From assembly GCA_015143295.1 (NCBI GenBank), contig CM026567.1:13658416-13722415 (forward strand): 64,000 nucleotides of DNA, read 5' to 3'. Position 1 is the stretch's first letter. The number at the start of each line of letters is the position of its first letter. A program made the translations under genes and the position numbers. Source of the DNA: Tetracentron sinense. Its lineage: Eukaryota > Streptophyta > Magnoliopsida > Trochodendrales > Trochodendraceae. This document shows, in pieces, positions 1 to 64,000 of this stretch. Under the pieces are notes generated by a model, which was not told where the DNA came from, ran no database searches, and worked only from the letters and a program-made list of their open reading frames with translations.

Positions 1-1767
1 AAAACCAAAATCCTGAGCCCTCCTCAAACCCTTGGTTTCGTTCTAGGCTTCCCCTAGACCTACATCTCCCCTCCCCAACTCGTGTAACACCACCGGAGCG
101 CCACCACCGTACACAGGCAGCACCCCTTTGTTTGGCAGAAAAATAGAGCACTGGGTAGGGGACTCCCTACCCATTTTTTTTTATCACTTGCACATCATGT
201 GAGCCCCTGGTCATCTCCAGGGGACGTTTTTCAGTGTTTTTTTTTATTGCTTAGTAGGTATACAGACCCACACAGGGTGTTCACCCACCTAAACCATAGG
301 CGTGGTGAACCCTTTTTGGGTATAACAAATCTTCGAGGCTTGACAGCCATTACAGAACCTTCTGGGGGTCCCTCTTATCATGAGGGAAGCCCTAGTGACC
401 TCTGTACACAGCCCCAGTGGTCACAGTTTCGATTTTCAGAAAAACCCAGGACGGCGGTATTCTCAGTACCAACATTCCTAAAATAACCAGTTCCCAGACA
501 GTCGGTGAACCCTTTACCGACATCCTTTTTTTTACTTGTTTTCCCGATGTCGGTGGTTCTTCTACCGACGTACTTTTTTTCGCTTGATTTGGGATGGGCG
601 GTAGAGCAACTGCCGCCAACTTGCACTGTTTGCTTCAGGCGCTTTGCACTCTTGTGGGGCCCACTCCATGCATCCTCTGGGTCCCCCACCAGGCTCATAA
701 CATCCCCAGGAGTCCCACCTACACTCCCATCACCTTGGTTCACCCCGGGTTACACCTTAACCCTAGTTACCAATGGCAAAACACAGTCTTAAAACACTTC
801 CCATAATATAGGTAATTCCATTACCGACATTAACTGTGTTTTTTGTTTTGGGCTTTTGCAAGGGCCCAGACCTGGTAGGAGGCCACTTTAAGCCCTGCCT
901 AGCCCCCTGGGCCCACCTTGGACCGTACCAGACCCTTAACTGTGGTTAAATCCACCTCCGGTTAACATTTAACCGTGGTTAAGCACCCTTTAACCCCACA
1001 AACTTTTGAGAAATTAACCGAAAAATCCTTAAATCTAACTGGACCATAATCTTGACTTTGGCCCTCTCCTTAACCCTGGTTAGCAACCCTTACCACAGTT
1101 AGATCTCCTTAACTAGGGTTAGCAACCCTAATCATAGTTAACTTCGGTTTACGTTCTACCAGGCCTAAAAACCAAGTCTACCGAACTTACCTCAGCCTAC
1201 CGGGCCCCGCCTTAGCCTACCGGGCTATAACTCACTCACCCTTTACTGTGGTTAGCAACCCTAACTACAGTTGGTTCGGCCTAATCCCGGTTAGCAATCC
1301 TAACCCGGGTCGGACTCCTCCTTAGTCTACCGGACTACTCCCTAAGCCTACCGGGCTTACAATACCCTGCACTTGACCTCCTCGGTCAACCAACCCTAGT
1401 CTACTGGACTAGCCCATGTTAGCCACCCTTGGTGCACACACACACGCCCCTATCCTCGGCACAGGCTCACATGCCAGAACTACGCTCAGTCTAATCTCAC
1501 CCTGTGAGTACGTAGGCAGCCCAACACGAGCCCGACCCCAGGTAGCTTTTCCCTTCTTAGATTAGTGTTCATTTAAACATTTCAGCATTTTAAACAAGAT
1601 TAAATTTAATTGGCTTAAACCCGGGAAGTACGAAACCGTTGTAAAACGGAAGCCTCGGGGTGCCTAACACCTTCCCCGGACTTAACCGAACCCCTTACCC
1701 TGATCTCTCTCATGGACCAAGATCTTATCCAAAACTTCGGGGGACTTATCCCTTCTGAATTAATAGG
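1..1767 (+). mobile_element. Tat/Ogre-like LTR, 3' part
   Basis: Non-coding, C/T-rich sequence. Its last 200 bases carry the block CTAACACCTTCCCCGG at about 1661-1676, followed by a primer-site-like TGGCGACTC at 1768. From memory of the family, this pairing marks the 3' end of LTRs of the plant Tat/Ogre lineage of Ty3/gypsy. Short subrepeats fill 930-1420: variants of GGTTAGCAACCCT and of AGCCTACCGGGCT. The small open frames here show no codon pattern or motif and are not called genes. The LTR start is not in view, so the left end is the window edge. The element is a remnant: satellite takes over about 50 bases after the primer site. The family assignment is moderate and rests on the end motif only. 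Confidence 0.5.
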
Positions 1768-1785
1768 TGGCGACTCTCAAAACCC
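1768..1785 (+). other. Primer-binding-site-like sequence of the Tat/Ogre-like remnant
   Basis: TGGCGACTC lies directly after the putative LTR end. Tat/Ogre elements are known to prime from a tRNA-Arg with a site beginning this way. The rest of the site matches less well. Confidence 0.4.
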
Positions 1786-1821
1786 CGTGAGGAAATCTAG
1801 GGAGTGAAATCCCGCGCTCAC

Positions 1822-2184
1822 ATTTAAAACTTAGTCAACTTATTAACCTTGTTACCCAAATCTGGCAAACGAGGTCTAAACTAAACAAAACCAATTCTGA
1901 CGCATATGTTTAAAAATTTCGTTACTTTTAGAAATATTTTGCTCAATTTAGACCTTGTTTGCCCGATTTGGACAAAGAGGTTCGTAAGTTGCCTAAGTTT
2001 CAAACTACTAAAAATAACCTAGTGCAACGCACAGAATCCTAACCAGGACTCCTTGTTCAATCTATCGTAACTTTCAAATTTGGATTCGTTCAGTTTAGTC
2101 ATCGTTCTCCTACTTTAGGCAATGAGGTTCATAAGTTGCCTAAGTTTCAAACTACTAAAAATAACCTAGTGCTACGCGCAGACT
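1822..2184. repeat. Satellite block 1 (about 178-bp family), containing an inversion
   Basis: The first 90 bases match the satellite in plus orientation (TTAGTCAACTTATTAACC, CAAACGAGGTCTAAACT). From about 1910 the same family continues as its reverse complement (GTTGCCTAAGTTTCAAACTA occurs twice). The block is therefore a head-to-head junction. Monomers are diverged. It stops where LINE sequence begins. Confidence 0.75.
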
Positions 2185-2302
2185 CTCGGACTGGAACAAA
2201 GCAGGCATTGTTCGCCAAGTATGGGCTATAGCTTCTCACTCTGACAGCTTATGGGTTTAGTGATGCTATAAGAAACTTATCCGGAACAAATTTTTTTGGA
2301 CT

Positions 2303-2959
2303 ATGAAAATTCCCTCTGAATGTTCTTGGAGCTGGCGGAAAATTCTCCAGTCAAGAGATTTGGCCAAAGGTTATATTTCTCATTCCATTGCTGATGGATC
2401 AAAGACATCTCTTTGGCATGACCCTTGGCACCCGCTGGGGATTCTCTTTGAGCAATTTGGAGACCGCCTTCAATACGACTCAGGTCTTCCAAGAGATACG
2501 CCGGCAACATCTATCATTTCTGTCTCCAATTGGCATCCTCCCCCAGTAATTTCAGCAGATCTCTTAACGGTTTGGAATGCTCTTCATCAAGTTGATATCA
2601 ATTCTTCACTGACATCTGATCGTGTGATATGGAAACTCAATAGTAATGGGTCTTACTCTCTCAAATTTGCATGGGATAGCATTCGATCATCTCAAGTCTC
2701 TTTGCCGTGGTGGAATCTCGTTTGGTCTGGTAATCACATTCCGAGACACTCTTTTATCTCTTGGTTAGCCATCTCAAACAAGCTTCAAACGCAAGATCGT
2801 CTCCTTTCCCTAAATATCATCTCTCAATCCCGTTGCATTTTCTGTTGGGCAACTTCTAAAAACATCCAGCATCTATTTTTTGAATGCCTCTTCACCAATC
2901 AGATCTGGAAGTTCATCCTTCACCTCTGTCGCTACCCCTCCAGGCAAATTCTTCCTTAG
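2303..2959 (+). pseudogene. LINE ORF2 remnant: zinc-binding region after reverse transcriptase
   Basis: A 218-codon open stretch of the LINE. Residues about 20-60 have the SRDLAKGYISHSIADGSKTSLWHDPW pattern typical of this part of plant LINE ORF2, seen here in the pieces SLWHDPW and SNGSYSLKFAWDSI. Residues about 150-205 form the zf-RVT zinc-binding block: IPRHSFISWLA, LQTQDRLLS, then a Cys-x2-Cys pair (CIFC) and the later His and Cys of HLFFEC. The true frame extends upstream to about 2187 through an in-frame stop, so the ATG at 2303 is not a real start. Downstream it reads on past a stop toward the RNase H part. Confidence 0.75.
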
Positions 2960-3158
2960 AACAACGAGATTGAATGGGCTGCTCAAGAATTTTAGGGTAG
3001 GCAAGCTCCCCAAATCATCAAGAGAATCGCCTTTAGTGCTACTTTATATCACATATGGAGTGAAAGGAAAAACCGTATCTTCTCCAACTCCTTCAAACCC
3101 GTGGATTATATCATCAGATCTATAATCTCAGATACTAGGCTCAAGATTGAGGCCTTAA

Positions 3159-3740
3159 ATGCTCAAGTGGAAGACACGGCTTCAAATAGAGAATTCCTTA
3201 CTGCTTGGCAGATCAATGTTGGTTTCTTTTCCAAACCTCAAAGATGGTGCTCATGGTCTTCGCCCCCCCACAAGTTATTGGGTCTTAAATAGTGATGGTT
3301 TAGTCAGAAATGGTGCAGCAGGGTTTGGAGGTATTCTTAGAGACTGTAATGGTAACCCTCTTCTTGCTTATGCGGAAGGAGTAGAGGATTCCGATGTTCT
3401 AAAGGTGGAAATTATGGCTATAGAAAGAGGTATTGATTTAGCCATGGCAGAAGGCATTCAATGTCTTCACATTGATTCAGATTCATTGCAAGCCACTCGG
3501 TTTTTGAAGGCTTCTTCTAGCAACCCTCCTTGTTACTTGGTGAATTTAGTTTCGAGATGTATGCTTAAGTTATCTAGCTTTTCGGCTTATTCTATTCACC
3601 ATATTTGGCGGGAAAGTAATTCTGGAGCTGACTTTCTAGCCAAATATTGTAATCTCAATAGTTCAATTGTTTTTTTGCCAAGGGATTTTCCCTCTGATCT
3701 GTCCTCTATCATGGAAAAGGACAGATCTGGTTGTAATTAA
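3159..3740 (+). pseudogene. LINE ORF2 remnant: RNase H domain
   Basis: The RNase H fold of a plant LINE (RVT_3 type). The catalytic positions can be seen in order: Asp in LNSDG, Glu in KVEIMAIERG, Asp in HIDSDSLQA, and Asp in SGADFLAKYC near the end. The C-terminal DRSGCN is shared with copies 2 and 3. The first 45 residues are out of frame with the ORF2 tail that precedes them (that frame ends at 3292), so a frameshift near 3250 separates the two. The domain would remove RNA from the RNA-DNA hybrid during target-primed reverse transcription. It is inactive as part of a truncated copy. Confidence 0.75.
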
Positions 3741-3821
3741 CTTAGATTGTAATCCTCTTTCTCTTTTTATTTATCTGGTCAGGGTCCGCCTAACCCCAAC
3801 TTACCCTCCAAAAAAAAAAAA

Positions 3822-4041
3822 GCTTGCGTTGGATTCGTCTTTCGAAAAGGAACAGTTCCGGCGTTTTAAATCTTCCAATTCTGCTTTATTTATGCACCAA
3901 ATTGTCTCCAAAGTTGACTGATCTATAAATGGAGTTCAGTAACCTAGATTTTCAATAAATCCAACTTCAGAAATCTAACTTTTAACGCATGAAAATGACC
4001 TTAAGGCTTAAATACATATAAAAAATATCCGGGGTGCTACA
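3822..4041 (-). mobile_element. LTR fragment, U3 start, reverse orientation
   Basis: Read on the minus strand it begins TGTAGCACCCCGG, continues with a block close to the U3 start of the LTRs ending at 36364, 45128 and 58403 (GTATTTAAGCCTTAAGG), and stops inside the shared U3 module (GAATCCAACGCAAGC). The LINE poly(A) abuts it directly. The rest of the LTR is missing. It is an old fossil of the Tekay-like group. Confidence 0.7.
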
Positions 4042-4655
4042 CTATTTCTAAGGGAATTGCTAGCCTCTATCTTGGATGAAAGAGAAACACTTTGGGGCGG
4101 GCCCCACCACACCCGAATTGTTTTATTGAACTGAAAGAGTGGGACGTCTACGGCCCAATGAGCCTACAAACAATAAAATCCTCTACGTTGAAACATATGT
4201 GTCAGAGAAAATCAATTCGAAAAAGGACTCCTTGTTGAGTTTTTTGTGTGCAGCTCTGAGTTAGTAAAATTTGGAACTTAGTCAACTTATTAACTTCGTT
4301 GCCCAAATCTAGCAAACGAGGTGTAAACTAAATGAAACCAATTCTATTAGCATATACTGAAACAAATGTGTCGGAGTAGACACGTTGAAAATAGTGCCCC
4401 TTTTGGGATTTTGTGCGCATCTCTAGGTTGCATTCTTTAGTTGTTTGAAAGTTAGGGAACTTAAGACCCTCGTTGCCTATAAGATGAATGATGACTAAAC
4501 TGAACGAATCCAATTTTGAAAATTACGATAGATTAAACTAATGCGTCGTAGTAGACCATGTCAAAAAAGGAGTCCCGGTTAGGATTCTGTGCGTAGCACT
4601 ACGTTATTTTTAGTATATTGAAACTTAGGCAACTTATGAACCTCATTGTCCATCT
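4042..4655 (+). repeat. Satellite block 2, with one extra-segment monomer
   Basis: Recurrent landmarks (AGTAGTTTGAAAC-like) at about 4263, 4439 and 4612 give spacings of 176 and 173 bp. 4042-4195 holds the extra segment of about 165 bp (CTATTTCTAAGGGAATTGCT to CCTCTACGTTG) that also occurs at about 5555 and 13215. Confidence 0.8.
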
Positions 4656-5348
4656 CATTGTTTCGGACACCAGGCACAAGATTGAGGGCCTAAACGCTGA
4701 AGTGGAGGACTCGGCCTCAAATAGAGAATTCCTTTGCAGGTGGCATATCAATGCGTGATACTTCATTTAACCTTAACGATGGTGCGCTTGGTCCCCGCCT
4801 CCTCCACATCATTGGGTTTTAAATAGCAATGGTTCAGTTAGAACTGGGGCTGTAGGATTAGGGGTATTCTCAGAGATTGTAATGGAAATCCTCTATTAGC
4901 ATATGCGGCAGGGTTTGATGAAACAGACATTCTGAAACCTGAAATCATGGCCATAGATAGAGGCATCGATTTAGTCATTGAGCATGGCATTCAACATATC
5001 TTCATCGACACTAACTCTTTGCAAGCCACTCGAATTTTAAAGGCCACAAGTGATCCCCCATGGCACCTTGCGATTTTGGTTGCTACTTGTAATCAAAAGT
5101 TGTCCAGCTTCTCTTCTCACTCTATCCATCATAAATGGCGGGAAAGTAATTCTGGAGCAAATTTTTTAGCTAAGTACTGTAATCTAAAATGTTCCATTGT
5201 TTTGTTGCCAAGGAACTTTCCCCCTGATCTCTCTTCCATTATGGAAAGGGACAGATCTGGTTGTAATTACCTAAGATTGTAATCCTTTTCTCTTTTTATA
5301 TATCTGGTCGGGGTCTGCCTAACCCCAGCTTACCTTCCAAAAAAAAGA
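4656..5348 (+). mobile_element. L1-type LINE copy 2, strongly 5'-truncated
   Basis: Only the RNase H end of ORF2 remains, followed by the tail GTCTGCCTAACCCCAGC and a short A-rich end at 5339-5350. It has the same family tail as copies 1 and 3. The frame is shifted near 4860, upstream of the longest open stretch. Satellite lies on both sides, but the two flanks are not at the same monomer position, so some satellite was lost or the target duplication has decayed. Confidence 0.8.
4947..5282 (+). pseudogene. LINE RNase H domain, C-terminal half
   Basis: A 111-codon stretch beginning at MAIDRGIDL, which is the catalytic-Glu helix of RNase H. Asp follows in FIDTNSLQA, and HHKWRESNSGANFLAKYC near the end has Asn where copies 1 and 3 have the last catalytic Asp. 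That substitution would disable the active site. The N-terminal strand with the first Asp is upstream in another frame. Confidence 0.7.
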
Positions 5349-6175
5349 AACATAGGCCTCGGTGAAGACCGCGTCAAAAAAGGAGTCTCGGTTGGGATTT
5401 TGTGTTTGCTCAAAGTTACTTCTTTTAATAGTTTGAAACTCAAGCAACTTATAAATGTTGTTGCCCAAATTTGGTAAATGTTGTATAAACTGAACGAAAC
5501 CAATTCTAAAATTTAGGATAGATTGAAACAAATCCGTCGGAGTCGCATATATGCCCCCACTATTTCTAAGGGAATTGCTAGCCACTATCTTGGCAGAAAG
5601 AAAAACACCCCCGAATTGTTTTATTGAATTCGAAAGAGTGGGACGTCTACAGCCCAATGAGCCAACAAACACTAAAATCCTCTAGGTTGAAACATATGCG
5701 CCAGAGCGAATGACGTCGAAAAAGGAGTCCTTGTTGAGATTTCTGTGCGCAGCTCTAGGTTAATAAGTTTAAAACTTAGTCAACTTATTAACCTCGTTGC
5801 CCAAATCGGGCAAACTTGGTCTAAATCGAACCAAACCAATTGTGAAAGTTAGGATAGATTGAAATAAATGTGTTGGAGCAGACCACGTCAAAAAAGGATT
5901 CCCAAAAGGGATTCTGTCAGCAACTCTATGTTACTTTTTTAGTACTTTGAAACTTAGGCAACTGATGAATCTCGTTGTCCAAATCGGGAGACGAGGTTTA
6001 AACTGAACGATACCAATTCTAAAAGTTAGGATAGAGTGAAACAAATGCGTCGGAGTAGACCACGTCGAAAAAGGAGTACCAGTTGGGATTCTGTCTGTAG
6101 CTCTAGGTTACTTTTTTTAGTTGTTTGACTTGGACAACTAATTAATCTCATTGCCCAAATTGGGCAAACCAAGTC
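5349..6175 (+). repeat. Satellite block 3
   Basis: The clearest head-to-tail monomers: landmarks at 5761, 5941 and 6119 give 180 and 178 bp. Each monomer carries GGCAACT, CAAATCGGGCAAAC, a GTTAGGATAGA run, ATGCGTCGGAGTAGACC and a GATTCTGTGCG-like stretch. 5545-5692 is a second copy of the extra segment. Confidence 0.85.
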
Positions 6176-6929
6176 TTTTTTTTGGAGGGTAAGCTGGGGT
6201 TAGGTGAACCCCTACCAGATAAATTACTACAAAAAAATAATACATTCGGAGGTATTTGAAACCCGATTTGTCCTTATTTACAAGAGAAACTAGCTTCGAA
6301 GGAAAGTCTAGAGGGGATAGAACAGTAGAGCTTATGGAAGTACAAAAGTTAGCTAGAAAATCTGCGACCTTGTTTGTTTCTCTCCAGTCGTGGTGAACCA
6401 AGGGAACATTAAGATCTTCCATTTTTCTACGTGTGGCTACCACCAAATTTTGAAGATGCCAAGGAGGGGGACCCTTCTTAGATAGACATATAGAAGCATT
6501 TAGAGAGTCAGAAGCAATAGAAAAGCTGGAGAGATCGTAATCTTTGGCAAGATCTAGACCGCGGTTGATAGCCATTACTTCCATCTTGAAAACCTCATTA
6601 TCCAAGGTACCTTTGGCAAAGGCGAAAAGGGGAGTCCCTAGATGGTCGCGAAAGATGCCACCGAAACCTGCTAATGAAGGGCGGACAGAGCCATCACAGT
6701 TTAGAGTCCAATTGTCATGGAGAGGGGGAACCCAAGAGCACCAAATCAAAGGCTTGAAAAAGAAGTTTCCTTTTATCTTCCAACGACCTAAAAAATCCTG
6801 GTTAGCTGCTGTATCTTCAACCGGAAGATCTTGGGCAGTAAATTTCATTCTTATGTCTCTCAATATATTTTGCACGATGTAGTCACGGGGCTTGTATGTA
6901 TTGTTGAAGATGCAATTGTTTCTTTCCAT
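6138..6929 (-). pseudogene. LINE ORF2 C-terminus with complete RNase H
   Basis: A 263-codon stretch, uninterrupted through the whole RNase H domain. Landmarks: WCSWVPP before the domain, then NCDGSV (first Asp), KMEVMAINRG (Glu), IASDSLNA (Asp) and VADFLANFC (last Asp). The natural end after FKYLRM has lost its stop, so the open frame runs on through the 3' tail and poly(A) into satellite. Those last 35 or so residues are not real protein. The frame continues upstream of the ATG towards the truncation, so the ATG is not a true start. This is probably the youngest of the LINE copies in the satellite. Confidence 0.75.
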
Positions 6930-7120
6930 CCATATGAAGTAGATAGCCGCACAAACAGCAATCCTATTGATGTTTTTAATTAGAGATTTACCTTTGAATT
7001 CTGATGAGGCCCATGCTATTTCATCATCGAACGCTTGGATTGATCGACTGGAGAAGCAACTCAGCTGAAGGATAGCTCCCCATATCAGTTTAGTGAAGGT
7101 ACATGCAAAAAATAGGTGCT
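6176..7120 (-). mobile_element. L1-type LINE copy 3, 5'-truncated, minus strand
   Basis: The T-run at 6177-6184 is the poly(A) of a minus-strand LINE, followed by the complement of the family tail (GCTGGGGTTAGG). The coding part is the best preserved of the four LINEs. It sits in satellite: the left flank ends CCAAGTC and the right flank resumes TAGTCTAAAC, so only about five bases could be a target duplication. Confidence 0.85.
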
Positions 7121-7551
7121 TAGTCTAAACAGAACAAAACTAATTGTAAACGTTAGGATAGAAACAAATGCGTCGAAGCAAAAAACCACAAAAATGAGTC
7201 CTTGTTGAGATTCTCTACGCAACTCTAGGTTACTTTTTTTTAGTAGTTTGAAACTTAGACAAATTATGAACCTCATTGCCTAAATCGTGCAAACGAGGTC
7301 TAAATTGAATGAAACCAAATCTATTAACATATCCTGAAACAAAGCTGTCGGACCAAATACGATGAAAACGAGCCCCTTTTGGGATTCTGGGCACAGCTCT
7401 AGGTTATATTTTTTAGTAGTTTAAAACTTTGGCAACTTAAGACCCTCATTGCCTAAATCAGGCGAACAATGACTAAACTGAACGAATCCAATTTTGAAAG
7501 TAAGGATAGATTGAACAAGGAGTCCCGATTAGGATTCTGTGCGTTGCACTA
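7121..7551 (+). repeat. Satellite block 4
   Basis: About two and a half monomers. One type has TTAACATATCCTGAAAC. Another lacks about 30 bases in the ATGCGTCGGAG region and runs straight to GAACAAGGAGTCCCG. The block is interrupted at 7551 by the solo LTR and resumes at 12361. Confidence 0.8.
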
Positions 7552-7858
7552 TGTAGAACCCCAGAATCCAAGTTCATTGTGCTATGAACAGTGCTAGTGA
7601 ATAGTGCCCTTGTGTGTTAAATGAGGGGTTTAGATGCATGTGACGAGTCCCAAAAAAAGAGTATAGATATACTATAAGTGGGTAAAAGCAAGGGTATATA
7701 AAATACCCTAAGTGCTTAAAGGGTTGTTAGTGAATAGTGTGTGAATAGTGTAGTGAATAGTGCCTTGGGCACAAGTCTTGTGAAGGTCAAGGACCATTTA
7801 TGTAATTTAGTTTATGAGCAATAATAAGAATGATTTAATGAATTAATCACACCCGAGC

Positions 7859-8275
7859 TTGTATGACGCTTGGGCGGACCTTCCCAATATTCGGACCATT
7901 GGAAATCACCGTGAGGATCAGGTGGTGTGGAAAGCTACTTCTAATGGGAAGTTTTCCATAAAATCAGCTTGGCATGTCCTTCGTAATACTCGGCCTGAAG
8001 TGCGATGGCACCATATAGTGTGGTTCGCCAATAACATCCCCAGACATTCTTTCATCACTTGGATGGTGATGACAGCTGCCCTCCAAACTCAAGATAAGCT
8101 TTTGAGCTGGGGTGTGATTAATTCAGCTTCTTATGTTCTTTGCTCAGGAGAGGAGGAAGACCAAGATCACCTATTTTGTTTGTGCTCCTTTACTAGTGAA
8201 ATCTGGAGCTCTGTCTTGACCTTGCTAATGCTTAGGAGACGAACCTTTGAGAGATGGAGGGAGGCAGTGAACTAG
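7859..8275 (+). pseudogene. LINE copy 4: zinc-binding region of ORF2
   Basis: A 138-codon stretch with DQVVWKATSNGKFSIKSAWH-type sequence (seen as SNGKFSIKSAW), then IPRHSFITWM, LQTQDKLLSWG, and the Cys/His cluster YVLC...DHLFCLC. An in-frame stop closes it. A further piece of the same protein (VWAERNKRVFNREY) lies at 8342-8533. Confidence 0.7.
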
Positions 8276-8341
8276 TTTGCGCGTAAGTCCAAAGGAAAGT
8301 CCTTTATAGCCCAGATCAGAAGGTTAACTTTTTGTGCGTTC

Positions 8342-8533
8342 GTGTACCATGTTTGGGCTGAGCGGAATAAAAGGGTCTTCAATCGTGAGTATCAAACCCC
8401 ATCAAGCATTGTTCAACTTATTAGGGGAGATGTGACTACGAAGCTTGATTGGAAGTTTCCGAAGGAAGACAACGAAGTGAACAGAAGTATCACTCAGCTA
8501 TGGGGAGAACAATTAGCTTGGGCCCCAAAGTGA
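8342..8533 (+). pseudogene. LINE copy 4: linker between zinc-binding region and RNase H
   Basis: A 63-codon piece with YHVWAERNKRVFNREYQTP, the conserved linker that follows the zinc-binding block in plant LINE ORF2. It is closed by stops on both sides, so ORF2 is broken several times in this copy. Confidence 0.6.
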
Positions 8534-8559
8534 ATTCAATGAATTAAGTGGATTCCTCC

Positions 8560-9043
8560 CGACCGTGGTTGGGTAGCTCTAAACACTGATGGGTCGTGGA
8601 GAGCCACTTTTGGATGGTATGGGTGTATCTGTCATGAAGTTGATGGGAAACCATTATGGGCTATGGCTGGGGGTATGGCGGAAGGCTCGCTAATATCTAT
8701 GGAACTCTTGGCTATAAGGAGGGGCCTAGAGGAGGCATATCAGCGGGGAATTCGATAAATTCACATCGAATCAGACTCCTCTTGGGCGGTAAATAGTGTT
8801 CGAAATAATTGCTTGTGGCCGTGGAAGGAAACTGCCCTTCTCTCTTATGTCAAGAGCTATAGGGCATGCATGGAAGCTTGTGAAATTAATTTTATTCTGA
8901 GGGAAGGAAATAGAGCAGCTGATTTCTTGTCCAAGATGTGTACTCAGATTGAAGAGCTCAGCCTCAACCCCGATAGCTTCCCTATTTTGCTAGCAAAACT
9001 CGTTCATGATAATGAGCGAGGATGTAAAATTTTGAGGATGTAG
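8560..9043 (+). pseudogene. LINE copy 4: RNase H domain
   Basis: Reads LNTDGSW (first Asp), SMELLAIRRGL (Glu), HIESDSS (Asp) and RAADFLSKMC (last Asp). One in-frame stop sits near 8757 in the middle of the domain. The last 76 codons (8813-9043) are open and end at a natural-looking stop before the 3' tail. Confidence 0.7.
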
Positions 9044-9658
9044 TTTCCCCCCCCTTTTTGGTAGTGCAGGTAGGGGTCCGCCTAACCTCGGCTTTTCTTT
9101 CCAAAAAAAAAAGAATGATTTAAATTAGTTTAAGTATTGTTTGGGTGTTTGGGATGAAACAACAAGAGAATGAAATAGTCTAAGTGTTTCCAAGTCAACG
9201 GTATAAAAGACCCTAAGTATTGGTAGGTGTGTTTGGGTAAGGGAAAAGAGTGGAGTGTTCCTATGGTGTTAGAAATGGGTTAGTATCGCTGGTAAGAGCA
9301 TGACAAATGCTCTAAGGGTGTTTATTCAAGGTCCTAAAGAACCTCTTGAGAGATCAAGGCATAATCAAAGTTGTGAAGAAGAGGGATGCCTAAACATACC
9401 CTCAACTTTGAGGAGCTCTAGAATTATCACTGTTGATCAGAATTGAGTAATTCTTGAATTTTTGGAAAGATATCGAAACCCTCTTCGAGGTTCATGTTTA
9501 TCACTTTTTCAGATTTCTGGAAAGTGGTCTGCTGTCAATTTTGGTCTGCTCAAATTCATCCCAGGACCAGTCCATTTGTGGGCCCATTTAGACCATTAAA
9601 AAGTCAGAATTAGGAGTCATGTAAAACATGAAAGTTGTTTCCCTTTGAATAAGGAGTC

Positions 9659-9710
9659 CAACGCAAGTTGAATCGTCAAAATCTGATAAGCAAGTCAAAA
9701 GTTACGATCC
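9659..9710 (+). promoter_or_regulatory. Shared U3 module in solo LTR 7552-12360
   Basis: AAGTTGAATCGTCAAAATC followed by AGTCAAAAGTTACG: the same block that precedes the TATA box in the other LTR groups. Here the 14-bp palindromes are replaced by a looser inverted pair, CGACGAA near 9757 and TTCGTCG near 9782. Confidence 0.6.
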
Positions 9711-9966
9711 AAATACCAAAGCGGGAAACACCTACCCAGGCAGAGTTCAATTTCAGCGACGAATTGTGCTGGGGGCCGAAATTCGTCGACAAATTTAGCC
9801 CAGAAAAGGCCAAAAACGCCCAGAAACAGCCTATTACTCACCACTGACCTTGGGAGATATTTCCTAAAGTTTTTTGGGTTTTTGGCAACCCTTGGCCTAT
9901 AAATAGAAGGGGATTTCATGGGTTTCATCTACTCAAACCCTAAGCTTAGATTTTTGAGAGATTAAA

Positions 9967-9990
9967 GAAGAGAAGAAGAAGAAGAAGAAG
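9967..9990 (+). repeat. GAA microsatellite in the LTR leader
   Basis: A run of GAA triplets just downstream of the TATA box. Similar GAAGAAGAAGAG stretches occur at the same place in the LTRs at 45814 and 50217. Confidence 0.8.
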
Positions 9991-10405
9991 GCTGGAAGTT
10001 GTTTGGGTGTTCTTGAATTTGTGTTTGCCATCAAAGGAAGAGTTCTTCTTACTTTCTTGGTGCTTTAGCACCTGGAGCTCGATTTCCAAAGTGATTCATC
10101 AAGTTGGGGTTTCTCCAAGGTGAGTTCGTGGTTGTAGTCTAAGAGCAAAAGTGAAGCTCTGTTCTTGTTTCCAAATTTTCCATAAGCTTTTCAAAGCTTG
10201 GATGTTGATCCCTCAAGCTTTCCAAAAGCTCTCAATCGTAGGAAATCAATCCTTCAAAAGGTTGAACAATCTACTAACTAGCTATGTTATGATTCATTAA
10301 TATGAACTATGGTTTCATGAATGACTGTTATGCAAGTTGAGTTGTTTTGGTCAATTTTTGTAATTCCTCTATTACATTTTATAAGTAACTAATGAAAAAG
10401 AATAC

Positions 10406-10477
10406 AAAGGGGATGGGTTTCGATGAAGAAGACACTCTCATAAAGGGGATGGGTTTCGATGAAGAAGACACTCTCAT
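10406..10477 (+). repeat. 36-bp perfect tandem duplication
   Basis: Two adjacent identical 36-bp units (AAAGGGGATGGGTTTCGATG...), inside the solo LTR. Confidence 0.9.
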
Positions 10478-11394
10478 AAATGGGTTTTGTTATGACTCAT
10501 GTTTATGGTATTGAAGGAATGAAAGGGAATAGGGAATTTTAGTATATTTAATGATTCTCCCTTGCTTTTGCTCACTAATGATGTATATTACCACCAATTC
10601 TTTTATAATGAATTTTTTATTAAGCATAAGTATTAAAAGGATGGTTTTATCATAAGGTAAGCTTAGAATTATGATTTTTACAAAATAGGCTAAGTAGCCC
10701 ATATATATGCTATGATAACTCCATGAATGAAATTCCATGATCTATTTCGATGTTTTCAATACTCATTATGAAGACTATGATGCTCACAGGGTGACTCAAT
10801 GTTTACAAGCTTCCACGAATACTATGATGCTCACACTTACTCCCATGAATGTGATTCTATATTTAAACTCTTTTTAAGGACACCATGATGCTATTAAGGT
10901 TTATATAAACATGCGTGGATGTTTACAAGTTTTCTAAGGCTATAATGATGCTCACAAGTACTCTATACACTCTATGATTCTAAGTACTCTAAGGCTTACA
11001 TGTCTCGCATGACTCTGTGTTTTCTCATAAGTTGGGTTTTACGAAGCATTCATAAGAAATTTCTAAGAACTCATAAGCTACCAAGCTCATAAGCATTGAT
11101 AAAGTCAAACATCGAATTGGTCAAGGATAGGGCATATCCAAGGATATGTCACATCTGGCTCTAAGTAATCTCATAGGAATTGGATAAAGCCAATGTAAAG
11201 GTTGGTCAAGGATCTTAACAGCCTACTTCGATGTATTCAATGAAGGGTATTTATATACCCAGCTCCAAGTCTTTTCACGGGTGCTAAGGTCTTGGCTCTA
11301 AGTTAAGCTCATAATTGAATCTCATAAGCTCATAAGTGAATCTCAAATGCTCTAAGTGGATCTCATAAGTGCTCTAAGTCTCTAAGCTCACAAG

Positions 11395-11600
11395 AACTCA
11401 AGGAGGTTGGTAGCCCAGGGTTTTGCAGGTACTAACCTCTTGCTCACAAGGAAGTCTCATAAGAAATCTCACAAGAAAGTCTCATAAGAAATCTCACAAG
11501 AACTCAAGGAGGTTGGTAGCCCAGGATTTTGCGGGTACTAACCTCTTGCTCACAAGAAAGTCTCATAAGGAATCTCACAAGAACTCTAAGGCATTCTAAG
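11395..11600 (+). repeat. 106-bp tandem duplication in the LTR leader
   Basis: The unit AACTCAAGGAGGTTGGTAGC... starts at 11395 and again at 11501. It is rich in CTCATAAG/CTCACAAG octamers that continue outside it. Confidence 0.8.
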
Positions 11601-11929
11601 AACTCATAAGACTTAATTCTCATACACTCATAAGACTCATACGGTTTTGGATTTCATAAGAAACTCATAAGGATCTAATAAGGAGAAGCAAAGGAAATTC
11701 ATAAGGAACTCACAAGATTAAAGAACTCATAAGTTAAAGACTCATAAGATATTGAACTATGGTTTGTGAAAGTACGAACTCAAAGTATGATTTACAATAT
11801 GCTTTTTGAGAATATACAATTGTTAGATGGTTTAAACTTCCGCACTCTGATTATGCATATGTTCTTATGAACTGTACTTTGTATGAAATGTTAATGTTTT
11901 ATAATATTGCCCGTTAATAGTTTGTATAC

Positions 11930-11950
11930 GCTGAGTATTTCATACTCAGC
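11930..11950 (+). other. Conserved leader hairpin, perfect 9-bp stem
   Basis: GCTGAGTAT, loop TTC, ATACTCAGC. This is the most perfect version of a hairpin present at the same relative place in all the LTR groups here. In this LTR the acidic small frame that follows it elsewhere is not recognisable. Confidence 0.7.
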
Positions 11951-12360
11951 CGAATTGTTATTTCCGTAGGTTCCAAGTTGGATGATCGTGCTCTGAAACT
12001 GAAGGTTGAGCAGGAGCTTGCTTGGAATCATCATGCTGATGATAGGGGCTTGGACTTGTGGCCTTATGGTTGAGGGAGAGCGATATGTATTTGGGGTTTC
12101 ATTTTGGGGGTTTTGCATCGAACTTGAGTTGGTAACTCAAATGATGGATTTTGTTTAAAGGGTTGTTCTATTTAAGTACAAGTTTACTTTGGGTTCCAGT
12201 AGACACTATTCCATATAGAAGAAATTTTCAGGTTCACTATTTAGTAAGCCTTATATGCTCTTACAGGATGGTATGTACACCTTATGTGTCATGACAGGAT
12301 GGTATGACACGGCGGCTACGTGCCAAAAGTCTTCTAACTCCTAAGGGGGATTTTGGGTCG

Positions 12361-13393
12361 TACTAGGTTATTTTTAGTAGTTTGAAACTTAGGCAACTTA
12401 TGACCCCCTCGTTTGAAACATAGGCAACTTAAGACCCTCGTTGTCTAAATTAGGCAAACGATGACTAAATTGAACAAATCAAATTTTGAATGTTAGGATA
12501 GATTGAACAAGGAGTCCCGGTTAGGATTCTGTGCATTGCACTAGGTTATTTTTAGTAGTTTGAAACATAGGCAACTTATGACCCTCGTTGCCTAAATCGG
12601 GCGAACGACGACTAAACTGAACAAATCCAATTTTGAAAGTTAGGATAGATTGAACAAGGTGTCCCGGTTAGGATATGCCAATTCTATTAGCATATCCTAA
12701 AACAAATGTGTCGGAGTAGACACGTCGATAAAGAGCCCCTTTTGGGATTCTGTGTGCAACTCTAGGTTATATTTTTTAGTAGTTTGAAACATAGGCAACT
12801 TAAGACCCTCGTTGCCTAGATTGGGCAAACGATGACTAAATTGAACGAATCCGATTTTGAAAGTTAGGATAAATTGAACTAGTAGTCCTAGCTAGGATTC
12901 TGTGCATAGCATTAGGTTAGTTTTAGTAGTTTGAAACGTAGGCAACTTATGAACCTCTTTGTCCAAATCGGACAAACAAGGTCTAAATTGGGCAAAATAT
13001 TTCTAAAAGTTTGGATATGTTGAAACATATGCATCAAAAAAGGAGTCTCGGTTGGGATTTTGTGTGTGCGCTAAGTTACTTCTTTTAATAGTTTGAAACT
13101 CAGGCAACTTATGAACGTCGTTGGCAATATCAGGTTAAATGATGTACAAACTGAACGAAACCAGTTTTAAAAGTTAGGATATATTAAACAAATGCGTCGG
13201 AGAGGCATATATGGCCCCCACTATTTCTAAGGGAATTGCTAGCCTCTATCTTGGCAGAAAGAGAAACACTTTGGGGTGGACCCCACCACACCTGAATTGT
13301 TTTATTGAACTGATAGAGTGGGACGTCTACGGCCCAAGGAGCCTACAAATAAAAAAATCCTCTAAGTTGAAACATATGTGTCAGAGCAAATCA
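12361..13393 (+). repeat. Satellite block 5, mixed-length monomers
   Basis: Landmarks at 12376, 12554, 12778, 12925 and 13087 give spacings of 178, 224, 147 and 162 bp. The short forms lack the ATGCGTCGGAG stretch and the long one joins two monomer types. 13203-13373 is the third copy of the extra segment. A minus-strand LTR cuts it at 13394. Confidence 0.8.
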
Positions 13394-14078
13394 TGTCGCA
13401 ACCCAAAATACCCCTTAGGAGGTAGGATACTTTGGCGTCGTGAACTTATTACCAAAACATCCTGTACAACTTATAAATCCTTTATAACATATGAAACATA
13501 CTATAGCGGAAGCAGAATACAACATTTTCTATACATACTATATCCAAATTTATACAATAACCCAAAATAAAGAGCGAACATGCTCGCTCATCAAAATACA
13601 GGTATCAGCCTCTCCCTATCTCACTCATTTTGGGGCCACCACCTATCGAGTATCCTTTGATACTCCTAAAGCTCCTCCGGAGTTGGTACCTCCTCAACAT
13701 ATTCCTACTCAACTCATGGCTCCTGAGGACGCTCGTCACAGATGTCGAGAGGACCTGCCGACATAAATATGTACGGCTGAGTATTGAATACTCCGCATAT
13801 ACAAACCACGAGATAGTAATGTCATAAACATGAATTCAGCATATATATCGCAGTTTAAATCATTTCACTTGCATTATTTTATTCAGAGTAAGGAAAACAT
13901 AATTTAAAGCAACCATGTGCATATACCTTGGAAAAATATCTTCTTTTTCTTTACAATCTTTACTTTACGTTCCTTTACGTCTTTGCATTACGGGTACTGT
14001 AAAATACCTTAGTTTCTTTAGTTTAAATCTACAAGTATTTAAAATACCCTAGATCCACCTAATGAGTCGGGCAACTAG
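13394..14078 (-). mobile_element. LTR 3' part, TGTAGAACCCC group, minus strand
   Basis: On the minus strand this is the end of an LTR (left edge TGTCGCAACCC = LTR end). It resembles the LTRs at 45814 and 50217, including GGGTACTAGTTGCCCGAC and the stretch that codes the small acidic frame there. It is cut at 14078 by the non-coding element that starts TGAAAGTATGCC. The missing half presumably lies beyond the window. Old and decayed. Confidence 0.7.
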
Positions 14079-14289
14079 TGAAAGTATGCCTCTTTTTAAT
14101 TTTAGAAACACAGTTCTTAGGGGGCATACATCGAATCCCAAGATCTGACTAAGATTCTAATTGATTTTATTCAATGAAGGTAGGAATAACATTCACCTTT
14201 GCGACTTTGAAATTGGTAAGTCAAATCCACGTTAGAATAGTACTCGCAAAACTTCACAAGTGTCAAGTCTCCTGTCGATTCAGATGAAC
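14079..14289 (-). mobile_element. LARD-like element, outer part of first LTR
   Basis: TGAAAGTATGCCTC... matches the LTR beginning at 63281 almost base for base. The five bases before it (ACTAG, 14074-14078) would be its target duplication; the partner lies outside the window. It is interrupted at 14289 by the Tekay tandem and continues at 31859. Confidence 0.75.
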
Positions 14290-14428
14290 TGTAGAGCCCC
14301 GGACCTTTTCACATTTATGCATGACCCTTCGTAGCCATTTTTTTTCCTTTAAAGTAATGCAATTAATAAATAAGGAAGAAATTGGAAATTCTGAAACGTC
14401 AGAAATGTTCGTTTTCGAAGTACGAACC

Positions 14429-14485
14429 CAACGCAAGTTGAATCGTCAAAATCGGACGAACGAGTCAAAAGTTATGGCCAAAACA
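14429..14485 (+). promoter_or_regulatory. Shared U3 module, first Tekay LTR
   Basis: ACGCAAGTTGAATCGTC, then AAAATCGGACGAACGAG and TCAAAAGTTATGGCC. It is found in every LTR group of this window in the same order relative to the TATA box. I infer a promoter-proximal regulatory block; the sequence alone does not show the bound factor. Confidence 0.6.
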
Positions 14486-14502
14486 GTTTGGACCTGCAGA
14501 CC

Positions 14503-14686
14503 ACCGATCGCTCGGTCCATGGAGCGATCGATCGGTCCAAAACCGATCGCTCGGAGGCTATCGACTGGTCGAGATTTTACTATGGGGAAATTTTCCAGAG
14601 AGTGAAATTTCAACCGATCGCTCGGTTATGAAACCGATCGATCGGTAGGCAACCGATCGATCGGTCATTAACACCGATCGCTCGGT
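14503..14686 (+). promoter_or_regulatory. Array of 14-bp palindromes ACCGATCG(C/A)TCGGT
   Basis: Seven recognisable copies in 184 bp, for example at 14503-14516 and 14673-14686, with a degenerate eighth (ATCGACTGGTCGAG). ACCGATCGATCGGT is a perfect palindrome. The array ends about 60 bp upstream of the TATA box. The form suits a dimeric DNA-binding protein, by inference. Confidence 0.65.
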
Positions 14687-14748
14687 CCTCGCGTTTTACA
14701 GAATTTTCACTAAGGGCATTTTCGGCATTCGGGTGTTATACCCTTTCT

Positions 14749-14756
14749 TATATAGG
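14749..14756 (+). promoter_or_regulatory. TATA box, first Tekay LTR
   Basis: TATATAGG, followed by GCCCGAGCCTTTAGGGCTC. The same arrangement occurs in the LTRs at 21875, 29447 and 40765. Confidence 0.6.
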
Positions 14757-15614
14757 ATTGCCCGAGCCTTTAGGGCTCATTCTCAACCCTTAGAAGATTT
14801 GGGAGATTAGAAGAGAGGAGAAAGGGTTCCTAAATCTAGGGTTTCCATTTTGAAGAGGAATCAAAGGGGTTTGAGACCCTAGATCATCCTCAAGCACGTT
14901 TTCCTTCAAGATCTCGGCTCAAGCTCGGGTGGAGCTCGTGTTCCAAGCTAGGGCAGCAACTCACGGTCGTTTTGGAAAGGGGGATTTCTTCCTCACTTGA
15001 TCAAGGTCGGTACTTTTTACTACCCTCCTAGTTATAGCCTCTCCTTTCCTTATTTCTTCTTGTTTCCTTCATATATATATATATATATTATGAGATGGGT
15101 TGTGAATGGTGAACGGTGAATGATGAATGGAGATGAATGTGGGCGATTGGATGCCGTGTGTATTGATGTGATGGATGAACGGGGAGGGCATTGTACCCAT
15201 AATAAACATACATATGTGATGTGAGTAAAACCCACCTAGAAAAGCATGTTGTAGGGTTAATAAATAATGAACACACTATGTTTGATGAGATGCCAAGGTG
15301 AATAAAATGAGTGATAAATTAAGGGAATACATGTTTAATTATTCATGAAATTGTTAGGGCATATGATAGTGTGTTTCTTACATTTCTCAAATGTGCGACT
15401 TATTACTTGTTCAAATCGTGATATGCTATGCTTTGTAAATTACCCAAATTGTCATATTTAATTCCAAATGCAAGTATGCACACGATCTCACGAGCACGCA
15501 TGCATGACATGGATTACCGACGTTTTTCAAGAATGGGATTTAGAGGTGGGGCATATCCTACGATATGTTTTACCTCGCTTTTGGCAAGGACAAGTAAATC
15601 ATGCATTATCATAA

Positions 15615-15950
15615 GAAGGGTCTCCCTTCCCTCGCAAGTACATACATATCATAAGAAGGGTTTCCCTTCCCTCGCAAGTACATCTCACAAGGACATCTCA
15701 CAAGTGAAAGGACATGACATGAGCATTTAGAAAGAAGGGTCTCCCTTCCCTCACAAGTAGTTTACTCTTCCAAGCATGATACAAGCATGACATGACACGG
15801 CATGACAAGCATGAGCATTTTAGGAGGAAGGGTCTCCCTTCCCTCACAAGTAGATTACTTTTCCGAACAAGCAAGCATGACAAGACATGGCATGACAAGC
15901 ATGGGCAATTAGGAAGAAGGGTCTCCCTTCCCTCACAAGTAGTTTACTTT
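15615..15950 (+). repeat. Five leader hairpins GAAGGG-TCT-CCCTTC
   Basis: Starts near 15615, 15655, 15732, 15829 and 15917. Each has a 6-bp perfect stem with a 3-nt loop, followed by CCTC(A/G)CAAGTA. They lie between stretches of GCATGACATG. Repeated in the other two Tekay LTRs and, with four copies, in the solo LTR at 40765-43044. Confidence 0.7.
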
Positions 15951-16273
15951 CCAAGCAAGCATGACATGGCATGACACGCATGATATGATGAGATAAGACA
16001 ACATGACAAGTTTCAAGTACGGAAATGGTATTTCCAATCAAGTCAAGTGCACGGTGTTTTCAAGGGTTTTATCGGCTATTACGAATTCAAGCATGATTAT
16101 ATACTCCTTTACTTTATTGTCATGATAGGAATTATTCCTGCTTTATATGCTTGAATTGTTTCCTGCTTTATATATGTGAAATGCTTCCTGCTTCCTATAC
16201 TGCTATGGTTTTGCTATGACTATCGGTTAGTATTTAGTACCCGCTGAGTATTCCATGCTCAGCCGTACTTCTT

Positions 16274-16393
16274 ATGTCGGCAGGTTCTGAGGGAGCTGCT
16301 GCTCCATTTGATGTCTGTGCTCCTAGCCCTTGGGTGGAGGAGGAGTACGTCGAGGAGCCTTTGGAGGAACCTCCCGTAGAGGGTTACCATTAG
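16274..16393 (+). CDS. Small acidic frame inside the LTR (39 aa), first copy
   Basis: Starts ATGTCGGCAGG, 10 nt after a hairpin (16243-16263) with a 9-bp stem containing one G-T pair. Product of 39 residues: MSAG at the start, PFDVC at 11-15, PWVEEEY at 19-25, then Glu/Pro-rich to the end. It is strongly acidic, with no membrane segment. The same position in the other LTR groups holds a frame with the same start and core, although the DNA around it differs. It would lie in the 5' leader RNA, about 0.7 kb before gag. It could be an upstream frame that tunes translation, a small protein, or a relic of a longer coding region. I recognise no family. Confidence 0.45.
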   Translation: MSAGSEGAAAPFDVCAPSPWVEEEYVEEPLEEPPVEGYH

Positions 16394-16701
16394 GTGGTTG
16401 TAGATTCTGAGCGAATAGCTGTGGGTGAGATGAGAGATATACATTCATGTATTTTGGCGGGTCTGTCCGCACTTTCTTGTTTTGTTTTCTTTTGTATTAA
16501 CTTGGATTTGCGTATGTATATTCATAGAGGTTTGGTTTGACTTCCGCTGTGTTTTATAGTTATGTTTCCGCTATATTGTCCTCTATGGTATATGCTCTGT
16601 GGGTTTTTGCAGGATGGTTTGTCAAGCAAGTCATGTAAGCCATGATTAGTCGTCCAAAGTTCACTCTAACTCCTAGGGTGGGTTTTGGGTCGCGACAGAA
16701 G

Positions 16702-16713
16702 TGGTATCAGAGC
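16702..16713 (+). other. Primer binding site, first body
   Basis: TGGTATCAGAGC, complementary to the 3' end of initiator tRNA-Met, four bases after the LTR end. Typical for plant chromoviruses. Confidence 0.9.
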
Positions 16714-17057
16714 TTAGGCTTTAGGTCTCTAGGGTCACTTAGAATCTAATACCACGGCTTGACAAGAGCATATGTTAGGAAACAAGTTAGGAAGGAAGTG
16801 AGTCGGGAGCGAGTCTGGTTCCAAGTGTAAGACTAAACTTTAGTCTTAGTCAAAATGGTTGTTTCAACCAAGTACGGGTCCTAGGTACGCTAGAACACTG
16901 AAGTATAAGTATAATGTGATGAATACTCTGATGACTTGATGTGATGTATATTAGTATTATACAACTAATACAAATTGAATTATTGTGAAGTGACATTGAA
17001 ATAAACTGTGGTTTCAAGTTAGACTCATGTGGTGTTATTATTCTCAGGACTTTAGTC

Positions 17058-18338
17058 ATGAGACGGAACACACGGGGTCGTGGACCACATACCAGAGCTT
17101 CCTCTTCTTCACGGGATGAGGATGAGCAGCCGGACCTCTCTCAGGTCTTAGGCTCTATTGCTGAGACACTCGCCATCCTGGCGGCTCGGCAAACTATACC
17201 GGCATCAGCGGCACCTACTCCACCGCCCGCAGCTCCAGTACATCGTACAGCTGGAGTTGAGGCATTCAGGAGATTGAGGCCTCCATCCTTCCACGGGAGT
17301 GTGGACCCTCTTACTGCGGAGGCTTGGATCCTCCAGGTTGAGAAGATATTTGCGGTGCTCTCTCCTACAGAGGAAGAGAAAGTGGCATGGGCAGTTTTTA
17401 TGCTAGAGGGCGAAGCCCACCATTGGTGGTTGTCCGCATTGAGGACACGGGACTTGACCATGCAAGGTCAACCGTGGACTTGGGAGGAGTTCAAAGATAC
17501 TTTTTACAAGAAGTATTTTCCGATCGGTGCACGGGAAAAGAAAGAGAGAGAATTCATCAACCTTGAGCAAGGTTCGATGTCTGTGGCCGCTTATGAGGCC
17601 AAGTTCTCAGAATTGTCGAGATTCGCGCCTCATATGGTTGCTACTGAGGCAATGAAGGCGAGAAGATTTGAGCAAGGGCTCAAGGATGTTATTATGGAGA
17701 AGGTTTCCGTTTTCAGGCATGCTACCTACCCTGAAGTGGTAGACAAGGCCTTATTGGTCGAGGACAATTCCGAAGCGGTGTCTAAGAAGAGAGAGTTGGC
17801 GAGAGGCCAAGCCAATAGTTCAGCACCTCCAGAGAGGCGGGCCCGGACTGGTCCTTATCAGTATACATGGCCAGCACCACAGACGAGGCCGACTTATGCT
17901 CCTCCAGCACCCCGGCAGTACGTGCCACAGGCACCTCGACCTCAGGCTCTTCCGGCCCCACGGCCAGTTACCCCTCAGGCAGCGAGGTATACACCACCTC
18001 CGGTCCCTCCAGCCTACACATATGAGGTCTGCACTTCATGCGGCAAAAGGCATCCGGCAGGAGATTGCCGAAGAGCATCTGGTGGATGTTATCATTGCGG
18101 TCGCCAGGGCCACATGATCAGGGATTGCCCTAGCCGACATTTACCAGGCCAGTCTCAGGGTAGTAGGCCCCCGACACGCCCAGCAGGATCATACCAGGCG
18201 TCATCTCAGACTACCCGGTCTACACCTCAGTCTCGCCAGGCGAACCAGGGGCGTGTATTTGCTTTGACAGAGGGTGATGCACTTGCATCTGATGATGTGG
18301 TGCAAGGTACGCGTTTGGAATCATTTTGTTATTCATGA
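17058..18338 (+). CDS. gag: Gag, first Tekay body
   Basis: A 426-codon frame starting at MRRNTRGRGP, the same start seen in the minus-strand relatives. Residues about 70-230 form the retrotransposon gag domain ([44 protein letters not shown]). A Pro/Ala-rich linker follows. Then come a Cys/His cluster [13 protein letters not shown] at about 324-336 and a CCHC zinc knuckle [14 protein letters not shown] at about 344-357, which would bind genomic RNA. The protein would form the virus-like particle in the cytoplasm. It appears whole. A spacer of about 100 bp that changes quickly between copies separates it from pol. Confidence 0.9.
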   Translation: MRRNTRGRGPHTRASSSSRDEDEQPDLSQVLGSIAETLAILAARQTIPASAAPTPPPAAPVHRTAGVEAFRRLRPPSFHGSVDPLTAEAWILQVEKIFAVLSPTEEEKVAWAVFMLEGEAHHWWLSALRTRDLTMQGQPWTWEEFKDTFYKKYFPIGAREKKEREFINLEQGSMSVAAYEAKFSELSRFAPHMVATEAMKARRFEQGLKDVIMEKVSVFRHATYPEVVDKALLVEDNSEAVSKKRELARGQANSSAPPERRARTGPYQYTWPAPQTRPTYAPPAPRQYVPQAPRPQALPAPRPVTPQAARYTPPPVPPAYTYEVCTSCGKRHPAGDCRRASGGCYHCGRQGHMIRDCPSRHLPGQSQGSRPPTRPAGSYQASSQTTRSTPQSRQANQGRVFALTEGDALASDDVVQGTRLESFCYS

Positions 18339-18377
18339 TTGATATGTTGCGTTTTATTCCTTGTGTAGATACTTGGT

Positions 18378-21300
18378 ATGATATATATATATACCTATGT
18401 GTATACTCTGTTGATGCATGGATTAACTCCGCTAGTTAAAATTTCAGGAACCCTACTAGTCAATGAGTATTTGGCTCGAGTATTGATTGATACCGGGTCT
18501 ACTCATTCGTTTGTCTCGCCGAGTTTTTCAGAAGGTTTTTCTGCAGGGCCAAGTCAGCTAGAACCGGAGTTAGCCATTTCGACTCCTCTCGGCAAAACAG
18601 TAGTGGCAGATAAAGTGTATAGAAATAGTGTGGTCCAAGTTGGAAGCCACGAATTGGCGGTCGATCTCATCGTCCTTGGATTCCAAGACTTTGATATTAT
18701 ATTGGGAATGGATTGGTTAGCAGCACATCATGGGCATGTAGCTTGCTTTGAGAAGATGGTACTCTTCAAGCCGGTAAAAGGAAAACCATTTCACTTTCGG
18801 GGGTTAAAAAGTAGAGACATTGCCCGTTTTGCGGCGTTGAGCTTAGCTAACCCCGAGGCAAAGGACTCATCGACTATTCCGGTTGTGAGTGAGTTCCTGG
18901 ATGTATTTCCAGAGGAGTTGCCAGGATTGCCTCCAGACAGGGAGATTGAGTTTATGATCGAGCTTGCACCAGGCACAGCTCCTGTATTCAGAGCTCCATA
19001 TAGAATGGCCCCTATTGAACTCAAGGAGTTGAAGACTCAGTTGGAGGAATTGCAAGGCCTTGGCTTCATTCGACCAAGTGTCTCACCGTGGGGTGCCCCG
19101 GTGTTGTTTGTTAAGAAGAAAGATGGCTCGATGCGGATGTGTGTCGATTACAGGCAATTGAACAAAGTCACTATAAAGAATAGGTATCCCTTGCCTAGGA
19201 TTGATGACTTGTTCGATCAGTTGAAGGGAGCGAGATTTTTCTCAAAGATAGATCTTCGATCGGGTTATCACCAGTTGAAGATTAAGGCGGAAGATGTTCC
19301 CAAAACTGCTTTCAGGACTCGATATGGACACTACGAGTTCTTGGTGATGCCTTTTGGACTCACGAACGCGCCGACAGCCTTTATGGATTTGATGAACCGG
19401 GTGTTCCGGCCATATCTTGATAGATGCGTGATTGTATTTGTTGATGACATTTTGGTCTATTCCCAGACACGGGAAGATCACACACGCGACCTACGCCTTG
19501 CTTTGGAAATGCTAAGAGAGCACAAGCTATACGCCAAACTTAGCAAGTGTGAGTTTTGGTTGGAAGAGGTGGCATTCCTAGGCCACGTTGTATCGGCGGA
19601 AGGCATTTCGGTGGATCCAAAGAAGATAGAGGCAGTCATGAATTGGGCGAGGCCCAAGAGTGTCACGGAGATACGCAGTTTTCTTGGGTTGGCAGGCTAC
19701 TACAGGAGATTCGTAGAGGGTTTCTCCAGCCTTGCAGCACCGCTCACTTACCTGACAAGGAAGAACGCTAAGTTTGTATGGAGCGACAAGTGTGAGATCA
19801 GTTTCACGGAACTGAAGAAGAGGCTTACCACAGCTCCTGTCCTTACGGTGCCATCCGGACCTTATGGGTACGAGGTGTATAGTGATGCCTCACACGTTGG
19901 ACTTGGGTGTGTACTCATGCAGCACAAGAAAGTCATTGCCTATGCATCAAGGCAGTTGAAGGAGCATGAGAAGAACTATCCTACGCACGACTTGGAGCTT
20001 GCGGCGGTCGTGTTTGCACTTAAGATTTGGCGTCATTACCTTTATGGGGTGGAGTTCTATGTGTTCACTGATCACAAGAGTCTCAAGTATCTCTTTTCCC
20101 AAAAGGAGCTGAATCTAAGGCAAAGGCGTTGGATGGAATTTCTGAAGGACTATGATTGTACCATTCAATACCACCCGGGTAAAGCAAATGTAGTGGCTGA
20201 TGCTTTGAGTAGAAGACCTCCGGGGTTATTAGCATGCATGTTAGTGCAGGAATGGAAGCTACTTGAAGACTTGGCAAATCTGGACATTAGTGTGAATGAC
20301 TCTGTCCGTAGTCCTATCTTGGCAAATGTCACGGTTCGGCCATACATTATAGATTTGATCCAAGAATACCAAGCCACGGATGCTGAATTGTTGGCTTATC
20401 GGGACAAGGAAGTTGCTAAGGGTAGTGAGGACTTCTCTCTCACTAGCCGAGGTGCTATCACATTCAAGGGAAGGCTGTGTGTTCCAGCCAATGCAAATCT
20501 TCGGAGGGAGATTATGGATGAAGCCCACCGGGCAAAGTACACTGTGCATCCAGGGGGTACGAAGATGTACCGGAACCTCAAGAGTCACTTTTGGTGGCGG
20601 AATATGAAGAGGGAGGTTGCGGAATATGTAGCACGGTGCTTGGTGTGCCAACAGGTGAAAGCAGAACACATGCGGCCCGCAGGTCTATTACAGTCCCTTC
20701 CGATTCCCGAGTGGAAATGGGAGAACATATCCATGGATTTCATAGTTGGCTTGCCAAAGACGGCAAGGGGTTCAGATGCGATATGGGTAGTAGTGGATCG
20801 TTTGACGAAGTCCGCTCACTTCTTGCCTTACCGAACTACTTTCAACTCTAGTCAGTTAGCTGCTTTGTACATCAAGGAAGTGGTGAGGTTGCACGGAGTG
20901 CCTGTCAGTATTGTGTCGGATCGGGATCCAAGATTCACATCACGATTCTGGAAAAGCTTTCAGGAAGCTATGGGTTCCCGACTTGATTTCAGCACTGCTT
21001 TTCATCCACAAACGGATGGACAAACCGAGAGGGTGAACCAAGTAATAGAAGATATGCTTCGGGCTTGTATGCTGGATTTCAAAGGCAGTTGGGAAGAGCA
21101 CTTGCCTTTGGTGGAGTTCGCCTACAACAATAGCTATCAGGCGAGTATCCAAATGGCTCCGTTCGAGGCTTTGTATGGGCGAAGCTGCAGGTCTCCTCTC
21201 TACTGGGATGAGGTAGGAGAAAGAAAAGTACTTGGTCCGGAGTTGATTGAGCAAACTGCTAGTATAGTCAAGATCATCCGGGATCGGTTGAAAGCCGCTC

Positions 21301-21773
21301 AAGATCGCCAAAAGAGCTATGCAGACACGCGCCGCAGGGACTTGGAATTTCAAGTAGGGGATCGAGTCTTTGTGAAAGTATCTCCTAGCAAAGGGATTAT
21401 GAGATTCGGCAAAAGAGGCAAGCTTAGTCCTCGCTATGTTGGACCGTTTGAGATTATCACGCGGGTTGGTGAAGTTGCTTATCGAGTAGCTCTTCCACCT
21501 CACATGGCCGCGGTTCACAACGTTTTCCACGTGTCTATGCTTCGGAAGTACATTGCGGACCCTTCGCATATACTAGAATTGGAACCGTTGGAAATTCGAG
21601 AAGATCTCACGTTGGTTGAGAAGCCGATTCACATATTGGATCGGAGAGATCAAGTGCTTCGCAACAAGACAATCCCTTTGGTTCTTGTGCAATGGAAACA
21701 CCATGCTCGGGAAGAAGCTACATGGGAGCGTGAAGCCGAAGTCAAAGCGAAGTACCCGGAATTGTTTGAATGA
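18378..21773 (+). CDS. pol: Pol polyprotein, first Tekay body
   Basis: A 1131-codon frame. Domains by rough residue: aspartic protease with [11 protein letters not shown] (DTG at 38-40); reverse transcriptase about 190-410 with FVDDILVYS near 354; RNase H from about 495 ([20 protein letters not shown]). The integrase zinc region is at about 715-760 (final CLVCQQ). The integrase core has Asp in MDFIVGLP near 785, Asp in VSDRDPRF near 848 and Glu in [10 protein letters not shown] near 891. The C-terminal part ([12 protein letters not shown]; then EEATWERE) matches the chromodomain-like end of Tekay integrases, thought to steer insertion to heterochromatin. All catalytic motifs are visible and the frame looks whole. 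It is followed by the hairpin and polypurine tract before the next LTR. Confidence 0.93.
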
Positions 21774-21838
21774 ATTTTGTATAGGTTTGTATATGTAGCT
21801 TGTAATATTGTTTGATTCTGTAATGCATGTCTCATCCA

Positions 21839-21874
21839 AATTTCGAGGACGAAATTTTTGTAAGGGGGGAAGGA
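21839..21874 (+). other. Hairpin and polypurine tract, first body
   Basis: AATTTCG-AGGA-CGAAATT (21839-21856), then AAGGGGGGAAGGA (21862-21874) directly before the LTR. The polypurine tract primes plus-strand DNA. The hairpin is kept in all relatives here. Confidence 0.85.
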
Positions 21875-22084
21875 TGTAGAGCCCCGGACCTTTTCACATT
21901 TATGCATGACCCTTCGTAGCCATTTTTCCTTTAAAGTAATGCAATTAATAAATAAGGAAGAAATTGGAAATTCTGAAACGTCAGAAATGTTCGTTTTCGA
22001 AGTACGAACCCAACGCAAGTTGAATCGTCAAAATCGGACGAACGAGTCAAAAGTTATGGCCAAAACAGTTTGGACCTGCAGACC

Positions 22085-22268
22085 ACCGATCGCTCGGTCC
22101 ATGGAGCGATCGATCGGTCCAAAACCGATCGCTCGGAGGCTATCGACTGGTCGAGATTTTGCTATGGAGAAATTTTCCAGAGAGTGAAATTTCAACCGAT
22201 CGCTCGGTTATGAAACCGATCGATCGGTAGGCAACCGATCGATCGGTCATTAACACCGATCGCTCGGT
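22085..22268 (+). promoter_or_regulatory. Palindrome array, middle Tekay LTR
   Basis: Same seven 14-bp palindromes and spacing as in the outer LTRs, although the surrounding LTR is diverged. Confidence 0.65.
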
Positions 22269-23847
22269 ACTCGCGTTTTACAGAATTTTCACTAAGGGCA
22301 TTTTCGGCATTCGGGTGTTATACCCTTTCTTATATAGGATTGCCCGAGTCTTTAGGGCTCATTCTCAACCCTTAGAAGATTTGGGAGATTAGAAGAGAGG
22401 AGAAAGGGTTCCTAAACCTAGGGTTTCCATTCTGAAGAGAAATCAAAGGGGTTTGAGACCCTAGATCATCCTCAAGCACGTTTTCCTTCAAGATCTCGGC
22501 TCAAGCTCGTGGAGCTCGTGTTCCAAGCTAGGGCAGCAACTCACGGTCGTTTTGGAAAGGGGGATTTCTTCCCACTTGATCAAGGTCGGTACTTCTTGCT
22601 ACCCTCCTAGTTATAGTCTCTCTTTCCTTAGTTTCTTTGTGTTCCTTATATACATCCATATATTATGAGATGGGTTGTGAATGGTGAACTGGTGAATGAT
22701 GAATGGAGATGAATGTGGGCGATTGGATGCCGTGTGTATTGATGTGATGGATGAACGGGGAGGGCATTGTACCCATAATAAACATACATATGTGATGTGA
22801 GTAAAACCCACCTAGAAAAGCATGTTGTAGGGTTAATAAATAATGAACACACTATGTTTGATGAGATGCCAAGGTGAATAAAATGAGTGATAAATTAAGG
22901 GAATACATGTTTAATTATTCATGAAATTGTTAGGGCATATGATAGTGTGTTTCTTACATTTCTCAAATGTGCGACTTATTACTTGTTCAAATCGTGATAT
23001 GCTATGCTTTGTAAATTACCCAAATTGTCATATTTAATTCCAAATGCAAGTATGCACACGATTTCACGAGCACGCATGCATGACATGGATTACCGACGTT
23101 TTTCAAGAATGGGATTTAGAGGTGGGGCATATCCTACGATATGTTTTACCTCGCTTTTGGCAAGGACAAGTAAATCATGCATTATCATAAGAAGGGTCTC
23201 CCTTCCCTCACAAGTACATACATATCATAAGAAGGGTTTCCCTTCCCTCGCAAGTACATCTCACAAGGACATCTCACAAGTGAAAGGACATGACATGAGC
23301 ATTTAGAAAGAAGGGTCTCCCTTCCCTCACAAGTAGTTTACTCTTCCAAGCATGATACAAGCATGACATGACATGGCATGACAAGCATGAGCATTTTAGG
23401 AAGAAGGGTCTCCCTTCCCTCACAAGTAGATTACTTTTCCGAACAAGCAAGCATGAATACATGGCATGACAAGCATGGGCATTTAGGAAGAAGGGTCTCC
23501 CTTCCCTCACAAGTAGTTTACTTTCCAAGCAAGCATGACATGGCATGACACGCATGATAGGATAAGATAAGACAACATGACAAGTTTCAAGCAAGGAAAT
23601 GGTATTTTCAGTCAAGTCAAGTGCACGGTGTTTTCAAGGGTTTCATCGGCTTTTATGAATTCAAGCATGATTATATACTCCTTTACTTTATTGTCATGAT
23701 ATGAATTATTCCTGCTTTATATGCTTGAATTGTTTCCTGCTTTATATATGTGAAATGCTTCCTGCTTCCTATACTGCTATGGTTTTGCTATGACTATTGG
23801 TTAGTATTTAGTACCCGCTGAGTATTCCATGCTCAGCCGTACTTCTT

Positions 23848-23967
23848 ATGTCGGCAGGTTCTGAGGGAGCTGCTGCTCCATTTGATGTCTGTGCTCCTAG
23901 CCCTTGGGTGGAGGAGGAGTACGTCGAGGAACCTTTGGAGGAACCTCCCATAGAGGGTTATCAGTAG
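23848..23967 (+). CDS. Small acidic frame inside the LTR (39 aa), middle copy
   Basis: Same length, start and core as the frame at 16274. The few base changes leave it open and change only the last residues (PIEGYQ instead of PVEGYH). This is weak evidence that the frame is kept. Confidence 0.45.
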   Translation: MSAGSEGAAAPFDVCAPSPWVEEEYVEEPLEEPPIEGYQ

Positions 23968-24269
23968 GTGGTGTTAGATTCTGAGTGGATTAGCTGTGGG
24001 TGAGCATGAGTGATTATATCCATGTATTTTGGTGGGCATGTCCGCACTTTCTTGTTTTGTTTTCTTTTGTATTAACTTGGACCATGTGTATATACTTAGA
24101 GGTTTGTTAGACTTCCGCTGTGTTTTATCGTTATGCTTCCGCTGTTATCCTCTATTGTATATGTTCTGTGAGTTTTGCAGGTTGGTTCGTCAAGCAAGTC
24201 ATGTAAGAATGATTAAGTCGTCCAAGATTCACTCTAACTCCTAGGGTGGGTTTTGGGTCGCGACAGAAG

Positions 24270-24281
24270 TGGTATCAGAGC
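24270..24281 (+). other. Primer binding site, second body
   Basis: TGGTATCAGAGC four bases after the middle LTR. Confidence 0.9.
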
Positions 24282-24626
24282 TTAGGCTTTAGGTCTTTAG
24301 GGTCACTTAGAATCTTATACCACGGCTTGACAAGAGCATATGTTAGGAAACAAGTTAGGAAGGAAGTAAGTCGGGAGCGAGTCTGGTTCCAAGTGTAAGA
24401 CTAAACTTTAGTCTTAGTCTAAAATGGTTGCTTTAACCAAGTACGGGTCCTAGGTACGCTAGAACACTAAAGTATAAGTATAATGTGATGAATACTTTGA
24501 TGACTTGATGTGCTGTATATTAGTATTATACAACTAGTACAGATTGAATTATTGTGAAATGACATTGAAATAAACTGTAGTTTCAAGTTAGACTCATGTG
24601 GTGTTATTATTCTCAGGACTTTAGTC

Positions 24627-25880
24627 ATGAGACGGAACACACGGGGTCGTGGGCCACATACCAGAGCTTCCTCTTCTTCACGGGATGAGGATGAGCAGCC
24701 GGACCTCTCCAGGTCTTAGGCTCTATTGCTGAGACACTCGCCATACTGGCGGCTCGGCAAGCTATACCGGCATCAGGCGGCACCTACTCCACCGCCCGCA
24801 GCTCCAGTACATCGTACAGCTGGAGTTGAGGCATTCAGGAGATTGAGGCCTCCATCCTTCCACGGGAGTGTGGACCCTCTTACTGCGGAGGCTTGGATCC
24901 TCCAGGTTGAGAAGATATTTGCGGTGCTCTCTCCTACAGAGGAAGAGAAAGTGGCATGGGCAGTTTTTATGCTAGAGGGCGAAGCCCACCATTGGTGGTT
25001 GTCCGCATTGAGGACACGGGACTTGACCATGCAAGGTCAACCGTGGACTTGGGAGGAGTTCAAAGATACTTTTTACAAGAAGTATTTTCCGATCGGTGCA
25101 CGGGAAAAGAAAGAGAGAGAATTCATCAACCTTGAGCAAGGTTCGATGTCTGTGGCCGCTTATGAGGCCAAGTTCTCAGAATTGTCGAGATTCGCGCCTC
25201 ATATGGTTGCTACTGAGGCAATGAAGGCGAGAAGATTTGAGCAAGGGCTCAAGGATGTTATTATGGAGAAGGTTTCCGTTTTCAGGCATGCTACCTACCC
25301 TGAAGTGGTAGACAAGGCCTTATTGGTCGAGGCCAATTCCGAAGCGGTGTCTAAGAAGAGAGAGTTGGCGAGAGGCCAAGCCAATAGTTCAGCACCTCCA
25401 GAGAGGCGGGCCCGGACTGGTCCTTATCAGTATACATGGCCAGCACCACAGATGAGGCCGACTTATGCTCCTCCAGCACCCCGGCAGTACGTGCCACAGG
25501 CACCTCGACCTCAGGCTCTTCCGGCCCCACGGCCAGTTACCCCTCAGGCAGCGAGGTATACACCACCTCCGGTCCCTCCAGCCTACACATATGAGGTCTG
25601 CACTTCATGCGGCAAAAGGCATCCGGCAGGAGATTGCCGAAGAGCATCTGGTGGATGTTATCATTGCGGTCGCCAGGGCCACATGATCAGGGATTGCCCT
25701 AGCCGGCATTTACCAGGCCAGTCTCAGGGTAGTAGGCCCCCGACACGCCCAGCAGGATCATACCAGGCGTCATCTCAGACTACCCGGTCTACACCTCAGT
25801 CTCGCCAGGCGAACCAGGGGCGTGTATTTGCTTTGACAGAGGGTGATGCACTTGCATCTGATGATGTGGTGCAAGGTACG
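24627..25880 (+). pseudogene. gag: Gag region, second Tekay body (fossil)
   Basis: Nearly identical to the first body over the gag domain, the Cys/His cluster and the CCHC knuckle. Broken, with about one break. By contrast, the leader before it (24266-24626) differs from its counterpart at around ten positions, so the sequence identity is patchy. Confidence 0.85.
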
Positions 25881-25986
25881 CGTTTGGAGTTATTTTCTTT
25901 ATTCGTGATTGTTATGTTATGCTATATTTTTGTGTACGTACTCGGCATGTTCTATAGGTATATAACCTACACGTATACGTTGTTGA

Positions 25987-28900
25987 TGCATGGATTAACT
26001 CCGCTAGTTAAAATTTCAGGAACCCTACTAGTCAATGAGTATTTGGCTCGAGTGTTGATTGATACCGGGTCTACTCATTCGTTTGTCTCGCCGAGTTTTT
26101 CAGAAGGCTTTTCTGTGGAGCCTAGTCAGCTAAAACCGGAGTTAGCCATTTCGACTCCGCTCGGCAAAACAGTATTGGCAGATAAAGTGTATAGAAATAG
26201 TGCGGTCCAAGTTGGAAGCCACGAGTTGGCGGTTGACCTCATCGTCCTTGGATTCCAAGACTTTGATATTATATTGGGAATGGATTGGTTAGCAGCACAT
26301 CATGGGCATGTAGCTTGCTTTGAGAAGATGGTACTCTTCAAGCCGGTAAAAGGAAAACCATTTCACTTTCGGGGGTTAAAAAGTAGAGACATTGCCCGTT
26401 TTGCGGCGTTGAGCTTAGCTAACCCCGAGGCAAAGGACTCATCGACTATTCCGGTTGTGAGTGAGTTCCTGGATGTATTTCCAGAGGAGTTGCCAGGATT
26501 GCCTCCAGACAGGGAGATTGAGTTTATGATCGAGCTTGCACCAGGCACAGCTCCTGTATTCAGAGCTCCATATAGAATGGCCCCTATTGAACTCAAGGAG
26601 TTGAAGACTCAGTTGGAGGAATTGCAAGGCCTTGGCTTCATTCGACCAAGTGTCTCACCATGGGGTGCCCCGGTGTTGTTTGTTAAGAAGAAAGATGGCT
26701 CGATGCGGATGTGTGTCGATTACAGGCAATTGAACAAAGTCACTATAAAGAATAGGTATCCCTTGCCTAGGATTGATGACTTGTTCGATCAGTTGAAGGG
26801 AGCGAGATTTTTCTCAAAGATAGATCTTCGATCGGGTTATCACCAGTTGAAGATTAAGGCGGAAGATGTTCCCAAAACTGCTTTCAGGACTCGATATGGA
26901 CACTACGAGTTCTTGGTGATGCCTTTTGGACTCACGAACGCGCCGGCAGCCTTTATGGATTTGATGAACCGGGTGTTCCGGCCATATCTTGATAGGTGCG
27001 TGATTGTATTTGTTGATGACATTTTGGTCTATTCCCAGACACGGGAAGATCACACACGCGACCTACGCCTTGCTTTGGAAATGCTAAGAGAGCACAAGCT
27101 ATACGCCAAACTTAGCAAGTGTGAGTTTTGGTTGGAAGAGGTGGCATTCCTAGGCCACGTTGTATCGGCGGAAGGCATTTCGGTGGATCCAAAGAAGATA
27201 GAGGCAGTCATGAATTGGGCGAGGCCCAAGAGTGTCACGGAGATACGCAGTTTTCTTGGGTTGGCAGGCTACTACAGGAGATTCGTAGAGGGTTTCTCCA
27301 GCCTTGCAGCACCGCTCACTTACCTGACAAGGAAGAACGCTAAGTTTGTATGGAGCGACAAGTGTGAGATCAGTTTCACGGAACTGAAGAAGAGGCTTAC
27401 CACAGCTCCTGTCCTTACGGTGCCATCCGGACCTTATGGGTACGAGGTGTATAGTGATGCCTCACACGTTGGACTTGGGTGTGTACTCATGCAGCACAAG
27501 AAAGTCATTGCCTATGCATCAAGGCAGTTGAAGGAGCATGAGAAGAACTATCCTACGCACGACTTGGAGCTTGCGGCGGTCGTGTTTGCACTTAAGATTT
27601 GGCGTCATTACCTTTATGGGGTGGAGTTCTATGTGTTCACTGATCACAAGAGTCTCAAGTATCTCTTTTCCCAAAAGGAGCTGAATCTAAGGCAAAGGCG
27701 TTGGATGGAATTTCTGAAGGACTATGATTGTACCATTCAATACCACCCGGGTAAAGCAAATGTAGTGGCTGATGCTTTGAGTAGAAGACCTCCGGGGTTA
27801 TTAGCATGCATGTTAGTGCAGGAATGGAAGCTACTTGAAGACTTGGCAAATCTGGACATTAGTGTGAATGACTCTGTCCGTAGTCCTATCTTGGCAAATG
27901 TCACGGTTCGGCCATACATTATAGATTTGATCCAAGAATACCAAGCCACGGATGCTGAATTGTTGGCTTATCGGGACAAGGAAGTTGCTAAGGGTAGTGA
28001 GGACTTCTCTCTCACTAGCCGAGGTGCTATCACATTCAAGGGAAGGCTGTGTGTTCCAGCCAATGCAAATCTTCGGAGGGAGATTATGGATGAAGCCCAC
28101 CGGGCAAAGTACACTGTGCATCCAGGGGTACGAAGATGTACCGGAACCTCAAGAGTCACTTTTGGTGGCGGAATATGAAGAGGGAGGTTGCGGAATATGT
28201 AGCACGGTGCTTGGTGTGCCAACAGGTGAAAGCAGAACACATGCGGCCCGCAGGTCTATTACAGTCCCTTCCGATTCCCGAGTGGAAATGGGAGAACATA
28301 TCCATGGATTTCATAGTTGGCTTGCCAAAGACGGCAAGGGGTTCAGATGCGATATGGGTAGTAGTGGATCGTTTGACGAAGTCCGCTCACTTCTTGCCTT
28401 ACCGAACTACTTTCAACTCTAGTCAGTTAGCTGCTTTGTACATCAAGGAAGTGGTGAGGTTGCACGGAGTGCCTGTCAGTATTGTGTCGGATCGGGATCC
28501 AAGATTCACATCACGATTCTGGAAAAGCTTTCAGGAAGCTATGGGTTCCCGACTTGATTTCAGCACTGCTTTTCATCCACAAACGGATGGACAAACCGAG
28601 AGGGTGAACCAAGTAATAGAAGATATGCTTCGGGCTTGTATGCTGGATTTCAAAGGCAGTTGGGAAGAGCACTTGCCTTTGGTGGAGTTCGCCTACAACA
28701 ATAGCTATCAGGCGAGTATCCAAATGGCTCCGTTCGAGGCTTTGTATGGGCGAAGCTGCAGGTCTCCTCTCTACTGGGATGAGGTAGGAGAAAGAAAAGT
28801 ACTTGGTCCGGAGTTGATTGAGCAAACTGCTAGTATAGTCAAGATCATCCGGGATCGGTTGAAAGCCGCTCAAGATCGCCAAAAGAGCTATGCAGACACG

Positions 28901-29344
28901 CGCCGCAGGGACTTGGAATTTCAGGTAGGGGATCAAGTTTTTGTGAAAGTATCTCCTAGCAAAGGGATTATGAGATTCGGCAAAAGAGGCAAGCTTAGTC
29001 CTCGCTATGTTGGACCGTTTGAGATTATCACGCGGGTTGGTGAAGTTGCTTATCGAGTAGCTCTTCCACCTCACATGGCCGCGGTTCACAACGTTTTCCA
29101 CGTGTCTATGCTTCGGAAGTACATTGCGGACCCTTCGCATATACTAGAATTGGAACCGTTGGAAATTCGAGAAGATCTCACGTTGGTTGAGAAGCCGATT
29201 CACATATTGGATCGGAGAGATCAAGTGCTTCGCAACAAGACAATCCCTTTGGTTCTTGTGCAATGGAAACACCATGCTCGGGAAGAAGCTACATGGGAGC
29301 GTGAAGCCGAAGTCAAAGCGAAGTACCCGGAATTGTTTGAATGA
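25987..29344 (+). pseudogene. pol: Pol region, second Tekay body (fossil)
   Basis: Protease, reverse transcriptase, RNase H, integrase and the chromodomain-like end in the same order as in the first body, with all the main motifs recognisable ([28 protein letters not shown]). Broken, with about one break. The first 150 or so residues differ noticeably from the first body, while the rest is almost identical. Confidence 0.88.
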
Positions 29345-29410
29345 ATTTTGTATAGGCTTGGTATATGTAGCTTGTAATACTGTTTGATTCTGTAATGCAC
29401 GTCTCATCCA

Positions 29411-29446
29411 AATTTCGAGGACGAAATTTTTGTAAGGGGGGAAGGA
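29411..29446 (+). other. Hairpin and polypurine tract, second body
   Basis: AATTTCG-AGGA-CGAAATT at 29411-29428 and AAGGGGGGAAGGA at 29434-29446. Confidence 0.85.
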
Positions 29447-29659
29447 TGTAGAGCCCCGGACCTTTTCACATTTATGCATGACCCTTCGTAGCCATTTTTT
29501 TTCCTTTAAAGTAATGCAATTAATAAATAAGGAAGAAATTGGAAATTCTGAAATGTCAGAAATGTTTGTTTTCGAAGTACGAACCCAACGCAAGTTGAAT
29601 CGTCAAAATCGGACGAACGAGTCAAAAGTTATGGCCAAAACAGTTTGGACCTGTAGACC

Positions 29660-29843
29660 ACCGATCGCTCGGTCCATGGAGCGATCGATCGGTCCAAAAC
29701 CGATCGCTCGGAGGCTATCGACTGGTCGAGATTTTACTATGGGGAAATTTTCCAGAGAGTGAAATTTCAACCGATCGCTCGGTTATGAAACCGATCGATC
29801 GGTAGGCAACCGATCGATCGGTCATTAACACCGATCGCTCGGT
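29660..29843 (+). promoter_or_regulatory. Palindrome array, last Tekay LTR
   Basis: Same array as in the first LTR. One of the C-to-T changes lies just before it. Confidence 0.65.
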
Positions 29844-31429
29844 CCTCGCGTTTTACAGAATTTTCACTAAGGGCATTTTCGGCATTCGGGTGTTATACCC
29901 TTTCTTATATAGGATTGCCCGAGCCTTTAGGGCTCATTCTCAACCCTTAGAAGATTTGGGAGATTAGAAGAGAGGAGAAAGGGTTCCTAAATCTAGGGTT
30001 TCCATTTTGAAGAGGAATCAAAGGGGTTTGAGACCCTAGATCATCCTCAAGCACGTTTTCCTTCAAGATCTCGGCTCAAGCTCGGGTGGAGCTCGTGTTC
30101 CAAGCTAGGGCAGCAACTCACGGTCGTTTTGGAAAGGGGGATTTCTTCCTCACTTGATCAAGTCGGTACTTTTTACTACCCTCCTAGTTATAGCCTCTCC
30201 TTTCCTTATTTCTTCTTGTTTCCTTCATATATATATATATATATTATGAGATGGGTTGTGAATGGTGAACGGTGAATGATGAATGGAGATGAATGTGGGC
30301 GATTGGATGCCGTGTGTATTGATGTGATGGATGAACGGGGAGGGCATTGTACCCATAATAAACATACATATGTGATGTGAGTAAAACCCACCTAGAAAAG
30401 CATGTTGTAGGGTTAATAAATAATGAACACACTATGTTTGATGAGATGCCAAGGTGAATAAAATGAGTGATAAATTAAGGGAATACATGTTTAATTATTC
30501 ATGAAATTGTTAGGGCATATGATAGTGTGTTTCTTACATTTCTCAAATGTGCGACTTATTACTTGTTCAAATCGTGATATGCTATGCTTTGTAAATTACC
30601 CAAATTGTCATATTTAATTCCAAATGCAAGTATGCACACGATCTCACGAGCACGCATGCATGACATGGATTACCGACGTTTTTCAAGAATGGGATTTAGA
30701 GGTGGGGCATATCCTACGATATGTTTTACCTCGCTTTTGGCAAGGACAAGTAAATCATGCATTATCATAAGAAGGGTCTCCCTTCCCTCGCAAGTACATA
30801 CATATCATAAGAAGGGTTTCCCTTCCCTCGCAAGTACATCTCACAAGGACATCTCACAAGTGAAAGGACATGACATGAGCATTTAGAAAGAAGGGTCTCC
30901 CTTCCCTCACAAGTAGTTTACTCTTCCAAGCATGATACAAGCATGACATGACACGGCATGACAAGCATGAGCATTTTAGGAGGAAGGGTCTCCCTTCCCT
31001 CACAAGTAGATTACTTTTCCGAACAAGCAAGCATGACAAGACATGGCATGACAAGCATGGGCAATTAGGAAGAAGGGTCTCCCTTCCCTCACAAGTAGTT
31101 TACTTTCCAAGCAAGCATGACATGGCATGACACGCATGATATGATGAGATAAGACAACATGACAAGTTTCAAGTACGGAAATGGTATTTCCAATCAAGTC
31201 AAGTGCACGGTGTTTTCAAGGGTTTTATCGGCTATTACGAATTCAAGCATGATTATATACTCCTTTACTTTATTGTCATGATAGGAATTATTCCTGCTTT
31301 ATATGCTTGAATTGTTTCCTGCTTTATATATGTGAAATGCTTCCTGCTTCCTATACTGCTATGGTTTTGCTATGACTATCGGTTAGTATTTAGTACCCGC
31401 TGAGTATTCCATGCTCAGCCGTACTTCTT

Positions 31430-31549
31430 ATGTCGGCAGGTTCTGAGGGAGCTGCTGCTCCATTTGATGTCTGTGCTCCTAGCCCTTGGGTGGAGGAGGA
31501 GTACGTCGAGGAGCCTTTGGAGGAACCTCCCGTAGAGGGTTACCATTAG
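31430..31549 (+). CDS. Small acidic frame inside the LTR (39 aa), last copy
   Basis: Identical to the frame at 16274, as expected from the near-identity of the two outer LTRs. It adds no independent evidence. Confidence 0.45.
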   Translation: MSAGSEGAAAPFDVCAPSPWVEEEYVEEPLEEPPVEGYH

Positions 31550-31858
31550 GTGGTTGTAGATTCTGAGCGAATAGCTGTGGGTGAGATGAGAGATATACAT
31601 TCATGTATTTTGGCGGGTCTGTCCGCACTTTCTTGTTTTGTTTTCTTTTGTATTAACTTGGATTTGCGTATGTATATTCATAGAGGTTTGGTTTGACTTC
31701 CGCTGTGTTTTATAGTTATGTTTCCGCTATATTGTCCTCTATGGTATATGCTCTGTGGGTTTTTGCAGGATGGTTTGTCAAGCAAGTCATGTAAGCCATG
31801 ATTAGTCGTCCAAAGTTCACTCTAACTCCTAGGGTGGGTTTTGGGTCGCGACGTGAAC

Positions 31859-33473
31859 CTTCTTTTTCCTTTAAAGCCTTCTCTAATGGAAGCTAATGGC
31901 CCTTCCAAATTTCCAGTTCTAGGATCTTGAAATAAAGATCCAATCTTTATTATCAAGAACCTTTCTTGATGATCAAGATCCTTGATCTTCTTCTTCTTGA
32001 TTATTCAAAACTTAGAACACATAAGAGAAGAAAGGGGAGAGCGGTGACCGTACAACTCTAATAGAGAGAGAGAGGGGCGTGAGGTATTTGAGGAGAGGGA
32101 GAGAGAGATCCAAAAATTCTGGAAAATTAAATTGCCCACAAGCCTTGGACGTCCACCTCCATTTATAAGGATTTGGGTTGCTTGCAACTCAAGAGTCCAG
32201 TTTCTAATCCAATTAGAATTCCTCAATTTTTTTCCTTTTTTATTTCTCTTTAATTAATTAGGATTAATCAAAATAGAAACTAACCTTATCCATTAGTGTC
32301 CAACTAATCTTATCCTTATCCTAATCCAATTAGGATTCCTTGATTAGCAAGAAACTAATAGAATCCTTGTCCAACAAGGAATCTTTAATTAGTAACTAAC
32401 TCTAACTAACTAACTAACCTTATCCAATAAGGAGAGTAGTAATTAGAAACTAATTACATAATAATAACTATTATTATTATCTCCTTGAATTGGGCATCCC
32501 ACCCTAGGTGGGCCCCACTCTACACGCCCTAGGGTTCCAAACCCTATTAGGTCACTTAATTATTCTTTTAAAATAATTCCCAATGGGTCGTACCCATTTG
32601 GTTTTTCACATCTAATGTGATTCCACCTTTTAGAGCTTCACTATACCATATAGTGATTACTTAGAGAAATTAATTAATTTAATTATAAATTAAATTTAAT
32701 ACTTTAAGAAAGTCCTTGTGTGTGAGATCTATAGGGATCTCCTATTTCCGGTTGTGGGACCAAGTACTCAACCTTTTTGGTTGAAGCATTATTACTAGGA
32801 AACACCTTTCCTACACTCCATTAGGATTATAGAATTTTATCTATATCTCTGGACTTCTACCAATCACAATTAATGTCCATTAACACAATGTGACTAACCT
32901 CCATAAATTAGAGAATTGCTTGTAAGTACCATCTCACAATATATTTACAAATAAATCCTTTCACATTCTGATATCACTTGTAAGCTTCCGAGATTGGAAA
33001 AATTCCACTGTCTAGTCCCTAGCTTATGAATAGAACCCTTTCTCATGATTACTTTTTATTGAACTGAACCTTCAAAACACTTTTGAAGAAACATTAGAAA
33101 AGAACTGACATATATATTTATATATACTTTTCCATAGTAAAAATATCAACTTCGATAAAAACCATTTTACCGAAAAGCACCAGTACTGGATTTAATAGTT
33201 CAGTTCAACAAGTATCACCTTGATATCATTATCTCCAATTAAGGAGTTGTGGATTCCTTATTGAGTGTTTACACACTTCTCCAAACATTGTGTACATGAC
33301 CCAACGTACCCGGAGTTAGTCCTGTGTATTGGACATTGCTGATTGGCACATCACAGCCATATAGACAAATATTTGAGAAGATGTTAACCTCTCAGGTCTA
33401 AGGAGACTTTGTCAAATGGATAACCCTAACACAATCTGACAGTGTATTCCATAGGGTATCCACTAGTGACCCC
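31859..33473 (-). mobile_element. LARD-like element, continuation of first LTR and adjoining part
   Basis: 31859-32362 matches 63486-64000 closely, so this is the same LTR that starts at 14079. The rest is AT-rich and non-coding, with no motif I recognise. The boundary between LTR and internal part cannot be set, because the second LTR runs out of the window. It is interrupted at 33474 by the minus-strand tandem. Confidence 0.7.
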
Positions 33474-33737
33474 TGTCGCGACCCAAAATGCCCCCTAGGA
33501 GTTAGGGATACTTTAGCCCGGACCGCCGTATCATACCCTCCTGTATGACACATAAGGCACATATACTTACCATCCTGTCAAAGTACACAAGTTGTAAAAC
33601 ATAGCGGAAACGATTTATAATAATATACTCCTATAATTCAGTCCAAGTCTGGACCAACAGAACATATCCAAAAATATGGAGTGGACATGTCCCACTCTTA
33701 ACATACTCAAAATTTTAGTATTATCTCCCTCCCTCTC

Positions 33738-33920
33738 TCAATAGAAATCAAAATTGAGCCGCTTATCCAGTGATCCATCATCCTGGTAGTGGTCCATAGA
33801 GGGCTCAGGATCATAGTATTCTTCCTCTATCCAAGGCTCTGTGCCACAGACATCGAATGGAACCTGTGCACCTGCCGAAGTCAATAATTGGCTGAGCATG
33901 GAATAATCAGTGATATACAA
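33738..33920 (-). CDS. Small acidic frame inside the left minus LTR
   Basis: 60 codons. The core PFDVC, then PWIEEEY at about 29-35, matches the small frames of the other LTR groups, but the usual MSAG start is not kept. The residues after the core differ. Confidence 0.35.
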   Translation of the reverse strand: MYITDYSMLSQLLTSAGAQVPFDVCGTEPWIEEEYYDPEPSMDHYQDDGSLDKRLNFDFY

Positions 33921-35757
33921 ACTACTAACTAATAGTGAATAATATCATGAACATTCATAAGCTTAGAGTATAGCGTTCATGAAAGTAGTCACCAAAACCT
34001 TTTCTTAACAGTATTCGTGTGAAAACAAAACCAAGTAAATCTTGTCATGTGATAATCATGTTCTTGTGAGTTCTTGTGAATTCTTGTGAAAGTTGGGATT
34101 CCTTGCGAGGATCTGAGTATGCATGATTTTCTTGTGAACTTGCGAGCTTGTAAACTTGTGAGCTTGTGAGACATGACTACTTGTGAGTCCATGTATATTG
34201 GGATTCCTTGTGAGCTTTGAAATGATCTTTAGAACTTGTCACTTACCAACCCATAGTTTGGCCTTATCACTTGTGAGCTTGTGAGAATTCTTTTAATCAA
34301 AACCTTGACTATGAACTTTTAGAAATACCTTTTCTTGTGAGAAATCATCGAATCATGTGAGACTTATGAACTTCGTGCTAAACTTGTGAACATACGGTGC
34401 ATATAGTTCTTGTGAATATCATAGTGATCTTAGAAAACTTGTAAACATGGCATCATATTCATGGAATTTCAATACTAGTGATAGCTTACATCTTATATCC
34501 AAATCATCATCCAATCAATTCAAGAACACACCTTAAGACATAGTTTTTCTTAAAATAATAGCACAAGGTAGGTAGTAGAGTGTATCTACTTGAAATGCAA
34601 GTTTTTACACTTCTGTGAAACAAGAATCAAGCTTGAGGAAGCTTGGGTGAAGCTTTGAGAAAGCTAGAAAATCTGAACTCCCGTTTCCAAAGACACTAAC
34701 AGAATTTTCCTTGGAAACTCTAAGCTTAAGAATCACTTTGGGGATGAAATCCAAACTTTAAAACACCAAGGAAGCAAGAAGGACTCTTCCTTTGGTGGAA
34801 AACACAAACTCAAGAACACCCAAGAACTACCTTAGCTTCCCTCTTCTTCTTCTCTTCCAATCTCTCAAAAAATCAAAGCTTAGGGTTTGTAAACCCTAGG
34901 ACACGAATTTAGGGTCCTATTTATAGCCTAAAGGTTGAAAAAATATCCCAAAAGATCTCAGAAAATATCCTAAAATATCTCCCAAGGTTGATTCCTGTAT
35001 TGCAACACCCCAATTTATAACCCCCTATTTACTCATTTGTTCATATTGTGGTTCACCCAAAATCCCTTATGTGTTATTTGCGTCATAACAAGACTAAAAT
35101 CACCCATTAAATCATCTTTTTCATCTTTATAGGATAACAAAGCTAGATTATAGTTTTTCTTACAAATATAGTCATATTAATCCTCTTGTTGAAAAACCCC
35201 CAAATTTCAAATCCCTTATTTATTCACTTAATCATAATCTAGTTGACCCTAAATCATACATTCACTATTTGCATTATAGCAAGGATAATCTCTATTTAAA
35301 TCACCCCTTTAATCATCTTTTCTATCTTTGTATAATAACAAGGTTAGGTAGTAGAATCACTAACATCACATTCAAAATCATACTTTCACTATTGCATGAT
35401 AACAAAGCTAGATAATAGTTTTACTTGCTATTTGTATCATAGCAAAGCTAGGTAGTAGTTTCACTTACTTTGCAAGGATCAAATCTTAGTGTGGAATGAT
35501 GATCTAACACGAGCTTGAGCTTGGAAATGGAGATCCATGCTCAAGAAAGAAGGTTCGAGCTTGTGGAAGCTTTGAGAAGTGATGATTCGATTTCCTCTTT
35601 GGTCTCAAACAAAATCCTCTTTTGGAAACCTAGGTTTCCTTCTTTTTTCTCTCAAAAAGTCTCTCTCTAAGTGTTAGATACCTTGGACCCCCGAAAAATT
35701 GGGTATATAAGGTGTTAGGTAAGTGAAAAACATTAAAAAAAAATATTTCTGGGCAAT

Positions 35758-35863
35758 CTCGCTTTAGCGGGCTTCCATCTCGCTTGAGCGGGCTTCCATC
35801 TCGCTCGAGCGGGTTACTCCCTAGCCTCTAAAACTCGGTTTTGATCAATCTCGCTCGAGCGAG
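35758..35863 (-). promoter_or_regulatory. Palindrome cluster CTCGCTCGAGCGAG, left minus LTR
   Basis: Four copies with changes, the last one (35850-35863) a perfect 14-bp palindrome. It lies between the TATA-like TATATACCC (minus strand, near 35700) and the shared U3 module at about 35891-35950. Confidence 0.6.
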
Positions 35864-36364
35864 TTTTTCTGCAAAAATGCACTTTGATAAATCAGCAATA
35901 ACTTTTGACTTGCTTGTCCGATTTTGACGATTCAAATTGCATTGGATTCATATTTCGATGAAAAACAACTTTTATGTTTGGTAAAATTTCTAATTCTTCT
36001 TTATTGTTTGACCATTTTTCCCTTAAAGCTGACTGATCTGCAATGGGTTGCGACAGTCCACATTTGCAGCCAAACCGATTTTGGAAATCGGATGGTTGAC
36101 TCTACCTTGACTCACAATCAAGAAAAGTGATCAACATGATCCTTGAAGAGGGCTCCAATACCTTTCTAAAAATTCAAGAATCGCTCTATTCCAATCAGCC
36201 ATGAATGAACTAGAGCTACGTACAGTTGAGGGTATTGTTAAGCCATAATTTCTTTTTGACACTTAGAATATTCATATGCTGTATTCCTTCATTCCAAGCA
36301 CCCAAAACTTAAGAAAACACATCTTAAGGCTTAAATACATGTTAAAAAGATCCAGGGTTCTACA

Positions 36365-36400
36365 TCCTCCCCCCCTTACAGGAATTTCGTCCTCGAAATT
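36365..36400 (-). other. Polypurine tract and hairpin, first minus body
   Basis: Complement of a purine run at 36365-36378, then the same 18-bp hairpin as in the plus-strand element (AATTTCG-TCCT-CGAAATT) at 36383-36400. Confidence 0.8.
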
Positions 36401-36727
36401 AGAGCAGTACATAGGGATGATGAAAAAAAAATTTACATAGAAACATCCCTTATACAAACAAATGGGGATACTTTTCCCTCACTTCCGTTTCGCGCTCCCA
36501 AGTTGCTTCTTCCTTAGAGTGATGTTGCCATCAAACAAGAACCAAGGGAATCACCATGTTTGTCTCTATATGCAAGTAGCTAGGCATCAAACTCTTGTAA
36601 TTCTCAGATCATGGCTAATATATGTAAGGCCTAATGGTGACATTAGCCATTACTGGCCCAAAGGTAGGAAGGCTGGAACTAATATCAAGGTTAGAAGCAT
36701 CCTCTGACAACTTCCACTCTTGCACCA

Positions 36728-38521
36728 TCAAGTGTGTACAAGTCCAGTAGACTTCCTGCTCAAAGCATCTGCCACTACATTAGCCTTACCCGGATGGTAC
36801 TGGATCGAACACTCATAGTCCTTCAAGAATTTCATCCATCGGCGCTGTCGCATATTCAACTCCTTTTGGTAAAATAGGTATTTCAAGCTTTTATGATCCG
36901 TGAAAACATCAAACTCTTCCCCATAAAGGTAATGCTGCCAGATCTTTAACGCAAATACCACCGCGGCCAACTCCAAGTCGTGAGTAGGATAGTTCTTTTC
37001 ATGCTCCTTCAATTGCCAGGAAGCGTAGGCAATGACATTCTCGCGCTACATAAGAACATATCCTAGCCCAATGTTCGAAGTGTCACTATAGACTATGAAA
37101 CCTCCACTCCCAGATGGCACTGTGAAAACGGGGGCTGTAGTAAGCCTCTTCTTCAACTCTGTGAAGCTCACTTCGCATTTATCGCTCCAAGTGAACTTAG
37201 CATTTTTCTGTGTCAAATACGTGAGCGGTGCCGCTAAGCTGGAGAATCCCTCTACAAATCTCCTATAGTATCCTGCCAAACCGAGGAAGCTGCGTATCTC
37301 GGTAACACTTCTGGGTCTCTCCCATTTCAACACCGCTTCTATCTTTGCTGGATCCACTGAAATACCCTCGGTAGATACTACGTGGCCAAGAAACATCACC
37401 TTCTCCAACCAAAATTCGAACTTACTCAACTTGGCGTATAGTTTAAGCTCTCGAAGAGTCTCAAGTGTAAGGCGAAGATCTCGATCATGATCCTCCCTTG
37501 TCGGAGAATACACTAAGATGTCATCAACAAAGACGATAACACATTTTTCAAGATAAGGCTTGAACACCCGGTTCATCAAATCCACGAACACCGCCGGTGC
37601 ATTCGTTAGGCCAAAAGGCATAGCTAGGAACTCGTAGTGCCTGTATCGAGTCCTAAAGGCAGTCTTTGGCACATCTTCGGCCTTAATCTTCAACTGATGA
37701 TAGCCAGACCGTAGATTAATCTTGGAGAAGAACCTTGCTCCTTTCAATTGGTCGAACAAATCATCTATTCGGGGCAAGGAATATCGATTCTTGATGGTGA
37801 CTTTGTTCAACTATCTATAGTCGATGCACATCATCATCGACCCATCTTTCTTCTTCACGAAGAGTACCGGTGCTCCCCACGGTGACACACTTGGTTGGAT
37901 GAAACCAAGCCGTTGCAACTCTTCTATTTGTTCCTTTAATTCTTTCAGTTCAATTGGGGCCATCCTATACGGAGCCTTAGAAATTGGAGTCATTCCTAGA
38001 GCAAGCTCTATTGCAAATTCTATCTCCCTATCTGGAGGCAATCCCGGCAAGTCCTCGGGAAATACATCTAAATACTCACTCACAACCAATATGGCTGAGG
38101 AGTCTCGTGCCTCCGTATTCGCAAGACTTACAGCCACTAGACGGGCTATATCTCTCTTTCGTAGTCCACGAAAGTGGAATGGCTTGACGCCCTCCGGCTT
38201 AAACTTCACCATCTTTTCAAAACAAGCCACATGCCCGTGGTGTGCAGCTAGCCAATCCATCCTGAGAATAACATCGAAGTCCATGTCTTGGAACTTAAGG
38301 ATGATCAAATCAATCGGTAATTCATGTTGCCCAACTTGCACTACACAGTTCCGGTATCCTTGGTCTGTATCAACCGACTTGCCAAGGGGAGTCGAAATGG
38401 TTAACTCGTGATGTAGGCGACTCGCCTCAGACGCGAAACCTTTGGCGAAGCTAGGCGACATAAAGGAATGTGTCGATCCCGTGTCGATCAACACATGAGC
38501 TAGACACTCATTAACTAGCAA
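36728..38521 (-). pseudogene. pol: Protease, reverse transcriptase and RNase H remnant, first minus body
   Basis: Reads protease ([11 protein letters not shown]), reverse transcriptase ([18 protein letters not shown] in part, FVDDILVYS) and RNase H ([24 protein letters not shown]). It then stops: only about 0.35 kb remains before the polypurine tract, so integrase is absent. The same absence in the second body and the same body length show that it predates the duplication. Broken, with several breaks. Confidence 0.85.
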
Positions 38522-38647
38522 TACGCCTGTGCATTGTTATCAGATACATCAATAAATTTCAAGCAAAACACACATAAAGTATAGATAGCATGATATACAT
38601 GTAAGTATACATACAAAATATGCAACATCAATTCATACTTGAAGAGT

Positions 38648-39921
38648 TTATAATTTTTGCGTACCTTGCACAACATCGTCAGATGCCTGTGCATCCCATT
38701 CTGTTAAGGCAAAGACCCGGCCCCTGTTTGCTTGGCGAAGCGACTGTGTGGTCTGAGTGGGCCGTGCATGCCTAGATACAGAAGCCTGTGATGACCCCTG
38801 CGGAGTAGTCTGCCGGACTGGGGGCCTGCTCCCCTGGGGCTGAACCCGTGACTGTCGGCCTAGGAAATCTTTAATCATATGGCCCTACTCACCACAATGA
38901 AAACATCTTCCCGATGCTCTCTGGCACTCTCCAGCCGGGTGTCTCCGACCACAACAGGTGCACTCCTCAAAAGATGAAGAGGATGCAGGAGGCACATATC
39001 TGGTGCCCTGAGGATAAGCAGGTCGAGGTGCCTGTGAAGTCGTAGGACGAGGTGCTGTCGGTGCAAGAGCAGGCCTCTGAGTTTATGTAGGCCTAGGAGT
39101 TGGGTACGGGGACATCCTAGCCCTCTTCTTCGGTGGTGTTGAGCCACTGGACTAACCCTTCTGCATGGCTCACCCAAAGCCACTATCTCTTCTCTTTAGA
39201 AACTCCTCTGAGTTCTTTTCAGCGATCCTTGCTTCCCCACAATCTTTCTCCAAGACTCCACCTGAAGAATGGAGACTCGATCCTTGATGAAGGGTTTCAA
39301 CCCATTCTCAAATTTCCGGACTCGCATCTCCTCTGTCGTGATCAAGTGTGGCGCGAATCTGGACAACTCAACAAACTTGGCCTCATACTCGGCCACACTC
39401 ATATTCCCTTGCACTAGGGACATGAACTCCATTTCTTTCTGATACTTGACAATCTTGGGGAAGTATTGCCCATAGAATGCATCAAGAAATTCACTCCAAG
39501 TCCAGGGCTCTCCCGCTCTAGCGGTGTCTCTTTGCCTCAACCCCGCTCTCCACCAATGATCGGCTTCTCCTTCCATCATGAAGGCAGCCCAATCTACTCT
39601 TTGCTCATCCGTGCAGTGAAGAGCATGAAATATTTTCTCCAATTGCATAATCCATGCCTCTGCCACCATGGGATCCGTTGTCCCATAGAAGGTAGGTGGA
39701 TGTAGCCTTCGGAATGCCTCAAGTCCCGAAGGGTGATGAGGAGGAGGATGCACTAATGTATTAGTAGCAGCCGACTGTCGAGCTGCCAGGATGGTGATAG
39801 TTTCCACCATAGTATTGAACAACTGAGATATATCGGGTTGATCATCACCCGATGGAGGGTCTCCTCCATTAACGTTGCCCCGAGTTTGGTAACCGCGACC
39901 CCGTCCACTATTACGTCTCAT
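38648..39921 (-). pseudogene. gag: Gag remnant, first minus body
   Basis: MRRNSGRGRGYQTRG at the start, then EAWIMQLEKIFHAL, MMEGEADHWW and [11 protein letters not shown] of the gag domain, and a Pro/Thr-rich tail. Related to the Tekay gag at 17058 but clearly diverged. Broken, with a few breaks. Confidence 0.8.
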
Positions 39922-40230
39922 GATAAATCCTGAGGACAGTAACAGAACATAAGTCTAACTTGTAAACCAATTTAACCTCAATCATAACTTCAAGCTCATT
40001 TCATATTCATAAAATATATATAATAGTAATACATCGAGGTATACATTGCAGTAGATAAACATATAATTTGTGGTTCTAGCGTAGGGTACTAAGTTTAGTT
40101 GGATTCCAACCGGTTATGGACTAAGACTAAAGATTAGTCTATACTTGGAATATGACTCTTTCCTAAATCCTAATGCCTTGTGTTGATCTTGGTATCGAGT
40201 ACTAATGACCCTAGGGACTCTAATGCCTAA

Positions 40231-40242
40231 GCTCTGATACCA
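40231..40242 (-). other. Primer binding site, first minus body
   Basis: GCTCTGATACCA, complement of TGGTATCAGAGC, four bases from the LTR. Confidence 0.85.
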
Positions 40243-40508
40243 CCTCTGTCGCACCCCAAAATACTTCTGGGAGTTTAGGGATACTTTAGGCGAGACTATA
40301 CTTAACCTGGCAATCATCCTGTCAAATACATAAGGCAATATATATTGTAAACATAAGGTAATGCGGAAGCATAATCATGTGCGGAAGCGTAACCCCAAAA
40401 ATTTATTTTTCTATATATAAACTGTGTTCCAAGTTTGTACATACATGACAAAAGTAAAGGTGGATATGCCCACCTATCAAAATAAAAACTGGTAATACTC
40501 TCTGTTCC

Positions 40509-40652
40509 TCAGTAATCACCCTGAAAGGGCCAGTGGTCTAAGTCATTTACCTCCTCTTGAGGCTCCACATATGGCTCCTCCTCACCATAATCCTCCTCTA
40601 TCCAAGGCCCCTGATCACAGATGTCAAATGGAGTCCGTGTACTTGCCGACAT
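40509..40652 (-). CDS. Small acidic frame inside the middle minus LTR (47 aa)
   Basis: MSASTRTPFDIC, then PWIEEDY at about 17-23, then Glu-rich to a GDY end. Preceded on its own strand by the hairpin at 40662-40683. An upstream in-frame ATG (40730) would add a hydrophobic stretch, but the ATG at 40652 matches the start used in the other groups. Confidence 0.45.
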   Translation of the reverse strand: MSASTRTPFDICDQGPWIEEDYGEEEPYVEPQEEVNDLDHWPFQGDY

Positions 40653-40909
40653 AACATGTACGGCAGAGCGTGGAATACTCAGCGAGCCAAAACTACTAGC
40701 TAACAATGTTAAAATAACAAAATACCACATGCAAGTACTCTCTAAGAATAATAATCATACTATTTGTAGAGTCCCGAACTTTTGACATTTATGCATGACA
40801 CTTTCGTAGCCATTTTTCCTTTAAAGTAGTGTTATTAATAAATAAGGAAGAAATTGGAAATTCTGAAACGTCAGAAATGTTCCTTTTCGAAGTACGAACC
40901 CAACGCAAG

Positions 40910-40970
40910 TTGAATCGTCGAAATCTGACGAGCGAGTCAAAAGTTATGGCCGAAACAAGGAGGAAAAATA
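40910..40970 (+). promoter_or_regulatory. Shared U3 module, solo LTR
   Basis: CAACGCAAGTTGAATCGTCG, then GAAATCTGACGAGCGAGTC and AAAAGTTATGGCC: nearly the Tekay version, directly before the palindromes. Confidence 0.6.
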
Positions 40971-40988
40971 TGGAGTTTTGCTGCAAGT

Positions 40989-41176
40989 TACGACCGATCA
41001 TACACACCCTACGAACGATCGTAGGTGAGTTACGATCGATCGTAGAGGTTACGATTGATCGTAGAATCTCAGGAATTGACAAAAGTTTCGGGTCGATATA
41101 CGATCGATCGTGGATAATTTACGATGGATCGTAGTACAACTTACGATCGATCGTAGACAGGTTACGATCGATCGTA
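40989..41176 (+). promoter_or_regulatory. Array of 14-bp palindromes TACGATCGATCGTA
   Basis: Eight copies, the first degenerate and three of them perfect, in 188 bp. Same copy length, span and place as the ACCGATCGATCGGT array of the Tekay LTR. The inner CGATCG is shared, while the outer bases on both arms differ together (ACCG/CGGT against TACG/CGTA). Confidence 0.7.
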
Positions 41177-42623
41177 GATCGCGAATCCAGAAATTTTAAT
41201 CGGATTTTTAGGATTTCTTCACTACCTATAAAGGTTGCCCGAGCCTTTAGGGCTCTCATTCACACACCTAGAGTATTTTTGAGAGTTAGAGAGAAAGGAG
41301 AAGGGGATCCTAACCTAGGGTTTGTTCTTGAAGGAGAAATCAAAGGTTTGATACCCTAGATCACCCCAAGCTTCGGTCAAGCTCGGGAGGACCACGTTCT
41401 CCAAGCTCGGTAGCATCTCACGCACGTTTTTGCAAAGGTTTTCTTCCCTATTCGGGTCGGTACTCTTTGCTACCCTCCTAGTTATAGCTTCTCTTTTCCT
41501 TTATTTCTTCTCGTTTTCCTTCACTTATATATGTGTTATGAGATTGGTGGTATGAAGGGTGAATGGAGGTGGATGTTGGCGAATGGATGCCGTGTGGATG
41601 ATGTGATGAATGAATGGGAAAGGGCATTGTACTAATAAGGAACATACAAGTGTGATGTGAGCATAACCCACCTAGAAAAGCATGATCTAGATTTAAGTGA
41701 ATAATCAACACACCCTATGTTTGATGAAATGCCAAGGTGAACAAAATAAATGATAAATTAAGGGAACCCGTGCTTAAGTACTCTTGAAATTTGTTAGGGT
41801 TCATGATAGTGTGTTTCTTACATTTCTTAAAATGTGTAGATTATTACTCACTTAAATTGTTGTATGTTATGCTTTGTGAATTACCCCAAATTTCCATATT
41901 TAATTCCAAATGCAAGTATGCACACGATTTCACGAGCACGAATGCATGGCATGTTTTATCGGCGTTTTCAAGAACACGGTTTAGAGGTGGGGCATTTCGT
42001 ACGATATGTTTTACCTCGCTTTTGGCAAGGACAAGACAAACATGCATTTTCATAAGAAGGGTCTCCCTTCCCTCGCAAGTGCATACATAACATAAGAAGG
42101 GTCTCCCTTCCCTCGCAAGTGCATCTCACAAGGACATCTCACAAGTGAATCTAACAAGTGGAAGGACAAACATGAGCATTCTAGGAAGAAGGGTCTCCCT
42201 CCCTCACAAGTAGTTTACTCTTCCGAGTAGGCATGACATGACATAGCATGACAAGCATGAGCATTCTAGGAAGAAGGGTCTCCCTTCCCTCACAAGTAGA
42301 TTACTTTTCAGAACAAGCAAGCATGATACATGCATGATACAAGCATGACATGGCATGACACGCATGATATGACAAGATAAGACAAACATGACAAGTTTTC
42401 AAGCACGGAAATGGTATTTCCAGTCAAGTCAAGTGCACAAGGTCTTCAAGGATTTCATCGGCTTTTCTGAATGCAAGCATGATTACAAACTGCTTTACTT
42501 CCTTGTATGATATGAACTGTTCCTATCTTATATATATATATATGTGTGCATTGCTATCTCATGCTATGACTATTGGTTAGTATTTAGTACTCGCTGAGTA
42601 TTCCATGCTCAGCCGTACTTCTT

Positions 42624-42740
42624 ATGTCGGCAGGTTCTGAGGGAGCTGCTGCTCCATTTGATGTTTGTGCTCCTGGTCCATGGGTGGAGGAGGAGTACGT
42701 CGAGGAGCCTTTGGAGGAACCTCCCGTAGAGGGTTATTAG
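42624..42740 (+). CDS. Small acidic frame inside the solo LTR (38 aa)
   Basis: MSAG start, PFDVC at 11-15, PWVEEEY at 19-25, ending EGY. One residue shorter than in the Tekay LTR. Hairpin at 42593-42613. Confidence 0.45.
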   Translation: MSAGSEGAAAPFDVCAPGPWVEEEYVEEPLEEPPVEGY

Positions 42741-44521
42741 TGGGTGGTGTTAGATTCTGAGTGGATTAGCTGTGGGTGAGCATGAGTGATTATATCCATG
42801 TATTTTGGTGGGCATGTCCGCATTTTCTTTGTTTTGTTTTCTTTTGTATTAAACTTGGACCATGTGTATATACTTAGAGGTTTGTTAAACTTCCGCTATG
42901 GTTTATAGTTATGCTTCCGCTGTTACCCTCTATTGTATATGTTCTATGGGTTTTGCAGGTTGGTTCGTCAAGCAAGTCCTGTAAGTCATGATTAAGTCGT
43001 CCAAGATTCACTCTAACTCCTAGGGTGGGTTTTGGGTCGCGACACTATTAATTACAAATTCATGAGTAATTACGAATCACAAGTTCATGCTTGAAAACTC
43101 CATCATGGAAAACCGTTCTTAAAACTTGTTCTTTTCATGGAAAGCCAATCATCTTATGCATGCTTATGAGTTCTTATGAATGCTTGTGAGTCTCATATTT
43201 TCTTATGAGTTCTTGTGAGCTAGCGAATTCTTATGACTTTTCTTGTGAGCTTATGAGCTTCCTTGTGAGCTTTCTTGTGAGCTTATGATCCTTGGAGACA
43301 TATTCAAGATCTTAGACTTGATCCTTGTGAGCATGAAGTAACCGATCTTAGAATACCAACCCAAAGTTTGGCTTTGTCAAATGCTTATGCTTCTTTCTTA
43401 TGAATGCCTTTGAAAAAAACCTTGTTCATGACTCTTGAAATACATGCTTATACAAAAACTCGATCATGCATAATTTATCGTGCTTGGTGTGCTTGTGAGC
43501 ATCATTGTGTATATATGTAAAGCCTTAACAATTCATATAAGTTCATACAAGTCATAGTAGCATTGTAGTATCATTGGATAATTCTAAAACATAATATGTT
43601 TCCTTACATTTCATCACAACATCAAGAGTATGGCTTTTAGCCTAATTCATCACCTCATTAAGACCATGTCATTTTCATCACATCATACTAAAATCATGAT
43701 TTATTTAGGGAATAATAATGATCTCCCACATGTATAACCCTATTGATTCTTGTATTGCAACACCCCCAATTTATAAACCCCTATTTACTCATTTGTTCAT
43801 ATTGTGGTTCACCCAAAATCCCTTATGTGTTATTTGCATCATAACTTGCATCATAACAAGACTAAAATCACCCATTAAATCATCTTTTTCATCTTTATAT
43901 GATAACAAAGCTAGATCATAGTTTTTCTTACAAATATAGTCATATTAATCCTCTTGTTGAAAAACCCCCAAATTTCAAATCCCAAATTTACTCACTTGAT
44001 CATAATCTAGTTTACCCTAAATCATACATTCACTATTTGCATTATAGCAAGGTTAATCTCTATTTAAATCACCCCTTTTAATCATCTTTTCTATCTTTGT
44101 ATAATAACAAGGTTAGGTAGTAGAATCACTAACATCACATTCAAAATCATACTTTCACTATTGCATGATAACAAAGCTAGATAATAGTTTTACTTGCTAT
44201 TTGTATCATAGCAAAGCTAGGTAGTAGTTTCACTTTGCAAGGATCAAATCTTAGTGTGGAATGATGATCTAACACAAGCTTGAGCTTGGAAATGCAGATC
44301 CATGCTCAAGAAAGAAGGTTCGAGCTTGTGGAAGCTTTGAGAAGTGATGATTCGATCTCCTCTTTGGTCTCAAACAAAATCCTCCTTTGGAAACCTAGGT
44401 TTCCTTCTTTTTTCTCTCAAAAAGTCTATCTCTAAGTGTTAGATTCCTTGGACCCCCGAAAAATTGGGTATATAAGGTGTTAGGTAAGTGAAAAACATAA
44501 AAGAAAACATTTTTGGGCAAT

Positions 44522-44627
44522 CTCACTTGAGCGGGCTTCCATCTTGCTCGAGCGGGTTACTCCCTGGCCTCTAAAACTCGGTTTTGATCAATCTCACTCG
44601 AGCGACTTTGGATCTCGCTCGAGCGAG
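44522..44627 (-). promoter_or_regulatory. Palindrome cluster CTCGCTCGAGCGAG, middle minus LTR
   Basis: Four copies, the last (44614-44627) perfect. The shared U3 module follows at about 44657-44720 on the minus strand. Confidence 0.6.
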
Positions 44628-45128
44628 TTTTTCTGCAAAAACGGACTTTGATAAATCAGCCATAACTTTTGACTCACTTTTCCGATTTTGACGATTCAAC
44701 TTGCTTTGGATTCGTCTTTCGAAGGAAAACAAATTTTATGTTTTGTATAATTTCTAATTCTTTTTTATTTTTGGACCATTTTTCCCTTAAAGCTGACTGA
44801 TAAGCAATGGGTTGCGACAGTCCACATTTGCAGCCAACCCGATTTTGGAAATCGGATGTTTGACTCTACCTTAACTCACAATCAAGAAAAGTGATCAACA
44901 TAATCCTTGAAGAGGGTTCCAATACCTTTCTAAAAATTTGAGAATCGCTCTATTCCAATTAGCCATGAACGAACTAGAGCTACGTACAGTTGAGGGTATT
45001 GTTAAGCCATAATTTCTTTTTGACACTTAGAGTATTCATATACTGTATTCCTTCATTCCAAGCACCCAAAACTTAAGAAAACACATCTTAAGGCTTAAAT
45101 ACATGTTAAAAAGATCCAGGGTTCTACA

Positions 45129-45163
45129 TCCTCCCCCCTTACAGGAATTTCATCCTCGAAATT
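45129..45163 (-). other. Polypurine tract and hairpin, second minus body
   Basis: Purine run (complement) at 45129-45140 and the 18-bp hairpin at 45146-45163. Confidence 0.75.
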
Positions 45164-45276
45164 AGAGCAGTACATAGGGATGATGAAAAAAAAATTTATA
45201 TAGAAACATCCCTTATACAAACAAATGGGGATACTTTTCCCTCACTTCCGTTTCGCGCTCCCAAGTTGCTTCTTCC

Positions 45277-45813
45277 TTAGAGTGATGTTGCCATCAAACA
45301 AGAACCAAGGGAATCACCTTGTTTGTCTCTATATGCAAGTAGCTTGGCATCCAACTCTTGTAATTCTCGGATCATGGCTAATATGTAAGGCCTAACGGTG
45401 ACATTAGTCAGTACTGGCCCAAAGGTAGGAAGGCTAAAACTAATATCAAGGTTAGAAGCATCCTCTAACAACTTCCACTCTTGCATCATCATGTGTGCTA
45501 CAAGTCCAGTAGACTTCCTGCTCAAAGCATCTGCCACTACATTAGCCTTACCCGGATGGTACTGGATCGAACACTCATAGTCCTTCAAGAATTCCATCCA
45601 TCGGCGCTGTCGCATATTCAACTCATTTTGGGAAAATAGGTATTTTAAGCTTTATGATCCGTGAAAACATCAAACTCTTCCCCATAAAGGTAATGCCGCC
45701 AGATCTTTAACGCAAATACCACCGCAGCCAACTCCAAGTCGTGAGTAGGATAGTTCTTTTCATACTCCTTCAATTGCCAGGAAGCGTAGGCAATGACATT
45801 CCCGCGCTGCTTA
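45277..45813 (-). pseudogene. pol: RNase H remnant, second minus body
   Basis: [24 protein letters not shown] and [13 protein letters not shown]: the end of RNase H and the linker. Integrase is again absent. The region is cut at 45813 by the inserted element; the rest of pol lies at 52779-54265. Broken. Confidence 0.8.
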
Positions 45814-47389
45814 TGTAGAACCCCGGAACCAAGTTCACTAGGCTGTGAATAGTTCTATGAATAGTGCTGGAATAGTGATGTAAATGGTGTTTTTAAGGCC
45901 TAAAGCCTTCATGGAATTATGGCTTCTTGTTTTATAATGAAATGAGGTTTTGAATGAATCAAAATATGTACGGAAAGTGTTTTTGGGGGTTTGTGATAAA
46001 TGAAAAATGAGAGTATAACATACTCCAAGTGTCAAATAAATGGATGCCTAAACATACCCTCAACTTTAAAGAACTCTAGAATTATCACCACTATCCAGAA
46101 TCGAGTGATTGTAGAATTTTTAGAAAGGTATTGAAACCCTCTTCGAGGTTCATGTTTATCACTTTTTCAGATTAGGAGTAGAAGTTAAGCCAAATGCCAG
46201 ATTTCGGCAAACTAGTCTACTGCAAATTTTGGTCTGCTAACAGTCATCCCAGGACCAGTCCACTTGTGAGCCCATTTAGATAAGTTATAGCTCAAAACTA
46301 GACTTTTTGTAAAACATGAATGTTGTTCCTCTCTAACATTCAAATCCAACGCAAGTTGAATCGTCAAAATCGTATAAGCGAGTCAAAAGTTATGGTCAAA
46401 ATACCAAAGCGGGAAAAATCGCCAGGCAGAGTTCAATTTTGGCGACGAAGTGTGCTGAGTGGTTGATTTCGTCAACGAATTCAACTCGAAAATGAACAAA
46501 AACGTCCAGTAATGAGCTGTAACTCATCACCGACCTTGGGGGATTTTTTTCTACGATATTTTGAGATATTTGGTAGCCTTTAGGCTGTAAATAGGGTCTG
46601 AATTTCGTGTATAAGGGTTACCAAACCCTTGGATGTAATTGAGAGAGAGATTGAAGAAGAAGAAGAGAAACTTTGTTCCTTTCCAACTCTTCTTCCCCAA
46701 GCTCAAGTGAGGTTCCAACCTTGTCAAGCTTCCTTCCTTTAGTGTTCTCAAGCTCACAAATCATCACTAAGGTGATTTCAAAGCTTGGAATTTCTCCAAA
46801 GAAATTCTGTTCGTGTTCTTGAAGAAGGGGGTTTTCAATCCCAGTTTTTCCAAAGCTTCAACCAAGATTTCCTCAAGCTTGATTCAGTACACAGAAGTAC
46901 AAGAACTTCCTTTTTAAGGTAGATACACTCTTCTAGCTTTTAATTTCATAAACCATCGTATAAATTCAAGATAAAATCATTTGTATGGTGTTATGAACTA
47001 GTAGGGAATCCTACAAGCAAATTGTGATACTTTTATGCTTTCAACCAACGAATAAAAAGTGTAGCAATTCCTATTTTAATATTTGTTCTTGATGTTAAAA
47101 TTCAAAGATGAAAAGCATGATTAAAAGCCTTAAGTTTTGGAGAAAACCAATGAGAAAACCATATGTTCTACTTGTGCTTGGATGTGTATGACTTTACTTA
47201 TACCTTGGCTATTACTATAAATGAAAAGGTGAAATATTGTAATATGTAGAGTTTCCTTTTCGTCTACTATGTTATTCACAATTGCTACACAAGCACATAT
47301 GTTGTATGATCGAGATTTTATGAATTATGGTTATCCAAAGAAGTAAAGGCAAAAGTAAAGTATAAGATGTAAAGAGGTAAATGGTACTG

Positions 47390-47660
47390 GGTGATTCTAG
47401 TCATCTATCTCAGGTTGATAGAAGGCCCGCCCATCTCCTGTGGGTTCATGGGTACTAATCAATCAAGTAATACCGATGAGGAGGCATGATAGCAGGCCGC
47501 CTGGAAGGGAAAGGGATACTAGTCGTCGGATTCTAACGAATAGCAGGCCACCCGGAAGGGAGATGGATACTGGTCGTCTACTCCGAAGGTAGCCGAAGGT
47601 GAGGATAACAGTAGGCCCGCCCAGTTTATATGGGTACATGGGTACTAGTTGCCCGACTCC
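47390..47660 (+). repeat. Leader repeats in the pol-less element LTR
   Basis: Irregular repeats of (A)GCAGGCC(G/A)CC or AGGCCCGCC and GATACT(A/G)GTCGTC, in four to five turns. They take the place of the GAAGGG hairpins of the Tekay LTR. Repeated at 51826-52090 in the second LTR. Confidence 0.6.
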
Positions 47661-47958
47661 TTAGGTGGATCTAGGGTATTTTAAATACCCGTAGATGGAA
47701 AGTAATGAAACTAAGGTATTTTACAATACCCGTAATGCAAAGATGTAAAGAAATGTAAAGTATAGATGGTAAAGCAAAAGAAGATGTTTCTCCGAGATAT
47801 ATGCACATGATTGTTTTCAAATTAAGTTTTCCGCACTCTGATTAAAGTAATGCATGTGAAATGATTTGAAGTACGATATATATGTTGTATTCATGTTTAT
47901 GATATTACTATCTAGTGGTTTGTATACACGGAGTATTCAATACTCAACCGTACATATT

Positions 47959-48102
47959 ATGCCAGCAGGTGCCTTTGACATTAGAGGTGAGCGTCCTCAG
48001 GAGCCTTGGGTCGAGGAAGAGTATATTGAGGAGGTGCCTACTCCGGAGGAGCTTCAGGAGTATCAGAGGATACTTGATAGGTGGTGGCCCCAAAATGAGT
48101 GA
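47959..48102 (+). CDS. Small acidic frame inside the 5' LTR (47 aa)
   Basis: MPAGAFDIRGE, then PWVEEEY and Glu/Pro-rich, then a longer end with DRWWPQNE. The hairpin 47931-47945 is 13 nt upstream. The frame is also open upstream to an ATG at 47866, which would add a hydrophobic segment. Confidence 0.4.
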   Translation: MPAGAFDIRGERPQEPWVEEEYIEEVPTPEELQEYQRILDRWWPQNE

Positions 48103-48344
48103 GATAGGGATAGACTGATACCTGTATTTTGATGAGCGAGCATGTTCGCTCTTTATTTTGGATTATTGTATAAACTTGGATATAGTATGTATAGAAAATT
48201 TTGTATTCTGCCTTATCTATAGTATGTTTTATAAGTTGTACAGGATGTTAAGTAGGTCTTATGTTTCATACAGGATGGTTTGACACGGCGGTCATGTACT
48301 AAAGTATCCCTAACTCCTAGGGGTATTTTGGGTCGTGACAGACT

Positions 48345-48356
48345 TGGTATCAGAGC
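48345..48356 (+). other. Primer binding site, pol-less element
   Basis: TGGTATCAGAGC four bases after the LTR. A second copy-like stretch, CGCAACAGAATTGGTATCAA, lies at 48448-48467 and looks like a decayed LTR-end plus primer site. Confidence 0.85.
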
Positions 48357-48735
48357 TTAGGCTCTAGATTCCCTCGGCCTGGGGTTTTTGTTTTAAGAGA
48401 GACATGTCGCCTTCGAGTTAAGTGTATTCTAGTTAGAGGTTGGTACCGCAACAGAATTGGTATCAAGCTTAAGGACTAGGTTCTCTTCTGAGCGGAAGAT
48501 GAGGTATTCGTCTTCCAAGTAGAGACTAATCATTAGTCTTGGTTTTAATCGGCTAGTGCTTTAACCGAGTTTAGAACGTAGCTTCACTAGGAAACCAAAG
48601 TGTATAATATACTATGTGTATAATTAATGTATATGATGCACTAGATAAGCTGTTTATGCTCATTGAATTGTTGTGTTCAAAGAACTTGGTATTCCGTTAG
48701 ACTCACGCTTTGCTATTGTTCTCAGGATTTTGATC

Positions 48736-49985
48736 ATGAGACGTAGCAATCGAGGTAGAGGGTATCATACTTGAGGGAACAGAGGAGAGATTCCGATGGG
48801 ATATGAGCAGCCAGACTTGACTCAAATCCTTGGGGCTATAGCAGCGACTATAGCTATGCTGGCAGACAAGGCTAACACTCCTGTTACGGCTACTGCACCT
48901 ACACCTCCTCCTGTACATCACACAGCAGGACTAGAGGCTTTCAGGAGACTATGGCCTCCTATTTTCTATGGGACCCTTGATCCCATGGCTGCAGAAGCTT
49001 GGATCATACAGTTGGAAAAGACTTTTCTGGTGCTCCGCTGCACGGACGAGCAAAGAGTTGAGTGGGCTTCCTTCGTGATGGAATGTGAAGCCGAACATTG
49101 GTAAAGGTCTACACTAAGGCAGAGGGATGCCACCAAGGCAGGGACACCATGGACATGGGCGGAGTTTTTAGATGCTTTTTACGAGCAGTATTTCCCCAGG
49201 TTTGTGAAGGAGCAGAAGGAGAGGGAGTTCATTTCCTAGAACAGGGAGAGATGAGCGTGGTCGAGTACGAGGCCAAGTTCATCGGACTCGCGAGGTTTTC
49301 CCCACATATGGTTCCATCCGAGGTTATGTGAATCAGAAAATTTGAAGGTGGGTTGAAATCCTTCATCCGGGATCGGGTGTCCATATTCCAGGTGGAAACC
49401 TGGAAGGATATTGTAGGGAAGGCGAAGATTGCAGAGAGACATTCCAAGGAGTCTCTCATGGAAAGAGGTAGTGGCCTAGTGAGAGGCATGGAGAGAGGCC
49501 AGTTTAGTGGGCCAGTGCCACCAGAGCGAAGGGTCAGGTCTGCCCCTTACCAGACTGCTATGTCTGCACCGAACCAGAGGCCTCTATTTACACCACAGGT
49601 TCCTCGTCCCACCACTTCACAGGCCACACAATATGGGCAGCCTGCATCTTCTACCTCTGAGGTGTGTAGCCATTGTGGGAGAAGGCATAGCACGAGGATT
49701 GTCGTGCGCTCACGGGTACGTGTTTTCACTGCGGTGATCGGGGACATCAGTTCAAAGATTGTCCATGCCGCCAGTTGCCCTTGCTGTCGCAGGGGAATAG
49801 GCCTTCGGATCGACAGGCCATACAGCAGGGGTCTTCTCAGGCTCCTAGGCCTCTAGGTAGACCAATTCTTCAGCAGAGGTATCCTCAGGCCTCTGGCGAT
49901 CCACCAGTTACGAAGCCGCCTCGACCGGCGAATCAAGGCAGGGTTTTTGCCTTAGCCGCAAGCATCAGAGAGTGTTGCTCAAGGT
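48736..49985 (+). pseudogene. gag: Gag remnant, pol-less element
   Basis: Starts at MRRSNRGRG and carries EAWIIQLEKTFLVL, FIGLARFSPHM and the Pro/Ser-rich linker, then decayed Cys/His clusters (VCSHCGRRHS). Related to the gag genes of both tandems. Broken, with several breaks. The end AAGGTACACC matches the conserved edge that follows gag in the other bodies. Confidence 0.75.
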
Positions 49986-50170
49986 ACACCTATTTATGGT
50001 ATTTAAAACATGTGATGCGTAGTAGGATGATATATGGTGTTAGAACATGTATTTATATGTATGAGTGCTACTCTGCATTGTTTCCATAAGCTAGGTAGTA
50101 CTGACAGACTTGGTATCCTAGGTATAATAAAGTATGGGAAAAGTATCCCTGTGAAAGTGTGTCCCGTTTT

Positions 50171-50216
50171 AATTTCACGGATGAAATTTCTTTAAGGGGG
50201 GGAGGATGTAGAACCC
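50171..50216 (+). other. Hairpin and polypurine tract, pol-less element
   Basis: AATTTCA-CGGA-TGAAATT (50171-50188), then AAGGGGGGGAGGA. Compared with the other elements, the pair closing the loop is A-T instead of G-C, so pairing is kept. Confidence 0.8.
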
Positions 50217-52773
50217 CGGAACCAAGTTCACTAGGTTGTGAATAGTGCTGGGAATAGTGATGTAAATGGTGTTTTCCAAGGCCTAAAGCCTTCATGGAAC
50301 TATGGCTTCATGTTTTATAATGAAATGAGGTTTTGAATGAATCAAAATATGTATGGAAAGTGTTTTTGGGGGTTTGTGATAAATGAAAAATGAGAGTATA
50401 ACTTACTCCAAGTGTCAAAGAAATGGATGCCTAAACATACCCTCAAATTTAAAGAGCTCTAAAATTCTCACCGCTGATCGGAATCGAGTGATTGTAGAAT
50501 TTCTAGAAAGTTATTGAAACCCTCTTTGAGATTCATGTTTATCACTTTTTCAGATTAGGAGTAGAAGTTAAGCCAAATGTCAAATTTCGGCAAACTAGTC
50601 TGCTGCAAATTTTGGTCTGCTGACAGTCATCCCAGGACCAGTCCACTTGTGAGCCCATTTAGATCAGTTATAGCTCAAAATTAGACTTTTTGTAAAACAT
50701 GAATGTTGTTCCCCTCTGAAAGATGAATGCAATTCAAGTTGAATTGTCAAAATCAGATAAGCGAGTCAAAAGTTATGGTCAAAATACCAAAGCGGGAAAA
50801 ACCACCCAGGCAGAGTTCAATTTCGGCGACGAAGTGTGCTGGGGGGTTGATTTTGTCAACGAATTCAACTCGAAAATGGCCAAAAAGGTCCAGTAATGAG
50901 CTGTAACTCATCACCGACCTTGGGGGATTTTTTTCTACGATATTTTGAGATATTTGGTAGCCTTTAGGCTATAAATAGGGTCTGAATTTTGTGTATAAGG
51001 GTTACCAAACCCTTGGATGTAATTGAGAGAGAGATTGAAGAAGAAGAAGAGAAACTTTGTTCATTTCCAACTCTTCTTCCCCAAGCTCAAGTGAGGTTCC
51101 AACCTTGTCAAGCTTCCTTCCTTTAGTGTTCTCAAGCTCACAAATCATCACTAAGGTGATTTCAAAGCTTGGAATTTCTCCAAAGAAATTCTATTCGTGT
51201 TCTTGAAGAAGGGGGTTTTCGAACTCAGTTTTTCCAAAGCTTCAACCAAGCTTTCCTCAAGCTTGATTCAGTACACAAAAGTATAAGAACTTCCTTTTTA
51301 AGGTAGATACACTCTACTAGCTTTTAATTTCATAAACCATCTTATAAATTAAAGATAAAATCCTTTGTATGGTGTTATGAACTAGTAGGGGATCCTACAA
51401 GCAAATTGTGATACTTTTATGCTTTCAACCAACGAATAAAAAGTAGCAATTCCTATTTTATTATTTGTTCTTGATGTTAAAATTCAAAGATGAAAAGCAT
51501 GATTAAAAGCCTTAAGTTTTGGGGAAAACCAATGAGAAAACCATATGTTCTACTTGTGCTTGGATGTGTATGACCTTACTTATACCTTGGCTATTACTAT
51601 AAATGAAAAGGTGAAATATTGTGATATGTAGAGTTTCCTTTTCGTCTACTATGTTATTCATAATTGCTACACAAGCACATATGTTGCATGATCGAGATTT
51701 TATCAATTATGGCTATCCAAAGAAGTAAAGGTAAAAGTGAAGTATAAGATGTAAAGAGGTAAATGGAAAGTATATGGAAAGTAAAAAGGCAAAGGAAGTA
51801 TATGGGAAAGTAATGGTACAGGATGATTCTAGTCATCTATCTCAGGTTGATAGAAGGCCCGCCCATCTCCTGTGGGTTCATGGGTACTAATCAATCTAGT
51901 AATACCGATCGGGGAGGCACGATAGCAGGCCGCCTGGAAGGGAAAGGGATACTGGTCGTCAGATTCTGACGAATAGCAGGCCACCCTGAAGGGAGATGGA
52001 TACTAGTCGTCTACTCCGAAGATAGCCGAATGTGAGGATAACAGTAGGCCCGCCCAGTTTATGTGGGTACATGGGTACTAGTTGCCCGACTCCTTAGGTG
52101 GATCTAGGGTATTTTAAATACCTGTAGATGGAAAGTAATGAAACTAAGATATTTTACAATACTCGTAATGCAAAGATGTAAAGAAATGTAAAGTAAAAAT
52201 GGTAAAGCAAACGAAGATGTTTCTCTGAGATATATGCACATGATTGTTTTCAAATTAAGTTTTCCGTACTCTGATTAAAGTAATGCATGTAAAATGATTT
52301 GAACTACGATATATATGCTATATTCATGTTTATGATATTACTATCTAACGGTTTGTATACGCGGAGTATTCAATACTCAGCCGTACATATTATGTCGGCA
52401 GGTGCCTTCGACATTAGAGGTGAGCGTCCTCAAGAGCCTTGGGTCGAGGAAGAGTATATTGAGGAGGTGCCTACTCCAGAGGAGCTTTAGGAGTATCAGA
52501 GGATACTTGATAGGTGGTGGCCCCAAAATGAGTGAGATAGGGAGAGACTGATACCTGTATTTTGATGAGCGAGCATGTTCGCTCTTTATTTTGGATTATT
52601 GTATAAACTTGGATATAGTATGTGTAGAAAATTTTGTATTCTGCTTCCGCTATAGTATGATTTATAAGTTGTACAGGATGTTAAGTAAACCTTATGTGTC
52701 ATACAGAATGGTTTGACACGGCGGTCATGTACTAAAGTATCCCTAACTCCTAGGGGGTATTTTGGGTTGGACA
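50217..52773 (+). repeat. Pol-less element, 3' LTR (2557 bp)
   Basis: Same parts as the 5' LTR, with an additional stretch of about 45 bp rich in GGAAAGTA near 51768-51812. Hairpin 52364-52378. Confidence 0.9.
52392..52490 (+). CDS. Small acidic frame inside the 3' LTR (32 aa)
   Basis: MSAGAFDIRGE and PWVEEEY. Its end differs from the copy in the 5' LTR and it is shorter. Preceded by the hairpin at 52364-52378. Confidence 0.4.
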   Translation: MSAGAFDIRGERPQEPWVEEEYIEEVPTPEEL

Positions 52774-52778
52774 GCATA

Positions 52779-54265
52779 AGAACACATCCTATCCCAATGG
52801 TTGAAGCGTCACTATAGACTACGAAACCTCCACTCCCAAATGGCACGGTGAAAACGGGGGCCGTAGTAAGCCTCTTCTTCAACTCCGTGAAGCTCGCTTT
52901 GGCACTTATCGCTCCAAGTGAACTTAACATTTTCTGTGTCAAATACGTGAGCGGTGCCGCTAAGTTGGAGAATCCCTCTACGAATCTCCTATAGTATCCT
53001 GCCAAACCGAGGAAGCTGTGTATCTCGGTAACACTTCTGGGTCTCTCCCATTTCATCACCACTTCTATCTTTGTTGGATCCACTGAAATACCCTCGGCAG
53101 ATACTACGTGGCCAAGGAACGCCACCTTTTCCAACCAAAATTCGCACTTACTCAACTTGGCGTATAGTTTATGCTCTTGAAGAATCTCAAATGTAAGGCG
53201 AAGATCTCAATCATGATCCTCCCTTGTCGGAGAATACACTAAGATGTCATCAACAAAGACGATAACACATTTGTCGAGATAAGGCTTGAACACCCGGTTC
53301 ATCAAATCCATGAACGCCGCCGGTGTATTCGTTAGGCCAAAAGGCATAACTAGGAACTCTTAGTGCCCGTATCGAGTCCTAAAGGCAGTCTTTGGCACAT
53401 CTTCGGCCTTGATCTTCAACTGATGATAGCCAGACCGCAGATCAATCTTGGAGAAGAACCTTGCTCCTTTCAATTGGTCGAACAAATCATCTATTCGTGG
53501 CAAGGGATATCGATTCTTGATGGTGACTTTGTTCAACTGTCTATAGTCGATGCACATCATCATCGACCCATCTTTCTTCTTCACGAAGAGTACCGGTGCT
53601 CCCCACGGTGACACACTTGGTTGGATGAAACCAAGCCGTTGCAACCCTTCTATTTGTTCCTTTAATTCTTTCAGTTCAATTGGGGCCATCCTATACGGAG
53701 CCTTAGAAATTGGAGCCGTTCCTAGAGCAAGCTTTATTGCAAATTCTATCTCCCTATCTGGAGGCAATCCCGGCAAGTCCTCGGGAAATACATCTAAATA
53801 CTCACTCACAACCGGTATGGCTGAGGAGTCTCGTGCCTCCGGATTTGCAAGACTTAGAGCCACTAGACGGGCTATATCTCTCTTTCGTAGTCCACGAAAG
53901 TGGAATGGCTTGACGACCTTCGGCTTAAACTTCACCATCTTTTCAAAACAAGCCACATGCTCGTGGTGTGCAGCTAGCCAATCCATCCTGAGAATAACAT
54001 CGAAGTCCAAGTCTTGGAACTCAAGGATGATCAGATCAATCGGTAATTCATGCTGCCCAACTTGCACTACACAGTTCCGGTATCCTTGGTCTGTATCAAC
54101 CGACTTGCCAAGGGGAGTCGAAATGGTTAACTCGTGACATAGGCGACTCGGCTCAGACGCGAAACCTTTGACGAAGCTAGGTGACATAAAGGAATGTGTC
54201 AATCCCGTGTCGATCAACACACGAGCTAGACACTCATTAACTAGCAATACGCCTGTGCATTGCAA
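52779..54265 (-). pseudogene. pol: Protease and reverse transcriptase remnant, second minus body
   Basis: Continues the body cut at 45813. Holds the protease region (VLIDTG) and the reverse transcriptase ([26 protein letters not shown], then the YYRRFVEGF region). Very similar to the first minus body. Broken, with several breaks. Confidence 0.85.
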
Positions 54266-54373
54266 TCAGATACATCAATAAATTTCAAGCAAAACACACA
54301 TAAAGTATAGATAGCATGATATACATGCAAGTATACATACAAAATATGCAACATCAATTCATACTTGAAGATT

Positions 54374-55648
54374 TTATAATTTTTGCGTACCTTGCACAAC
54401 ATCGTCAGATGCCTGTGCGTCCCGTTCTGTTAAGGCAAAGACTCGGCCCCTGTTTGCCTGGCGAAGCAGCTGTGTGGTCTGAGTGGGCCGTGCGGGCCTA
54501 GATGCAGAAGCCTGTGATGACCCTTGCAGAGTAGTCTGTCGGACTAGGGGCCTGCTCCCTTGGGGCTGAACCCATGACTGTCGGCGTGGGCAATCTTTAA
54601 CCATATGGCCCTGCTCGCCACAATGAAAACATCCTCCCGATGCTCTCCGGCATTCTCCAGCCGGGTGCCTCCGACCACCACAGTTGCACTCCTCAAAAGT
54701 TGAAGAGGATGCAGGCAGCACATATCTGGTGCCCTGAGGATAAGCAGGTCGAGGTGCCTGTGAAGTCGTAGGACGAGGTGCTGTCGGTGCAAGAGGAGGC
54801 CTCTGAGTTGATGTAGGCCTAGGAGTTGGGTACGGGGACATCCTGGCCCTCTTCTTCGGTGGTGCTGAGCCACTGGACTGACCCTTCTGCATGGCTCTCC
54901 CAAAACCACTATCTCTTCTCTTTAGAAACTCCTCCGAGTTCTTTTCGGCGATCCTTGCCTTCCCCACAATCTCTCTCCAAGACTCCACCTGAAGAATGGA
55001 GACTCGATCCTTAATGAAGGGTTTCAACCCATTATCAAATTTCCAGACTCGCATCTCCTCCGTCGCGATCAAGTGCGGTGCGAATCTGGACAACTCAACA
55101 AACTTGGCCTCATACTCGCCCACACTCATATTCCCTTGCACTAGGGACATGAACTTCATTTCTTTCTGTTGCTTGACAATCTTGGGGAAGTATTGCCTAT
55201 AGAATGCATCAAGAAATTCACTCCAAGTCTAGGGCTCTCTCGCCCTAGCGGTGTCTCTTTGCCTCAACGTCGCTCTCCACCAATGATCGGCTTCTCCTTC
55301 CATCATGAAGGCAGCCCAATCTACGCTCTGCTCATCCGTGCAATGAAGAGCATGAAATATTTTCTCCAATTGCATAATCCATGCCTCTGCCACCATGAGA
55401 TTCGTAGTCCCATAGAAGGTAGGTGGATGTAGCCTTCGGAATGCCTCAAGCCCCGAAGTGTGATGAGGAGGAGGATGCACTAATGCATTAGTAGCAGTCG
55501 GCTGTCGAGCTGCCAGCATGGTGATAGTTTCCACCATAGTTTCAGCAACTGAGATATATCGGGTTGATCATCCCCCGATGGAGGGTCTCCTCCATTAACA
55601 ATGCCCCGAGTCTGGTAACCGTGACCCCGTCCACTATTACGTCTCATG
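54374..55648 (-). pseudogene. gag: Gag remnant, second minus body
   Basis: [35 protein letters not shown], the Pro/Thr-rich linker, and a Cys/His knuckle CFHCGEQGHMVKDC that is better kept here than in the first minus body. Broken, with a few breaks. Confidence 0.8.
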
Positions 55649-55956
55649 ATAAATCCTGAGGACAGTAGCAGAACATGAGTCTAACTTGTAAACTAATTTA
55701 ACCTCAATCATAACTTCAAGCTCATTTCATATTCATATAATATATATAATAGTAATACATCGAGGTATACATTGCAGTAGATAAACATATAATTTGTGGT
55801 TCTAGCGTAGGATACTAAGTTCAGTTGGATTCTAACCGGTTATGGACTAAGACTAAAGATTAGTCTATACTTGGAATACGACTCTTTCCTAAATCCTAAT
55901 GCCTTGTGTTGATCTTGGTATCGAGTACTAATGACCCTAGGGACTCTAATGGCTAA

Positions 55957-55968
55957 GCTCTGATACCA
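55957..55968 (-). other. Primer binding site, second minus body
   Basis: GCTCTGATACCA, complement of the initiator tRNA-Met site, four bases from the LTR. Confidence 0.85.
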
Positions 55969-56235
55969 CCTCTGTCGCGCCCCAAAATACCTCTTGGGAG
56001 TTTAGGGATACTTTAGGCGAGACTATACTTAACCTGGCAATCATCCTGTCAAATACACAAGGCAATATATATTGTAAACATAAGGTAATGCGGAAGCATA
56101 ATCATGTGCGGAAGCGTAACCCCAAAAAATTATTTTTCTATATATAAACTGTCTTCCAAGTTTGTACATACATGACAAAAGTAAAGGTGGACATGCCCAC
56201 CTATCAAAATACAAACTGGTAATACTCTCTGTTTC

Positions 56236-56379
56236 TCAGTAATCACCCTGAAAGGGCCAGTGGTCTAAGTCATTTGCCTCCTCTTGAGGCTCCACATATG
56301 GCTCCTCCTCGCCATAATTCTCCTCTATCCAAGGCCACTGATCACAGATGTCAAAGGGAGTCCGTGTACTTGCCGACAT
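56236..56379 (-). CDS. Small acidic frame inside the right minus LTR (47 aa)
   Basis: Same length and start (MSASTRTPFDIC) as the copy in the middle minus LTR; the core reads PWIEENY. Open over its full length. Confidence 0.45.
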   Translation of the reverse strand: MSASTRTPFDICDQWPWIEENYGEEEPYVEPQEEANDLDHWPFQGDY

Positions 56380-57954
56380 AACATGTACGGCTCAGCGTGG
56401 AATACTCAGCGAGCCAAAACTACTAGCTAACAATGTTAAAATAACAAAATACCACATGCAAGTACTCTCTAAGAACAATAATCATAATATTACATGCAAG
56501 TGCATGAGTAATTATGAATCACAAGTTCATGCTTGAAAACTCCATCATGGAAAACCGTTCTTAAAACTTGTTCTTTTCATGGAAAGCCAATCATCTTATG
56601 CATGCTTATGAGTTCTTATGAATGCTTGTGAGTCTCATATTTTCTGATGAGTTCTTATGAGCTAGCGAATTCTTATGACTTTTCTTGTGAGCTTATGAGC
56701 TTCTTTGTGAGCTTGTGAGCTTATGATCCTTGGAGACATATGCAAGATCTTAGACTTGATCCTTTTGAGCATGAAGTAACCGATCTTAGAATACCAACCC
56801 AAAGTTTGGCTTTGTCAAATGCTTATGCTTCTTTCTTATGAATGCCTTTGAAAAAACCTTTGTTCATGACTCTTGAAATACATGCTTATACATAAACTCG
56901 ATCATGCATAATTTATCGTGCTTGGTGTGCTTGTGAGCATCATTGTGTATATATGTAAAGCCTTAACAATTCATAAAGGTTCATACAAGTCATAGTAGCA
57001 ATGTAGTATCATTGGATAATTCTAAAACATAATATGTTTCCATACATTTCATCAGACCATCAAGAGTATGGCTTTTAGCCTAATTCATCACATCATTAAG
57101 ACCATGTCATTTTCATCACATCATACTAAAATCATGATTTGTTTAGGGAATAATAATGATCTCACACATGTATAACCCTATTGATTCCTGTATTGCAACA
57201 CCCCCAATTTATAAACCCCTATTTACTCATTTGTTCATATTGTGGTTCACCCAAAATCCCTTATGTGTTATTTGCATCATAACAAGACTAAAATCACCCA
57301 TTAAATCATCTTTTTCATCTTTATAGGATAACAAAACTAGATCATAGTTTTTCTTACAAATATAGTCATATTAATCCTCTTGTTGAAAAACCCCCAAATT
57401 TCAAATCCCTTATTTACTCACTTGATCATAATCTAGTTTACCCGAAATCATACATTCACTATTTGCATTATAGCAAGGTTAATCTCTATTTAAATCACCC
57501 CTTTAATCATCTTTTCTATCTTTGTATAATAACAAGGTTAGGTAGTAGAATCACTAACATCACATTCAAAATCATACTTTCACTATTGCCTGATAACAAA
57601 GCTAGATAATAGTTTTACTTACTATTTGTATCATAGCAAAGCTAGGTAGTAGTTTCACTTACTTTGCAAGGATCAAATCTTAGTGTGGAATGATGATCTA
57701 ACACAAGCTTGAGCTTGGAAATGGAGATTCACGCTCAAGAAAGAAGGTTCGAGCTTGTGGAAGCTTTGAGAAGTGATGATTCGATCTCCTCTTTGGTTTC
57801 AAACAAAATCCTCCCTTGGAAACCTAGGTTTCCTTCTTTTTCTCTCAAAAAGTCTCTCTCTAAGTGTTAGATACCTTGGACCCCCGAAAAATTGGGTATA
57901 TAAGGTATTAGCTTAGTGAAAAACATAAAAAAAAAAAAAACATTTCTGGGCAAT

Positions 57955-58059
57955 CTCACTCGAGCAGGCTTCCATCTCGCTCGAGCGGATTACTCCCTGG
58001 CTCAAAAACTCGGTTTTGATCAATCTCGCTCAAGCAGGTTTGGATCTTGCTCGAGAGAG
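57955..58059 (-). promoter_or_regulatory. Palindrome cluster CTCGCTCGAGCGAG, right minus LTR
   Basis: Four copies, all with some decay here. Same place relative to the U3 module as in the other two LTRs of the tandem. Confidence 0.5.
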
Positions 58060-58403
58060 TTTTTCTGCAAAAATGCACTTCGATAAATTGGCCATAACTT
58101 TTGACTCGCTCGTCCGATTTTGACGATTCAAATTGCGTTGGATTTGTCTTTTGAAGGAGAACAAAAGTGATCAACATGAACCTCAAGAGGGTTCCAATAC
58201 CTTTCTAAAAATTCGAGAATCGCTCTATTCCGATCAGCCATGAACGAACTAGAGCTACGTACAGTTGAGGGTATTGTTAAGCCATAATTTGTTTTTGACA
58301 CTTAGAGTATTCATATACTCTACTCCTTCATTCCAAGCACCCAAAACTTAAGAAAACACATCTTAAGGCTTAAATACATGTTAAAAAGATCTGGGGTTCT
58401 ACA

Positions 58404-61400
58404 CTTACTTGCACAAAAACATGATTGTTACTGGGAGAATAACAAGATCATTTTCTTTTTGTCTCTAAACCAATTAGGACTAAGAAGACATGTTGTCAAA
58501 GTTTTTGTCCTTCATTGCAAAATTGCTAGATTAAATCTAAGAGAAGAATAATATTCATACTTCATTCACAATGAAAAGAATATTATCTTTGCATAGAGCC
58601 GGGAAAATAATTATGCTCCCACTAACCAATTTGCACACAAAGGATACTTTCATTCTTAGATGGAAATCAAACAGTTTGATTACTTCATCAGAATAAAAGT
58701 TAGTCCAACTACAGATTCTAGGACCTGTGGGTTCTAGTGTACTATTTAGGTATAGTGAGAGTAGAGAGTTGATCTCTATCAATTCTCATAGTTATTGGTC
58801 TATTGGGCTTCCGCTTCTAGAACAATTCTAGATTTAGTTTCTCTACCAGGAAACTTGTATTCCTGTTTACAAATATCTTTTGTTATCCAGGAATTGAGAC
58901 TAAATATCTCTAATGCGAATCCCAAGCTCATCTTCCATCAAATCATATCCAATATAATTCGATTTAGCAACACCATCATGCTATTGTTTGTTATGGGAAT
59001 TATCTGAGACAAGATGTAATAAGAGTAAATTATGAAATTTCTATTAAGAGGTACTCTTCTCAATCATGGAAGACTTACCTATCTGTTTCTTTATTTCAAT
59101 GCAGAATTCCTTGAACTTTTAAAGAAGGTGAAATAAAGTTAGCTACCTCTTAATGAAAGATTCATATGGTTACGATCATCCAACTTTTGTCCCATTCCCA
59201 AGTAGAAGTTTTATCCACTCAGATTTCTCCTTCTCCTTAACAAACATGCAACTATTGCACTTATGCAAGATCATACGAAGCATTAGGAGCTGGAGGTTCC
59301 AACAATTAAGTTGGATTTGATGAGTATACAAGCTGGACAATCCTTCCAAAGGTTTTTCCATTATCCAATGACCAATTGCTTCACTATGAAGCACCATCCT
59401 TATACTTTCCTTTCTTCTCTGAAGAGCCCTTGTCCATACTACCAAAATATATTTCCAATGGAAAATCTTGGATTTCTTTCATTTGCATAAATGCTCGGGA
59501 TTTAGAAAATCCAACTCTTTTGAACATTTTTGCAAATAGTATTGAACTCTTCAAAGGTTCTTAGCCATATGCAACATGTGGGATTTCAGACAATCTGATT
59601 ACCTACTTGTTCAACATAACCATATTAAAGGACTTTGGGAGTTTGTCGAAGATCATATCCTTTAATCCCATAAATTTATCTCAATTTATCTCAGCACCAA
59701 GAATTGGGATTTATAAATCTAATGATCTCTATCATATTCTTTGTGACTAAGTTTCCCTGGTCAACTTGGTGTCCACTTGTCCTTTTATATAGTAAGCTGC
59801 CTAGCAGCCCCTATTGTATTCTGTAAACATCTCAAATGATATTTACCATTAGTAGTGAGAACTTGAGTAATTCTTTAGATGGTAAGCACAAACTTGAGAT
59901 TCCTTTTCCATTCCAAACACTTTGAATTGGTCAAGAGATTCTCATTAAAATCTTGGTAAGGTGGTTATAGAATGACATGACAATAAAACATACATCATAA
60001 TATTTCACACATAATAATATCATTAGATCAGGGCTTTCGATCTTTGATGATATTGCTCATCATTCAATCAAAATTTCATAGACCCCTCAATCTATAAAAT
60101 TAGGAAATATGTTACTTCATATTTCTAATGCATTGGGTGCCTTATAATACACATGCAATCTTCCATTTTAGGATAGTACCACACATGCACTACAAGGTGG
60201 ATAGTAACTGTCCATCATTGAGCATCTCATGCATAATTCCTTATGCAAATCAGTGATTCTCAATTTCCTTGCGACCTCCAAGGACAGCATGACTGTCACT
60301 GTTTCAGCCGTCATGTTTCTTAGTTAAGTGAAACCCATCATTCTGGTTTGTTATATGATCAAGTAGGGCTGTGCCCCCATTTTAGTTGACACTCCTATCA
60401 GGCCATACACAAACCTATCTACTATAGAAATAAAGCTTTAGGAGTTTAATACAGACTGAATTATGTCAATACCTTTTGGCAAGACAAGACTCAGGCTAAT
60501 AAATTCCTAGTCTTATTGATAATGGAAGGTCATAGGGCAATATTATCCCGTATGATAAGTTGGCCCATTTAATTCACTTAATATTTTTCTTGAGGGAAAA
60601 TAGAATATCATGAATAAATTATACATCTAATGCATATATCAACAGCATTCACAATATTTATCATTGTATCACATGTATAAAGTAATATACAAATATCATC
60701 ACATGATAATAAATCAAATTTCATTTAATTAGATCAAACTAATTCCAATGAACTCCCACTAGCCCCAAAAATCTTAATGGAACTAATCCAAGGGTACAAA
60801 GGTCAATTTTAACATCGGTGGGCTTTGGATGGTTCATTCATCCATATGATGGATTATTGGTCATACCAAGCACCATGGGCTCAAAATAACAATTATAAAG
60901 TGTCCATGAACATCAGTAAAGCCCATAAGTCAAAATTGACTATATTACCCTTTAATTCTCTACGAATTAATTTCAGCACATTAGGGTTCACCAACCCTAA
61001 GTCTAAAAGAAATTATGGGAGTCTTTAAACAACTCTCTAAGACCTCTACTAGGGTCTATAAGTGTCACTCAAGCACTTCCCAAAATCATGAATATTGTTA
61101 GTTTACATTTATGTCAATTAAGGCACAATTATCTCATAATCATGTAAGTAACATATTCCATGTAAAAATTTCAACATGGACTACATGCATCACGTCCAAA
61201 AGGGCTATAATAATGTGTTTTATTTAGACATAAACTTTTTATGTTTCAACAAAACACATATTGTGGGGTTTGATCCAATTATCCAAAATTTGCACAAAAA
61301 CGATAATCACATTATCACAAGGGTTATGGACTTTTCTAAGCAACTAAAAGCTATAACAAATCATCACATAATATAGCGACACAATGGGTCAACATGATCA

Positions 61401-63280
61401 TGCTATCTTAGAAATCCTACAACTACCCTTGTAGAACGCCTCCCAAGATTTATTCCCCATGCGATCACCATCATCTTCGATCTTCAATATGATTTCTCTA
61501 TAGAGAAAAACCAGCAACTCCTAATACTAAGATTACATCATATTCAAAATAAGAAACCTTGATAAACCACCCAAAATAAGGTGCTCAAGGGGAGTACAAC
61601 CCATAAGAAGAAAAAGAAGGGAATAGAGAGAGAAGAAGAAGGCATGATCATGGAACTCATCCACCATTCAACAAGAATATATATTAACAATTCATCAACT
61701 ATGAATAATAATATGGCATGAAAAATTACTTAGAAAGTCCATAACCTCAACAAGGGTTTTGCTAACCTTAGGAAAACTCTTTCCCATATGGTTAAGGCCT
61801 CTATTAACATTTAATAGAAAAACCCTAAAGCAAAGAAAGCAAGCATGTCAAGAATGAATTCTTAGGGCTTTAGATCATCATTAAAAGAAAACTATTTTCC
61901 TTTAATGCTTGAGAAATCATAAGATTTAATCTAACCCTAAAATTCATCCTCACATTCCTCAATTGATAAACAAATAGAAAACTCCATATTAAATTCGGCT
62001 AAGCTATGGATCTAATCCCTTCTATATTATTTTGATCTAATAACTATTAAAAGACCAAAATAAAATTCAGCAAATTGCTAATTTTTAATATCACTTTATA
62101 TTGATTCCAAAAATAAATTCAAAATCAATAATAGGTGAATTCAAAATTTTTCATAATGGCCAACTGCTTTAGGAATTATTTGATTTAACAATTAAATAAA
62201 ATAATACCCTAACCAATAGTATTAAATGTCCATAAAATAATTGATCTCTATCAATTAAAATTCACTTGAGATAAAACCTTATATCTCAACCAATGGCATT
62301 TATGTAATTACTTGATTAACTATTAATCAAATAAAAACTTATAAATACTATGTAGCCGGTAATTCTGAACACATGTAATTGATCCAAATCAACTACAATA
62401 ATTATGGTATAGTTCCCATAAACTTTTTAAGGAACCATAAAGGATATCATAATTAACATTTAATTAAATGATAGCCCGTGGACTCGAAGCAGATAATTAA
62501 ACAATTTAATTAAATCTCAGCTCGTGCTCTCGAATCAAATAATTAAACTATTTAATTAATTGATAGCCCATTAAACGATTTAATAGCATCCCATGCTCCC
62601 AAATCAAATAATGGAATTTAGGAAAAATTTGAAAGCCTCTTGGAAAATTAATTTAGAAAACTCTTTTTCCTGCTTTAAATTTTTGACTCAAGTTTTGACC
62701 TTCAAACCGATTGATTCTGGAAAAATTTTCTTCATGAAAGTTGTAGATCTTTCTGATGGCTTCGAAACGATGTACTGACGGACCTAAATCGAACTCACGG
62801 TCATAAATTTATGGCCGAAATTCCGAAACTGTATCGATTCTTGTAATCAAATACAAATCCATTGATCAATTTTAATCAAAATAAGCTTTAATCTCCAAGA
62901 ACGCTTAAGCAATGGTGTCTAACACCATGAGATTTATTAATTAACTTTTAATAAATAAAATCCCATCAATATATGCTAGCCAAAATATCAATGGGTATCT
63001 AAGTTGTCTAAATCAAAGGGAAAACTTGCCCAGGGCTCACAAGAATAAATTAAACAATTTAATTTAATATTCTAAAAGGATCTCTAAATCCTTAAAGGCT
63101 ATAATCAAGATTTAGATATCTCTAAATACCTATCCCTTATGAAAAGATGTTTTGAAAAAATCCAAAACTAAAATTAGTATCACACTAATTTATAAGGGTT
63201 TGATCTCTCCCTTAATAACTAGAGGGATCCCTTAGCCCTAATAAATGATTATCCAAGCATAGCCAAGGCTTTGATGCCAC
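58404..63280 (-). mobile_element. LARD-like element, internal non-coding region
   Basis: 4.9 kb of AT-rich sequence without a coding frame longer than 89 codons and without any reverse-transcriptase, integrase or gag motif that I can see. At its right edge, GGCTTTGATGCCA (63268-63280) is the complement of a primer site like TGGCATCAAAGCC, two changes from the initiator tRNA-Met site. This places the element on the minus strand. Purine-rich GAAGAAAAAGAAGG at about 61608-61650 is the only simple-sequence stretch. Fits a large retrotransposon derivative (LARD) with a non-coding interior. Confidence 0.65.
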
Positions 63281-64000
63281 TGAAAGTATGCCTCTTTTTA
63301 ATTTTAGGGACATAGTTCTTGGGGGGCATACATTGAATCCCAAGATCTGACTAAGATTCTAATTGATTTTATTCAATGAAGGTGGGAATAATATTTGCCT
63401 TTGCGATTTTGAAATTGTTAAGTCAAATCCACGTTAGAATAGTACTCGTAAAACTTCATAAGTGTCAAGTCTCCTGTCGATTCACACGAACCTTCTTTCT
63501 CCTTTAAAGCTTTCTCTAATGGAAGCTAATGGCCCTTCCAAATTTTCAGCTCTAGGATCTTGAAATAAAGATCCAATCTTTATTATCAAGAACCTTTCTT
63601 GATGATCAAGATCCTTGATCTTCTTCTTCTTGATTATTCAAAACTTAGAACACATAAGAGAAGAAAGGGGAGAGGGGTGACCGTACAACTCTAATAGAGA
63701 GAGAGAGGGGCGTGAGGTATTTGAGGAGAGGGAGAGAGAGATCCAAAAATTTTGGAAAATTAAATTGCCCGCAAGCCTTGGACGTCCACCTCCATTTATA
63801 AGGATTTGGGTTGCTTGCAACTCAAGAGTTCACTTTCTAATCCAATTAGAATTCCTCAATTTGTTTCCTTTTTTTATTTCTCATTAATTAATTAGAATTA
63901 ATCAAAATAGAAACTAACCTTCTCCATTAGTGTCCAACTAATCTTATCCTTATCCTAATCCAATTAGGATTCCTTGATTAGCAAGAAACGAATAAAATCC
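63281..64000 (-). mobile_element. LARD-like element, second LTR (cut by window end)
   Basis: TGAAAGTATGCCTC... matches 14079-14289 plus 31859-32362 nearly base for base, apart from the Tekay tandem inserted between them. It shows what the target of that tandem looked like before insertion (ATTCACACGAACC here). Contains CTT/GAA and GAGA runs (63610-63740). Confidence 0.8.

Follow-up and report, generated by a model that had tools for sequence, protein, structure and literature searches.

Palindrome arrays with family-specific arms in the U3 region of Ty3/gypsy retrotransposons of Tetracentron sinense, candidate sites for a dimeric DNA-binding protein

RESULTS

The stretch of Tetracentron sinense DNA analyzed here (64,000 nucleotides; hereafter the window) is a nest of LTR retrotransposons. 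Its features are given below, where "module" denotes a 43-bp block of U3 and "array" the cluster of 14-bp palindromic sites that accompanies it.

9665 to 9707, plus strand: module of a TGTAGAACCCC-type LTR, followed by looser TTCGTCGACGAA-like sites
14290 to ~31853, plus strand: tandem element, LTR-internal-LTR-internal-LTR, from self-comparison, with the 5-bp TGAAC at 14285-14289 and 31854-31858
14290 to 16697, plus strand: LTR 1, ACCG class, from self-comparison, with ends TGTAGAGCCCC...GTCGCGACA
14435 to 14477, plus strand: module of LTR 1, with two GTCAAAA copies 19 bp apart
14503 to 14686, plus strand: ACCG array of LTR 1, seven sites with at most one arm mismatch
14749 to 14756, plus strand: TATA-like box of LTR 1, downstream of the array
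16989 to 18338, plus strand: gag open frame (Pfam: capsid, zinc knuckle)
18369 to 21773, plus strand: pol open frame (Pfam: protease, RT, RNase H, integrase, weak chromodomain)
21875 to 24265, plus strand: LTR 2, with module 22017-22059, ACCG array 22085-22268, and TATA box at 22331
29447 to 31853, plus strand: LTR 3, with module 29592-29634, ACCG array 29660-29843, and TATA box at 29906
35758 to 35938, minus strand: CTCG array 35758-35863 and module 35896-35938 of a minus-strand LTR
40765 to 43044, plus strand: solo LTR, TACG class, with module 40907-40949, array 40989-41176, and a perfect 5-bp target duplication, CTATT
44522 to 44702, minus strand: CTCG array 44522-44627 and module 44660-44702 of a minus-strand LTR
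46353 to 46395, plus strand: module of a TGTAGAACCCC-type LTR, with weak sites
50736 to 50778, plus strand: module of a TGTAGAACCCC-type LTR, with weak sites
57955 to 58134, minus strand: decayed CTCG array 57955-58059, with near 14-mers only, and module 58092-58134

The tandem element is a recent double element, with outer LTRs (LTR 1 and LTR 3) that are 99.83% identical and a single 5-bp target duplication flanking the whole. The hallmarks of LTR retrotransposons are present, namely, an LTR pair, a primer-binding site, a polypurine tract, and 5-bp target duplications (TGAAC and CTATT). TGGTATCAGAGC, which we take to be a tRNA-Met primer-binding site, follows LTR 1, and the purine tract AAGGGGGGAAGGA precedes LTR 2. 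The Pfam domains found between 16989 and 21773 follow the Ty3/gypsy order (protease, RT, RNase H, integrase). Scores above the Pfam cutoffs were obtained for SH3_Tf2-1, strongly so, and for the integrase zinc-binding domain; the integrase core scored below and was placed by the zinc-binding domain, and the chromodomain (PF00385) at the integrase C terminus (E value of 1.4e-4, 22.1 bits) was under its cutoff of 25.1. The elements of the window are Ty3/gypsy and perhaps chromovirus-like; the Tekay/Del lineage would be our guess from the long LTR. Besides gag and pol, the tandem element contains no sense frame of at least 200 amino acids. A 210-amino-acid frame antisense to pol (20940-21572 and 28511-29143, minus strand), with no Pfam match for the one copy tested, is probably incidental. 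The downstream part of the LTRs carries tandem repeats rich in CTCACAAG-like words (15607-15983, 23183-23557, 30763-31139, and 42112-42348), and the solo LTR at 40765-43044 is flanked by an internal region on one side and an LTR on the other, both matching older elements of the minus strand.

The initial annotation of this DNA stated that every LTR group has the same block upstream of its TATA box, which is confirmed by the ten module copies of the window, seven on the plus and three on the minus strand; the copy at 9665-9707 has two mismatches in its second half (at 9693). The GTCAAAA of the module resembles what we take to be the W-box core, on the opposite strand. In the 1.16-Gb genome (1,479 contigs), the module has 4,197 exact matches (2,085 and 2,112 on the two strands), and a looser, shorter form with at most three mismatches has 32,121 (16,102 and 16,019), against 0 for the reversed control in both searches. 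Its two halves lie 10 bp apart in all of the first ~100 of the 4,197 places listed, with 4 to 14 bp permitted, and the sequence of these 10 bp varies.

We examined 91 module copies: the 10 of the window and 81 outside it, the latter from 80 loci of a single contig (C1). These loci were drawn, not at random, from the first hundred or so places listed in the exact and looser searches, and many copies of the commonest spacer were passed over for the sake of variety, so that class proportions are not genome frequencies. All comparisons concern one genome, the end of an array was set at a simple TATA pattern or at 330 bp, and the class arms were derived from this same sample. RT was matched in 2 of the 20 long loci (8.7 to 10 kb), L018 and L019, at 46% and 81 to 82% identity; the element identity of most sampled LTRs is thus read from the LTR.

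Counting as a site two 5-bp arms with at most one mismatch among their ten letters, we found at least two dyad-symmetric 14-bp sites after the module in 80 of the 91 copies and at least four in 59, while two or more occurred in 0 of 91 upstream flanks and in none of five letter-shuffled sets. Eleven copies have fewer than two good sites. A module common without arrays would have spoken against the initial proposal, and in this sample it is rarely array-free. The ACCG, TACG, and CTCG arrays of the window lie where they had first been placed (coordinates above). The arms surround a 4-bp center, often TCGA but also TCGC, ACGA, TCTA, GAGC, and others. Among the sites described as 14-bp palindromes, ACCGATCGCTCGGT is imperfect, its center being asymmetric and its 5-bp arms alone matching. 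Exact 14-bp palindromes in the window are ACCGATCGATCGGT (six), TACGATCGATCGTA (three), and CTCGCTCGAGCGAG (two), and the third CTCG array (57955-58059) has near ones only.

Where three or four arm types had been proposed, the 91 copies contain 11 classes: ACCGA, TACGA, TGCGA, GACGA, TCCGA, GGCGA, CTCGC, ACTCG, ATTCG, ACCGG (whose right arm is often AGCGG), and AAGGA. The TCCG and AAGGA classes come from one LTR each, and ACCGG and GGCG from two each, one of each being assigned by hand. Among the 69 LTRs with a perfect-arm site, 68 carry one class, and the remaining one has one site of a second class. The TGTAGAACCCC group had been credited with a looser pair; it is indeed the weakest group, none of its three copies in the window having more than one site at up to one arm mismatch. 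A relative, L084, has a full ATTCGTCGACGAAT. The claim that arrays keep their length, number, and position was too strong. Number and length vary, and what recurs is a pitch of 19 to 22 bp between adjacent site starts (316 of 467), a count that admits sites with up to three arm mismatches and thus includes some spurious ones. This pitch is frequent in the ACCG (169/231), TACG (77/109), TGCG (31/42), ACCGG (10/12), CTCG (9/16), and ACTCG (6/7) classes; the other classes gave 5/9 (GACG), 2/4 (TCCG), 2/6 (AAGGA), 1/1 (GGCG), and, as the exception, 4/30 (ATTCG). Many arrays are split into two blocks by a wider gap of 49 to 50 or 71 bp. The CpG observed/expected ratio reaches 1.88 to 2.61 in ACCG and TACG arrays against 0.57 to 0.64 for the remainder of those LTRs (1.88 against 0.64 in LTR 1) and is weaker, 1.15, for CTCG. 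A simple GATC microsatellite was rejected as a description, since the CTCG, ACTCG, ATTCG, and ACCGG classes lack a GATC period, yet many of their sites have the TCGA center. Just below the array, a single TTGGCTCGAGCCAA palindrome with a TCGA center occurs in L045, L046, L047, L051, L054, L065, L085, and L086.

Arrays also exist where the module is absent. We took 12 loci (stretches of 701 bp) with array sites and no exact module listed nearby: 4 have the module at one or two mismatches, and the other 8 score for the full module at the level of shuffled sequence, one of these (L097) retaining a half-module with one mismatch. TACG, TGCG, and ACCG class sites stand in module-free sequence at L089 (C1:303700-304400), L090, L095, and L096, and TACG and TGCG sites are mixed at L089.

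Arm symmetry was also measured by anchoring on TCGA alone, a procedure that does not demand symmetry. Within arrays, the arm match was 0.73 over 277 sites (permuted maximum, 0.51), or 0.59 against 0.43 when distinct pairs were counted once. It was 0.27 over 149 sites in upstream flanks (null, 0.26). Below the TATA box, 33 sites gave 0.32, 6 of them being fully matched, where the null had a mean of 0.24 and a maximum of 0.34. Fifteen other palindromic 4-mers within the arrays gave 0.17 to 0.38. For the classes not named in the initial annotation, whose labels are themselves set by palindromic sites, the match was 0.75 (n = 60; permuted maximum, 0.57). Genome-wide, where 14-mer counts are of repeats and possibly lower bounds, matched sites numbered 30,033 for ACCGATCGATCGGT, 4,871 for TACGATCGATCGTA, and 6,889 for TGCGATCGATCGCA, and TACG/ACCG hybrids, which combine the arms of ACCGATCGATCGGT and TACGATCGATCGTA, numbered 57 (28 and 29). 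The matching of both arms claimed for a few groups thus extends across families and, in the pairs counted, across the genome. It is not absolute: TGCG/TACG hybrids are common (1,027 and 1,011, on the same lower-bound reading), showing that arms one transition apart mix. CACGATCGATCGTG, a palindrome absent from our sample, has 4 sites (possibly also a lower bound), so that particular symmetric arms, and not symmetry in general, are abundant.

Per arm position, we counted 440 single-arm deviations from the class arm and 16 double deviations to the same letter; changes of both arms at mirrored positions numbered 42, including these 16, against 24.6 under independence. C>T (95) and G>A (107) deviations show no RNA-strand bias, and the one-sided site AGCGATCGATCGGT, a G-G mismatch if read as RNA, is kept in 23 LTRs.

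When palindrome class was set against LTR phylogeny, as had been suggested, it changed repeatedly. The tree of the 220-bp upstream flank, which passes the LTR start in one group, requires 28 class changes (minimum, 11), and that of the 140-bp flank requires 27 (minimum, 10); the tree of the TATA region and below (70 rows) requires 17. Many inner branches are weakly supported; if just the best-supported branches of both upstream trees are counted, ACCG must still have changed at least 4 to 6 times and TACG at least 4 times. Two modes of change can be distinguished. In the first, a whole cassette is exchanged between similar flanks: the upstream part of the TACG solo LTR (40765) is 93% identical to that of an ACCG LTR of the window, while the linkers of the two arrays, compared without their sites, have a similarity of 0.49, which is the level of shuffled sequence (0.48, with 109 of 200 shuffles reaching the observed value); this is a cassette exchange. 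In the second, arms change inside a homologous backbone. Linkers of the central gap exceeded all 200 shuffle sets for ACCG-ACCGG (57; maximum, 30), for AAGGA-ACCGG (36; maximum, 24), and, narrowly, for AAGGA-ACCG (35; maximum, 34), the AAGGA comparisons drawing on a single LTR; these three classes thus appear to share one array backbone with different arms. Outside this group, gap linkers did not rise above shuffles, save marginally for TACG-TGCG (25; maximum, 24). This null covers six class pairs with full sets; its first version used at most 12 members per class. The initial interpretation is partly supported: arms match across families, and class changes repeatedly, but part of what had been called exchange is cassette swapping and not stepwise cochange. 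Local tandem duplication is visible as 40-bp dimers in L085, and such events could propagate a single altered site along the array.

DISCUSSION

We favor, as somewhat better than an even guess, the reading that a dimeric DNA-binding protein, probably of the host, acts on the LTR promoter through the arrays, which would be its family-specific binding sites. The geometry of two 5-bp arms around a 4-bp center would suit a dimer. In favor of this reading we count the arm match of TCGA-anchored sites, the preponderance of matched over TACG/ACCG hybrid 14-mers, the single class of nearly every LTR, the recurrent pitch, the homologous linkers beneath different arms, the repeated class changes on the flank trees, and the even distribution of deviations between strands. 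That families thereby escape or recruit a particular host factor, as first suggested, would be conjecture. We propose a model in which sites clustered in the U3 enhancer are bound by a symmetric dimer of a DNA-binding protein or of a small protein family, each 14-bp site offering two 5-bp half-sites around the 4-bp center, often TCGA. With a pitch of 19 to 22 bp, dimers on adjacent sites would share a face of the double helix, and the dimer would drive transcription from the TATA box just downstream. The half-site would be particular to the element family, while the geometry and, loosely, the center would be retained. Multiplication of sites by local tandem duplication would let every site of an LTR evolve in concert with the others, and whole arrays would also pass between related LTRs with similar flanks, presumably via template switching. 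We infer a host origin for the protein from the window elements, which show only gag-pol as long sense frames.

Several observations argue against this dimer reading: the TGCG/TACG hybrids, the failure of the pitch in the ATTCG class and its weakness in AAGGA, the 11 weak copies, the module-free arrays, the 6 of 33 fully matched TCGA sites downstream of the TATA box, the folding of array RNA (see below), and the restriction to a single genome and contig. We also count against it the excess of both-arm changes over independence, which weakly favors base pairing. Any test of DNA site against RNA stem is limited by the probable passive decay of the majority of copies.

The arrays could instead act as RNA, with the 3'-proximal U3 of the transcript folding into hairpins that serve the element RNA or, as has been argued for the palindrome-rich LTRs of maize Sireviruses, host small-RNA production. 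Arms of 5 bp around four bases would indeed make a short stem-loop, and five array stretches fold with z scores of -5.2, -4.2, -9.0, -2.4, and -3.0 (the two LTR control stretches gave 0.6 and -0.9), but any palindrome array folds strongly, whatever its cause. In maize, palindrome regions of Sireviruses are described as small-RNA hotspots in two reports (PMC5311732, PMC10760457). The strand bias expected from G-U tolerance is absent, and we rejected such a wobble signature; stems need neither identical arms in all sites of an LTR nor a regular 19- to 22-bp pitch. The persistence of AGCGATCGATCGGT, with its G-G mismatch, suits half-site tolerance better than a stem. Hairpins seem to us unlikely as the main explanation and less likely than a protein dimer, the two being mutually compatible. 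Improbable in our view is that the arms are mere carriers of CG, the arrays providing dense, even CpGs as a methylation target or an unmethylated island. The CpG enrichment and the three CG steps, 4 bp apart, of several classes would fit, but this leaves unexplained the matching of non-CpG outer letters (A..T, T..A, G..C) and the 4 sites of CACGATCGATCGTG against thousands for its sister palindromes, and the AAGGA class has arms without CpG.

We give no more credence to neutral repeat dynamics, in which a chance palindrome of an ancestral U3 would have been amplified by slippage and would drift with its family, read by no factor. The dimers of L085 and the travel of arrays as cassettes agree with such a process, which should have yielded many nonsymmetric repeat types; each of the 11 classes has symmetric arms in a common 5-4-5 layout, and both arms have changed inside a homologous backbone. 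Least probable of all, and by our estimate very much so, is an anti-silencing protein encoded by the element itself, like VANC of VANDAL transposons, whose motifs evolve in the same style, by tandem repeats, according to PMC5735166. Gag and pol are the sole long sense frames of the tandem element, and the antisense frame has no Pfam match; a VANC-like protein could be supplied by another element of the genome.

If the dimer reading is pursued, a bolder and quite tentative hypothesis could be that a plant family of dimeric DNA-binding proteins is engaged in a recognition race with Ty3/gypsy elements. Its specificity, or the choice of paralogue, would have shifted often, the palindromes recording its half-sites with TCGA as the usual center contact, and Sireviruses may share the reader. 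If this is true, a single cryptic regulator of the host would be common to two retrotransposon superfamilies that are unrelated. We also looked for a LOB-domain binding site and obtained no useful lead.

Beyond the retrotransposons, two plant systems resemble parts of this model. The target motifs of VANC in Arabidopsis VANDAL DNA transposons are, according to PMC5735166, short, family specific, arranged in tandem, and changing together by tandem repeat formation, as are the arrays here. They differ in that the reader protein is encoded by the VANDAL element, unlike in our tandem element, and in that the main text does not describe the motifs as palindromes ("palindrom" occurs 0 times). Three VANC motif words gave 1, 2, and 4 matches in our 91 stretches and were rejected on this account. 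At the siren loci of Arabidopsis, REM/GDE1 proteins acting with CLSY3/4 are a host DNA-binding family, predicted to form dimers, on repeated motifs of loci controlled by small interfering RNA, as PMC12270911 describes. Their motifs, unlike our arrays, are direct repeats of TTTTGCTTAT or AAGCGGAT with 1-nucleotide spacing, and we rejected them as candidates after finding 0 matches for either in the 91 LTR stretches.

The closest parallel is found in Sireviruses (Ty1/copia), whose LTRs carry high-copy palindromic repeated-motif (RM) boxes ahead of the TATA box; the arms of these boxes are specific to the element, and their clusters make up CpG islands (Bousios et al. 2010, PMC2829016). According to the same work, RMs occur in many species, all those listed but one have a CGG-CCG core, and the authors were unable to name one binding site, shared by the RMs, for a single factor. 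The palindrome-rich regions of maize Sireviruses reportedly evolve fast (PMC5311732, PMC10760457), and cis-regions of other transposable element families are arrays of repeats, sometimes palindromic, by citation in PMC10760457. Among the open-access matches listed, we found no report of LTR palindrome arrays in plant Ty3/gypsy elements beyond the Sirevirus work. The arrays described here work like Sirevirus boxes, with numerous palindromes grouped ahead of the TATA box and an enrichment in CpG, and the published Vitis RM CGGTCGACCG has three matches in 2 of the 91 stretches, within ACCGG-class sites. They are not Sirevirus: the integrase domains follow RNase H, as opposed to the Ty1/copia integrase that precedes RT, and the CGG-CCG core is missing from 10 of the 11 class arms, the ACCGG class being the one that carries CGGTCGACCG. 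The design was thus already known from Ty1/copia. Unlike the Sirevirus boxes, our data set comes from one genome, with a mostly TCGA-type center, 11 classes behind a common module, cassette exchange, and counts of hybrid sites. In it, the promoters of high-copy plant retrotransposons turn over in two ways, in place and by cassette. For a dyad-symmetric site of one geometry, a single genome offers natural variants by the tens of thousands, and these use 11 or more different half-sites, so that the reader of Sirevirus-type palindromes, in question since 2010, becomes directly testable by binding assays.
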